In this document: positions 1 to 64,000 of the stretch, piece by piece | Layout: the number at the start of each line of letters is the position of its first letter | How positions within the stretch are numbered: position 1 is the stretch's first letter | From: Porphyra umbilicalis | Taxonomy: Eukaryota > Rhodophyta > Bangiophyceae > Bangiales > Bangiaceae | Length of the DNA: 64,000 nt | NCBI GenBank assembly: GCA_002049455.2 | Contig: KV919117.1 | Span: 1-64,000, forward strand | Reading direction: 5' to 3' | Notes under the pieces: generated by a model | Databases searched by the model: none | What the model was told of the DNA's origin: nothing | Seen by the model: only the letters and a program-made list of their open reading frames with translations | Position numbers and translations under genes: made by a program

Positions 1-495
1 GCCAGCACACCACAAATCGTTGCAGAAGACACTGAATCGACTTCATCTGGGACTGAGTAGCCCGTCCTGCACTCTTTATGTTTTCACACCTGATCATGTC
101 AGGTCCACTTTCTGGCGCATCGGCAATAGTGCCGTGGCACTGTCTTGTGGCCAATCAGCTGTCCTTGCAACAGAATCTGCTATGAAGAGCACTGTCCTGT
201 GATCGCCGAAAATCGGGCTGGTGGGCTTCGGTTCTCAATCGATGGAGGGGCGAATCCAATTGTGATCGCGCCAAAAACTCCGAAATGGCGCGGCCAGGAC
301 CCGGTCGATCTCAGATTTGAGCGAACTCATGAAGGAAATGACTGTCCGCAGACGTGCTTCGCTCCATTGGAGCTGGCGGGGAGCGAGACTATCGATTGAG
401 ACAACCGACGTCTTCTCGTCTTCTTCCCGCACCGTGTTTCCCTGACGCTCTGTTGTTGTCCTCGGTAACGCGTTCATCCCTCTGTCTGCCACCTG
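1..495. other. No gene recognised
   Basis: Only short unrelated open frames are visible. This may be the 5' flank of the Harbinger-type element whose transposase remnant begins near 496, but no terminal repeat was found. Confidence 0.4.
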
Positions 496-1647
496 ATGTC
501 GGACTTCAACGATGAGCACACCTTGTTGGCCACTGCCACTGCCTTGGCGAATGATGACGGTGACGATGTCGTGGCCGCCGTCCAGGCAGCTCAGCAATTT
601 GGTGACTTGCTTGCGCACGCGGGCGAGGCGGCAGAGAACAACCAGCGCCCAGGGTCTTATCCTGGAAAGGCCCTTAAGGAAAAGAGTCGTGGCTTTCTCG
701 TGAGGGATACAGCTCACCAGCGAGATTACTTCGATTTAAACGGACAGCTACACATCTGTGACGAAGATGAATTTGAGCGCCGCTTTCGCGTACCTCGTGT
801 TGTATTCGACCGCTTGTATAGTGCCGCGCAATGCGAACCGTACTTTCAGAAACGTGTTGGCGCCACTGGAGAGCCGCAGTCGTCGACTTTGGTAAAGGCT
901 TCGGCTGCATAGAGGGTGCTGGCATACAGGGAGGCCACTGACCGCGTTTATGAGTACGGCCGCTTGTCAGAGTCTCCTGTCAACGAGACCGTTCATCGCT
1001 TTTCTCGCTTTGTCATCGACTTGTTCAAGCCTGCGTACCTTCGTCCGCGCACCCGAGCAGATTTACTGCGCGTCATGAAGGCTTACGAGGACACTGGCTT
1101 CCCAGAGTGCATGGAGTGTGTGGACAAGATGTTCAGTCGCCTAGCACGGAATATATAAGGGTAAGCCTTGAAAGTGAACTGTTGTGATGAAAACCGTGGC
1201 GGACATGGATCCTTCCCTGAGGCACTTTTTTGTTTTCGATGCCTGGTGCCATGAATGACATGAACGTGATGGCTTTTTCTCCTCTTTTTCAGTCTATGAT
1301 TGCCGGTGCTTTTCCTCCCCATATCACCGGCACAGAAAGCGGCGTCGAATGGACGATACCGTACCTCCCGTGCGACGGCATATACCCCGAGCATGTTGTC
1401 CAAATAGACACGTCGAGGGGCGGCGAGGAAAAGAAGAAATGTGTTCGTTTCTCGGCTGGAGGGGCGGTCTGAAGACGCGGAGCGCTGGTACGCAGTCCTG
1501 TACACGGAGTGGCAGACCTTGGCCAGACTGTCGCACTTCCGGGATGTCGGGACAATAATTAACGTGGGCACCTGCTGTGCCATTGTGCACAACATGATCG
1601 CTGTCCACCGTGGCAAGGAGCAGCACTCTCAGTCACCAAGCACGTAG
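496..1647 (+). pseudogene. PIF/Harbinger-type transposase, broken
   Basis: Remnant of a PIF/Harbinger (plant transposon protein, DDE nuclease) transposase. The order of blocks matches the family. A helical N-terminal part (FERRFRVPRVVFDRLY) runs from 496 and is followed in the same frame, after a TAG at 910-912, by a block starting LAYREATDRVYEYGRL, where the family has its LAYG..AD...EY motif. Next comes GFPECMECVD with the first catalytic Asp, ending at a TAA near 1156. In another frame from 1230 come MPGAMNDMNV and CDGIYPEHV (second Asp). A third frame (1441-1647) holds the E-containing block EDAERWYAVL and the terminal AIVHNMI helix. One in-frame stop plus at least two frame changes make it non-functional. 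It faces the broken SANT-like gene at 2991-5490; Harbinger elements usually carry both. Confidence 0.85.
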
Positions 1648-2990
1648 CAGGAGCTTCTTCATGTCCATTCCGCATACTCTGTCACCTTTATTGCTCCTAT
1701 CTATGTGCTTCCGAGCTCGCTGATACTGACATCATGTCAGATTGCCCAAGAATTAGATTGATTTTTCTCTATATCTCACTCTGTGTGATTCGTTATTCGT
1801 TGGACAGAAAGGCGCACGGAGCCATGCCCTCCAGGGCCCGCCAAGAACACAGGTGGATTCGGGCCTGGAGCTGTGGTCTGGGCCGGCGCGCTGGCTGATG
1901 GTAGCGGAGAAGTTGTGGAGGAGCAAGATGGGCAGCCTGGTGACAGTGGTACCGCTCCCAGTGCCGGCGAATTGACTGGGCAGGGCGCGCCAGACAGAGG
2001 AGGGCAGGCCGACGCGCGGAAGGCGCTAGTCCAGCGGCTACGGGCGGCGCGTGCCCGGGTTACCAGCCGAGAGGAGCATCGCCGCCCGAAGCGGGACCTC
2101 ATCGAACACGCGTGGGTGCGTCAACCGAACGCGCAGATACGGGCCGAAGTGCCGCAAAAAATATATCAAAGACATACTGCCATCCGTTCTTGATACCAGT
2201 TCCACTAAAAAGCGGAGAGCGAGCAGCCACCGTCATCATGAAACTCCAAGTCACATAAATCGGAGAAAAAATTCTAAGAAACTAATAAAAAAGCACAGAC
2301 CAAAGAACAACCGGCCGCCAACAGTGGCGTGGACGCGGCACCGCCTTCCACCAGCGGCGTCGCCGCCGATAGGATACCAATCTCGGGGCGGCGGAGTCGG
2401 CGTCTGCCGAGTGAGCACGGGCCGCTGGCACAGCGTGGCGGAGCTGCCACTCGAGCCTTCCAGCAATTATGCGCTGCCGTCACCGACGCACGCACACGAA
2501 GGATTGAAAAAGTTTGAAGTTCGAAGGCGCTCATTCGCGACCCTATCGCCGCCAGCATCGGAAACTGTACGCTCGGGCCAAGACGGCATTTCAATGAGAT
2601 CTCCATTCACGGGACCGTCGGCAGTGAAGGTTATCCTACCTGCAGGCCAACGTGAGTGTTCCCCGGAGCCGGGGCGGGAGTCAGCACGCGGTTGCGTGGC
2701 AGGATGCACTCCGCCGCCGTCCGACATGCCACGACCGGGATCTTTACCGTAAGCGATCGGCTGCCATGCGGCGCGGAAGCACCGCCTCCGCCATACACTG
2801 ACACGTCCGCACTGCAGGTAGCATGAGAACATTCACATGCGCGCCCTTCACAACCCCCCCCGCGCCCTCCACAAGCCCCACCGCTGCCTGCACCACTCCC
2901 CCCGCGGCCTCCGCAACTCCCCACACGCCCTATATCACCCCATTCCCGCCCAGCACCGCTGGAACACAAGCCATAAGTCACAGCAGCAGC
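1648..2990. other. No gene recognised between the two Harbinger-like genes
   Basis: Several overlapping frames of 60-230 codons exist on both strands (for example plus 1873-2193 and 2051-2752), but none shows a known motif or clear coding character. A short C-rich stretch of imperfect CCAC/CCGC repeats lies at about 2840-2930. Confidence 0.35.
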
Positions 2991-5490
2991 TTAACGCGGC
3001 AGTCCTGCGCGGCGCGGCGAGCCGTCCTCGTCGTTGAATGAAATGTTATCTTCGTCCCTCTCCCACCCTGCGGCAGAACGGGCAGCTGCAGCTGCCGTAG
3101 CCGCTCGCGCGACCAGGCATGCAGCCTGTGCCGTGGCACGGCGCGCTAGAGCCTCAGCTTCGGCGTCTGCGATCACCTGGACTCGCCTGGCTACAGTTGC
3201 ATCACGGGAACGCCCTCTAGCGACCTTTTCCGGCCGCATGCGAGCCTGCTCGTCCTCCTCGTCCATTTTGGCTGCTATCCGAGATGCTGTGCCAGCCCGG
3301 AACGCCAGCTCGGCTGACCTGCCGCGCATTGCCGCCGAATTAATGATCAGGGCCCGCTCCATATTCTTGAGGGTTTCTGCTTTGCGAACCGAGGATTTGA
3401 TCTGCTCCCAAACCCGCTTGTTCATGGCGGCGGTCGCACCTTCAGTGCGCTTACACCCCATGGGCTGCACTGCAGGCTGGCCATCACCGCGGGTTGATGA
3501 CGAACCAAAACGCGTCGACCGGACCCCGGCCAGGCCCGCCGAAGTGGACAACCCGCCCCACCAGCCGCGACTGTCACGGCAAAGTCCTCGCCCTGCATCT
3601 GTAGGCCAATGATCACAGCTAGAAGCGAGAGTGCTAAGCCAGAAGATGGGATAGGGAACGTGTCCGAAAAGCGGCCGTATTCACGCAGGAGGTTTCAAGA
3701 TGAAAGAAAGCGGAAGACACCATCGGACCCGGAAATGTCAGCTTAGTCATCATCTTGCTGGTTGAATGCCGCGATGGCCATATCTGTGAGGTCCTTAGTG
3801 GTCATCGAAATGTGGTACGGTCGAGCTGTTGAAGCAAGGCAGGCGCTCAGGTGCTTGCATTTCGGCGCGATGTGGCCAAACCAGCGAGTACGCACGGCGG
3901 CGACACTGCGAGCTTCCCAGTGTCGCGGATCGTTTATCGTCTCAGGGCCATTGGTTCGCTCCGCAATTATATCAATGCGAAAGCCCTCAAACAACTGAGC
4001 CGAATTCAAGCTCGTCTCATCGTCGGCCCAGTTCGACCTCGCAATCCACTCCTTGGCGATCCCCAGCCCCTCCCCCTCAGTCCACTGGCAACCCTTCACC
4101 ATCTTGTCTGAAGGGACACTGCGGGGACGGTGTTCGGTCCAGACGCTGGCGCGCCGGTAAACGTCACTGCGATGAAAATAGGCGCAACTACTTGACTGTA
4201 GGAATGCGTCAGCCTGCGCGGCCACATGAGAAGGTCGGACGGCCGGCAGGACGATTTGGGGCAAATCAGTGGGGTCCGGGACGACGCGTGCGGGAAACGT
4301 CGGGCGGCAGGTCATAGATGAGTGCGCGGACGCGGCAACAGCAGGCCAATAGACCTGAGTTGTCGCAAGCTCACGGGAAGCTGCCGGATCTTCGATCAGC
4401 GGTACGTCAGCGCGCACGGGGCCAGCAGACGGGTCAGCTTGTGCATCCGTCTCGCGCCAGAGCCTTGTCGACTGACAAAAACCGGGTAGTGGGTCGGTCG
4501 GGCGGACGACCGCTCTGGGGACGGGCGCTGGCGCCGACGTGCCGACACCAGGTCTACTGACGTGCGGCGTCGCGTTGGGCGAGTTCGTCGACAGAGGGTG
4601 AAACACTCTCACGAGCGGGGGCGAGCGGGCGAGAGACGGGTCTACGGGCGGCGCCCCATCGGAAGGGCGTCTCGTCGGAGAGTTGATGCACGTCGAACGA
4701 GCTGCGGTGGGGATGAAAGGCTCATCGCCCGGTTGTGTTACTTCATGTGGAGTGTGTGCAGGCGATTTGTTCATCGCTAGGGAAGCCGGCGCGGGAACGA
4801 AAACCGGATTCACCGGACCACTCAGCTCGGGGAATGAACAGGTAGTCGGGTTGAAATCGACCGTTGCGGAGAACAGTACTTGGCGTAGTCGGTCGCTGAT
4901 GGCATTGCGGCTTGGAATCGGGTGCTTGCGACTACAGCGCTGCCGGCACCGCCGTCGTCAGGGACGTCTTCTGCGTCCCATGTTGCGCGACTGCCTGGCC
5001 ACCGGGCCTGCACCGCACGCGAGGCATCCTCCGCGGCCGAAGATAGGGCCCTGCGTCCGCAGACCGTGCCCCATGAAGCTTGCGCATCAGGCGCGGTGCC
5101 AGCTGCAGACACGGCAGGTGCTGCGGGCGCGACATACACCCTGACCTTGCTATAGGTGGTGTATCTGCTCTTGGAGCTTGGTGCGCACATCCATGCCGAC
5201 TCGGCCGTAACGAGCCCATCGGCAACGTCAGACCAGTCTTTCGGGGCGGCCGAGCCCCGAGACTGTTCTTGCCGGCCGGGCAACTCGTCCATCGACACAG
5301 ACATGGACATGGATCGATGGAATCGATTTCTTTTCGGGTTGCCATTGCGCCATCCACAGCCGGTGCCGCTGTCAAGCCGTGCCCGCTTGGCGGGTAGCGG
5401 GCGGCGGTCACCAACTGGGCCGTCCGGCGACATCCTACGGCGGTCCCTTCTTCGGCCGACCTGCGACGTCCTAGGTTGAGAGCTCGTCAA
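2991..5490 (-). pseudogene. SANT/Myb-like DNA-binding protein, in pieces
   Basis: Three consecutive minus-strand frames (5490-4822, 4813-3743, 3551-2991) read as one protein broken by frame changes or unrecognised introns. The middle piece ends with a SANT/Myb-like domain: QWTEGEGLGIAKEWIARSN, then a helix with RSVAAVRTRWFGHIAPKCKHLSACL and a TKDLTDMAIAAF block, as in trihelix/Myb-like proteins that accompany Harbinger transposases. The last piece starts with a basic RPMGCKRTEG block and continues as a charged helix ending in an acidic tail, which fits the C-terminal coiled part of the same family. The N-terminal piece is Ser/Arg/Pro-rich without a motif. The gene converges on the transposase remnant at 496-1647, so both may belong to one element. 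The joining of the three pieces is inferred. Confidence 0.55.
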
Positions 5491-5713
5491 CGTCGGGCTT
5501 TCCTGCTCCTCGTCGGAACTTGGCCGCTGCTTGCCACCGCGCTTGCTCCGTCTTTACAGGTTCCGACCAGGGCGCTGCCGATGGCGATGTCGAGCCCTGG
5601 ACGTAACAGTATGTACCATGCATTTAGGCGCATGAGGAAAGGGTTTTCTCTGCTGTTTCAGACTTTTATTCACCACGAGAAGATAACAGAACTGATCTCC
5701 GTGGCATGGGTAC

Positions 5714-5998
5714 TCAGGTAAAAAAAGCTAGGAGCTCAAAGGATCTCGTAGCGCTTAGTTGCACCTCGGTGTCTCTTTGACCACCTAAAATTGCACTGTT
5801 TTCTTGGTCTCTGACGATCCGGAACTGGCTCTGACCAACTTCTAATGCAAGAATCGGATTAATCCAATCTGGCATCGCATGGAAAGGCACTTTCTCTCGG
5901 CCGGCTACGAGCATCACCTGCTCCCCATAACCACCGCTAATGATAATCAACGGCCAGAAATGTCGACCAAACATCCCCGCAGCACCGATGACGCTCAT
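5714..5998 (-). pseudogene. Possible pogo-like DDE transposase fragment
   Basis: A 94-codon frame contains MSVIGAAGMFGRHFWPLIII, followed by a short Gly-rich turn. This resembles the second block of pogo/Tigger DDE_1 transposases (ITVL.A....G...PP..IF.G). The preceding in-frame sequence (CNSTRLRNN) would fit the residues before that block. No catalytic Asp pair is visible and nothing recognisable follows. The assignment rests on a short pattern only and could be chance. Confidence 0.3.
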
Positions 5999-7706
5999 AT
6001 TGTTGCGTAGCCTTGTCGAGTTACAGCCTGCAGCGCCATGAGAGGTCCATTTATTTCATAAAAAGGCCTTCAAGACAACGGTGGGATGCATAGAAGAACG
6101 TCTATCTCTCAAAAGTATGGTCGTAGCCGAAGAACAATGTGTCAGAAAATAGCTGATTATGTAAGCTTCAGGATGCGTCCATGCGGAGCGCTAACGCTCC
6201 TTCCATTGCCGAGTTCTGTTGGCACCAATATGAGTCGCGCTCATGCGCCTGAATGCGTGGAATTGACTTTTAGTGACGGACATTGTAGTCATGGTGGCTT
6301 ATTTGCTTGGATCGGAACAAATGCTCATCGCGGATGTGACGCCGTTGAGCAAAAGATGCACTCTGACGAAAGAGGATGCCACAGAAAGAACGCGCCACAA
6401 GATGAAAGGGTGTTTGAGCGGAAACTGTGAAAGGAGGCAGGTACGCGCCGCAATCCGAGAGGGCAGCTGCCAACCGACAAGTAGGAGGAGAGAGGAGCAT
6501 GCCACCGGTAGAGATAGCAAGCTGGAAGCCAGAAGCTCACCCGCCGCCCGCACAAGCCATGGCCGCCCTCCAGTTCGCTCGCATAAAGTGGAAAGGGGCC
6601 TTATGCACGCGGATGTTCAGACGTGGGTACCTTGCGCAAGCGGACGTGCGAGATTCTGACAGATCGCATCTGACGCGAAGCGTCGGCAGCAGCATAGCAC
6701 ATTGCCCTCTTACGTTGCTCATTTTGTTTTCATATACAGTTGCCGCATCTCGGCCGATTTGCTGAAAAACCTGTGTCTACGGCATTGCGCGGGAGGTGTC
6801 CGCAAGGTTTCGCGGGACTAAACCCGACCAAACAGGCGCTTGCGGGAGGCTACCATTGAAGAACCGCGGCGCTGGCGGCGGTGGTCATGGCCGCGGCCCA
6901 CGCTGCCCGGTCGCTGCCGCTACCACGGGACCTGTCGCCGCCATCACCATTGAGGAGGGCGGGGAAAAAGGCCGGAGACAGGACGGGCCTCGGTCGACAA
7001 CGCGACTGGACTATACCTGGCATTGTGAGCCTACGCTTGCGGGTGAAGACACAACGCCCGCCGCGTTCACCTCCATCGCTCTCTTCCGTTGCCGGCCGGT
7101 CGACCATCGGCCGGCTGACGCGAGTGGCACGACCATCTCGCGGAGGGGTGCGGGCTGTCTGTTGGGCTTGGGGGTGGTGTTTGTATCGTGTCGACTGGTG
7201 CGCCCTCTCCCATCGGTGTGACAGGCATGAACGATAAGAAGATGGGCCCGGTGAAATGCAAGATGTCTTTATCACGCGATGTTAAACTTAGGGTTGTCTA
7301 CGGGCACAACAATTCGCAGCCGCTCAATGAGCAGCTTGGCGTCACATACGTGCATGCTCTCATGCGAAGACGTTAACGAGATAGAAACTTGCTGTGGACA
7401 GGAGACAGACGGGCGAGGGGGCGACCACACCACCCTTATAGAAGAGGGTCAAGGGAGCACCTTGCGGGCAGTCGATTCGGACAACACTTCAGATTCAGCC
7501 GCCTCAATATTTCGTCCCTGTTGCTGACCGCGCCGCCCGCACCGCCCGCGTCGCCATCGCTCGCGTTTGCATCCTCGGCCTTGTACGCGTCTTCGGTTGC
7601 GCCCCCCTTCTCGCACGAGCCATGTCCCCTACGAGCATCAGGTACTCACGCGGTACTCTTGCCGAACTCGCAGTTCGGGTTGCTCTGCACAACCCCCGAA
7701 ATGTCG
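5999..7706. other. No gene recognised
   Basis: Only short frames on both strands (for example plus 6086-6430 and 6427-6765). No RNA gene, terminal repeat or coding motif was identified. Confidence 0.35.
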
Positions 7707-9266
7707 TCAACAGCGCGCATGAAGTCCAGGTTCTTGCGCTGAGTCAGTAAGCAGGAATTGGTCGCAAAGCGGATGGCCACCATTGAGTACCGTGGATAAG
7801 TCCATCTCACGGATGCGGAGGACATTCGAGTACGTACCCACACAATTACACGCCCTGACGTGCTCCCGCACTCGGATGTCGCGGTCGATCTTGCCCGGTG
7901 TCGTGGGGGCCATAAACGCCGACATAAGCAACATCAGCGTCCACGCGCCCATGTGCCATGCCGCAAATGTAAACACGTGACAAATGACGCATCCCAAAAT
8001 GGGTAAGAGCAGCGCAAGAACCTCGGGGTCTGCGGAGAGGGCTGGAACACGTGCGGCCCTCGACCGACGAGCGGTCCCGTTCACGGCAGCAGCGGCACCA
8101 GCGCCAGGACCACGCCGCTTGCCCGGAGCTCGCAGGGGGGTGGTAGGCAACGCGAATGAAGTCGGCGCCGTAGCCACATGCCAATGCGTTACAGTCATCT
8201 TGAAGTTCTTGAGCACCTTAAGCAGCGATTCGTTGTGCGAGTCAGCAAGGACCTGAGATGTGTCCATGGCCTCCCACGGCAATCCTAAGTCAACGCACAG
8301 CCATCCAATCTGCGTCGTTTTGCCGCTTGAGTCCAGCCCTGGCTCCAACCCGACACTTAATAGCGAGCACTATTGATCGTCCGTCGTCGGTGCCCAGCAG
8401 CTTGTGGAGAGTGTGCAGCTCTTTGGACGTCAATGCACCCTCGTCAATGTCGAAGATGATTCTCAGGTTGAGCTCCTGCCTCAGGTGCACGCGCTGCGGC
8501 ATGTGCTCGGGATGTTATGGCGAGCCAGGCTTGAAGCGCTTCTCTATCGCCGCCAGCACGAAGTCGGAGTGGCCCTCAAATTCGCAGCGCATCTGGTGCC
8601 TGACGAGGAAGAGCCCGCGGTCGCACATATTCAAAGCACGGCATAGCCTCCGCCTTCCTTCCGTTTGAACTTTGAAGTCCTTGGCCTTGTTCTCTATTAA
8701 AATTTAAGTCAGCGTATCGTGTAAGGAGGCCTGGGCTCCGCCGCGGAAGTTGCCAGCCAAACGAGCCGTCCTCGAAGCATAGAAGATAACGGCGAGAACG
8801 GGCGTCCAGACCCTTAAGGTGACGACCGCCGGGGTAACTAAAGATATGATACGCGAACGTAACGAGATCAGCGCCATCTCCTCGAAACAAACGTGTTTAC
8901 GTCGATTGACGAGTGTACTCTCAGGCCGGCGGCCGTGGCGGCCGAGCTGCCACCAGACGCCGCTGGGTCGGTGCTCGTGGTGGCCAAGCTGCCATACAGA
9001 CATGCCAGGTCGGCGCCAGCAGTGGCCTCAGTGACGCCCTCCACCAGAGAAGCCGGCGCCGCCACAGACGGTGCCGGCGTGTTAACGGCCACGTCGTCGA
9101 CGGAGGGTGCGGAGGGTCCCGCAGCCGCCGCTAAAGCAGATGGCAGCACCATAACTGTGGTTGCTGCTGTGGGCTGCGCGGCCAGAGAAGCAACCTTCCT
9201 AAACGGGAGGACCAGGACAGCAGCCCCTACCACGGTAGCTGGCACCGTGGTAGTGGACACCGTCAT
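7707..9266 (-). pseudogene. Unrecognised gene in several frames, minus strand
   Basis: I do not recognise the family. An ATG at 9266 follows a pyrimidine-rich leader like those of the intact genes of this window. It opens an Ala/Ser/Thr/Val-rich segment (MTVSTTTVPATVVGAAVLVLP) that closes at 8868. Below it, other minus-strand frames look protein-like in sequence: a piece with DLVTFAYHIFSYPGGRH (8890-8576), a piece with FDIDEGALTSKELHTLHKLL (8502-8290), and an intact 213-codon frame (8348-7707) with the segment WEAMDTSQVLADSHNESLL and a strongly hydrophobic stretch of about 35 residues that could span a membrane. Frame changes between pieces suggest decay, or introns I cannot place. The 213-codon part alone could be a separate small gene. 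Confidence 0.35.
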
Positions 9267-10773
9267 GCGCGGCGGGGGACGGGGGGAAGGGAGGAGTGCG
9301 GTGGCCTGCGAGCCAGTGGAAAGGGCGAGCCAGCGGAAAGGTGTGGCAGGTGAGCGCGAAGAGATAGAAAGGTGTGAACGCGGGGGGGCTGCGCGGATGC
9401 GGCGGAAAGAAGAACAAGAGTCGGTGGCGGCGTCGCGTCCCATCCCTAACAAGACGAGCCGGCGTGGTGGCACGGCCACCGGGGCCCAGCACGGTCACAA
9501 ACGAAGCTGCTAGAACTCGGTGCACACCAGAGCTAGTGTCATGAAAGAAGGAGGGTCCCAGTCCCCCACAGCACCTGAGAAGGAACCCGAAGAAGCCAAC
9601 CAGACAAAGAATGACAGAAGATCGTGAACACCGTTGAGGTCCAGACGCTGCTGACAAGATGACACGTCGACTGAGCAGGTCCGTTCGGGAGGAAGACAAC
9701 AAACGCGAACAGGACATAGTTGCAAGGCAGTTGAATCAATCTCGTTGCTCAAGTATCGCCAAGGATCACCAAGAGTGCGTGTCCCATGACTCACGCTATT
9801 GAACAAGAAACACGTTTCCGCTGATGCGGAGAGTTCGGAAAAAGCTTAGATGCATTCGATCGCCTCCATGGCCGACAGTGCCGCAGCCATGGGGCAAGCC
9901 ATGAACGTGGGGTGAGGACAGTATCGGCCGGTAACCAGCGTCAGTAGATTGTGCACGCCACCTCCCTGGTCCTATCAAATCGCGGCGAGAGGTGGGCTCG
10001 CCGCTAGGAAAGATTTCCACTACGGCAATGTACACAGAATGAGCGACTCTTTGCAGAAACTAAACAGCACCCAGAAGCCTAGGTCCTGCCGCCATTGTCG
10101 TCAGCGCAAGTGCCGTGAGCGTGGCTTCCACGGCCGATCTGGTATTAACTTGGATGCAGGGAGGAGGATTGGATGTCTTTGGAGGATCATGGGGGGGGAT
10201 CGCCGGCAAAGGAGGGTAAGTGGGGGGGTGAGACGGCCACCTACCCAAAGAAACGCACGGAGAGGGGGGGTGGCATGGAAATGGAGATCGGAGATGGCCG
10301 CCTGTTCGGATCAGGGCACCACAGCAAGGCCTGGTTTGAAAAGCAGCGCCGGAGAAGTGTCTGATGCTATCGGGCCGGGAGACAATTGAAAGGAGACCCC
10401 AGAAGCGCACACCAGACTCAAACTTGGGGAGCGTGCGCTTACTCTGGCGCATAATGCGCATGCTGTTTGCGGCCTAGCAGAGTAGGAGGCGCGGTTTGGA
10501 AAAATGACGAAAAAACGATAGGGAAAAGTATGAAAAATGGAAAGCGCAGTGACCTCACCAGTGTATGCCATGTAGCGACACTGCTCTCGAGGGCAAAGAA
10601 GAAAATAGGCACACAAGGCTACGTATTGGGTGCTGGGCTGTAAGGCTCGATGCAGATTCCATTTGCCGTTCGTGGATGGATGATGGTCTGTGACCCCTAT
10701 GGTACCCGAGATGGCACATTTGCAAGCCGTAGTCAAGTTGCACACATTCGCGTTGGGTCATCTTCGAGCGTTA
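9267..10773. other. No gene recognised
   Basis: The first few hundred bases, read on the minus strand, are a pyrimidine-rich stretch that could be the leader and promoter of the gene starting at 9266. The remainder holds only short frames. Confidence 0.3.
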
Positions 10774-10865
10774 CAGTCGTTCCACCAAATATCCAGCACA
10801 CTGCCGAGATCAATTGTACCATCGACATGTCGGATGTGCCGTATTTAGCCTCGAATCTTCCTTGG
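10774..10865 (+). repeat. Left-end-like copy of a TA-flanked transposon terminus
   Basis: CAGTCGTTCCACCAAA directly after a TA (10772-10773) is the same end sequence as the element at 13639. Similarity continues imperfectly for about 80 bases, through TCCATCGACAT-like sequence and ATGTGCC. No matching right end was found before 13 kb, so this is probably a fragment. Confidence 0.5.
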
Positions 10866-11599
10866 TTTGGACTGCATCTCGAAAACATCTTGCGAGAAAC
10901 CAGACGGATCAGCGGTTCTGGGCGACGCTGAGAGAGTAAAGCCGCTCGATGCCAGTTCATTTTCATCCTCGAAAATCCTGACGGCCGTTACACCTGCTGT
11001 TGGGCCCGATTGCCACTCTCGTGGAAGCCTTGTAAGGGCTGCGCTACCATAATCTCCCCCACGCACACACGTGGAGGGCGCTTTTGCGTGCGAATGGCCA
11101 TTGTCACCTCATATGTTGCCTCTGCGGGACCGCTGACGGCTTTCTCTGGTCATGCCACTCCTTCAGCTCGAGGGTCAACCAATGAGAGACCTCCTCCGCA
11201 CCCCACTTCGTGAGGAGACCCTCAGTAGATGCTTCTCTTGTACCTGGCTCAGACTAGGCTCCTCGAGTCCCCCGGCTCATAGTCCTGAACGACCTTCCTG
11301 GCATTTCGAAAACAGCCGATGGGTCCCGCTGACGTCTTTGGGCCCTGCACGAACCCATGCCGTATGACCCAAGGCCCAGTGGCCAATTCGGTTGCTCCAG
11401 CGCCCGTCACGCGCGCGTGGACACCCAGATTCGACTCGAGCCCGTTCTTCATATTCCGACTCGCTGGCAATTGAATGCTCACCATGGCTCAGCCGAAGAA
11501 TAAATCGCCATGAATAATGTACATCCCAGTGTCTCACCACAGCTGGATTGTAGACGGGTTCCAAATAACTCAGGATGGATTACGATCTGAATCAAACGC

Positions 11600-11735
11600 G
11601 ATCATCATCTCGCTGTGCAGCCCGAGTCCGCAACAGATTTCGATCGTCGCCATCCGCCACACTACTCGAATCGCCTTGGATGCCCGCCGCATTCGAATGC
11701 AGCAAGAACGCGAAGTTGTGATGGATTGGGCGTGA
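11600..11735 (-). repeat. Dispersed repeat copy A
   Basis: Read on the minus strand, this stretch shares GTGGCGGATGGC, ACGAT, GCATTCGAA and neighbouring bases in the same order with plus-strand 18770-18900. It is a diverged dispersed repeat of unknown type. Confidence 0.45.
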
Positions 11736-11815
11736 GTGGAAGGCTGCGGTCACAGTCGACTGGTGACCTCTCGGCGAAGAGCAGCCTTGCTCGGGGCTGG
11801 TCCCTCTAAACGGCA

Positions 11816-12808
11816 TCAAGCAGCGGGAATGCCGCAGTGCCTCCCCCCCCCCTTCATGGAACCGAAATCGCAGAGTTTCAAACGCACAGGGGGGGTTTCT
11901 GAGGCCACGCTCTGGGCGCGAGTCTTGATCTTGACGACCCACGTGTCGCTGATCAGCCCTTTTGGTAGCACAATCGTGTCGTGTGAGGCACGATGCACGC
12001 AACGATGCCTCGTTCCAGACGATGTCTGCCGACGATTTGGTGACAGAGCAGTGTGGAAAATTTCAAATGTCGCTGAATCACAGTCTCCGTCGTCGCAGCT
12101 GTTCACTGCACGGTCTGGCAGGCCACCACCGCCTGAAGTTGACAGCAATGGCTGCGCAACACGTCTGGTTTCTCGGCCGTTTTCAATCCCAGGCCGCAAG
12201 CGCTTTCTCGACCACCCAGCCACATCCGAGCTGTAGCGTAAGTTGTTCTTCGGTTCGTGCGGCATTACGCGATCGGGTCCCGTGGCCAACTGTGAGGCCG
12301 CCGAAGAGAACCTGTTTCGCGGTCTGCAGGCGCTCATTTTGTTTTCTGACACAGCCACGGATGCCTTTCCGCTTGCCCTCTTTCTCCTCGCGCTCTCGTT
12401 TGCGTATGTGCTTTCGGATTCGCGTGCTTCTGTTTTTCCACCAAGGGTGTACAGCAGCTCTCGAGCGGTTTTATTATTTCGCTGCGTCGCGGCGTACGCT
12501 CGCGACGATCGCGACTTTTGCCCGCCGTTCATTTGCTCCCGATGAGCCGTGCCTTCCGGGCCGGGATTACAACCCGCCAATAAGCCCATGTCGGCCGTGG
12601 GGTTGAATTCTGGCCGACGGTGTTCCTTGAAATGAGGTTCCTGAGTTGTTGTTATAGGTTCTGACGTGACAACCGCTCTTCCTCTTCCTCCTCGCACCTT
12701 CTTCTCTCGCTTTCGCCGTGCGCGCGGACTTGAGAGGACTGTGCTTTCGGTTGCTGTGGCTCTTTTGATTTTCACGGACTGCTGCTCGTCACCCTTTCCA
12801 CGCATCAT
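11816..12808 (-). CDS. Doubtful 330-codon frame, possible kinase-like remnant
   Basis: A single open frame with basic, Ser/Arg-rich composition and no confident domain. Near its C-terminus, RCVHRASHDTIVL is followed about 30 residues later by LKLCDFGS, which recalls the HRD and DFG motifs of protein kinases. The catalytic HRD Asp and the Lys/Asn of the loop are absent and the spacing is long. GC-rich DNA often leaves long frames open by chance, so this may not be a gene. Confidence 0.18.
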   Translation of the reverse strand: MMRGKGDEQQSVKIKRATATESTVLSSPRARRKREKKVRGGRGRAVVTSEPITTTQEPHFKEHRRPEFNPTADMGLLAGCNPGPEGTAHREQMNGGQKSRSSRAYAATQRNNKTARELLYTLGGKTEARESESTYANESARRKRASGKASVAVSENKMSACRPRNRFSSAASQLATGPDRVMPHEPKNNLRYSSDVAGWSRKRLRPGIENGRETRRVAQPLLSTSGGGGLPDRAVNSCDDGDCDSATFEIFHTALSPNRRQTSSGTRHRCVHRASHDTIVLPKGLISDTWVVKIKTRAQSVASETPPVRLKLCDFGSMKGGGRHCGIPAA

Positions 12809-13310
12809 CGTCAGGTTGCTTTAGCACGAGGGAGAAAGAGAGCGACAGGGATCCTCGTCCGCGTCGCAGCGTCCGGCGCGCCCCGCCATTATTCAGGGCG
12901 ATGACGCTTGGGGCAGGTACGCCAAACCGTGCGGTTAGGCTGGCCTTGGAGACTGGTGTGGCTCTGGCTCGACATCTCCTCGCGCAGCATTTACTTTCTG
13001 AGCACTGACGCGAACACCGCTGAGCTTCTGCGTCGCCTTCGCTCTTTGGCTGCATTTTTGCTTCTCACTTTGTACTGGTGTGTGTTTTTGGATGGTCTCC
13101 GTTACACTGGTGCACCGACAGTGCCACCGAAACCAGATTAAGCGACCTTCGTCTGTTCAGTGTGGCACAGGGGAGGACAACGCCCACCGCGAGGATGGCG
13201 GTGGCGCAGTCATCGGCTGGCAGTGGGTTTGGCGAAGCCACTTGTCCGAATAGCAGGTATGACCGACAGTTGTTCTGGAGGCATCTCGGCACTGCGGGTG
13301 GCTGGCGACG
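12809..13310. other. No gene recognised upstream of the split transposase
   Basis: This could contain a degraded N-terminal part of the transposase that becomes recognisable from 13311. Short helical frames such as GRVVARLGLTQPTRRQRH (plus strand, near 13340) are suggestive of a helix-turn-helix but not conclusive. Confidence 0.3.
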
Positions 13311-13638
13311 GTGCTGGGACGAATTTCCGCTTACACGGCGTCGGGCGAGTGGTGGCCAGACTCGGTCTTACACAACCGACACGCCGACAACGTCACCTAC
13401 GACTTGAACTTCTTTCAAGCTGACAATGCTGTCACACTGTCTGACGCCAAGCATCCGATAGGTGAAAAGAATGACGTTTTTGCTCTTCTATCATCACTCC
13501 CTGGCTACCGCGCCTAGACCAAGACTTCTATTGAGACCTTGGACCGCGTCCGTCAGGCAACTGGCTTCTCCTACCGAAAGCTGTACCGGATGTGCTGGGA
13601 GCGCCACCATGAGCGACGAGTGGCGTTTGCGCGGGATA
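13311..13638 (+). pseudogene. Tc1/mariner (IS630-like) transposase, 5' half
   Basis: This frame contains the helix-turn-helix end of an IS630/Tc1-type transposase: VFALLSSLPGYRA, then, after an in-frame TAG at 13515-13517, TKTSIETLDRVRQATGFSY and RKLYRMCWERHHERRVAFARD. It stops being transposase exactly at the TA at 13637-13638, where the element 13639-16033 begins. The same reading frame resumes at the TA at 16034-16035. Only one stop interrupts this half after 13311; its true start is not resolved. Confidence 0.75.
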
Positions 13639-14274
13639 CAGTCGTTCCACCAAAACCCTAGCACACCCGCGGGACCAATAGTTCCATCGACATCTCACAT
13701 GTGCCTATTATGCTCTGCAATGCTGTATCCTTTAGACATGCGCGGTTGAAACTCTCTCGAATATGACCAATCCACGATTACAGCGGAGGCCAGGCGGGCC
13801 TCAGGCACCTTCTCAAGAGGGACATGGGCTTTCTGAAACAGTATTTCTGAGACAGCTGAAGCTGCATCGGATTTCGGAACTCGTGGCAGGTCCATTGCAC
13901 GCGTGACGCGAGAATGTCGTCCACGTTCACACGTGTTGGGCACTATCGCGCAGGGTAGCAAACTGTTACCTCGATAAATCCTCCGGCCTTGCGCTCTCAT
14001 TGGCGCGGGAGTCCACAAAGCACTGTCCACATTTTCTCTGATGAAGAGGACCAATGAGAAAGCGCCAGAGTGCCTCTATGGCAAACGGGCCCTGCAATAG
14101 AGGCCCCACTTGTTATTAGCTCACGCGCTGCGGAAAGGCACGTTACGACTCGCTGGGATTGTTCCGTTGAAAGCCGTCGCCATTTTTCTCAAAATGGGCT
14201 CGTCTCACGCAAGCTGGAATGACACACGAGGCACCAACAAACAGCAAGGAATTCTCGAGGGCCTTCTCTGGCCC

Positions 14275-14867
14275 CCCACGTCGGGGGGCCAGGCCAGTCG
14301 ACCAATCTCGCTGTTCCGCCCGTGGCGCGCGTGCCAGGTGTCACACGTCCAGTATCAATGATAAGAGCGCGGCCCCGGGCGTGTCGCCCACTTCAGCTGA
14401 CAGCCCAGTGCTAGCAGGACAGAGACCAGTAGATCTCGTCCTCCGCGCCATTTCGAACCGCTGGCAAGTCCATTGCGAAATAATAGGTAATCGCAGCATC
14501 TTTTCACCCTATCTTGATCCCTGAACGATGGCCCGACGGTCCAGATCACAGGCCCGTTCTGGGTCGGTCGAGGTCACATGATCAAATTTGTGACGATCAA
14601 GACGCAGATATCGACCGGACGACGGCGTCGTCGATTCGGACCACGTCGCCGCCACGATCCGAGGCTGCCCCACCCCCCCCCCACCGCCGACGTCGCCGTC
14701 GCCGCGGCTGCGGCGGCCGCGTCCCCCTTACCCCCCCCCCTGCCGCCCCACGTTCCCCCCCGCCCCCCCCCCCCCTCCTGTTCCGATCACTTCTGTTTCT
14801 CATCTCGTCTTGCATTCGTGTTTCTTGCTTTCTTTTTCGTGCGTCATCTGCCTTATTCTTTGGGCCG
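14275..14867 (+). repeat. Left arm of a 0.6-kb near-perfect inverted repeat
   Basis: The stretch from about CCACGTCGGGGGGCCAGG to TTATTCTTTGGGCCGT recurs as its reverse complement at 15232-15830 with only scattered differences. Even the long C tracts are matched by G tracts of similar length. The outer 60 bases are more diverged. The DNA could fold into a hairpin with a loop of roughly 360 bases. Confidence 0.85.
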
Positions 14868-15231
14868 TCCCTTCATGTCGTTGAGGTAAATACATGCTGT
14901 TGTGTTTTCTTTGTGATTTTACCAGTACCGCCCCGGTCGATCTTCCTTGTTAATGTTGATTACCGCCGGTGGCTCTCTTGCATTGTGTTTTTTTTTTTTC
15001 AGGGGAAATGAAGATCACGGCGGTGGGTTTGTGCACTCTGTGTTCGAGGCGGCTTGACCCATCGCGGCTTGAAACTGCATTTTACGCTCTGTGTGCTCGG
15101 GCGAGAAGAACTGATGCCGAAAATAAGGAGGTGCAACGAACTGCAGCGACCGCGAACTCAGTTCCGCAGGGCAGAAGGAAGACCAAAACGAAAAACAACA
15201 AAAGCAGCCTGTGTTTCTATCAAAGACACAG

Positions 15232-15830
15232 AGGCACGGCCCAAAGAATAAGGCAGATGACGCACGAAAAAGAAAGCAAGAAACACGAATGCAAGACGAG
15301 ATGAGAAACAGAAGTGATCGGAACAGGAGGGGGGGGGGGGGCGGGGGGGAACGTGGGGCGGCAGGGGGGGGGGTAAGGGGGACGCGGCCGCCGCAGCCGC
15401 GGCGACGGCGACGTCGGCGGTGGGGGGGGGGTGGGGCAGCCTCGGATCGTGGCGGCGACGTGGTCCGAATCGACGACGCCGTCGTCCGGTCGATATCTGC
15501 GTCTTGATCGTCACAAATTTGATCATGTGACCTCGACCGACCCAGAACGGGCCTGTGATCTGGACCGTCGGGCCATCGTTCAGGGATCAAGATAGGGTGA
15601 AAAGATGCTGCGATTACCTATTATTTCGCAATGGACTTGCCAGCGGTTCGAAATGGCGCGGAGGACGAGATCTACTGGTCTCTGTCCTGCTAGCACTGGG
15701 CTGTCAGCTGAAGTGGGCGACACGCCCGGGGCCGCGCTCTTATCATTGATACTGGACGTGTGACACCTGGCACGCGCGCCACGGGCGGAACAGCGAAATT
15801 GGTCGACTGGCCTGGCCCCCCGACGTGGGA
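15232..15830 (-). repeat. Right arm of the 0.6-kb inverted repeat
   Basis: Reverse complement of 14275-14867. The 360-base spacer between the arms also has weakly similar, diverged edges, so the original repeat was probably longer. Neither arm nor spacer encodes a recognisable protein. The open frames through the arms are Arg/Pro-rich products of CCG-type repeats and appear identically on both strands. Confidence 0.85.
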
Positions 15831-16033
15831 AGCCAGTGAAGGGCCTGGAGAGCTCTTCGATGTCATGCGTTGCCGTGTGTGATGGAGCACCCACAATCTA
15901 TTGAGCACAGAAGTTTGTTTGAGACTTTTTCAGGGACACGTCACTTCATTAATGCCGCGCTTGCAAGAAACCAGGAACATATGGGACGCACTTCTGATGT
16001 CGGCGGAGTGCTAGGTTTTTTGTGGAACGACTT

Positions 16034-16634
16034 TATGCTTTCGATTCCACTGCGTTGCATTGTCTCACTAGACGAGACGCACAAGGAAGGAGGAGACGTG
16101 CGACGCAGGCGTGGCCGGAGGCTGTGTGGGATGCGGTATGACTGCCTTTCCCACGTCGAAAAGAAAATGCTTCGACGATTCACCATGATGGCCGTATCGT
16201 ACGAGACAGGCGTCTTCCACTGCGAGACAACACCCACTCCCATGTCGCAGACCTCGGACGATTGGCTGATATACCCTGCAGGGCTGCGGCCAAGGATGAA
16301 CAAGTTTGTCCCAGGGCTACCCTAGGCGCTTAAAGCCCAAACGTGTGTCCTGTTTCTAGAAAACGCAGCCATTCATACGGCTGAAGCGGAAGCGTGGATT
16401 GTGGCGGCGGGTGTCTTCTCTCTGCGGCTGCCTCCATACATCCCAGATTTTCATCCAATCGAGCAGGTCTTCAGCGAACTGTCAAGCCTGCTGAAGACGA
16501 TGCATCATTCCTTCGCAGAGGAGCCCGACGGCCTCCGCCACGCATGAGCCATCATCTGGCTGTCGGCGGCAATTATCTGCAAGCACTTTGATATTGCCTT
16601 CGAGAGGCCGTCTGGAACGTGCCGGAGCTCGTAG
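16034..16634 (+). pseudogene. Tc1/mariner (IS630-like) transposase, 3' half
   Basis: DDE catalytic half of the transposase whose 5' half lies at 13311-13638. The frame opens with MLSIPLRCIVSLDETHKEGG (first catalytic Asp in LDETH). After an in-frame TAG at 16323-16325 it continues with VLFLENAAIHTAEAEAWIV and LPPYIPDFHPIEQVFSEL, the classical final D/E block. The second motif is normally DNA or DNAS; here it reads ENA, so a catalytic Asp has become Glu. A second stop (TGA 16545-16547) precedes the last helix, and the frame closes at 16632-16634. It is dead as a transposase even before counting the insertion. Confidence 0.82.
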
Positions 16635-18177
16635 GTCCAGAGTAGCCTTGAAGGGATGCCTTTGAGCCGTTGCCGATGAAGCGAGAGTAGATGGTGTCGA
16701 AGAGTGAAGCATGCGAAGACAAGTTTGTTGCCAAAGACGCAAGACAAACCAAAGGCGAGAAAACGGATGCCAACACCAACTCTCAACGATGAGAAGACAT
16801 CCAGCGCGTGACAGTGTCAACCAAGCCCGCAGGAAGGTCCTCAATGGATGGATGATCCTGCCCGGCGCTCCCTCACTTTCACGAAATAAGCTCGCCCACA
16901 GCAGACGCTGACGAAGACGAGCAGGACACAGTGTGTCCACGGACGAATTTCCTCATCATCTCTGCTCGTGCTTTGAAAACGACGTTTTCTCGCATGATCG
17001 AGGGGCTTGGTTCGTGAACGAACAGGCCAAGGCTTTCAGAAAGCTCCGCTGTGCCGAGATGGTTGAAACCGGTGCGCTCACCGCCAGCGGCACCAATAAT
17101 GGCTCCCCCGGGCAGCCCGGCGGCCGGCATCTGGCTTCCATCCGGCCCGCCAGCCGCCGGCGAGGCTTTGCGAGACTCGTCAAAGACGCAGTGTGAGAGA
17201 GGTGGCCCTCCTCGAAGCACAGCGTGCAGCTAGAAAATGAACCAGCCGATGACCTTGTAGCGGGTAGACCCGAGAGTGACATGCAGGTTAATAATTGTCA
17301 AGGATTGATCTCACGACAAGCATAGCACGAGGCTGAGATCCGGCAAGAAACAGATATCACGTCCACAGGAAAAGTACCAGGTACAGAGCCGACCTCGGGC
17401 ATGATTTTATTTTATTAGTCGTGATAGAGCAAGGGAAAGCCTCGGCCCGGAACTCGGCCGGTACGCTGGGACTGGAAGCGTATTCGCTGCTTTTCACCCC
17501 GCACGTGCGCGCGTTGTGCTTGTCATGCAAAAACCGCCTGCGGTACCCAGATATCGAGCACTCCTGAACAAGGTGGGCCCCGTCCTCCTCGTCAGTCCCC
17601 GCGGAGGACCCATTCACGGAAGCAGCCTCCTCGGCCGGCCCCTCGGCGCGGCTGGAACCCGTCGGAATCCATTCGGGCGCGCGACGTGCATCTGCCGTCC
17701 CCTCGCCGGCGGGGGCAGGGCAGGTGCGCAACGGCGAGATCCCATCCCTGGATGACATGGTTCCGGCCCTGTACGGGGACCAGTCAATCCGAGATGCGGG
17801 ACAACGGCCGCACGTTCGGACTCACCGGGGGAGGAGACGGCACAACGACGGTGTTGCCACCCCTACTGATGAACGACGTCGCCGACACAGAAGCTTACAC
17901 AATGGGAGGAGCGGTAAATCGCGGCAGACAGTGTGGCCGGAGTACCAAAATGAATCTCGCATCGGGCGGGGAAGCCATTGTCGACCGATACAACCGCGGG
18001 CCAGGCTTCCCTCCTTTTGTAGGGTGCTGTATCGCAGCACACCAGCATGTGGCCCACGATGCCCCAGAACAGCACGTAGAAGGCCGTGGGGGGCGCGATC
18101 AGGGCGTCGCCCCAAAAGCCGTCTGTGCATCGCAGACACTGCGTTATTAGGTTTCCAAGAGAGGGGGAGTCAAGAGG
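16635..18177. other. No confident gene
   Basis: Short frames on both strands. The plus frame around 16933-17196 (EFPHHLCSCFENDVFSHDRG) and the minus frame 17758-17357 (EEDGAHLVQECSISGYRRRF) have protein-like composition but no family I recognise. Both could be further transposon debris. Confidence 0.3.
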
Positions 18178-18640
18178 CGGAACGAGCGCTTTGCCCTAGA
18201 AACGTCATGCGCGTGGAAAATACTGGCAACTTGGGCTGCTGCGAGACGTGGCGGGAGGGGGGCAACGAGCGCCTGGCCCCCGACACGTCCTGCGCGTGGA
18301 AATCACTGTCAATTCCCGTTCTCGCGAGGGGGGGGGGGGGGGGGCGCGACGAGCGCCTGGCCCCCGACACGTCCTGCGCGTGGAAAACACTGACAATTTG
18401 GGTTCTTTCGTGGGGGGGGGAGGGGCGACGAGCGCGTGGCACCGGACACGTCCTGTGCGTGGAAAACACCGGCGATTTGGGTCCATGCGATGGGGGGAGG
18501 GGAGACGTGACAGGCACAGGGCCTCAAAATCGCCCTGTCCGTCGGAGACCCTGCCAAATTTGGTCATAACGGGGGGGAAGGGAGGGCGGGGCGAATGCCT
18601 GGCTGCAATTTCCTGCGTGTCGGAACCAGTGCTATGTTAA
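18178..18640 (+). repeat. Minisatellite, about 80-bp unit
   Basis: Five to six imperfect copies of a roughly 80-base unit. The core is ACGAGCGCCTGGCCCCCGAC, then ACGTCCTGCGCGTGGAAAAC, then an ACTG..AATTTGGG block and a G-rich tail. The copies at about 18262, 18348 and 18426 are closest to each other; the outer ones (18181, 18505, 18592) are decayed. The G tract at the unit end varies in length. Confidence 0.8.
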
Positions 18641-19334
18641 GGCATGCGCGATGCGGCGGCGGGGGTATGGTTCATGCAATACCACTGTCACGAGCCGTTG
18701 AAGAAGGCCATCCGGGCCGCGAGGCTTCGCTGCTCCAATGCTAAGAGATGCCGACCGCAACGACAGAGAGCTGCCACGCCGAAATGGTCACACTTTCGCG
18801 CGCCTGCGGCATTCGAACTCGGCCGACACCGACGCCGGATCCAACAGGTGGCGGATGGCAACGATTGGAATCTTTCCCGAAACCGGGCTGCGTAGCAAAC
18901 CGACGATCGGTTTCAATACAGATCGTGATCGGTACTGAACGGTTTTGTATTTTCACACGTCGAATTTGGGCCTCGTCACTTGGTTGGCTTCGATTCATGA
19001 TGACTAATATATTGGACGTGTCCGGATCGGGAGCTACGTAGTTTAAGGAGACGCGGGCCTCTCATCAAGGACGGGTTGTTGCCGAATCTGGCGGTCTCTG
19101 ACCCGCGGTGGGATTTGGTGTAAAGAAGTTGGCCCATTAGTTCCGTGGCACACTGATGGGGCATTCGAGGGGTGCTGGCAGTGGCTCTCAAGGAGGGGTC
19201 GGCGTGTGCGCTTTTGCACGTGTCTGTCAATTCTGCATCTTGTTTATGGTACTGCCGGTCTCGGCTGAGTGCCAGGGTGTTTGTAAAACGACTGTACTAT
19301 TGGCATGTTTGGATTTGAACTTCGCTTTGCTCTA
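18641..19334. other. Non-coding, with dispersed repeat copy B
   Basis: No gene is seen. Positions about 18770-18900 are the plus-strand partner of the dispersed repeat found inverted at 11600-11735, sharing GCATTCGAA and GTGGCGGATGGC blocks. Confidence 0.4.
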
Positions 19335-19465
19335 CAGTGCGTTCTCGTTATAAGAGGCAGCTGATTCGGCCCAACATGAAGAAGAAGTGGCCCACACGGA
19401 CTGGAATGGAAGACTCGCAACCCATATTCTTTTATAAACGATTCTCTTATAACGAGAGCGCACTG
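19335..19465. mobile_element. 131-bp MITE flanked by TA
   Basis: Terminal inverted repeats of 22 bp with one mismatch: the left starts CAGTGCGTTCTCGTTATAAG and the right, read inwards, starts CAGTGCGCTCTCGTTATAAG. They are flanked by TA at 19333-19334 and 19466-19467. Ends of this form with a TA target site are typical of pogo/Tc1-mariner derived miniature elements. There is no coding capacity. Confidence 0.75.
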
Positions 19466-19467
19466 TA

Positions 19468-20066
19468 GTGGCTTTTGATCTGGTGAGTGATTCGATTTGG
19501 TGCGAGGGCGTGGGCGTCGGTGTGGGCGCAAGAGGGGTGAGCACTTGGCCCGGTGGGGACTTTTGAGAGGTGCTGTCGGTTAAGAGAAGTGGTCGAACCC
19601 TAGGACAATCAATAAAGCACGTTCGCAAAGGCACACACAAGCTCAAGTCACCCAACCACTTCAACGTGGTCCCCCATCCCCTATCCCCATTGCGTTTCAC
19701 CAGGTCGAGGGCCCAGCTCGCGCTGGATTTAGTTCTGAGAGGTCGCGGGTTCGAGATTCGCCACGGCTGCGCCCCAGAAGGGGGACGAAGGAACTTGCAG
19801 GAGAGGCAAATTCCAGTCTTGATTCAGACGAGCCTCGACCTGAGGAGCTGGAAGAGGTCTTAAACTGGTGATGCTCAGCTCCCCAGGCCGGTCATACCGG
19901 TCATGTGGCGTAGGTGGTTATTGGCCTCTCAACATTGGCTACAAGCACCGACGAAGCCAGTAATTTAAAGCTTGCGCCTGTGAGCTCGACGCAACGGTGG
20001 CAGCGAAATTGTTGACCGTGCGCCAGTTTGCTTGACGCGACGCTGATGCACGACATGGTCGTCCAT
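19468..20066. other. Non-coding; weak tRNA-like segment
   Basis: No gene is seen. GCGGGTTCGAGATTCGC at about 19746-19762 could form a T-arm with a B-box-like loop, as in a tRNA or a tRNA-derived SINE. A convincing A box and acceptor stem were not found, so no tRNA is called. Confidence 0.25.
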
Positions 20067-21119
20067 TCACGACTGTTGTCGACATGCGCGACCGACACTG
20101 GCCGCTACGGACAGGCCGGCACCTCCCGAGCCGACCGAGCCAGCTGCCCTGTAGGCAACCGCCGCTGCTCCCGAGCCAGCCGGCCCCACGCTGGCGGCGC
20201 ACGCAATCCGCTCCGCGGCCGCAACTGTCATGCCGCGTTCAGCGGCCACGCCGCGTGGAGCGGCTGCCGCGTGTTTCTGTCGAGCTGTACACTGGATAGC
20301 AGCGCGGAGGCGCTTAATTGGTGACGCCTCTGTCGACGGCGACGCAGCAGTGCGCCACTCCACAGTCGAAGCAACAGCAAGAATCGTCAAAAGATGGATT
20401 CCTACATCCTTGAAGCCTTTGAGGTCCCCGCTTGCCGCGTGTCCTGGGACCGCGGCGGTCGACCCGCCGTGAGCCGTCCGATCCGCCGCGCCTTCGACGG
20501 CCAAGACGCTGCCCGACGTCATGACCCTGCCCGCGGCTGTCAAGATGCCGGAGTTAAAGATGCCGCCCACCGGCAGCCAGGGGACTGCGATTGTCGATCC
20601 GTCGCCTGCTGTCAGATCCACCCTGCCCGCCGCGCCGGCGGCGACCCAGCCGCCGCCTGACGCCATGAACTTCTCTTCGGCGGTCGAGGCGCCGGCGCTA
20701 GCTGCACTGCCCACCGTCAAGCCGGGAACCACCCCGATCAGGCGACCGCGAGCTCTCATGGTGGAGCCACCGCCAGCCATCAGGTGGATGACTATGGCAC
20801 TGGATCCGACGCCAGCCGGCAGGCCGGCGATGGCCGCTGCGATGGAGTCGCCGCCAGCCGTTTGGCCGCCAGCCGTTAGGCCGTCGACGCCCTCTGTCGT
20901 GCGAGTGCCCAAGTGCCAGACAGCGCCCTCCTGGACGGGCGCCGCCGCCTTCACCGTCTTAAGCCAGCCTACCGGCGTAGTTTCGTCACCTTTTTCTTCA
21001 CTGACGAGGTCGACGTCATATGGCCAGCCCAATTGAGGTGGTGACGGGGGGTCGACAACAGCGTATCTGCTGCGCAGGCACACAGCAACAATCATGGCGG
21101 CGGCCGCGCTTTTGGCCAC
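20067..21119 (-). CDS. Hypothetical Ala/Gly-rich repeat protein
   Basis: An uninterrupted 350-codon minus-strand frame. The product has loose repeats built around AGGGST or TAGDGST followed by a hydrophobic V/I/L/P run (for example LTAGDGSTIAVPWLPVGG and HLMAGGGSTMRARG). It has no signal peptide of classical form and no known domain. The N-terminus is hydrophobic (MAKSAAAAMIVAVCL). The opposite strand also has a 171-codon Pro-rich frame through the same repeats, so strand and reality are both uncertain. Repetitive GC-rich sequence can hold frames open by chance. Confidence 0.3.
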   Translation of the reverse strand: MAKSAAAAMIVAVCLRSRYAVVDPPSPPQLGWPYDVDLVSEEKGDETTPVGWLKTVKAAAPVQEGAVWHLGTRTTEGVDGLTAGGQTAGGDSIAAAIAGLPAGVGSSAIVIHLMAGGGSTMRARGRLIGVVPGLTVGSAASAGASTAEEKFMASGGGWVAAGAAGRVDLTAGDGSTIAVPWLPVGGIFNSGILTAAGRVMTSGSVLAVEGAADRTAHGGSTAAVPGHAASGDLKGFKDVGIHLLTILAVASTVEWRTAASPSTEASPIKRLRAAIQCTARQKHAAAAPRGVAAERGMTVAAAERIACAASVGPAGSGAAAVAYRAAGSVGSGGAGLSVAASVGRACRQQS

Positions 21120-22256
21120 CTGGTTGAAGAGCCTATTGGGGGTCTTTTCGGAGATCTTGCTCGATTAGCCGGAAAATGTATTGGCGGATGTCACTGTTGT
21201 GGTGTAGGGACGATGAAAACATATAGCAAGGGCGGTGGGAGCTCGACTGTGGCAGCGCGTGGCGAGGGCGGAAGGGAGGGTGGGAGCTTGGCGGAGTGGT
21301 GCAAAAAAGACAGGGCAGCGCTTGGTAGAGTGTGTTATGACGAGAAGCAGACCGTCAAACACTCCCACTTTCTCCCACCCGCGGCTCCCGCTTGCACCGG
21401 TAGATGACCGTAGCCCGTCCCCCATCGTGGATGGATGACGCCAGTCCGCTATCCCCGCCTCCTCTCCCTCGCATCCTCGATCTGCCCCTTTGCAGTCAAC
21501 GCTGCCTTTTACTCCTAGCGGACAGATGACCACGGTGTTGGGGGAAAGAGTGGCTGCACACGGAGTTGGAGCGAGGCACATGGCGCCAATGCATAAATCT
21601 CAACCGAAAAGAAGAGGCTCACGGAACAATGACCCCCCCCCCTGCAGCATCTCGCATAGACGCCCCCCGTCCCAGAGCGAACCATGAAATCACCGGTCGG
21701 TTCCACGTGCCCGCTCCCGCGTGCGAAGTATCGGGTGAGCCAGCCACGACCAGCTCAAGTGAGCCTCTTTGCCCGCAGTCCTCCCGCGGGCGGCGTAATC
21801 GACCCGGACCCCTGCAGGCGGTGTAATCGACCGCCGCTGGCTGCTATTCTGGTGCCTAAGAGCCGCGGCCGTGCCCGACGTCCCCCTGGCCAAAACAACC
21901 GGTAGAGCGGTCGACATCCGGGCACGCGGGATGCGGCGGTGACCGCCACCCGGACACGTCCGCGGGTAGACATGCAGCTGCGTGTGGGAGCGTGTCGCCA
22001 TGTGGAGGAACGAGCACGCGCGGCGCAGACCGTTATGAGAGCCATGAGCTTGCCTGGCGCGCCGCCCTAGAGCGCCGATGAGAAAAAAAAGGAGCTGGAA
22101 ATGGTCGGACCCATCCACTGCCCTCGCGCAGCACCTCACACCGGGAAAAGTCGTAGCGTCACGCTCTGCGTCCCGTTTCCGTCCATCCCCCTCGTCGGAT
22201 CCCCCCACGTCGCAGGAGATGGCACGGGCAACGACGACGGCTAGCAGGTGTAGTCC
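21120..22256. other. No gene recognised
   Basis: Mixed short frames. A 312-codon minus-strand frame (22628-21690) overlaps the plus-strand degraded frame beyond 22257 and has an unusual Cys/Val-rich composition, so it is treated as a shadow. Confidence 0.3.
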
Positions 22257-24182
22257 CGCAACAAGCGAGTCGCAGCTGATGATCAACGCGCCGCAGCTAA
22301 CGCACGCCAAGCCGCAGCTGACCACCACCAGGCGCATGTTCAAGTCCAGCAAGCGGCTTCTCAAGCTCAAAAGGTCGCCTGGCGAAGCGCCGCTTTTGAA
22401 AGGCAAGCCGCAGCTGACGACCGCCAAACTACGGCTGTAGTCCAGCACGACGGTGCGGACAACCGCGAAGCCGCAGTCTTCTCCCACGCCTCTGACAAGC
22501 AAGCCACGGCTGACGACCGTCGTGCAGCAGCGGACGACCGGCATGCCGCCGCGGTCCACCATCAGGCAGCCACGGACTAGCGACAAGTATCCGCGACAGA
22601 GCATCACGCAGCCGCTGAAAACAATCAAGCCGCCTTAGACATGCGAGCGGCTGGCGCCGCTGCAGCTGAGCTACCTGCCGCCGACGCGCGCTCCAGGTTA
22701 TGTGCCATAGCAGTTGCATTTAACAACGCCCAGGCGGTCGCTGCAGAGAAAGACCGTCAAGAGGCCGGCCTCTACCGGAAAGCCGCCGCCAAGGAAATGA
22801 AGGCTGTTCGGTCGTGGGCCGCCTCTGTCAAAGCTTAGACCACCACCACGCTGGCTATTATTCCGACCAGCATCACACTGGCGATCACACCGACCATGAA
22901 CGAGTTGGGCTCTGCCGGCGCAGAGGATGCAGAGCGCGGGTACGCTGGCCACGAGCTGCTCGCTCAGACGGGCAGGCGAGCCGAGCAACCAACTTCAGCG
23001 GGCGAGTCGGTGAAGATCTCGACCACGCCTGGCGCGTCGTTCACGGCAGCAGGCAACCAGGGTGCCTATGGGGAGCCGGTTCAAGACACGCAATGAGCAG
23101 GTGACGACGCGAAATTGTCCGCAGGGAGCTCTCCGGGCCCGCCGCGCGCGCGGTTCTCCAGGTACAATTGTCCACTGTGGCGACAGGACATCGTAGGAAA
23201 CTCGCCACGCGACAAGGCCCCCCGCACAGCTTCCTGTTTGATAGCACCATACACAACTCCACCCGGTACGGCTTCCAAGTCGCAGAGCGTGTCATGGACA
23301 AAGTCGTGGACGGAGACGCCGACTACGGGAGAGGCAGCAGGCGACATGGCCGCCGCGGCCGCGGGTACCGTCAACACTGCAGACGGCAAGACCTTCGATG
23401 CCAAAGAGTCGCCGAATGAGGCGCCCCAGTAAAGAGCTGAAACAGCCTTTAATCCACCCGACTTTGATGCAGTCGGCGAAGTGGCCGCGGCTATGGTTGA
23501 CAGTGCCGCTGCCATCGATGACGCCATCGTCAACGAAAACCAATTGTCTTATGAGGCGCCCGAGTTGACGGCCACGACGCCGCCTGCTGGTGAGACATTG
23601 ACGGCTGCGACGCCGCATGCTGGAGGGGCAGCCGGCGACAAGGCCGCCGCCGCCGGCAAGGAGATGACCATCAACGTCGCCGATGCTGACGATGACCTTG
23701 GCGGTCCCATCGTCAACGCCGCCGCAACCGCCAAAAAAAAAGATGTCAACTCCACCGCCGCCTATATCATTGGGGACCAGTCCTGAGCGACGCCACCGCC
23801 GGGCATGCCCGTCAAGGTCGCACTCGAGATGGCTCCGTTGCCACCGCTCAGGCGGCGCACCGATAGCGGTGCCCCCTCTGGCGGTGGTGACTCCGCCGCA
23901 TCACGCAAACGCGGTCGAGATGCCGAGAATCCCTCGGCCCCGCCCTCCTACCAGGCGACGGCGGTGGCGGTGGGGGCGGCGGCGGCTGCGGCTGCCGCAG
24001 CGGCGTTGGCCATGAAGACGGCGACGGAGGCGGCGGGGGTGGCTGCAACCGCGTCAGCCGCAGCCGCCACAATGGTCAACCCTACCGTGCTGGACAAAGT
24101 CGGTAACGGCGACGCTGACGAGAGGGAAGCGGGAGGGGAGAAGCTGAGTGATGAAATCAAAGAGGCCGAGGGCGAAGAGTGA
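22257..24182 (+). pseudogene. Degraded Ala-rich repeat protein in one frame
   Basis: A single plus-strand frame stays protein-like for about 640 codons and is cut by only five stops: TAG 22578, TAG 22836, TGA 23094, TAA 23430 and TGA 23784. The first part is a heptad-like array of DDRxAAA or DRQAAAD units (such as ATADDRRAAADDRHAAAVHH). It continues as an Ala/Glu helix (AFNNAQAVAAEKDRQEAGLY) and then acidic Ala-rich segments (MVDSAAAIDDAIVNENQLSY, INVADADDDLGG). It ends with an acidic tail (DEIKEAEGEE). The persistence of one frame and one composition across the stops argues for a former gene. I do not recognise the family. Recoding or unusual splicing is possible but less likely. Confidence 0.45.
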
Positions 24183-25268
24183 GAGAAAGCAGACGTTGTG
24201 GCAGTGCGCGCACGCCGCGGGCGAACGAGCATCGCCCTGTGTCAAGTCGATGGAGGGGCCGGTTGGCGAGGTTCACGGCGAGGCGCGCGGCAGCGGAGTG
24301 TGGATTGGGAGTGTGGTTGTAATGAACAGCCATAGAGCTGGTGGAAAACTCCCATGCATGTACAATAGCCGACGCAACACGCACCAACCGTCGGAAAAAC
24401 GGAGAACATGAGATTTGTAGAACGTTGCACAAATCGCTACTACGTGTAAGAATAGCGAGCGACAGTCAGCCAGCGTGTCTGCTGCACTGTTCACTCGTAA
24501 CGATACTGACCAGCAGCATCATCTCTCCGTCTTGCAGAGGCAGAAATAAATGACGAGGAATATGCGGTTTAATCACTCCGAGACACAGCTGACTTGATCT
24601 GCTTCCACGTTGCTCCCACAATGCAGCAGACTCATCGGCCACGTGTCCTCGAGTGGCAAGAACTTTTCTCAAGTAAATTTGTTCATGTTCTGATAGTATG
24701 TCATCGATGGAAGAGGTCTGACGATTTTTTGGGGGGTTTTCTTGCTTTCCATTGCTCAACTTTGGGATGGAGTTATGTGGTCTCCAAACATGTTCGAACA
24801 CGTAACGGTGCGGACATCAGTCGACGAGGATCGAACGCTGGTGCTGCAGCTGACACCACTTCATTGCTTTGACTCGGTCGCAGTGCCGTGGGGTTGCTAC
24901 TTCCTGGCCGCTGTGCACGAAGGCCTCGATTTCTTTTCCGCGGTGCACGGATCCTGAACATTGGGCGCAGAGGCAGACAGTACGTGGCAGTTGGACACGC
25001 TATTCCCTCCCTGCTCGCCTTACCGCTTCTCCACGGCCTCGGCGCGCCCACCCACGCTGACCCCCTCGCCCCCCCGCCCAGCCCCCGCCGGCCCTGAAGG
25101 CGCCACCACAAGGGTCGGCGACCGCCTGCCTGCCTGCTACTAGTATCCTTTGCGTCATTTCGCCCTTCTTTTTATCCAGCCCATGTCTGCACCCCTCACG
25201 GACCAACCCTAACCCGCTGCCACATCCGCCCTTCGACTTCCACACCCGTACATCCCTGTCGTCTCCGA
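24183..25268. other. No gene recognised
   Basis: Short frames only. From about 25060 the sequence becomes C-rich, as in leaders of other genes here, just upstream of the broken gene at 25269. Confidence 0.35.
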
Positions 25269-26605
25269 TGGCTGGCAATGCAGCACCGGTTGAACCACGC
25301 GATGCCGCCGCTGCCGCGACTGACAGCGACCCACTACCCGAGGCTTCACACCTTCATGGCGGCGGCAGCGGCGCTTAGGGCGGCGGATCTGCGGGCGGTG
25401 GATCTGCGGGCGGCGGTTTTGCGGGCGGCGGCCCCACCGCGGTCAATGTCAACTTGTGAGACACGCGGTACCGGCCGGTGACAGTGGCATCGAGCACACG
25501 TGGCTCATCATCGGACCTGAAAAGACATTGGACGAACCGGATGACAGCGCCGATGACACATCTGAGAAGCAGCCGCTGTTGTTCGACGACGTTGAAGTCG
25601 ATGAGTTCAATTTCAAGCTCAAGCGTCTATCGGGCCAGGACGTCTTCGCTCGGGCCGTCTGCCGGCTCGCCGACCGCCACATTTACCCCTCGATTGTCGC
25701 TGCGCACGATGCTTTGCGTCTGGTGGCCGACGCGCCTCAGCTGCCTGACGACGAGCGGACCAACCAGCCGTTGTGAAGGGTCATCTTTCCGCCTGAGCAT
25801 CTGTCCCCCAAGGAGTGTCACGGTGCTCCACCGCGCGCACGCCGCTCTCAATGCATCAGCCACGCAGCAGGTCAAAAGCGGGAACGTCTTCATTGAGTCT
25901 TGCGCTAACGTGAGCGGCCACCCCTGGCTGAACTACAAGCTGCGGCAGCACCACCGACACCGCGCCAACAAGGTGGCCAAAGTGGCGTGTGCTTTGGCCG
26001 CCTTCACCGCGGTGCTGCTGAGGCAGCAGACAAAGGCGGTCGGGGTCGTACCGGCCGGCATCATGAAGCGCCTGCGGTCGGTGCTGCGGCACGCTACGAG
26101 GCCTGCCGGCGTGGAAGAGGACGGCAAGCGCGAGCGCAGGAGATACCGGCAGGGAGCTGGCGGCACGATAATTCCCAAGATAATACCGAATGTCAGGTAG
26201 GTGCGTGCAATCGTGCGGCGCGCGGTAGATCACCCCGACCAGATTCCCCACAGCTTCCTCTGTTTGGATGCCCACGGATTCTTTCGCATCTGGCGCTATG
26301 TGATCAGCACCGCCACGCGGGGCAAGCGCCTGTATGAGCTCAATGACTGGACGAGAAAGCGACTCACCGCTCGCTACCATCATCGACTGCGTCGTGCCCC
26401 TGCCGAGCCGGGAGGCTCAGTTGTGCCAACAGCGCCCGCCGCCGCAGAGGATGGAACGGCAGACGTGCCAGCTGCTCCTGCTTCGGGCGCGCCCAATGCG
26501 ACAGGCTTTTCGGCCGCTGACGCTCGTGCTGCGGGTGTGGCAGCTCATGGTTCAGGCGCGATGACGCGGTGGGCACGGCGGGAGCAGCGGGAGAGGAGGG
26601 CCTGA
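25269..26605 (+). pseudogene. Unrecognised broken gene
   Basis: Three pieces in different frames read as one protein. An N-terminal Ala/Gly-rich start (MAGNAAPVEPRDAAAAA, then GGGSAGGG repeats) is interrupted by a TAG. A piece at 25456-25776 contains FDDVEVDEFNFKLKRLSGQD and VCRLADRHIYPSIVAAHDAL. A frame-shifted continuation to 26200 contains GHPWLNYKLRQHHRHRANKV. A last piece, 26201-26605, contains FLCLDAHGFFRIWRYVIS and a Pro/Ala-rich tail. The composition is clearly protein-like, but I cannot name the family. Given the surroundings it may be transposon-derived. Confidence 0.45.
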
Positions 26606-27163
26606 AGGGGGCGGAGGGCGCGGCGGCCACGGCAATCTCGTCCTCAGCCCAGGGCGAAGTCATCTTACTAGATGCGGAGCTATTGGAGACATTCCAGATG
26701 ACGCGTTGCTCGTACTTGGAGGACTATAGTGAGACGGGAATTGTTGGGGGGGGCGGGTTGCGAGGGAATTGTTGGGATTCGAATATTGTCCCTTTCGGCT
26801 ACAGCCACAATACCGGTGTGAATGGTCCTGGGGAGTTCAAAATTATCGTCCAACTCTTCCCCTAACTTCACAGGACGGCAAGCCGCCAGGTCTCATGTAA
26901 AAAGCCAATCCCTAGGCTCCTGCGACTGATTTCCTTCCAAGTCGTCAACTTGTGAGACTTGAATCTGCGACCCCCTGCAAAGCCAACCAGCTTTAACTGG
27001 AAATTTCTGGGCACAGAGCCGGGAATGTGACAAGGGCAAGGTGTGCCAGATGGTGTGGCGGCAGTCGCGGCAAGTGGAAGGAAGACGGGGTCAAACTCGT
27101 TCAAGGACGTGACGGTCAAGGCGCAAGGCTCGGCAAGGTCGGGCGCTACGACAAACAGACATC
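26606..27163. other. Leader of the copia fragment; LTR not established
   Basis: TGTTGGGATTC at 26770 looks like an LTR start, and TGGGCACAGAGC at 27008-27019 resembles the initiator-Met primer binding site used by copia elements. No second LTR exists in the window to prove it. Confidence 0.25.
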
Positions 27164-28469
27164 ATGGATGGAGGCGCTACCGGCATGGGCGTCATCAAGA
27201 TCGGAAAGTTGACGGAGACGAACCTCCATGAGTGGCGTCAGCGCATCAAGATGATTCTAGCGCTGCGCGAGCTTGACTACATGCTTGATGAAGACAGCAA
27301 GCCGACGGACGTGGAGGACTGCGATTTGGCTTCATGGAAGCGTCGAGACACGAAGGTGGGCGCCATCATCGGGCTCACCCTTTGATATGAGCAGCTCGAG
27401 CAAGTTTCGGACTGCAAGACGACGGCGGAAATGTCGTCGACGCTCCAAGGTGTCTTCCAGCGCAAGAGTTTGATGAACAAGATGAAGGCGCGAACCGAGC
27501 TCTACACCGTCGCAATGAACGTCGGCGAAGGCATGCTGGGTTACATCAACCGCGTGCACAACCTCGGTGAGAACCTCAAGGCAATGGGCGGTGAGGTGAC
27601 GGAGATAGATGTCGCCATGGGCATTTTTCAACGGCCTGACGTCAAAGTACGAGAACCTGCTGGTGGCCCTGGACGCCAAAGGCGAGAGCGAGCTGAGCCT
27701 CGAATTTGTCAAGAGCCGCTTGATTCAGGAGGAGCGGCGTCAGGCGGACACGTCACCAGCGACCAAGCACATTGGCGACATGGCACTCGTCGGCGCCAAT
27801 TATCGAGGTCAAGGCCGCCGTGGTGACTGCTCCAAGATCGAGTGCTACTACTGCTCTAAATTCGGGCACATCTCTCGCGACTGCCCAGTTCTCAAGGCCA
27901 AGAGGCATAGCAAGGACAAGGTGGCCGCTATTGCGGCTGAAGACGGTAGAGACAGCGACGACGCCATCTGTCTTGTTGACAATGCGGCTGACAACGATGA
28001 CTTCTCCAAGTCGTCGCTTGTCGACTCTGCGGCGTCTGCACACATGTGCTGGATGCGCGCATGCTTCGACGACTACGAGACAACCACGGGACGGAGCGTC
28101 ACGATGGGTGACAAGGGGTCCGTAGCCACTGCGGGCGTCGGAATTGTCGTACGCAGCGTCATCGTTCACGGGAAGACGCGCAAGATCAAGTTGGATAAGG
28201 TACTCCATGTTCCTACTATGAGCTTCAACCTCATGTCGGTCAGTTTGATGGAGGAACGCGATGCGGAAGTGACATTCAAGGGTGGGAAGGCCATCATCAA
28301 GATTGGCCATAAGGTCGCTGCGTGCGGCACGCGGAAATGTGGGCTCTACCATCTGAACGCGGCACCCATGTCGGATGCTGCTGCAGCGGCCTCTCTGTAG
28401 CTATGGCATGAGCGTCTTGGCCACGTGAACGTGGCCAGCGTCAAGGGGATGACAAAAGAACTGTTAGGG
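27164..28469 (+). mobile_element. Ty1/copia gag-protease fragment, broken
   Basis: The order is that of a copia polyprotein N-terminus. Gag opens with MGVIKIGKLTETNLHEWRQR. After an in-frame TGA at 27383-27385 gag continues (LEQVSDCKTTAEM). One extra T in the T run near 27620 shifts the frame, and gag goes on (FNGLTSKYENLLVALD). Next are a CCHC zinc knuckle (CYYCSKFGHISRDC) and an aspartic protease site (SLVDSAASAHMC). The pre-integrase motif LWHERLGHVNVASVKGM comes last, just after a TAG at 28398. The protease reads DSA where copia elements normally have DSG. Integrase, reverse transcriptase and RNase H are missing: homology ends at about 28469, where a GC-rich non-coding sequence begins. 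Confidence 0.85.
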
Positions 28470-29024
28470 CGCTTCTCGGGCGCTGTTAACGCCCCGCGCC
28501 CCTCGACTCCAAGGCGCAGATAGGGCGCGCATAGAGCATGGATAATTCCACTATTCAAGTTCATGATTGCCTGGTGCCCAGCACGGCGTCAGCAGTCGAC
28601 CATGGTCGCCATGTCCCTACGGACACTGACATGATTGCCATGTTCGTACGGTTCAAGCAAGGGTCTGGTGCTGCCTCTGCACTCAACGCAGCTCCGGGTG
28701 ATGGAGATGGTAGTAGAACGCGTTGTTGAGGGGCCACAGCCTCTGCAGGTGATCCGACGGGGGATGGCGGTGCCCACCGCTACCGTCGCGTCTCGCAGCG
28801 CAAGGCCGTGGGGCTGCGTGACGTATTTGACTTGGTTTGGTACCTTACGGCAGCAGAGCGCCTGTAGGGTGAAGGGTGATGTTGTAGACGTGGCGGTGGT
28901 TGGGCTTGATTGTGCAGTAAACAAAGACTGACGGGGACTCGGCAGTAGCGACCCCAACTGCGATCATTAAATAGACAATTGGATCAACTGGCGGCTGCTA
29001 TTACAGAAGAATCACGAAAGCATA
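28470..29024. other. Non-coding, GC-rich element-like sequence
   Basis: It begins with TGTTAGGGCGC, which recurs at about 29105 in a similar 55-base context (TGTTAGGGCGC, GGGCGC, GTTAACGCC-like, CGCCCCTC, GGCGC). The two copies are direct and imperfect. No coding frame is convincing. Confidence 0.35.
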
Positions 29025-29324
29025 GGGTGCTACCTTTAGTGAGTGTGTGTTTATGGGTGCTACTTGAGGCGTGTTGGGGGCGTCGTTAGCCTTCGGAAGG
29101 GCGTTGTTAGGGCGCCACTAGGGCGCGGTTACGCCGCACGCCCCTCACCTAGCGGCGCTACTGCGAATTCTACTCACAAGCACCGTTTGCTTTGTTGTGC
29201 TCCTTGCTTCTTTTTTCAATGAACTTTTGGCTACAACAAGTCCTGGCGGTACAGTACGGCCCCGAAGAACGCCTGGGGTTGGCCAGAAACGTAGCACCCT
29301 TCCTAGGCCATTAGCGTAGCACCC
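29025..29324. repeat. Small element with inverted GGGTGCTAC/GTAGCACCC motifs
   Basis: GGGTGCTAC occurs at 29025-29033 and 29055-29063. Its reverse complement GTAGCACCC occurs at 29291-29299 and 29316-29324. Two further GTAGCACCC copies lie at 30146 and 30187, inside the next element. The paired inverted arrangement suggests sub-terminal repeats of a roughly 300-bp non-autonomous transposon, but exact ends are not resolved. Confidence 0.45.
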
Positions 29325-30034
29325 TCACTGGAACGTGCAGTTTGGATTTGTGATTTGACAAGCGCGACAGTCTTGCTGCTGCGTGCTTATATTTTTCGGG
29401 AATGGATTGAATGACCAAGAAATACGCATTTTATGCTCTGGAAGCGCACACGCACCAGCAATTCGCGATCGCACCCTCTCTCCCCACCCCCCCCCCCGCC
29501 CCCCCCCACACCCCGTTCCGCCGATCCCCGAACCCACCTCCCTCGCGACCGCGCATTGCCGGCGCTCACCGCGACCACCCCGACATCCGTTGATCCTCGA
29601 CGCAGCCACAAACGACGATTTGCCCGAGAGGTGCCCTGCGTTGCACGGTTTCGAGAAGGTGAGTGCCTGGAGACTGATATTTGCTATGAAGTCTGGGGGT
29701 AGCGGCGGTTGAAGCGAGAGGGGGGGGAGGGGAGGCCGCGTCCGATCGGGAGGGTGCCGTGCGCTTGCGTCCAGCGCCTCCAGAAAGAAGACCGCTGGGG
29801 GGGTGCGCCCAGCTGGACGCCGTCGGCGGCTCGCCGTCGGCTGCTCAATTCGAAGTACCTGCTCATTGCCGGTTCGGCTGCTGCCACTTACAATTTCTTT
29901 GCTTCCCCGAACTGAAACCAAATCTGACTCAACCAGTGTTGCCTCACTGAGAGAGGGGCTACTGGGTCTGGACCCACTCGAAGATGGTCGCGAAGACCAT
30001 CTTCGAGGGCGCCCAACTTCGGGGCCGTACTGTA
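29325..30034. other. Non-coding, C-rich
   Basis: Contains C tracts at about 29488-29508 and competing 60-250 codon frames on both strands without motifs. CGAAGATGGTCGCGAAGACCATCTTCG at about 29979-30005 is a short near-perfect palindrome next to the following element. Confidence 0.35.
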
Positions 30035-30765
30035 CAGTAGGCTTGTATTTCACGCCCCCAAACCCGGGGCGTGTGGGCGTGTCACGCCCGATCACGCCCG
30101 ATCACGCCCTAATCACGCCCCTTTTGGGGGCGTGAACACACACAGGTAGCACCCATTGTATACGAATCTGCTCGTTCCTTGATTATGTAGCACCCCTGTC
30201 GGACTGGGGGCGATCAATGTGAACTGCTTTGGGGCTGTACTGTATAGAACCAATCAATCACAGACCGAAGGCTGCCTTGGCATCCTTCAAGTACGACTCT
30301 ATGTCAAAGAGGTCGAAGAAGAAGACGCGTGGCTTCGCCCCATGTACGGGAGGGGGGGTAAATTACGATGACGGACGGCGGCCAGGCAGTCTTGGCATCA
30401 CTGTCGCTGTAAAACAGAGGCAACTGCAGAAGCAGAAGCTGCCGTCGCAGCCGCAGCCACCGACGCAGACAATGTGGGAGGGGCACCCGTCTAGGAGGGG
30501 GCCAACCCCGTGGCGCTTGGGGCGGCGTGCGAGGGCCGGTGGGCTGATCGTCTTGGGCCGCAGCAGTGCGCCCCCGCCCACTGTCCAGTGCATTGGATTG
30601 CACTATATTAAGTTCGTCGGCGGCGTATTTATTTTATGAGATCACGCCCCAGTTCACGCCCTTTTCTGCTTGGGCGTGATGAGTGATCGCGTTAAAAAAC
30701 GTGCTAGCGATCACGTAAAACGTGACTCCCCAATCACGTAAAGGGCGTGAAGTACAAGCCTACTG
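30035..30765. mobile_element. 731-bp non-autonomous element flanked by TA
   Basis: Terminal inverted repeats of about 26 bp with one mismatch: CAGTAGGCTTGTATTTCACG at the left, and CAGTAGGCTTGTACTTCACG at the right read inwards. They are flanked by TA at 30033-30034 and 30766-30767. Near both ends are clustered TCACGCCC motifs, four or more within 30050-30125 and several in both orientations within 30640-30760, along with GATCACG variants. Such sub-terminal arrays are commonly transposase-binding sites. No transposase is encoded. Confidence 0.78.
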
Positions 30766-30963
30766 TACAGTGAGACACCGCGACAAGATCGGGAGTGACT
30801 TAACCTAATCTTTGCATTTTTCTATTCTTACTCCGGTCGTGGAGATGCAGTGTCATTTTGGAAACAGTCTTCTGGCCAGCGATCTTTCAGTGGGAAATCA
30901 CTGTACCAGACCGCCGATTCTCTGGTTCATCAAGACTTGACCGGAACGACGAGTCTACAGCTA

Positions 30964-31101
30964 CTCTCACAAAAACATGCCACTGCAACTCTTGCATAAT
31001 TGTTGCAAAATCGGCCTTCACGGCGGCGTAGAGCTTCACGGCGGCGTAGAGGCCGAGTTTGCAGCAGTTGTGCAAGAGTTGCAGTGGCAGATTTTTGAGA
31101 G
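30964..31101. repeat. 138-bp hairpin-forming palindrome
   Basis: The left arm begins CTCTCACAAAAACATGCCAC and the right arm, read back, begins CTCTCAAAAATCTGCCACTG. The arms match with few differences over about 60 bases. The centre holds two direct copies of CTTCACGGCGGCGTAGAG. It may be a short foldback element or the footprint of one; no clear target duplication was seen. Confidence 0.7.
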
Positions 31102-31475
31102 AACAGCGTTACCCGTCCCGGTGATGCTTTGGATTGGCCGAATCGGCATATAGATGCGCCACGTTCTTTATTGTTTCGGCGATGATGACCTTGAGACTGG
31201 GGCGTACTGACGACACGGTCGTGCACCGCTATAGGATCCACTCTTCACCCGCGACCACCAGTCATGGTACTCGGCGCGCACCGCTCTGGGTCCAAACCAC
31301 GCAGCCGGTCCAATCCTTGTGGCCTCGCGGCGGCCCGTGGCGCCCGCCATGGCGGGCGTAGCACTTGAAACACGCGACGTGCAGCGAAGCGAGCCTCAAA
31401 AAATGGTGAAAAAAAAAAATGCGCCGCTGGCAGCCACCCGCGGCCGTCGCCCGCGTCGCCGTCGCTCCTCCGCGG
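31102..31475. other. Intergenic, downstream of the LETM1-like gene
   Basis: 3' flank of the minus-strand LETM1-like gene. An A tract occurs near 31410. No gene is seen. Confidence 0.5.
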
Positions 31476-33678
31476 CTACGTGCTGCTCGCCGACGCCGAC
31501 GCCGAAGCCGACGACGACGAGGAGGAAGACGGCCCGTCTTGGAGCTCCTTCATCAGCCGCCGCAGGTCCCCCCTATTAAAGTTGCCATCCTCGTCCGCGT
31601 CCAGCCGGCGCAGCGTCTCCCGGATGGCCGCCTCGTCCACGTCACCCGCGAGGACCGCCAGGCCCGCGGTGGCCTCCTCGAGCGAAATGACGCCGTCATT
31701 GTCCGCGTCGAGGAGCTTGAGTTTAAGGCCGACCTTGGAGTCGACCCGCTGCACGTCCCGCTCCAAGTTCTTGACGAGCTTGCGGAGGCGGCGCAGTTCT
31801 GGGCCGTCGACCGGGACTTCGGCGGGGGCGGCGGCGGCCTCGTCCCCGTCTGCACCCGCATCGGCGGCCTTGCCTTCTTCGGTCGTTGAGCGGATGGTCG
31901 ATTCGGCGGCGGCGAGCTCCGCCTTGAGCGACTCGAGTTCGAGGCGCTCCGACTCGACGGCAGAGGTGGAGGAGAGGTCCCCGAGGGACACGGCGATGCG
32001 GCCAATGACTTCGTCTTGGGCGACCTTGCGCTCCTCCGCCGACACTTGGCTGTCCTCCTCCTCGGCGGGGGCATCGGCGGCCGCATCGTCCTTTGCCGCC
32101 TCGGCCGGCTTGTCCGCAGCCGGCTTGGCGTCGGGCGCAGCGGCGGTCGCCTCGTCGGCGGGCGTTGGGGCGGCCTCTGCCGGCGCCGGCGCGTCGGCCC
32201 CCTCGGCGGCCATCTTTTGGGCAAGCTGCTCGTCCGACAGCAGCTCCCCATCGCCGGCCGCCGGCACAGCAGCCGCGTCGGCGTCGGCGGCCGCGCCGTC
32301 GGTCGGCTCGGCCGCATCTGCTTCGGCCTTGGCCTCGGCTTCCGCCGCCGCCGCCGCTGCCGCCGCCTCCTTCTTCTCCTTCTCAGCCGCCTTTTCGGCT
32401 TCCGCGCGGGCCTCCCGCTCCTCCTCTGCCTCAATGAGCTTGCGCTGGCGGCGGACCTCCTCCAGCCGCTCGGCAGACGTCAGCTCGCCGGCCGACTTGG
32501 ACTTGACATCATCAATCACGCCGTCGGGCAGCGAGCCGAGCGCCTCGGACACGTCGCTAAACAGGAACGCGCGGGAGAGGATCATGAGCGACGCGGGGAT
32601 TTCGCGGCTCTGCGACATCTCCAACCACTCCTTGAGCTGCCGCGCCCGCCACCGCGGGGAGATGCCAACGGTGCGGATGCCCCGGTCACGGCACGCGCGC
32701 GCCACCTCGTCCTCGGTGAGGCGGTCGACGCCGCCCTCCCACTGGATTTGCATGTCGTCCTTGGCAATGGAGTTGAGGCGGCTACGGATCTTGTAGCGGA
32801 GGAAGGGGTCCGCCCCATACGGGGAAAGGCCCATGTACTTGCACATGGCGACGAGCTGCGGGCGGACGGCGCCTTCGAGGGTGATCTCGTCCGAGAAGAG
32901 GCGCGCAAAGCGGTTGACGTCGGCGGGGTCGACGCGCTTGCCGTCGCGGATGGCGGCGAGGAAGCCCGTCAACGCTTCCGCGTCGGCGCGCACCGCCTCG
33001 CCGGCAGAGGAGGAGTTTTTCAACACCCGCGCCTTCTCCTCCACGACATCCCGCAGGTACTTGGCGAGCTCGATCTTGACTTTCAGTTGCCGCTTGAGGT
33101 CCTCCTCCGCCTTCATGGCGTCTTGGAATTGGGAGGGGAGCATGTTGGGGAAGAGCTTGAGCGCAAACGGCAGCGCAAACTCCATAAACGGGATGAGGAG
33201 GAAGAGGGAAAACGGGACGAGCCGCGCCAAATCCGACCCCGTGCCAATGAGGAAGTGGCGCTCCCGCCGCGTGAGCGTCTTGCCCTTGCTCAGCCGCTTT
33301 ACGATTTTCCACGAGCCCCGCACGTCGGCGGCGAGGAGCTTGGACGCCGCCCAAAAGTGGCGGCCCCACTCGACGAGCGCCACGCCGAGGGAGCGGGTGT
33401 AGGTGACGGCCGCCCGAGGGCTCCGGAGCGCCGTGCGCCACGTGATCTCACTCGCGCCCGCGGTGGCGGCGACGGCGCCACCGCCGCCGCCGCCGCCCGT
33501 CGCCGCAACGGCCGTGGCAGACGACGCCTTGGCCTTGCCGTCGGGCGTCGACCCACCGGGCGGGGCCGCCGAGGCGGCGCCCCTGCGGAGGATGCCCGCG
33601 CCGACGGGCGCCGACACGGCGAGCGTCTGGCCGCCCCCCGCCCGCCCGCCCAGCCGGGGGTGTCGCACGAGGGCGGTG

Positions 33679-33709
<31 letters not shown>

Positions 33710-34084
33710 CGCTGCCGCCGCCGCCGCTGCCACCGCGGGCGGCCGCCGACAGCCGCCGCCGCGCCGTGGCGGCCCCACCCCCCACCCGAGTGGCCGCGGC
33801 GAGCGCCACCACCGACGGGGGTGGGGCCAGGCCAGGCGCACGGGCGCCCGCACGCGGCGGCGCCGCCGCCGCCCGCGGGCGCACCCCCCCTCGCCGCCGC
33901 CGCCGCCCGCCTCGTCGGCACCCGACGGGGCACCGCCGAGGGCGTGCGCCGCCCGTGGGGCGCCCGCCGCCGCCGCATCCGCAGACGGGCGCCACGGGCG
34001 GGGTGCGCGGGCGGCGGCCGACGGACCGCGGGGGAGCCGCACCAGCGACCAGGCGGCCGCGGCGGCGCCCGGCGCGGGGGCCAT
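31476..34084 (-). CDS. LETM1: LETM1-family mitochondrial inner-membrane protein with EF hands
   Basis: LETM1 proteins sit in the mitochondrial inner membrane and mediate cation/proton exchange. Numbering from the ATG at 34084, the conserved region begins at about residue 240 (VEWGRHFWAASKLL) and continues with KTLTRRERHFLIGTGSDLAR. One membrane segment follows at about 283-308 (LVPFSLFLLIPFMEFALPFA), then the ribosome-binding-like LETM domain (MLPSQFQDAMKAEEDLKRQL, YMGLSPYGADPFLRYKIRSR). A Glu/Ala-rich coiled region lies at about 538-590. Two EF-hand loops near the C-terminus, LDADNDGVISLEE (about 788) and LDADEDGNFNRGD (about 827), suggest calcium sensing. The downstream frame has no suitable Met. 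The ATG at 34084 opens a presequence-like stretch (MAPAPGAAAAAWSLVRLPRG) in another frame, which joins if the 7-base C tract at 33884-33890 has one more base. The start is therefore inferred; the body is secure. Confidence 0.9.
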
Positions 34085-34853
34085 GGCGTGGGGGGCCGCG
34101 CCACAAGCGTCGCGCAGTGGGGGGGCCAAGGGGCGGGGGGGGGGGGGGGGCGGGGGGAGGGCCGAGCTCGGCACACAAGGCAACAGGGGGGTACACCGGC
34201 CGTACACGCTCGCGGGGGGCCAGGGCGTCGGTGGGAATGGGCCGGTCGGGGGGGGGGGGGGGCGGTCGTAGCGATAGACGCTGGAGTCGGGACACACCGC
34301 CGCCCGCCTGACCACGTGGTGGCGGGGGCTCGGATCTGCTCAAATGAAAGACCGTACCGCTGTCCTGGAACAATTCCTGCATCGGCGCCGTGCTGCATCG
34401 TGCATGCAAATACATTTGCGTCGTCCTGCATGCTCGTGTCGTCCTGCATGCCAAACGCACGACGGCGCCGTTGGATCATGGGAGATTCGGTGGCCGGCGC
34501 TGCGGGGCACGGCACGGGCGGCCCCGGCTGGTGCGGCTACCCATCGAGGGCCACGGCTATCGCACGCGGGACACAGCGTGCTCCAAGTCCACCTTTGGAA
34601 AGGACTACAGTGTACAAGCGGGGGGGGGCGGAGGCCCGCCCTTTTGGGGGGGGGGGATGGACGAGGGTGTCTGTGCGATCCGACCGTTCTTTTCGGCTTT
34701 CGGTGGGGGCGTGGGCACTCTGGGCGGCCCTGGCGTGCGTGCGCGTGTGGTTCCCTTGGCGAACCGTACGGTGGTGTCGCTCGTTCTTTTTGTTTTTGTT
34801 TTTTCTAGTATACGACCGCGACCCGCACCTCTCCACGCCAAGCCGCTCGGCGG
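34085..34853. other. Low-complexity intergenic region
   Basis: Promoter side of the LETM1-like gene and 3' flank of the next minus-strand gene. Several long G tracts (for example 34136-34152 and 34250-34262) will be hard to sequence. No gene is seen. Confidence 0.5.
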
Positions 34854-36148
34854 TCAGATGGAAATGCTGCCCACCGGCGCGGGGCCGACCGTGACGGTAA
34901 AGGGGCTGCCACCACCGCCGCCAGGGGCTCTCGAGGGCGGCGGGGGTGGGGGGGGAGCCGACGGGTTCCCGCTGCCCCCTCTGTTGCCGCCGCTGCTGCT
35001 GCCGCCGCCGCCACCCCCACCGCCCCCGCCGCCCCCGCCGCCCCCCCCCGCCCCAGTCAAGTACGTATACGTCTGCCCGTCTGGCATGACGAGAGTGCGC
35101 CCCCCCCCCGCGTCGAGGAAGACGGCAAACGCCCCCTGCCGCCACACAAACGGCCCGCACCGCAGGTCCCCCCGCACCGCCCACGCGATGGTGTGGGACG
35201 GGTGCGGGTACTGCTCCTGCACGTCCGGCGACACCAGTCGCTCCCACGCCGCCCCAAAGATGGCGATCAGCTCCCCGCCGGGCGGGTCGGACGTGCACGC
35301 GGACCCGTCGACGCGGAGGTCAGCGGGGGCGACGGTCAAGCTCTCCCGGTCGGCCTGGATCGACAGGGCGGTGATGGTGAGGGTGCGGGGGACGCCGCCC
35401 CCGGCGCGCCCCGCGTCGTTGAGGGTGTAGGCGCCGCCCGTGGCGACGGTGGTACCGAGGCTGGGTTGCGTCGGTGGCCGACCGCCGCCACCAAAAGCCA
35501 GGTTGGTGTAGGCCTGCCCGCCGGGCATGATCAGCGTCCGCCCGCCGTCGATCGCGAGGAAGACGGCAAACGCCCCCTGCCGCCACACAAACGGCCCGCA
35601 CCGCAGGTCCCCCCGCACCGCCCACGCGGCGGTGTGGGACGGGTGCGGGTACTGCTCCTTCACGTCCGGCGACACCAGTCGCTCCCACGCCCCCCCAAAG
35701 ATGCCGATCAGCTCCCCGCCGGGCGGGTCGGACGTGCACGCGGACCCGTCGACGCGGAGGTCAGAGGGGGCGACGGTCAAGCCCTCTCGGTCGGCCTGGA
35801 TCGACAGGGCGGTGATGGCAACGGTGCGGGGCGTGCTACCGGGCGCCCGTGCGGCATCGTCGAGGGTGTAGACGCCAGTGGATGCAACGGCAATGGCCGG
35901 GCCCTGCTGGCGCCCGACCGCCGGCAGGTCGTCGGACGGGCCGGCGCCCCGGGGGGGGGGGGCGCCGCCACGGCGGCAGCGGCGGCGGCGGTGGCGGCGG
36001 CAGCGAGTAGAGCGGCGAGCAGGGCGGTGAGCAGGGCGGCAAGCAGGGCGGCAGCCGCCGCCACGGACGTGACCACAGCGCCGCGGCGCGCCCGCCGACC
36101 ACGAAGCGGCGGCAGCAGGTGGTGGGGGTGGGCAGCGCCGCCGGCCAT
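34854..36148 (-). CDS. Secreted or membrane-anchored protein with two 147-residue repeats
   Basis: The function is unknown. The ATG at 36148 opens a short basic segment (LRGRRARRGAVVTS) and a long hydrophobic Ala/Leu run typical of a signal peptide or anchor. The body is in the next frame and joins if the 12-base G tract at 35951-35962 has one more base. It holds two tandem copies of a domain of about 147 residues (period 441 nt). Each contains TALSIQADRE, DLRVDGSACTSDPPGGEL, AWERLVSPDV, EQYPHPSHT and LRCGPFVWRQGAFAVFL. Two Cys per copy could form a disulphide. The near identity of the copies points to a recent duplication. The C-terminus is a poly-Gly tract followed by Ser/Gly/Asn and Pro runs, as in extracellular matrix proteins. 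I know no family with this repeat. Confidence 0.7.
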
Positions 36149-37523
36149 TGCCGATGCACGGGTTCTCCCGTCTGGTGAGGGGCGGCGGGGGTCGGTGGGC
36201 ACGCCGGCGGTGGCGGCGGCGGGCGCGGCGTGGCGCGGCTCGACGCGGGCGGCGGCGGGGTCAGCGCGCCGTGGCCAGCCGCCGCGGGGGTGGCGAGGCG
36301 ACGTTGGCGCGCCCGCCGTGCTTTCCAGTTTCTCCCTCTGGCCCGCTCTGTGCTCGCTCCGTTTGCTGGCCCGCCGGTGGACGCGGCGGGCGGCCAGCGG
36401 GGGCGGTGGGAGGCGCCACCCCCCCGCGCACCCGCCACCCCCGCGCACACACCCGCCGCCGCCGTCCTCGTCAGCGACACGAGGTGCGGGTTCCGTGACG
36501 AGGATCGACGGCCGCCCGGATATCTGCCTGCAAGTCTCGCGACCCACCATCGTTTGGCACGAGGCCGGCGCTGCGGCCGCGGTGGATACTGTACTGTACG
36601 ACCGCATCGTCTGTTGCAAACAGCAGGCCGCACGCATCTGTTTTGCACTCATGCCATGCCGAAACGATGCTGGAGATCAGCATGATGGTTGAAGCTCCCC
36701 GTGGTGAGCATCGGGTTGTCTGTTGGTTGTCCATAGCTGATCGATGCCGATCGATGAACAATTGTTTTGTCAGGGGTTTATATATCTGATGCATTTCTTC
36801 TAATGTCCAGCCAAATACTCAGATGGGCCGAAGATTCTGCTACGTGTGCATCTGTGAGTGGGCGACGACACTGCTGTGAATCAGTGCCTTTTTGCCGTCG
36901 GCTGGATGCACTCGGAGAGCTTTCTAAAATTAAAGCCATAGAAATTATTCTGCCATGTGACCAAGAAAAATGGTCGGTACTCTAGGTGTCACTGGCAAAC
37001 GGCCACCTCAACTACGCCCTTCGAGGGAGACGGGCGCGCACTGGAGACGTGCAGCTTGTGTGCAGTAGAGGCGCGCCATTCAACTCGCGGCCTGTGGCCA
37101 CAACAGCACGCCTGCCGTTCCCATCCGTCCACTCACTGCACGTCCGACCGCTCAAACCGCCGCCCGTCCGTCGTGGCACGAACCGCTCTCGACGACGGCC
37201 CGCGACGATCATCAATTAGCCCTTTGACACCTCAGCTCTTGGACGTTCCCGACCTCCTCACGCCACATCGCTGAGTCCGCGACCTACGCACTCCCTCCTG
37301 TCCCGACGTCGCCACCACTGGCAAAAGCGACCTTGTTCGGTACGCCTTCTCACTCCCCCCCCGTTCTTCAATCGTCTTCCCCGGCTCCTCCGCCGTCATA
37401 CTCCCCATCCCGTCCACGTACTTCCGCAAGCACTTGCTCCCTGCACGGGCGAGTCGCGACCACTCCGTCTCTCTTCCCCACGCCCGCCCCCCGCCCCCCA
37501 CCCCCCTATCCGCTGTCGCCACG
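36149..37523. other. Divergent intergenic region
   Basis: It lies between the minus-strand repeat protein and the plus-strand ferredoxin-like gene, so it should hold both promoters. The part from 36650 to 36960 is relatively AT-rich, with a TTTATATATCTG stretch at about 36777. From 37300 it is the CT-rich leader of the next gene. Confidence 0.4.
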
Positions 37524-38057
37524 ATGGGCGCCCCCTTTACTGGCGCTTTTGCTCCCAGCACGCTGCTGGGCACCCGCGTGTCCGCCCCTGCCGCCAATGC
37601 CTGGGCGGTAGGCCACGCGGCTGTTTGTGGCGGCCGGCCAGCCCCAAGACACGCGGCCGCCGCGGCCGCCGCCCCCCCCACCCGCCGGACAACTACCCCC
37701 ACCGCCCTCTACCAGACGGGCTGGGCCGGCGCCGTCACGTCGGCCGAGCCCCGCTCCTTCACCATCAAGGTCATTAGCGGCAGCAAGACGCAAGAGATTG
37801 AGGTCGACTCGGAGACGGACCTGCGCAAGGCCCTCAAGGCCGCCAACATTGGCGTGTACACCCTCAGGGGAAAGATGTCAAACTGTGGGGGCAACGCCAG
37901 TTGCGGCTTTTGCGCGATTGAGGTGGTCGAGGGGCTGGGCAACACCAACTCGTCGGGCATGCGGGAGCAAAAGCTGCTCGCCAAGAAGCCGGCGAACTAC
38001 CGTCTGGCGTGCCAGACCGTCGTGCACGGGCCAGTGACCATCCGCAACAAGCCGTAA
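37524..38057 (+). CDS. Plastid-targeted 2Fe-2S ferredoxin-like protein
   Basis: A 177-residue protein (from the ATG at 37524) with a transit-peptide-like first third: MGAPFTGAFAPSTLLGTRVS has the N-terminal Phe typical of red-lineage plastid targeting. It is followed by a ferredoxin-fold domain starting about FTIKVISGSKTQEIEV. Cluster ligands are visible at Cys121, Cys127 and Cys130 (CGGNASCGFC) and Cys163 (RLACQT). The CX5CX2C spacing and the KKPANYRLACQ block differ from photosynthetic petF ferredoxin (CX4CX2C). They match the small plastid and cyanobacterial family that includes the plant NDH-linked subunit PnsB3/NDF4. An in-frame ATG 30 codons upstream (37434) is less likely, because the region reads as a CT-rich leader. 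The electron partner cannot be told from sequence. Confidence 0.85.
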   Translation: MGAPFTGAFAPSTLLGTRVSAPAANAWAVGHAAVCGGRPAPRHAAAAAAAPPTRRTTTPTALYQTGWAGAVTSAEPRSFTIKVISGSKTQEIEVDSETDLRKALKAANIGVYTLRGKMSNCGGNASCGFCAIEVVEGLGNTNSSGMREQKLLAKKPANYRLACQTVVHGPVTIRNKP

Positions 38058-38825
38058 CGAGTCGGTACCAGCTTTTTTTTTTTCTTTCGCGCCGCCCTCT
38101 CTGTCTTTCCCCCTCCCACTCTTGTATGAATCCCTTTTTGCGTTGGCAGTGATCTTTTCTTTTTTGTGGCGTGCCTGGGCACCATTGTGTGTTAGATTCT
38201 TTGTGCCCGCGCACCCTCTGTGCACAGCAGTGAGCTGGTGGACGATGTATGGTATTGGTTTTTATGGTGAGCGGCGGAGATGAAGTCTGAGCTGTAGCTC
38301 TACCAGAGTCCAAAAGCAAGCCCTACTTTATTGCTAATCCGTATGTGCACGCTGGGCAACCTCGGCGATATCACCCCGCGGGAGCTGACCTCTGGCCACA
38401 CGCTTACCGGCTGTATGGCTGTCTTGGTGAGTGAACACCGCCGACTTCAGTCAGCCTCGTGACGCCCAAGCCGTCCGCCGGCGGGCGCTCGGGACGATGA
38501 GACCCGCCCGTCGGCATGTTGGCGCACCCGTGCGCGCAGTCGCCGTGGTCACTGCTGTGGCAAGCGCGTCGGCCGGCCGTGACGCGTCCAGATACCACGG
38601 ACTATTTACGCGGCCGTCGACGAAACCGCGCGCCGCGCCGCAGACCCGACGTGAGCTGGCCGTACTGTCTTGGCAGCACCCATCGCGACCGCGCTCCATC
38701 GGGAGCGAGGTGGCATCTCACCACAGCCTCCCGGCCTGTCTCTTGGTGTCGGCGACACGCCCAAAAGGACCCACCCCGGAGGTGCTCATTAGACGCTCAA
38801 CGAGGCCGCAGACTAAAGACGGCTA
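38058..38825. other. Intergenic, 3' flank of the ferredoxin-like gene
   Basis: T-rich just after the stop (38072-38085). No gene is seen; the plus frame 38431-38880 runs into the following MITE and is not supported. Confidence 0.4.
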
Positions 38826-39125
38826 CTGTCTATTCTACCGTGAAATGGCATCAAATGATGCCCGGTGGTGCATCAAGTGATGCACCCTCTCACAGGTCCA
38901 TACAACGACGGTTCGACCCCCCTTTTTCTGGCGTCTGGAGCACCCCCCGTTTGTATCCGTAGCACAATGGCTCCGAGTTTCCCGAAGAGTAACAAAGCAC
39001 CTCTGAGTCCGTTTCTGTTGTCAAAAGGAGCGTGCGAGGCCGAGAAGCACGAAAAAAAATGGTGCCAAAAAAGTGCATCAAATGAAGCCCAGGGCATCAA
39101 ATGATGCACTCGGTAGAATAGACAC
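38826..39125. mobile_element. 300-bp MITE with four 14-bp palindromes
   Basis: Terminal inverted repeats, CTGTCTATTCTACCG at the left and GTGTCTATTCTACCG at the right read inwards, are flanked by TA at 38824-38825 and 39126-39127. Just inside each end lie two copies of the palindrome GCATCAAATGATGC or one-base variants: 38848-38861, 38870-38883, 39075-39088 and 39094-39107. There is no coding capacity. A non-autonomous Tc1/mariner- or pogo-type element is the natural reading. It sits between the ferredoxin-like and FBPase genes, close to the FBPase promoter. Confidence 0.8.
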
Positions 39126-39413
39126 TAGGTGTGTGCCAGGTGGTCTGCGCTTCTTCTCTTCTTCGAGTAATTCGTGGCTGAGGAGAAGGCCTCTATCTCG
39201 CTCATCCAGATTATCCACGTGGCCGTAGACGGTTGGTGCTCAAGTCGAGCCATCTTTCTTGGTTTTGGTGACTGTCGGATCTCCGAGCGTCATTTCAGGG
39301 TCTGAGGCCCACGAGTGCTGCCCATCGCCACTGCTTGCTTCGACGTCCTCACGCCCGTGTCCGCCACGTCCCGCCCCTCCTCCGTCCGTCTCCTTTCCCC
39401 ACCCGCTCCCACT
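39126..39413 (+). promoter_or_regulatory. Promoter and leader region of plastid FBPase
   Basis: Short interval between the MITE and the FBPase start. The last 60 bases are CT-rich (CGCCCCTCCTCCGTCCGTCT and following) and lead into ACTATGG. No TATA box is convincing. Confidence 0.35.
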
Positions 39414-40643
39414 ATGGCGGCCTTTGTTGCCAGCGCCGGCTGCGGCCGAGTCGGCAACCCCGCCACCGCCGCCCGCGTGTCGACCTCCCGCCACGCCGCG
39501 CCTTTGGCGGCCGCGGCGGCAACTCCGCGGCCGTCCGTGCCAACCATGGTCGCGCCGACCCCGACCAAGCAGGAGCAGTTTGTATGCATGGACGAGAGCC
39601 CCATGACGCTGACGCGCTATTTCATGCAGGCGGCCAACGAGAACCTCGACGAAGAGCACGTGGTGGACCTTCAAAACCTGATGGCGTCGATTCAGATGGC
39701 ATGCAAGAAAATCGCGTCGCTGGTGAGCCGGGCGGGCATCTCCAATTTGACCGGCTACGAGGACAGCGGCTCCATCAATGTCCAGGGCGAGGAGCAGAAG
39801 AAACTTGATGTGCTTTCCAACGACGTGCTCAAGCACGCCCTCAAGTGGCGGGGCGGCAAACTCGGCATCATCGCGTCGGAGGAGGAGGACGAGCCCATCA
39901 TGGTTGATGAGCTGGCGTCTGGCAACTATGTCGCGGTGTTTGATCCGCTGGACGGGAGCAGCAACATTGATGCGGGCATCGCGACCGGCACCATCTTTGG
40001 CATCTTTGCCGAGTCGGCCGGCTGTCTGGCCAGCGATTGGGAGGCAAAAATCAACGAAGAGGAGCTCACCTGCCTCTACAACGTGCTGCAGCCGGGATCT
40101 AACCTCGTGGCCAGCGGCTATTGCATGTACTCTTCATCGTGCATGATGGTGTTGACGACCGGCAGGGGCGTGCAGGGCTTCACGCTCGACCCGCAGATTG
40201 GGGAGTTTGTGCTGACGCACCCATCCATCACCATCCCGCCGCGCGGCACCATCTACTCGGTCAATGAGGCCAACAGCCCGGCGTGGGACCCAGTCCTCCT
40301 GGCCTACATCAAGTCGCTCAAGGACGGGAGCAACGCGTCGGGGAAACCCTACTCATCGCGCTACATTGGCTCCATGGTCGCCGACGTGCACCGGACGCTC
40401 ATGTACGGGGGTCTGTTTGCCTACCCCTCCGACACTAAGAACGTCAATGGCAAGCTGCGCCTACTGTACGAGTGCTCGCCGATGTCCTTCCTCATTGAGC
40501 AGGCGGGCGGCATTGCCACGACCGGCAAGGAGCGCGTCCTCGATGTCATCCCGTCGTCGGTGCACCAGCGGGTGCCTCTTGTGCTCGGCTCCCCCGAGGA
40601 CGTGCAGGAGCTACTCGACAAATACTACGAGGCGGACCAGTAA
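39414..40643 (+). CDS. FBP: Fructose-1,6-bisphosphatase, plastid form
   Basis: Removes the 1-phosphate from fructose 1,6-bisphosphate in the Calvin cycle. From the ATG at 39414 the protein has 409 residues. The first 50 or so are a transit peptide starting MAAFVASAGCGRVG, with the N-terminal Phe seen in red-lineage plastids. The FBPase body starts at about LTRYFMQAANENLDEEHVVD. The metal-binding site is FDPLDGSSNID (Asp177 onward); YIGSMVADVHRTLMYGGLFA and CSPMSFLIEQAGG are also conserved. A short insertion contains Cys204 and Cys220 (GCLASDWEAKINEEELTCL), placed like the thioredoxin-regulated cysteines of plant plastid FBPase. The third plant Cys is replaced by Leu, and the loop is shorter. 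An in-frame ATG at 39315 is possible but lies in the leader. No introns. Confidence 0.95.
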   Translation: MAAFVASAGCGRVGNPATAARVSTSRHAAPLAAAAATPRPSVPTMVAPTPTKQEQFVCMDESPMTLTRYFMQAANENLDEEHVVDLQNLMASIQMACKKIASLVSRAGISNLTGYEDSGSINVQGEEQKKLDVLSNDVLKHALKWRGGKLGIIASEEEDEPIMVDELASGNYVAVFDPLDGSSNIDAGIATGTIFGIFAESAGCLASDWEAKINEEELTCLYNVLQPGSNLVASGYCMYSSSCMMVLTTGRGVQGFTLDPQIGEFVLTHPSITIPPRGTIYSVNEANSPAWDPVLLAYIKSLKDGSNASGKPYSSRYIGSMVADVHRTLMYGGLFAYPSDTKNVNGKLRLLYECSPMSFLIEQAGGIATTGKERVLDVIPSSVHQRVPLVLGSPEDVQELLDKYYEADQ

Positions 40644-41231
40644 TCGGGTGGGGGAAATCGTTCTTGGGCGACTCTTTTATTTCTTCCGTTCTTTTTATTT
40701 GTTTCTTTTTCCCTCCCCTCTTTTTCTCTCTAGTACGTGGGATGTGACCGTCTTGCTCGTTAACCCCAGGACGTGTTCGGCTGTCAGTTGTGCCGCTGCC
40801 GGCGGGCTCAAGCATGCTGGCGCACAAGCCACAAGCCTCGCGGTCAGGACGATGCAGTGCGCGTCGCAGCTGTTGACGGGCGCGCTTCTGGCGTCAAAAC
40901 AGACCTTGGCTTGGCCATCATCTTTCTTGCAGACTTCGTGGCCTCGTACAATTTAGTCGGTTGTGCCGGGCCGCTCGAGGTCTGGTCATGCTCGACGCTT
41001 GAACGTGGATGGAACCAAAACCTGTGCGTCCAAGAAACCTGTGAAGGAACAGGGCGCTCGACATCAGGCCACGACATGACGGAACGATGAGGACAGACGG
41101 CGAGACGGCGCATACTACACACGAGACCATGGAGGTTCGGGCCAGCTCGATGCAAAAGGGGACAACCCTCCAAAAGAAAAAAGGGTAAGGCGGTAGCGGT
41201 ATCCCGACAGGGCGCCGCCCAGGAAACGCAA
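40644..41231. other. Convergent intergenic region
   Basis: 3' flanks of the convergent FBPase and thioesterase genes, with a T-rich tract (about 40675-40735) just after the FBPase stop. No gene is seen. Confidence 0.5.
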
Positions 41232-42530
41232 TCAATTGAGCCAAAACGAATGTGTACGCTCGGCAACCTTGCTAGTGGCGACGTTGGCCTCCCCCTCCTC
41301 CCCCCCGTTGCTCCGCCCAAAATAGAATCGCTGCTTTGCCTTCTCGTACGTCCGGAGACCCTCCTGGTCGGCGTCGTCGAGCTTGAGACCGACCATCACC
41401 GGGCGCTTGAAGCCCGCCTCATCCAAGTTGAGCACCGTAAAGCTGCCGACGTGGGAGCTAACCTGCGGCTCACCGCTGACCCGCCGGTCAAGGGACACGT
41501 GCACCTCCACCTCCACCGTGTACCGCCGCACGTATACGACGCGGGCAACCAGGTGCAGCACATGCAGCGGCAGCACAGGGGCCTGGAAGCTGATGCGGTC
41601 GAGCCCAATGACCACCATCGTGGCGTTGCCGCTAAACCGCCGCGCCGTGTACAGGGCCGTCTTGTCCATGACCGCCAGGATGTCCCCCCCAAAGATGGCG
41701 TCGCCAAAGTTCTTGTGCCGTGGCAGGTACTGCTTTCGCACCGTCACAGCAGTTTCAGCCATGGACAGCGCGTACGTCTTGCCGTCGGCGTTGATTGGGT
41801 CCTCGACTTCGGCGGCGGTCCACGCTTCGGCCCGCTCGTCCACCGCCTTTTGCATTCGCGTCCAGGTGGCGGTGAGGGCTTTGCGTCGGGCGGCTTCCGC
41901 GTGGCGGCGGGTGTCGTCCGGGGACTCGAGTGTCAGCGTAGCGACGCCGCGGAATGGGCGCCGCGTTTCGGGATCGACGGCGACCATGGTCACGTACGAG
42001 ATGACGGCGGGGATGGCCTGCCGAGTTGCGCGGTCCTCCCGCGTCACCCGCACTTCCACGACAATGGAGGAGGCGCCGACGGACACGACCCGCCCGTGCG
42101 TCGTGACGAGGTCCAAGTGGAGGATTGGCTTGAGCATATCCACCCGGTCAAAGGAGACGGTCGCGACGGGGCCGCCACCCCGGTGGGCGTACGCAACTCG
42201 GCCGGCAACCAGGTCCATCATTTCCAGGACGACGCCGAGGGGGAGGAGCTTGCCCGACGCCGCCTCGTCGCCAACCACCTCGGCGAGGAAGGTCGCACTT
42301 GCCGAGGGAGGGCGGGCCGTAACCGCGCTCCGCGCTGGGGCGCCCGCGGGGAGGCCCCCATCGCTATCGCTGCCGCCGCCAGCGGGGCGGCCAGTGCCGG
42401 CAATGCCGGCCACGTGACCGCGCCCGCCATTCATAGACGTCGCGGGCCGGGGGGGGTTTCCATGACTGCCCAGAGCCCACCCGTTGGTGACGATGTGGGC
42501 GATGGCAGCGTCGGTGCTGGCAACAGGCAA
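41232..42530 (-). CDS. Acyl-CoA thioesterase with two hotdog domains
   Basis: Hydrolyses acyl-CoA to free acid and CoA. The protein (up to 432 residues) has two ACOT-type hotdog domains. The first runs from about residue 95: LPLGVVLEMMDLVAGRVAYA, then VATVSFDRVDMLKPI. The second runs from about 270: HKNFGDAIFGGDILAVMDKT, then MVVIGLDRISFQAPV. The catalytic-type Asp residues after the EMM and AVM turns are kept in both. A charged linker (ARRKALTATWTRMQKAVDER) separates them. The layout is that of the BFIT/ACOT9 group, many of which are mitochondrial. The N-terminal 80 residues are Gly/Pro/Ala-rich. Starts at 42530 and at Met33 (42434) are both possible, so targeting is uncertain. The C-terminus ends in a short polar tail. 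Confidence 0.88.
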   Translation of the reverse strand: MPVASTDAAIAHIVTNGWALGSHGNPPRPATSMNGGRGHVAGIAGTGRPAGGGSDSDGGLPAGAPARSAVTARPPSASATFLAEVVGDEAASGKLLPLGVVLEMMDLVAGRVAYAHRGGGPVATVSFDRVDMLKPILHLDLVTTHGRVVSVGASSIVVEVRVTREDRATRQAIPAVISYVTMVAVDPETRRPFRGVATLTLESPDDTRRHAEAARRKALTATWTRMQKAVDERAEAWTAAEVEDPINADGKTYALSMAETAVTVRKQYLPRHKNFGDAIFGGDILAVMDKTALYTARRFSGNATMVVIGLDRISFQAPVLPLHVLHLVARVVYVRRYTVEVEVHVSLDRRVSGEPQVSSHVGSFTVLNLDEAGFKRPVMVGLKLDDADQEGLRTYEKAKQRFYFGRSNGGEEGEANVATSKVAERTHSFWLN

Positions 42531-43315
42531 CAGGAGAGAACGGGGGGAGGGGTAGGGGGGGACGCAAGGGCGAAGCTGTGTGCGACCAACAGACCAAAGG
42601 CGGTCACGTTCCTGGGCGAAGGCAGTGGGTTACATTCACGGGCAGTTGATCCAGCATGCTCTGGCTTGAACCTTGCGCATTGATGGCACCGTACGAGCGA
42701 GGCTTGCTGGGCTGCTGAGAGTGGCCATCAAGAGCGAGAAATAGTGATCAGTTCATAGTAAATTCGAGACGTGGATTGGGATAAAGTGTAGCATTTTTCC
42801 CTGCAGGGCCTTCCAGGCGCAAGTGTGTCGTCTTTGAGGGAGTCTCATTGGACAGTCGTCCTTTACAGTCAATAGATGCCAAACTATTCATACTAGAGTG
42901 ACTGAGCTGTCTGTGATTTTGAGCACGGTCTGTCACACGTGGCCACTTGGGTGGAGAACTGTCCCGCGTTTTGGAACACTGCTAGCCCACAAACAGACAT
43001 CACACGATCCGCTTGCCCCGCCGCCTCTGCGCCGCTGCCCATCCGACGCTCGTTGTGTTCCGCCGTCGTCCGCTTCGCCATTCTTGGTGTCAAAGGCTGG
43101 ACGTTGTGGCACACTCCAGACGGTGTCATTGTACCCTTAGCCTGATTGTCGCGGCCTTTCCCCTGCTTTCCCACTAGTTGCGCCCTTGATTCTCGGTGCC
43201 GCTCACACTGCCCCTTCCACACCTTTTCCCTGGCCTCATCTTCTCCCTCCCTGTTCCACTCTGCTCCTTCCACTCCTCCCCTGCTCCCTCCCACCTTGCG
43301 CCTTTCCCCGCCACC
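42531..43315. other. Divergent intergenic region
   Basis: Promoters of the thioesterase (-) and cytochrome b5 (+). The first part is comparatively AT-rich (about 42720-42920). The last 100 bases are a CT-rich leader running into GCCACCATGA. Confidence 0.4.
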
Positions 43316-43725
43316 ATGACGACCAGCCCGCCGATGCGGGAAATCCCAACCACGGAGCTGGCCGACCACACCTCCCGCTCCTCGGCGTGGATGCTCATTG
43401 ACGGCAAGGTGCATGACATCACTGCTTTCCTGGACGACCACCCTGGCGGTGACGAAATCCTCCTGGACGCCACCGCCCGTGACGCGACGCAGGAGTTTGA
43501 GGACGTTGGCCACTCGGGGGAGGCGCGCGCGCAGCTGGCCGAGATGGTCATTGGCGTGGCGCGGCCGCCGACGGCCGAGGAGGCGGCGGTCGCAGCGGAG
43601 AAGGCGGCAGCGGCGGGGGTGCGGATGGCTTCGGCAGAGGGGGGGGGATGAGCATCGTTCTCAAGGTCGCCCTGCCCCTGTTGCTCGTAGTCGCGGCGGT
43701 GCTCCTGCGCATGTACACGACATGA
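43316..43725 (+). CDS. CYB5: Tail-anchored cytochrome b5
   Basis: Electron carrier for desaturases, hydroxylases and related enzymes on the ER face. From the ATG at 43316 (GCCACCATGA context) the haem domain reads ELADHTSRSSAWMLIDGKVH, then DDHPGGDEIL with the first haem His, and DVGHSGEARAQL with the second. The open frame stops just after an Ala-rich linker at GGG-TGA (43649-43651). The next frame, immediately after a 9-base G tract (43639-43647), reads MSIVLKVALPLLLVVAAVLL followed by RMYTT and a stop at 43723-43725. This is exactly the C-terminal membrane anchor the family should have. One extra G in the tract joins the two into 136 residues, the usual length. Without it the protein would be soluble. 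Confidence 0.9.
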
Positions 43726-44037
43726 GGGGGCTGGAGGGGGGCGTGGTGGTTTTTTTTTTTGCGCGCGCTCGGCGGGACTTGAGGTGGGGCGTTTTGGTGG
43801 GCTCGTTCTTTCTTTGCTTGGGCACTTTCTCGGGTGGTCGACGACCAACCCACTCGGGTGGATGCGGGAGGCTTCCGGTGGAGCCTGTGGGTGGCGCGAG
43901 GGGGCAGTGTACTCTGGGCTAACGCGCGCGCGTGCTCCCCTGTTGCTGGGACCAAAAGATGAAGAAAAAAGGAAGAAATAACACGAGCAAGCATCCAACT
44001 CCGCCCCCATTGTCCACTGTTCACGCGGCACACTCCC
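43726..44037. other. Convergent intergenic region
   Basis: 3' flanks of cytochrome b5 (+) and lipoyl synthase (-). A T tract at 43749-43760 is the only feature. Confidence 0.5.
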
Positions 44038-45317
44038 TCATGCTGCCGCCGCGACCGCGGGGGCCCCCCGCTCCGCCACCGCCGTCGCGCGGCGCCCCCG
44101 GATCAGGTGCTCCAAAAACAGCTCCCCCGCGCGGTAGCTCGACCGCACGAGCGGCCCGCCGGCGGCGTAGGCAAAGCCCATCGCCTCGGCTTCCCGCACC
44201 CAGGCGTCAAACTCGGACGGGGGCACCCACTCCTCCACCTTGAGGTGCTTGGGCGTCGGCCGCAAGTACTGACCGAGGGTGACCACGTCCACGTCCGCCG
44301 CCCTGAGGCGGGTCAGCGCGTCGCGCACTTCCGCGACCGACTCGCCGACGCCGAGCATGAGGCTCGTTTTGGTCAACACGCCCGGCGACGCGGCCTTGAC
44401 GCGGCCGAGCACCTCGATCGACTGGTCCCAGTTGGCCCGCCGGTCCCGCACCGCCCGCTGCAGGCGGGGCACCGTCTCCACATTGTGGGCGAGCACGTCG
44501 ACGCCCGCCTCGACGACCGCCTCGGCGCCGCCCGAGCCCCCAAAGTCGGGCACGAGCGCTTCGACGAGCAAGTCGGGCTGCGCCGCCTTGAGCGCCCGCA
44601 CCGTCGCCGCAATGTGAGCGGCGCCGCCGTCGGGCAGGTCGTCCCGGTCGACCGACGTCAAAACCACGTACTTGAGGCCCCACGACGCGACCGACGCGGC
44701 CGTCGCGGCGGGCTCCCCCGCGTCGAGCGGCGGCGGCGCGCGGGACGTCTTGATTGAGCAAAAGCGGCAGCCGCGGGTGCACGTGTCCCCCATCAGCATG
44801 ATGGTGGCGGTGCCGCCGCCCCAACACTCCCCAATGTTGGGGCACCGCGCCTCCTCACAGACGGTCGCGAGGCCGGCCGCGCGCACCGTCGAGCGGAGGC
44901 GGTTGTATTCGGTGGCGGCGGTCGGGTCGCCCGCGGGGCGGACGCGGAGCCAGTCGGGCTTGCGCGGGTGCGCGTACGCGTCCACGCGGTCGCTCGCGGG
45001 GGCGGTGGGGGACAGCCGCCGCCCGCCGTCTGCGCCGCCGCCGCCGCCGCCGTCCGCCCCGGCGGCGGGGGCGGCGACCGTCTCGGACGCGGCGGCGCCA
45101 AAGGTGGAAAAGGGTGCCGCCGACCGGTTGGCATTGTCGGCGGCGGGGAGGAAGGCGCCGATGGAGCTGTCCCCGTCGGAGTCGTCCTCGGCGAGCTGCT
45201 GCCGGAGGGCGACCAGCCGCGCGCCGTACGCGCCCGTCGACGCCCACCGCCGGGGGGGGGGGCGGTGCCCGCGCCGCCGCGCCCAATGGCGGCGGCGGCG
45301 GCAATGGAGCGGAGCAT
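44038..45317 (-). CDS. LIP1: Lipoyl synthase, probably mitochondrial
   Basis: Radical-SAM enzyme inserting two sulphurs into protein-bound octanoyl chains to make lipoate. The body contains both cysteine triads: the auxiliary-cluster motif [12 protein letters not shown] and the radical-SAM motif CTRGCRFC. Also present are [48 protein letters not shown] and the terminal RSSY motif whose Ser binds the auxiliary cluster. The ATG at 45317 gives [20 protein letters not shown], a mitochondrial-type presequence, in one frame. [20 protein letters not shown] and the whole body are in the next, joined if the 11-base G tract at 45252-45262 has one more base (then 426 residues). Plastids have a separate lipoyl synthase; the Arg-rich RRWAST region favours the mitochondrion, but this is inference. 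Confidence 0.92.
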
Positions 45318-47610
45318 GGTGGCGGGGGGGTGATGGGCAGCGACGCAAGGAAGCAGAGGGGGCTTGCAGGGTCAGCCGCCCCGGCCGACGCGGGGTGAAG
45401 GCACAGAGCAACTGCCGCGGAGGGGTGGAGGGCCTCGGTTCTGGCCACGACGGGTGGGGGCCCAGGGACTCGTGGAGGGAATCGATTGGAATGTCCGTGG
45501 CACAAAGCATTTTGCAACGTGTCAAATCTTGTTTTTCTTTCTGTTGGGATGCCCCACAGGAGAACTTCCGTGGCGAAAAGGATTAATTTCATATGATTTA
45601 ATGTCTTTACGGGCGCGGGCGCCAAATCAACCCCCCTTGACGAGGCAGGTCCCTCCAGCGCTGGCTCTTTCCCATTGTCTTTCACGAGTCGCACAGTCGC
45701 CACAAAGCAGGCGACCACGCCGGTGGCGGCGCCCCCCGCCTCCCCTCTCTGGCGACGTGTAATTCGGTCGCCGTCGCCGGCGGTGGCTCGGTCGCGTCAG
45801 CCATTGCACTGCCCAGCGCTGTGTTGATTCGCCACATACGCCCGCCATGACGGATTGCCTGATCCTCTGTCTGTGACGTGTGGTCGGCAACCAGTCGAGT
45901 AGCGCTGAGGGCGACCAGTATGCGGTTAAGATCTGCCCCAGATGGCCGGTGCCCACCGCAGCCGCGTACGTCTTTGGGGTCGTTGCGCGGAGAGAGTGGT
46001 GCCGTGCGCTGCCGCAAGGCGCGCGCTGGAAGAAATGAAATGTGGCTGAAAGTACACGGCTCGAAGCGCATGGGCGAAGCGGCACGCGTGGGTGACCACC
46101 CTTGCTCACCAACGTATGCTGTGCTTTGCGGTCCCACTCGTTGAGGGTACCATGGCCCTTGGAGACAGCCCCTTGGCCGTCGCTAGGCGACAGGTCGCCT
46201 GGAACCGTCCAGATATGTTCCCACGTGCGCGATACCACCCGAACCGACGGCAATCTTGGTACGTTGGAACCGCGGTACAAAGACGGGCGAGCTCGGTGCC
46301 AAAGCCGTCCGTCAGAGCCACTTCTTATCTGGGCGAGGCCGGGCCATCGTGTGCCTCCCCGTGCAAAGCGCTCGCCGTTCTGCAACCACCGCTTCGGCCG
46401 CCACGGCCACTCGCAGGAAAGTGCTGGGCCGCAGCGCGTAGCCGCGAGGGGATGCGGCAGGTAACATGCTGCAGCCCGGGCGGTTGGGTTACAGTGGGGC
46501 GCCGGCTCTTGATCCCCAGCGGCAGCGACTGCCGCCATTGGCTTGGCGCTAGAGCGGGCCGCGGTTCGGTGGCCCAGGGGGTGGTGTCCGTCAGCAGCGG
46601 GGCAAAGCGCCACCCTTGTTTCGACACATCGGACGTCCCTATTTGACAGGCCATGTGTGTGGCGCGGTGTAGTGGGCGTCACTAGCCGTGGCGACCACGG
46701 CGGGATGTGGCCGGTACCGGCGGGCGGCGGTGCGCCCCGCCCGCCTCGACCTCGTGGAAAAGGCTGCCGGGACGGAGTGCGCGCTCCCACGATGGACGCT
46801 CGGCGGCCGCCGCAGCGGCCACCGTCGACGCCGCCGCAGCGGCCACCGTCGACGCCGCCGCGCAGCCCAACGACGACGGCTGCGTCTGGCGCGCCGGCAG
46901 GGTAACAGTCGTTGTCTGTGCCGCGTCGCGCCCGCGTTTGGTGAGATTGGTCACCCTGCAAGCTCCCAATGTGTTTCTCAGGAAAACTGGAACCATATCC
47001 AAGGCATCTGTTCGAACCGGCAGCCATGCACTCCACCCGATACGGTAGTCCATGGGTTTAGTTGACACAAACTTCGTCTTGAGTTGACTCTAAGAAGCAA
47101 AGACGGGTCAGATACAGCAGTCAGGAAATCTGTCCCGTGCCGTCATGGCGCCAGAGCAATCCAGAAGCATCTCGCAGAGAGAGCCGACAGCTCACCTCCG
47201 CCAAGCCACCCAATGGGCGCCGTCGAAACGCTATTCTCGCAGATGTCGCTCGCTGGCAGTGTGCGCGTTAGCCAATCGTCAGACGTTTCTTGCCTGGGAC
47301 AAGCACGCCACTGGCGTGCCCGTTTCAGACCTCGGGGCCACGAGTTGGCTCCACAGCCCGTTGTGGAGGCCTGTTGCTGCTCTCGGCCAGTCGAAGCAAC
47401 CACGACCGAGTGTGAAAATTGTGCAGGCCAGGCAAGCCTCTGTCTGGAAGGGCCTGGGTGGCAGGAGGAACTGCACGTGCGCTCAGTGCCTCGTGTCACA
47501 CGCTGGGCCTCCCTCTCGACCGCCAGCGGGGACGCGCCTGGTGGGTGTCGGGCGCAGCGCGCAGCGCCAGGGCCACAACGGGCGCCAGCACTCCCTTGGG
47601 CCACCTCGGT
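45318..47610. other. Long intergenic region upstream of polyubiquitin
   Basis: Carries the promoter of lipoyl synthase at its left and that of polyubiquitin at its right. A 469-codon minus-strand frame (47036-45627) is open but has a Trp/Cys/Arg-rich, motif-free product and several plus-strand competitors. I do not call it. Confidence 0.4.
46806..46863 (+). repeat. 24-bp tandem repeat
   Basis: GCCGCCGCAGCGGCCACCGT plus CGAC occurs twice in perfect tandem (46806-46829 and 46830-46853), followed by a partial third copy. Confidence 0.85.
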
Positions 47611-50743
<3,133 letters not shown>

Positions 50744-51174
50744 TCTGTTCTTGGGGCGGCCTCAGTGATGGGTGTCTTGTGTCGGCATGGATAGTTATGT
50801 TTGTGTACTCGTCGACATTGTCATACAACATGTTGTTTCGCACATTCGTCCCTGTGTCCCTCTGGAGCTCAGGTCCGTGAGGGGTGATGCGCATCTTCTC
50901 GAGTGGCGGATGTTGACCCTCCTGCCGGCCGGTTGTCAGGTGCATTGCAGGAAATGAGTGTGCTCAGCTTGGCTGCTCATGTGCATGCTTGGGGCACGAT
51001 TATCGTCCAGGACGACAAATGCCTGGCACGTGTGGTGGGCATCCGCTTGTTCTTGGGCAGTTGTCTATGCGACTGGTCTCCAGAAAGCTCGTTTACTTCC
51101 GACAAAAGCTGATGGGTGCAGCGGTGCACAAGCTGCGTACCAAGGGAGCAGTAAAACAAAAGTACAGTTGGCGT
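50744..51174. other. Convergent intergenic region
   Basis: 3' flanks of polyubiquitin (+) and coatomer zeta (-). No gene is seen. Confidence 0.5.
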
Positions 51175-51990
51175 CTATCCCTGCAGGATAGTCCGCGCAA
51201 TTTGGTCCTTTGCAATCTGTAGCGCCTGCGAAAGCGTTTGTTCCCCCATCGGCACATTGTCGATGAACGAGCTTGACTGAACGCCAGCGCGTGACACCAG
51301 CTCCACCGGGTCCGACTCCATGACGACCCCCTCTTGGTCCACCAGCTCGTCAATGACCAGCAGCACGCCCTGCAAGTGGAGGAGCACGTTCTCCTCGTAC
51401 ACAAGACCTCGCAACAGAATGTTGAGCGACTCGTCGAGGGAGCCCAGTACCTCCGCGAGGATGAGCTCGTTCTCCGACGCCAGCCCTGTCACGAACATGA
51501 GCAGGTCGTCGCATTGGGTGTAGGCCACGATGTGCCCGCCAAACTCCATGATGTCGACGCCTGTCACCGACGAGGCGCACAAACAAGGCAACACAAACCA
51601 ACGCAAACACGAGACTAGCAACCAGGCACTGTTGTCAATACTGAATCTCGCTCGGTGGGCATAGAGCCAGACATGACGAGACACGGAAACGAGACAGGCG
51701 CATACACTCCATGGACCATAATAACATAACACAAAAGTGCACGAGCACAGGGCTCGGCACTCGGAGCAAACGTAACCCTCCCAAAGTTGGTACCACAACA
51801 GCCCAGTGGACGGGGATAACGTACCGTGAGAAATCTCCCCAAGAGCCTGCACCTTCTTCAACAGCGTGGCCTCAAACGCGCGCTCCGTCTCCAGGTCCGG
51901 CCACATGACCTTGTCGCAGAAGCGTGAGCACACGCGGCCGCCCTTGGTGTTAACAATGACCACCGCCTTGACCAGCGGCTGGGACACCAT
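51175..51990 (-). CDS. COPZ: Coatomer subunit zeta (two exons)
   Basis: Small subunit of the COPI coat for Golgi-to-ER and intra-Golgi vesicles. Exon 1 (51990-51825) encodes MVSQPLVKAVVIVNTKGGRV to QALGEISH. Exon 2 (51560-51175) resumes with GVDIMEFGGHIVAYTQCDDL and continues through ASENELILAEVLGSLDESL, LLHLQGVLLVIDELVDQEG and ESDPVELVSRAG to TLSQALQIAKDQIARTILQG. The intron (51561-51824, 264 nt) has GT and AG borders and falls inside the codon for Gly after SH. The spliced product is 183 residues, close to the usual 177-190. The intron is fully open in the exon frame, so unspliced reading would give a longer protein with Cys-rich filler. The ATG at 51990 matches the family N-terminus, but an upstream coding exon cannot be excluded, since CAG precedes AACATGG. 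Confidence 0.92.
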   Translation of the reverse strand: MVSQPLVKAVVIVNTKGGRVCSRFCDKVMWPDLETERAFEATLLKKVQALGEISHGTLSPSTGLLWYQLWEGYVCSECRALCSCTFVLCYYGPWSVCACLVSVSRHVWLYAHRARFSIDNSAWLLVSCLRWFVLPCLCASSVTGVDIMEFGGHIVAYTQCDDLLMFVTGLASENELILAEVLGSLDESLNILLRGLVYEENVLLHLQGVLLVIDELVDQEGVVMESDPVELVSRAGVQSSSFIDNVPMGEQTLSQALQIAKDQIARTILQG

Positions 51991-53233
51991 GTTCTGCCAA
52001 GCGACGTACGTCCCCGGTGGGGGTGCGGAGCACGAACGGTAAGGGATTACCAACAAGAACACGGGGATGCAGATAGAAACAGACAGAGAAATAATGCAGG
52101 ATAGGGAAAAAGTTTGACAGTGGTGGGGAGACGTTAGGGACCATCAAGCAAGGCAGCCGCGCAGCGCATGCAGCGCGCGACGATTGCTCAGTTTCGCTTC
52201 AAAGCACACGGCAACCGCACACCGCATATGGATGCCACACATCCCATAGCCGATACTACATCAGAGACAGCCCGCTGGCCTCCTCAGGGCGGCACTTCGC
52301 TCGCTACTACAGCCGACGGTGCGACGACATACCCCAGACGGCTTCATGGTGGCCGCCCGAACAGCACCGTACGGCACCGCAGCAGAGGCACCAGAAGAGA
52401 CAAGCCGCACGAAAGGAAGCAATGGAGCAGAGGTGCCCACGATAGTGGCAGAGCCGCGGCGCTTCTCGTACAAACGTTCGAGCAACCCGCGCGAGTACGG
52501 CGCGACGCGTCAGCAAGTCGGGCCGCGGGCTGACGGTGTACGAGCCAAGTGATCAGTGCGGGTGCTGACTGCCACCCGGTGCCTAATTCGTTGAAATCTG
52601 TGTGCGTCATCGACAGAATTGTAAGAAATGGTCTAACTGAAGGCGTGCTCGCGAAAACACAGTGTGTTTTCAAATAGTAACAGCGATTCTTAAACAATTC
52701 GAGACACCGCAAACTTGAAAGGGCTCCGTTCAAATCGTGAAAAGCGTCACCCACAGTTCAATTTTTGCTATCCTGACCAGTATAGCCGACTTCTTGGACT
52801 GGTTTTTTGGTACTTGATCGGCAGCGGGACCTGCCCAAACCCCCGTCCAGTCACTGAAGTGCACGTGTGCCACGATGCGTGTGACGGCGGGGCAGCACTG
52901 TAGGCTGCTGTCACGTTGCGTGCCGCCTTCCCCAACGAATGCACGTTTTGGCGCAGTCGCGGCGCCGCCACCGCGCCGCCCCTCGCCGCAGCGCCCCGCC
53001 GCCCCGCCGGCGCGGCGCGCACCGCCAGCCGCGTCTTCCACCGGGGCGCGGTCATGCTGGCTGGCCCCGCCGCCCACGTCGCGCCTTGACCCCTGCCGCC
53101 GCCTCAGCCGCGGCGGTGGCCAACCCCCCGCGGGGGGCCTTCCCCCGCCCCTGCCGCCGCCCCCACCCGCCGCCCTTATTTTCCGACGCCCGCCCACCGC
53201 CGGCCTCCCCCCCACAACCGCTGGGGCCCCACG
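51991..53233. other. Divergent intergenic region
   Basis: Promoters of coatomer zeta (-) and the TBC gene (+). GAAAACACAGTGTGTTTTC at about 52654-52672 is a short palindrome. From 52930 the sequence becomes extremely CG/CT-rich toward the TBC start. No gene is seen. Confidence 0.45.
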
Positions 53234-54391
53234 ATGCCGGCGGCCCCCCCCGCGGCGCGAGCGGCGCCTTCCCGGGATGACCCCGCGGCGGTCAAGGTGT
53301 GGTCGGCGGCGTTGACGAGCGGCTTCCCCCGCCGCGCCTCTGGGCGCGTCGCCGGCTACCGGCGCTTCGCCGCCACCCCACTCCCGCCGTCCCTCCGACC
53401 GTCCGTGTGGGCGTCGCTCCTCTCCGCCCTTCCCCCCGGCGCGGTGCCGCCACCGCCGGGCGAGGCGCGCGGCGGCACGCCCGGCGGCGGGCGGGAGAAG
53501 CGCAGCTACGCGGCGCTCGTGGCGGCGGGCGCCGCCGCGCTCGACGCGGACGCAACGCACACGGTCGAGGCGGACGTGCGGCGGGCGGTGCCGGGGGCGG
53601 CGGGCTACGTGGCGGTCCGCGTGGGGAGCGCCGCCGCCACGGCTACGGGGGCGGCGGCCCCCGCCGCCGCCGCCGCGAATGGCGGCGCGGCGCCCGCGGC
53701 GGGCGCCCCCGCGCCGACGCCGCTCACGCAAGACGCGCTGCGGCGGGTGCTCCACGCGTACGCCGGCCACGCACCGTCGGTTGGGTACTGCCAAGGCATG
53801 GGCGACATGGCGGCGGTGGTGCTCTCGCAGGCCCCCTCCGAGGCGGCCGCCGCCGCCATGTTCCGCACCCTCATGGACGGGTACGGCTTTGCCGAGCTGT
53901 TTGCGCCGGGCTTCCCCGCCATCGGCCGGTGGCTTGGGGACGTCGACACGGCGACGCGGGCGGGCGCCGGCGGGTCCGCGTTGCTCGACGGCCTCGCGGC
54001 GGAGGGGGTGCCCCTCGAGATGGTTGCCGACAAGTGGCTGCTGTCGGGGTTGACCTACACCTGGCCCCCGCCGGTGGTGCTCCGCGTGTGGGACGCGGTG
54101 CTGCTGCGGGGTACGCCCAAGCCGCTGACGCGCGCCGCGGCGGCGGCGCTGCTGTTGGCGGCGCCCCGTCTGACGGGGCGCCCGTTTGAGGAGGCGGTCG
54201 GCTACTTGCAGCGGGGGATTGTCGTGCCCGCGTCGGGGGGGGTGGTGACGGACGACCCGCCGGCGGTGGCGGCGCTGCTGAAAACGGCGGGGGGGTTGAA
54301 GTGGAAGCGCGCGGCGGTGCCGGGCGCGCCGCCGCGGCGGGGGGGGTGCCTCGCGTGTGGCGTGGGGGGAGGGGCGGGCGATGTGCCTTGA
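53234..54391 (+). CDS. TBC-domain Rab GTPase-activating protein
   Basis: TBC proteins speed GTP hydrolysis by Rab GTPases and so end vesicle-docking signals. The 385-residue product has the two TBC fingers: HTVEADVRRAVPG at about residue 108 (arginine finger in the IxxDxxR motif) and VGYCQGMGDMAAVV at about 183 (glutamine finger of YxQ). Later conserved blocks are AEGVPLEMVADKWLLSGLTY and VVLRVWDAVLLRG, as in the family. Between the fingers is an Ala/Pro/Gly-rich insert (about 125-165) not expected in a minimal TBC domain. The C-terminus is short, with a CLAC near the end. The start follows a C-rich leader; no introns are seen. The target Rab cannot be inferred. Confidence 0.88.
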   Translation: MPAAPPAARAAPSRDDPAAVKVWSAALTSGFPRRASGRVAGYRRFAATPLPPSLRPSVWASLLSALPPGAVPPPPGEARGGTPGGGREKRSYAALVAAGAAALDADATHTVEADVRRAVPGAAGYVAVRVGSAAATATGAAAPAAAAANGGAAPAAGAPAPTPLTQDALRRVLHAYAGHAPSVGYCQGMGDMAAVVLSQAPSEAAAAAMFRTLMDGYGFAELFAPGFPAIGRWLGDVDTATRAGAGGSALLDGLAAEGVPLEMVADKWLLSGLTYTWPPPVVLRVWDAVLLRGTPKPLTRAAAAALLLAAPRLTGRPFEEAVGYLQRGIVVPASGGVVTDDPPAVAALLKTAGGLKWKRAAVPGAPPRRGGCLACGVGGGAGDVP

Positions 54392-55742
54392 GGGGGGGGG
54401 GGCGCGGCCGGTAACGCGCGCCGCGCGCGGGGGGGGGGTGGGCAACCGCGGGTTGTCGACGCACCGTCGGGGCAGTGGCGGGGGATGGTAACGTCGCAAC
54501 ATCTGTGGCGCGGGCAACATTGGAAGTCAAAGCCGACAATGTTGTCATGCCAAGGGGGTGCCAATCGACCCAAGCTCCGCCGTCCTAGCAGGCCGTCGGG
54601 TGGGACGACGAGCACCGTGCCATCGTTCGGAGGGCGGTATGCCAACCATACGTTGGGGTTGCCGCCATTGCCGCCGCCGAGGTTGGGGTCGGACGGGATG
54701 CGCCGGCAACGCCGTTGAGCACGGCGCATCCTGCCGAGCCCGCCACCACCACGGGTGCTCCGTGTCGACCACCTCCCCACACGCCTCTTGCGCAGTGTCG
54801 ACCCCACCCCGTGCTGCCAGTGGCGTGGCTCGTGCAACCGGCGGTCGCCGCCATCACGCGCCGCGCAGAGCGACCGATTGGCCGCCGGCCGCGGGCGCGA
54901 CTGCCGAGCGATCCAGATCCCGCGCCAGCGCCCCCCGTGAGGCGTGGTCTTCTCTCTGTGAGCAACGCCGGTTCAGGCGAGCCGCCGCCATATAAGACGG
55001 ACAGCCAATCAGCTGCCCGATACGGCGGCGGCCCCGACACATTTGGGGCACGCCCATTGGCCGACGGTCACTAGCTTCGAGCGCGAAAAGTAGGACGTCG
55101 AGCGCGTCGGCACGGCGACCGAAGCACGGGGGCCATCCGGGTTGGGACAGCCCCCCCCACGTTTTTGACCCCGTCCAGGGCGTTCCGTGTCCTTGTCACC
55201 CTGCCACTCGGCGGCGGCTGGGGCATGGCGGCCGCCGACCGGTGCAACTGCGGGGCACCGCGCCGTCGGCGTCGAGGCCCGCCGCGGCGGGCCGCACGTG
55301 CGCAGGCCCTCCACGGGGCAGGGGCCCGAACGTCGCAGTCGGCTAGAAGAGCGGTGCCGCCGGGCCCCGTGGGGCGTTGAGCCCCGACACAACGACGCAC
55401 CTCGACCTCCGCCCCACACAGAGGCCCCCCCATTGCCCCCGGTTTCCACCTCGGCTCCGCCGCCTTGCTGTCTCTGCCCCTTGAACGAACCTGGTGCACG
55501 GCCCGTGACGGACGCGCGCGCCCCCCACCCGCCCCGCATTGTCCCGTGCTTGGTGCACCCCGCCGCCGTTCGACGTCGCGTGTTTTGTTGGGCACCCCCT
55601 CCCCCCTACTAGTCCCTCCCGTTCTCGCGGTACGAGCGTGCAGGCACGCACCGCTGTCGTCCCCATCCCACCCACACCCCGCTCTCCGCACCCCCCTGCC
55701 CTCCCGCCGTCGTCGTCAAGCCGTTCCCACCCCGCCGCCGCC
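54392..55742. other. No gene recognised; promoter side of the bZIP gene
   Basis: Several overlapping frames on both strands, none with a motif. The last 150 bases are the CT-rich bZIP leader. Confidence 0.4.
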
Positions 55743-55938
55743 ATGTCGTCCCCGTGGCCAGACCCGTTTGGCCCCGTCGGCTCGGCGCCCCTGGTCGACC
55801 CCGCCGCCGACAATGGCGACGACGGTACTGCTGTGGAAGGCCTGCTTCATTTTACACAACCGCCGTCGCTCGTCGACACGTTCCTGCAAGGCGCGCCCGT
55901 TGACGATGACGACGCGCACCTGCCGGGAGTTGCGGCGA

Positions 55939-55969
<31 letters not shown>

Positions 55970-56798
55970 CGAGCTGGTGCCCGCCTGGGCGGCGGTCGGT
56001 CCGACCGACTGGTCGGCCAGCGCTATCGCCGCCGCCGCCGCCGCCGCTGTCGCCGCCACCGCCGCCGCCCCGCCCGCCTCGCCCGCCCCGCCCGCCGTGG
56101 CGGTCGCTCCCCCCTTTGCGGCGGCTGCCACCCGTACAGTGCGGCGGAAAGCGCCGCGCGCCGCCGCGTTGGCCTCCACCTTCGCTATGCCGCCTGCCGC
56201 GGCGGTGTCGGCCCGCAAGATGATGCTAGGGGTGGCTGAGGGCGCCGTCAAGAAGCGTCGTGGCCGCCCCGACGGCTCCCTTCAACACGCCGAGGCCGTG
56301 GCCGAAGCCGCCCGCCTCGCCTTCAAGGCCAAGACTGTCGCGGAAGCCGCTTCCGTGGCAGTGGGCGTTGGCGCCGACTCTGCCACCGCCGGCGGCGCGG
56401 CGGCGGCGGCGGCCAAGGCGGGCGGCACGTCGAGCGGCGCGAGTAGCCGCGGGGGGGAGGACCTCGGCGAGGTGTCCAACGCGGCCAAGTACACGCGACG
56501 CCTGCAGATGAACCGCAACTCGGCGGCGGCGAGCCGCATCCACCGGCGGGCGTACATGGCCGCCCTGGAGGCATCGCTGCGGGAGGCCGACGCGACGATT
56601 GCCGCGCTGCAGGCCACCGTTGAGGAGGTGCGGGTGGAGAACGCCGCGCTCAAGGCGCAAGTGTCAGTGTCTTTGGCGGTCAGTGGCGTCTCCCTGCGGC
56701 GGGCTGCGGCAAAGGAGGCGGAGGAGGGGGAGGCTGTCGGGGAGCTCGACGGCGGGGAGCTGGATGACCTGAAGATGCGCACCCCATTCTCCACATGA
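55743..56798 (+). CDS. bZIP transcription factor with AT-hook-like motif
   Basis: A 351-residue protein from the ATG at 55743 (GCCGCCATGT). The N-terminal half is acidic then Pro/Ala-rich (a run of ten Pro). A basic KKRRGRPDGS stretch at about residue 165-175 resembles an AT hook. The bZIP region lies at about 245-310: basic part KYTRRLQMNRNSAAASRIHR, with the conserved N and R of NxxAAxxSR, then a zipper with heptad-spaced Leu/Ile/Val (LEASLREADATIAALQATVE, VRVENAALKAQV). The C-terminus is short and acidic. This marks a DNA-binding dimeric regulator; targets are unknown. It stands alone with long flanks on both sides. Confidence 0.92.
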
Positions 56799-59627
56799 CT
56801 GGTTGTCCACGTGACTGGCTGGGCGGGCGGGGCGCACCAGGGATCTTTTTGTTGTGCCTCTTGTAGATATCGCGTGAGTGTAGGTCGTGGGCTACACTTT
56901 TTGTCCTTTTGTCGGCAGGGCCGTGCACTTTTGTCGTCCTTGACTTTACCATTGCTTGTTGTTCTTGAGTGGAGTCAGCACTTGGCAAGCGCACATTGGG
57001 CTGCGGGGTGTCCCATTGTCGGCCTGATGACGAAGGAGTCCGACCTCGTTTTCTGAACTGGCGAGTGCCAGCCCCGCCGGGCTTGCAGAGCCGGAGTCCT
57101 GCCGTTACGTTCCACCATTCATGTGCAACGGCGTCGACGGGCAACGTGTCATCGAGCTGTGCCGTCATATCTCGCATGCATTCTCTTTGCACGTCTGCGA
57201 TTTGCCTGCACCATGAAGCACGGCGGAATGGGGGGAGGACCAGAGTCTGAGGGGGTGTGTGGGAACCTCTCTCAGTTACGTACCCAGCCCTTTTCTCAAT
57301 GCTGGAACGTGATAGTCGGGTTCTTGAGAGACCGACTGTAGTGCACGTGCTCATATCGTGTCAGGCGACCGGACCTGATTCTTTCAGCGAGGTGAACGGC
57401 AATGTACGAGACGCAAGTACCCACGTGCCTCATACCGAGTCAGTCGCAGAGCAAGCAGGGCAAGTGAGAGCCTCTTCCATGGTACTCACGCCACGGTGCC
57501 ATGCTGTCTTCGTTGCATTCTCGCGAAAGCAAAGGGGCAGGCTACGCGAAATTTGATGCCACATCTGCACCACAGAGACGCACTGAGCTCAGCTCATGTC
57601 TTCGTCTGACATACTCATGCCTTCTTGTGTACTTTTGCGCAGGTGAGTTGCTCACGTAGAAGGAGCGGCACGAGAAACGCGGTACTGTAGACGACTAATT
57701 GCCTGCATCTTCCAGCCGAGGAACTCGTCTGTACCAGTCTCCTTGCCAACAACTGAGTTTGTTGCGCACCACCCGTGCGACTGTTTACCACGTGCGTCCG
57801 TCGTAGCAATCACGTGGGACCCTACGTCGATGTGACAGCAGCAGAATTGCGCTGCGTGTGCTGCGCGGGCGCGGACGCCGCTGGTGACGCTGTCAACAGG
57901 AACCCCCGCTCGACCGTCGCCCCCTTTCCGCCACGCGTCGTGGCGCTGTACAATACAAGCCACCCGTCCGCCACCCCCCCTCGCGATGGGCGTTGCGCGC
58001 GTCACGGCCTTTGACACGCCGCAACGACCGTGGCGGTCGGCGCACCGCCCGACAATCCCCGGTGCAGTCGCCAGCGTGACCGCCGCCGACGCCTCCCCGA
58101 CCGTGGTGGCGGGCGGCGCACGCCCGCCAACGCACCGTCCGGCGGCTGCGGGGAGGTGGGGTGGCGGAGCGTACGGTGGGGACTTTCGCGGGCCCCAACC
58201 GTCGCCGCCTGCGAGTGCCTGCGGCAGCGGCAAGGGATCGCTGACACACGTCACGGCTGTGAGTCGGCCGGCCGGCGCGGCGGGGGGGTAGCACCCGCCC
58301 GGCACGACTGGGTGCGCACGGACCGCGATCCCGTCAGCGGGAAGGCCGGTGAACGAACTGACGCAACAGCGCGGACCGTACGGCGGGCGGAGCGACCGAC
58401 GAGAAGGCGCCGCGGCAGCGGGCAGACGATGATGCAACCAGTGCAGGAGCGGCTCGTTGGGTGCCCCTGGCGGGCGGCGCACCCGGTGGAAGCCCCATCC
58501 ATCGGCGGTCGCGGTTGCATCCGGCTCTTTGCTCTTGGCGTCGGCTCCACCACACTCGTGGGTGGCTGACCGTCGAGGTGTTCAATGACAATCCCTCCAG
58601 CCAGATCGCACCTGCCATGATCGACCGATCATGGCCGAAGCGCGGCCTCGATCGACGCACAGTCTCGCTACACACGCAGATTTGGCTGGAGTGATTGATC
58701 TTGGGTGCCCGGGACTTTTCCGCGTCGTTGCGTGCCTCCCGACAGGTGTCGCCCCCCACCTCTCGACTGCCGCCCTGACAGCTGTAGCGGCGGCCGCCAT
58801 CCAGCGTCCAGCCGCCGCGCACACGAGTGAGGGATCTGCGTCGGCGCCCGCCCTCGTGCCGCTGCCAAAGCCGTCGCGCGGCGACTGGCAGCGGCAGCGG
58901 CACACTGCCACCGCCACCGCGGCCCCCAGTGTGGGTGGCGTGGCGCTCCCCCCCGCACTGGACCCCGACGCGCGGGTGGACGTGACCCGCCGGGCGGGTG
59001 CGGTGCCCTTTGACGTCGCGTGCCCCCCACCCCGCTTTACTGTACTCGGCCCGTCCCCCCCCACGCCACCAGATGGCTGCAACCAGAGGCGAGCAGACGG
59101 GGCGTTGCGGCCGGGCGTGCTCAGGCGGTACGCTCTACCCCCCGCTGCGCACACGAGCCCCGCCCCGCCGCGGGCCCGGATGCACTGGCGCGGGGGCGCG
59201 TCGGCGGCGCCAGAAGCGGCCGCTGCGCCGCCACCGCGGCGCGGCAGCGGCCGTTGCGGCCGCCGCGGCGCGCACGGCGAGTGCCGTGGCCACGCCGCAG
59301 CGGTCGACTCACCCCAGCGCCCGACGGGCACTGCCGCGTGCGTCTGCAACTGCCGCGGTCGCCCCCGCTGCGGGGTGGATCGTGGATCGCCTCGACGTCT
59401 GAGCGTCCAGATGCTGCCCCGCAATCCACCGCGCGTGCCCCATCCCGCCCGCCCGTCCCCATTGACGAGGCGCACGCCCACCCCCTATTTGTCAGCAATC
59501 TTCTCCCCACCTCCCCTCCGCCCCCCGTCCCCAACCATCCCCTCACTCTATTCCCCACGCCACCTTCTGTCCCCCCTTCCCACACTCGTCCGCGCACCAT
59601 CCCCCGCTGTCGCCGGTCCCCATCACC
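56799..59627. other. Long region without a supported gene
   Basis: Frames of 250-370 codons exist on both strands from 57650 to 59620 but overlap each other and show no motif. CCATGATCG / CGATCATGG at about 58615-58634 is a small palindrome. It lies inside a larger weak inverted repeat (CTCCAGCCAGATC near 58590 and GATTTGGCTGGAG near 58680). The last 150 bases are the CT-rich leader of the next gene. Confidence 0.35.
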
Positions 59628-61112
59628 ATGGCGTCGCCCTCGAGGCGGCCCGGTCGTCGGCTGGCCACCGTCGCCGCCGCCGCCTCCGCCGCTGTCGCAC
59701 TGGTCGCCGCCATCGCCGCCGCCGCTGCCGCCATGCCGGACCTTGATGCCGCCGCCCGCGTGGCGGTGAGGAAGCAGCCGGCACCGATTCCGGGGGCCGC
59801 CGCACGGCGGACATACGGCGCGCCGGCGGCCAAATCTGCTGCCAAGACCGTGACCAAGCCGGCTGCCAAGCCCGCAGCCAAGCCGGCCTCCAAGCCCGCG
59901 CGCAAGCCGGTTGCCAAGCCCGCAGCTAAGCCGGCTACCAAGCCCGCAGCCAAGCCGGCTGCCAAGCCTGCGCGCAAGCCGGTTGCCAAGCCCGCAGCCA
60001 AGCCGGCTACCAAGCCCGCAGCCAAGCCGGCTACCAAGCCTGCGCGCAAGCCGGTTGTCAAGACCGCACCCAAGAAACCAGCGGCCAAGCCCGCGCCCAA
60101 GAAACCCGCGGCCAGGCCCCGCCCGTCCCCTCTGCCGTCCCGCTCGCACGAGGCCAAGGAGATGGCGCGGGCACAGGCCGAAATCGGCCGTGCCGACGCC
60201 GAGATCCGGCGCGCCCTGGACGAGATTGGCCGCGCAAAGAACGAGATTGGCCGCGCCATGGCCGAAACGACCCGCGCGGTCGCTGAGAAGGAGCGCGCGC
60301 GCATGGAGGCGATGCGCGCCAAGGCAGAGCGCACCCGCGCGCTGGCGGTGGTGACGGAGGAGCTTGCCGACACGGCGGTCAAGACCGCTTCGGTCGAGAC
60401 CAAGACCCCGACCCGCAGTTTGACAAAGTACCTGCTGCCCGACGGGTCGCCCGACTATGCGGCGATCGACGCGGAGGCCAACGCGGTGCTCATGCTCATC
60501 CGGGAGAATGCGGAGGTGGTGTCCGAGACGGCAAACGCTGAGCAGCAGCGGGCGGCGGCGGAAATCGGGCGGGCGGAAGCGGAAATGCGGCGCGCCGCCG
60601 CCGCCATCCTCCGTGCGCTCGCCGAAGCGGGCCGGGGCGTTGCCGAATCGCAGCGCGGCGTCGCTGAGGGCGTCCGCGGCATGGCCGAAGGCACCCGCGC
60701 GGTTGCCGAAGATATCCGCGCAACGGCCGAAGTCATTCGCAAGCTAACGTACAAGCTCCTCGAGCCGCCGCCGGCGGACCCCAGGCGGGACGCCAAGGTG
60801 GCCGCCAAGGCCGTTGCGGCGGCCAGGGCCACAATGGTCGCCCGCTCGGCCGACGCGGCACGGGCGGCGCGGGCGGCCGACGAGGCCGAGGCTGTCGCGG
60901 CGACCGCCGCCGCGGCCGTCGCCAAGGCCAAGACGCCCGCTGCCAAGGCGGTGGCCGCGCGCAAGGCCGAGGCTGCCGCTGCGAATGCGGCACTGCTGCG
61001 CGACCGGGCAGGGGTGAAGCAGCTCATTGCCGAGGTGGCCGCGGACGTCTTCGTGCAAGTTTCGACCTACAGCAAGTACACTGACAAGCGGGCCGAGACA
61101 GCCAAGCCGTAG
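59628..61112 (+). CDS. Signal-bearing Lys/Pro/Ala repeat and coiled-coil protein
   Basis: The function is unknown. The 494-residue product starts with a basic N-terminus and a long Ala/Val hydrophobic run (LATVAAAASAAVALVAAIAA), which reads as a signal peptide or membrane anchor. Residues about 70-165 are KPAAKPA-type repeats like histone H1 tails, arranged in a 24-residue higher-order unit that begins KPARKPVAKPAAKPATKPAA. Then come two coiled-coil stretches built of heptads: EIGRADAEIRRALDEIGRAK (about 183-245) and RGVAESQRGVAEGVRGMAEG (about 320-375). A linker containing KYLLPDGSPDYAAIDAEANA separates them. The C-terminal part is Ala-rich helix ending KYTDKRAETAKP. If the first segment is not cleaved or inserted, a nuclear H1-like role is the alternative. 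The start has a CACCATGG context; no introns. Confidence 0.75.
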   Translation: MASPSRRPGRRLATVAAAASAAVALVAAIAAAAAAMPDLDAAARVAVRKQPAPIPGAAARRTYGAPAAKSAAKTVTKPAAKPAAKPASKPARKPVAKPAAKPATKPAAKPAAKPARKPVAKPAAKPATKPAAKPATKPARKPVVKTAPKKPAAKPAPKKPAARPRPSPLPSRSHEAKEMARAQAEIGRADAEIRRALDEIGRAKNEIGRAMAETTRAVAEKERARMEAMRAKAERTRALAVVTEELADTAVKTASVETKTPTRSLTKYLLPDGSPDYAAIDAEANAVLMLIRENAEVVSETANAEQQRAAAEIGRAEAEMRRAAAAILRALAEAGRGVAESQRGVAEGVRGMAEGTRAVAEDIRATAEVIRKLTYKLLEPPPADPRRDAKVAAKAVAAARATMVARSADAARAARAADEAEAVAATAAAAVAKAKTPAAKAVAARKAEAAAANAALLRDRAGVKQLIAEVAADVFVQVSTYSKYTDKRAETAKP

Positions 61113-62080
61113 CGTGGCCGCCGGAAATGATGACCCTTGGAGTGAATGTGGGTGAGCCGCGGGCTGGCAAAATGAGTTGCAGCGGGTGCGTGATGCTTGC
61201 GCCTGGTCCTGGAGGTCAGTGGCACTTCACTACCTTGCACTCTCTCCGCCCGGTCGCATGTCGGCGGCTGTCCCGAGTAGGGTTGTGTCACGGAGGGACT
61301 GGCCGTGAGCCGACCACAGGCTCGGTGCGGCTCGTTCTTTGTTACGCAACCGATTCACTGCAAGTGACTTTTTGCTACTGCTCAATGCCTTCCCCTCTCC
61401 TTCCTCGGGCTCGTTGTCAGGTTGTTCGTGCCAAGCGACCAGGCTGTAGAGGTGCATGGCACTGCTTTCAGCACTGGTATGTTCCCACTCTGCCCGAATG
61501 CCCTCCTTCGTCGTGAGTGTACCTGCTGCCGGGCCTCGGCAGTATCTCTTGAACCACCCCCACCTCGCGGACCGTTCCGCACTGGACACACACTGCACCT
61601 CAACAGTTTGGCAGCAAAGAGGGGCTGCAACGAGCAAGTCCCCACGAACAGAGAGTTGGCAGGCGCTGTCGGCTCACAACGGCTGCAATCCCAGCGGCTT
61701 CCGGGGCGACTTTCGAGCACCAGTGGTGTAGAGGCGGCACGAGGGGAGGTGGTCACCCTCTTGGCAACCGCCCAAAACCGTCGGCAGTGTGCCGCGGCCA
61801 AGTCAAACACAACGCTGCTTAAGTGGTGATGGCCAACATATGCCAGCCGACAGCCCGGCTGGGTGCGAGCCAAAGCATCACGCAGAACAGAATCGACAGG
61901 GCTGTGCCCAGCACCACATCACACAACAAGAACAACGGCCTGCGTTCGCAGCCCTCAACAAACGTGCGCCAATATACACACGACACAAAAAAAAGGAAGT
62001 GGGAGGAGAAGCAACAGCTTGTCACGTGCACCCACAGACGCGCAGAGGCAGACGTGTCCGACCTGCCGGCCGTGTCAACC
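61113..62080. other. Convergent intergenic region
   Basis: 3' flanks of the coiled-coil gene (+) and asparagine synthetase (-). Short frames only; no gene is seen. Confidence 0.5.
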
Positions 62081-64000
62081 TCACAGCGGCGCCTGCAGCT
62101 CGTGGTTGACGCTGTGGGGGTCGACCAGCCCCGCCCGCGTGTACGCCTTGGACGCCCACGCTGCCCCCCCCGAGCGGCAGCCGCCCTCCCAGACGTGCAC
62201 AAAGTGGTCCATGCGCGGGTACATCTCGTCGAATATCCCCCGGTAGTACGCCTCTTCCTTGGTGGCGGGCGGGTTGGTCTTGGCCTGCGCCGCCTCAAAC
62301 TCCTCGTCGCTGACCAGTGACTCACAGTGGCTCTGAATGGCCTCCACCCAGTTGCTGCCGACGCCCTCGCATTGCATGGCCTTTGTCCGGTACAGCAGCG
62401 CACTCGGCAGGGCATACTCGGCAGATGAGAAGAGGTCCCGCAGCATCTGCTTCTCGATACGCCCGTCCTTGATGACCTTGCGGTCTGGGTCTATCCGCAT
62501 GGCCTGCCGGGGTAAACAGCCAGAATGGAACGTACCAAGTGACGACGCAGACAACAGCACAGAGAGTCACCAGATGATATAGAAAACCGTGGAAAGTTGA
62601 GCGAGGCAAACAGCGTCAGCACATGTGACTGTTCGGTTCACCACACCGCACACAACTGGCCCGACCGCAAGCTGACACAAGCGAGGGAGACAGCGGCAGC
62701 GCCAGGAACAACGTACAATGTCGACAAAGGTCGTGTCCAAAAACGGGACACGCGCCTCAAGCCCGTGGCTCATCGTCATCCGGTCGGCGCGGAGCAGGTT
62801 GGCCTGGTGGAGGTGGCTAAAAATGCGACGATTCTCCTTCTGCAATGCCTTGCCGCCATCGTCCGATGGGGCGTCAAAGAAGTATTGATAGCCCGAGAAG
62901 AGCTCGTCGGCGCCCTCGCCGGTGAGCACCATCTTGACGTACTTGGAGGCCAGCTCGGCCAGGAAGTAGTTGGGAATGCACGACCGCAGCAGCTCCGGCT
63001 CGTACGTCTCGGAGCGGTACACGATGGTGGGGATGAGCGCCAGCGCCTCCTCAGCCGTGAAAATGCGCTCGTGGTGCTCCGTGCCGAGCACCTTCGCCAT
63101 GGCCCGGGCGGCCATAATGTCGGGCGAGTTGCCCATGCCGACCGTAAAGGTGTGGAAGAGCTTGCCCTTCGGCACATCCGTCGAGTGGAAGTCCAGGCCT
63201 TGCTCCTCGGCCAGCTTCTTCATCACGCTGTGAGTTTTAATAGCAGGTCGGACATGATTCGGGGACCACACCCAACGCCACAGAGGAGCATCAACGAGGG
63301 ATAACGAGACGCGCGGGTCAGTACCAGGCGCTAGCAAGGAGGCATGGTTCCACAGACCCAAAGCGAGCGGCACAGAGGAGTTGTCATCGAGACAGCATCC
63401 CGGCCCTCGAGAGCAGCTCCCACCCACGGCACCCGTTCGTCTGCCCGCCTACACCCTCCTCCCCCCCTCACGTACCTGCACGTGATGCAGCTGTCCAGTC
63501 CACCGCTCAACAGCGCCCCATAGGGCACGTCGCTCATCATGCGCAGGCGGACGGCCTCAATCAGCCCGCCCCGCACCTCGTCGTCAGTCACTGGCGGCAG
63601 GTCCGCGTCGTCCGCGTCCCACGGCGGCGAGTAGAACTTGACAAATCCCGTCGCCTTGGTGTAGTAGTGGCCTGGCGGGAAGAGCTGCACGCTGTCGCAG
63701 TGGTCATGGATGGCCTTGAGCTCACTCGCAAACATCTGCCGCCCGCTCTTGGTCGTCCCAAAGTACAGCGGCTTGATGCCGACGCTGTCACGGGCGGCCA
63801 CGTACTCACCCGTGGCCTCGTCGACGAGGACCAGGGCAAACATGCCGTGCAGGAGGGGCACCCAGGCCGCCGGGTCAGGCCCGTAGGCGCGGGCCAGATG
63901 CAACACCACCTCGCTGTCGCTGCCCGTGCTTGGCGGGACGCCCAGGGCGGCGACCTTGGGGTCGCCGAGCAGCTCCTTAAAGTTGTAAATCTCCCCATTG
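62081..64000 (-). CDS. ASNS: Asparagine synthetase (glutamine-hydrolysing), partial, three exons seen
   Basis: Makes asparagine from aspartate, glutamine and ATP. The gene runs off the right edge, so the N-terminal catalytic Cys is outside. Exon A (64000-63476) starts inside the glutaminase domain (NGEIYNFKELLGD, GSDSEVVLHL, HGMFALVLVDEATGEYVAAR) and ends in the ATP-binding loop LLSGGLDSCIT. Exon B (63227-62717) carries KLFHTFTVGMGNSPDIMAAR, VLTGEGADELFSGYQYF and LRADRMTMSHGLEARVPFLD. Exon C (62503-62081) has AMRIDPDRKVIKDGRIEKQM and the C-terminus. Introns 63228-63475 and 62504-62716 have GT and AG borders, and the joins keep the frame. The order and motifs match AsnB-type enzymes throughout. 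The last residues, after GGAAWASKAYTRAGL, lack any obvious targeting signal. Confidence 0.95.

Follow-up and report, generated by a model that had tools for sequence, protein, structure and literature searches.

Homogenised inverted-repeat arms and two spacer orientations in a non-autonomous TA-target transposon family of Porphyra umbilicalis, one copy of which interrupts a transposase gene

At the start of contig KV919117.1 of Porphyra umbilicalis (assembly GCA_002049455.2), an IS630-like transposase gene is read up to a TA dinucleotide and resumes more than two kilobases further on. What is the intervening sequence, how is it related to the sequence around it, and what has become of it since? 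The original prediction, made on the letters of the analysed stretch (64,000 nucleotides, hereafter the window), was that one TA-target transposon had landed in another and that its removal restores the reading frame exactly. The nesting was borne out with boundaries exact to the base, and the terminal repeats and the TA duplication that had been proposed were found as described (Table 1). We call the inserted element the guest and the surrounding transposon the host. Numbers preceded by C denote contigs of the searched assembly, which comprises 83.8 Mb in 665 contigs.

Table 1. Positions in the window of the guest, its parts, the host and the broken transposase gene
Feature	Position	Strand	Basis or remark
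Guest transposon, non-autonomous, 2,395 bp	13639..16033	+	TA duplicated at 13637-13638 and 16034-16035; no Pfam match
Guest left unique segment	13639..14252	+	copy comparison
Guest inverted-repeat arm 1	14253..14912	+	arm alignments
Guest spacer	14920..15184	+	both orientations among copies
Guest inverted-repeat arm 2	15191..15851	-	arm alignments
Guest right unique segment	15852..16033	+	copy comparison
Host transposon, 8,521 bp including guest	10774..19294	+	TA at 10772-10773 and 19295-19296
Broken IS630-like transposase gene, left piece	13305..13636	+	homology to relatives
Broken transposase gene, right piece	16036..16640	+	DDE_3 domain, E 1.4e-9 (X at stops)

The left and right flanks of the insert within the gene were searched separately in the genome. 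Both flanks were matched at 28 loci. In 27 of these the halves meet directly and in register, with zero bases between them, and the joined flanks are thus continuous in the relatives, as the prediction required; the remaining one, a second locus on C29, contains 264 additional bases. The empty site that had been asked for exists, the nearest being on C169, with a single TA where the window has two. The frame is continuous over the junction (ARD, then MLSIPL; ARVMLSIPL in relatives), and to this extent removal of the guest does restore it, but the gene stays broken: it lacks its start, with no homology to relatives upstream of 13305, and contains in-frame stops at 13515, 16323 and 16545 and, judged by eye, a frame shift near 16590. 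The second catalytic D is replaced by E. Despite the in-frame join the remnant is therefore dead. On its end branch of 0.11 the three codon positions carry 21, 28 and 33 window-only changes, a spread close to no selection.

Copies with the same ends, which had also been proposed as a check, are dispersed over the genome. The guest begins with CAGTCGTTCCACC and ends with GTGGAACGACTT, the right end being AAGTCGTTCCAC when read inward. Twenty-three copies, the window copy included, were cut from the genome, and in 16 of them neither end is damaged and a TA stands on both sides. Apart from the window copy, which is one of the 16, all of these finish with GACTG; its own T at 16033 has thus probably replaced the usual G later on. 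One copy (C630) has TG instead of TA at its right side, one (C45) has a decayed right end and one (C8) a different right end. Four of the 23 (C183, C345, C47 and C197) are incomplete in the stretch read, and a further copy on C41, partial in the stretch read, was left out of the set. All guest copy counts are lower bounds, part of the copies having been read, and those that include both C55 and C398 are inflated by one: these two have identical flanks and probably represent one insertion present twice. Since the guest is a dispersed repeat, chance is excluded as the source of the insertion pattern. None of its eight frames of at least 100 aa matched Pfam up to E 0.1, and a transposase inside the guest was rejected on this ground; the frames of five further stretches, on C151, C152, C125, C112 and C356, were judged by eye alone. 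The copy at C33:347547-349363 carries a 1.8-kb insertion, the matches on both sides of which overlap by 8 bp, perhaps the target duplication of another transposon.

What the original prediction had missed were the ends of the host at 10774 and 19294, the sharing of these ends with the guest and, inside the guest, a large inverted repeat with homogenised arms and a flipping spacer. The left end of the host is an exact TACAGTCGTTCCAC at 10772, and the right end is TACAGTCGTTTTAC at 19283-19296 on the minus strand, with two mismatches to the end motif. Allowing up to three mismatches, this motif matches four times in the window against 3.5 times expected by chance, so the host ends rest on homology and not on the motif. 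Homology between the host and a sequence on C364 extends to 19297, where the latter also has an end of its own, and relatives on C169, C152 and C473 align from the host left end. The relative on C169 is of full size (23807-38954, 15,148 bp), and its end motifs are exact on either side; that on C152 extends from 12900 to about 27787, and for that on C473 only the left end was found. Judged by these alignments, the host is an internally deleted copy of an IS630/Tc1-like element of about 15 kb. Missing from it are about 7.8 kb that correspond to 26008-33847 of C169 and contain the beginning of the transposase gene, and 13304/13305 is the deletion junction relative to C169. Three frames from this C169 stretch gave no Pfam match above cut-off, the best being Lipase_3 with 17.4 bits (cut-off 22).

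The intact transposase of C169 matches Pfam DDE_3 with 47.7 bits (cut-off 28.6) and HTH_28 with 26.3 (cut-off 25). A TA duplication with terminal inverted repeats, as in the IS630-Tc1-mariner group, is present in the host (10772-19296), in the C169 element (23807-38954) and in 16 of the 23 guest copies. The host family thus resembles this group in its DDE_3 transposase, TA target and CAGT ends, but departs from it in its full size of about 15 kb, in a distance of 33 residues from the second D to E (in the 9 loci that fit the motif pattern, of 19 read) and in a score below the NCBIfam IS630 equivalog cut-off (NF033545, E 5e-23, 82 vs 100 bits). By these scores, its transposase is a member of the IS630-Tc1-mariner group and not an IS630 equivalog. 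Inverted repeats sought near host-type transposases at 16 loci gave one short match only (C264), because the element ends of this family lie kilobases away from the gene. A sequence search of solved structures gave no match up to E 0.01. At C131:101513-125533, exact inverted end motifs separated by 24 kb enclose an IS630-like transposase frame; this could be a larger family member or one carrying insertions.

Elsewhere the window contains a head-to-tail array of about 13 near-identical copies of a 228-bp unit (47773-50736), a pair of direct repeats of about 363 bp with 90% identity (35073-35876) and a short tandem array (59822-60101). Just past it lies a phycobilisome-linker match (C357:69691-70059); there are 12 such matches on 8 contigs of the assembly, as suits a red alga, four of them on C665, which may be the plastid genome.

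The core of the guest is an internal inverted repeat of about 660 bp, the arms of which face each other across the 265-bp spacer and begin 614 bp and 182 bp inward of the two ends. The arms were aligned in 22 of the 23 copies (C47, with one arm only, is missing); 12 have both arms intact and the other 10 a damaged or incomplete arm. Taking sites 61-600 as the arm interior (about 540 bp) and about 60 bp on each side as the edges, the two arms of a copy differ at 30/6463 interior sites (0.46%) and at 125/1137 edge sites (11.0%) in the 12 intact copies, and at 151/10737 and 211/1785 sites in all 22. Between copies, arms differ by 7.7-7.9% in the interior and by 14.7-15.8% at the edges. In the intact copies the interiors are therefore some 17-fold more alike within than between copies, with hardly any such effect at the edges. 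In the window copy 0/540 interior sites differ, as against about 90 to be expected had there been no conversion; an identical run extends over 561 bp, and the 20 differences between its arms all lie at one or the other edge.

In the arm tree the two arms of one copy are sisters in 17 of 22 copies, as compared to a mean of 0.4 and a maximum of 2 in 200 random pairings, and the five copies with non-sister arms (C33, C76, C437, C55 and C398) all fall into a single young clade of the unique-end tree. By plain identity a copy's own arms are closest to each other in 15 of 22 cases, with one tie and six in which they are not. The window copy carries 27 changes from the majority in both arms, 13 of them private to it, and 16 in one arm. 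GC-biased conversion was not seen: changes found in both arms comprise 50 AT-to-GC vs 152 GC-to-AT, those in one arm 28 vs 56, and those in the unique ends 148 vs 201. The unconverted edge is not always 60 bp: in two copies of a second subfamily, B (C112 and C151), the arms differ as far inward as about 200 bp. The copy at C8:196180-199004 has the left unique segment at both ends and arms that are 99.8% identical, and is a further recombination product.

The spacer occurs as two isomers. In the 23 copies described above, which form subfamily A, it points one way in 11 and the other way in 12. This ratio near 1:1 suggested free flip-flop at equilibrium, which was rejected on a tree built from the unique ends (with 22 rows from A and two from B): three changes of orientation are needed, two of which are forced by well-supported branches, and none of 500 shuffles of orientation was as low as three (mean 7.6). 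Orientation fits the tree and is thus inherited, with rare flips. Subfamily B, at about 75% identity to A, has the same architecture, with arms 92-97% alike in the three copies read, and again both orientations: among the matches listed (40 of 321 candidates scored), 30 have a one-piece centre alignment, with the spacer collinear with C356 in 6, the query included, and inverted in 24. A B copy on C84 has ends 97% identical to those of C356 and an inverted spacer, and two on C112 have ends 93-94% identical and a collinear one. The 265-bp spacer, used as a query, yielded 30 matches, most of them within known copies; those on C66 and C5 lie outside assigned copies and that on C198 in a partial copy only. 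Given this distribution, a captured host gene was rejected as the origin of the spacer. At C125:186900-190500 a subfamily-B left end is followed by an open frame of 678 aa that by eye resembles a copia-type polyprotein.

The best reading of these data, in which we have considerable confidence, is that gene conversion between the arms, accompanied by rare inversions, acts in a family satellite nested in the host gene. The guest would be a non-autonomous IS630/Tc1-like member that shares its ends with the DDE_3-encoding element of about 15 kb and that inserted at a TA in the transposase gene of a copy of this large element, now internally deleted. Its two arms would pair, and one would be copied over the other, which would keep the inner 540 bp or so near-identical and mostly miss the edges of about 60 bp, leaving these to drift; occasionally the pairing would be resolved as a crossover and the spacer inverted. 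Recurrent conversion at the resident site predicts an identical interior between decayed ends in an old host remnant. It is unlikely, if still worth weighing, that the arms were equalised only during transposition and that the copies came in recently from unsampled lineages. Jumps of elements with terminal inverted repeats leave breaks that are repaired from templates, according to PMC4168063, and the mostly inherited orientation of the spacer would fit such an origin. The unique ends, however, have long branches next to near-identical interiors (median 0.037 in the tree, 0.083 in the window copy, corresponding to about 8% decay), and the host remnant around the window copy is also old. Taken singly, any copy could still, with small probability, have jumped recently from an unsampled lineage.

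The ends connect the guest to its host. TACAGTCGTTCCAC is common to both, and the similarity continues inward: the guest is 81% identical to the host over 75 bp on the left and over 36 bp on the right, and 85% and 94% identical to C169 over the same lengths. With at most one mismatch the end motif occurs 262 times in the genome vs 25 times for a reversed control. These shared ends make the guest a probable non-autonomous satellite of the very family whose transposase gene it broke, and the transposase of the large element may have mobilised it. All known members of the IS630-Tc1-mariner group use a TA target, and a start with CAGT is common among them. Target and start being this widespread, and the middles of guest and host being unrelated, the two could be separate TA-target transposons with convergent ends, but we consider this improbable since a short motif would not account for 14 identical end bases together with 81-85% identity along 75 bp (E 1e-12 to 1e-17). 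A second nesting is found at C214:19444-21702, where a subfamily-B element lies within a different IS630-like transposase gene with the frame continuous across it; the translated pieces on its two sides end in SSKGML and start with RTSTMMAV, and C169 has KNMLRTSTKMAV at this place.

An origin of the pattern in assembly or polishing, with arms collapsed or cross-corrected and spacers flipped at random, is very improbable. Cross-mapping of short reads would indeed leave residual differences near unique sequence, where they are seen. Correction between arms cannot, however, create divergence from other copies, and changes private to one copy and common to both its arms (up to 22, in C8) therefore oppose this explanation, as do stems of up to 0.087 that precede the tips of the arm tree and an orientation whose fit to the tree none of 500 shuffles reached. 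The position of the insert between two coding pieces in one frame might suggest an intron or an ancestral component of the transposase gene, but this is as good as ruled out by the 27 of 28 relatives without any extra base at the site and by its nature as a dispersed TA-flanked repeat.

Among known systems, the closest precedent for conversion between the arms with rare inversions is Galileo, a Drosophila element of the P superfamily in which two inverted arms of about 575 bp stand apart from each other (PMC2775673, PMC4168063). In two Galileo copies the arms of each copy are over 99% identical, as against a difference of about 7% from one copy to the other, and the middle segments run in opposite directions (PMC2775673); the homogenised arms, the inverted middle and the long-armed non-autonomous copies are all as in the guest. 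Unlike the guest, with its TA target and internal arms, Galileo has a 7-bp GTAGTAC-like target and terminal arms, and the comparison there concerns 2 copies as against 22 with an edge effect here. Tetris (PMC4079207) also has a foldback-like structure, ends in common with a related element, DAIBAM, and a suggested possible homogenisation, but a Mutator-like target duplication of 8-10 bp and tandem repeats in its arms. The human Y palindrome P6 (PMC3723533) resembles the guest in frequent arm-to-arm conversion with rare inversions, and differs in being a single large chromosomal palindrome with GC-biased conversion, a bias absent in the guest. The inverted repeats of the guest stop short of its ends, which those of foldback and Galileo elements reach, and in place of a P- or Mutator-like target duplication of 7-10 bp it has TA only. 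The guest works like these elements and is classed apart from them by its internal arms, its TA target and its likely IS630-like partner. In the literature searched, which covered few subscription journals, no comparable element is reported in red algae or in the IS630/Tc1 group.

A nested insertion by itself is ordinary. The two cases found here, in the window and on C214, are satellites in transposase genes of what is apparently their own helper family. A further and improbable reading is that the palindrome is a maintained module, self-correcting and invertible, kept since before the subfamilies, now about 75% identical, parted; as a hairpin or cruciform it would perhaps aid replication, transposition or escape from silencing, as opposed to being a passively recombining repeat. 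The guest family comprises dozens of scattered inverted repeats that are alike in size but differ in age; in every one the unique ends serve as a clock, to which the window copy adds a second one in the host gene. The rate of conversion, the edges of its tracts, its bias and the ratio of conversion to inversion can thus be measured within one genome, questions otherwise studied on large chromosomal palindromes, and a Galileo-like behaviour is seen in another transposon superfamily.
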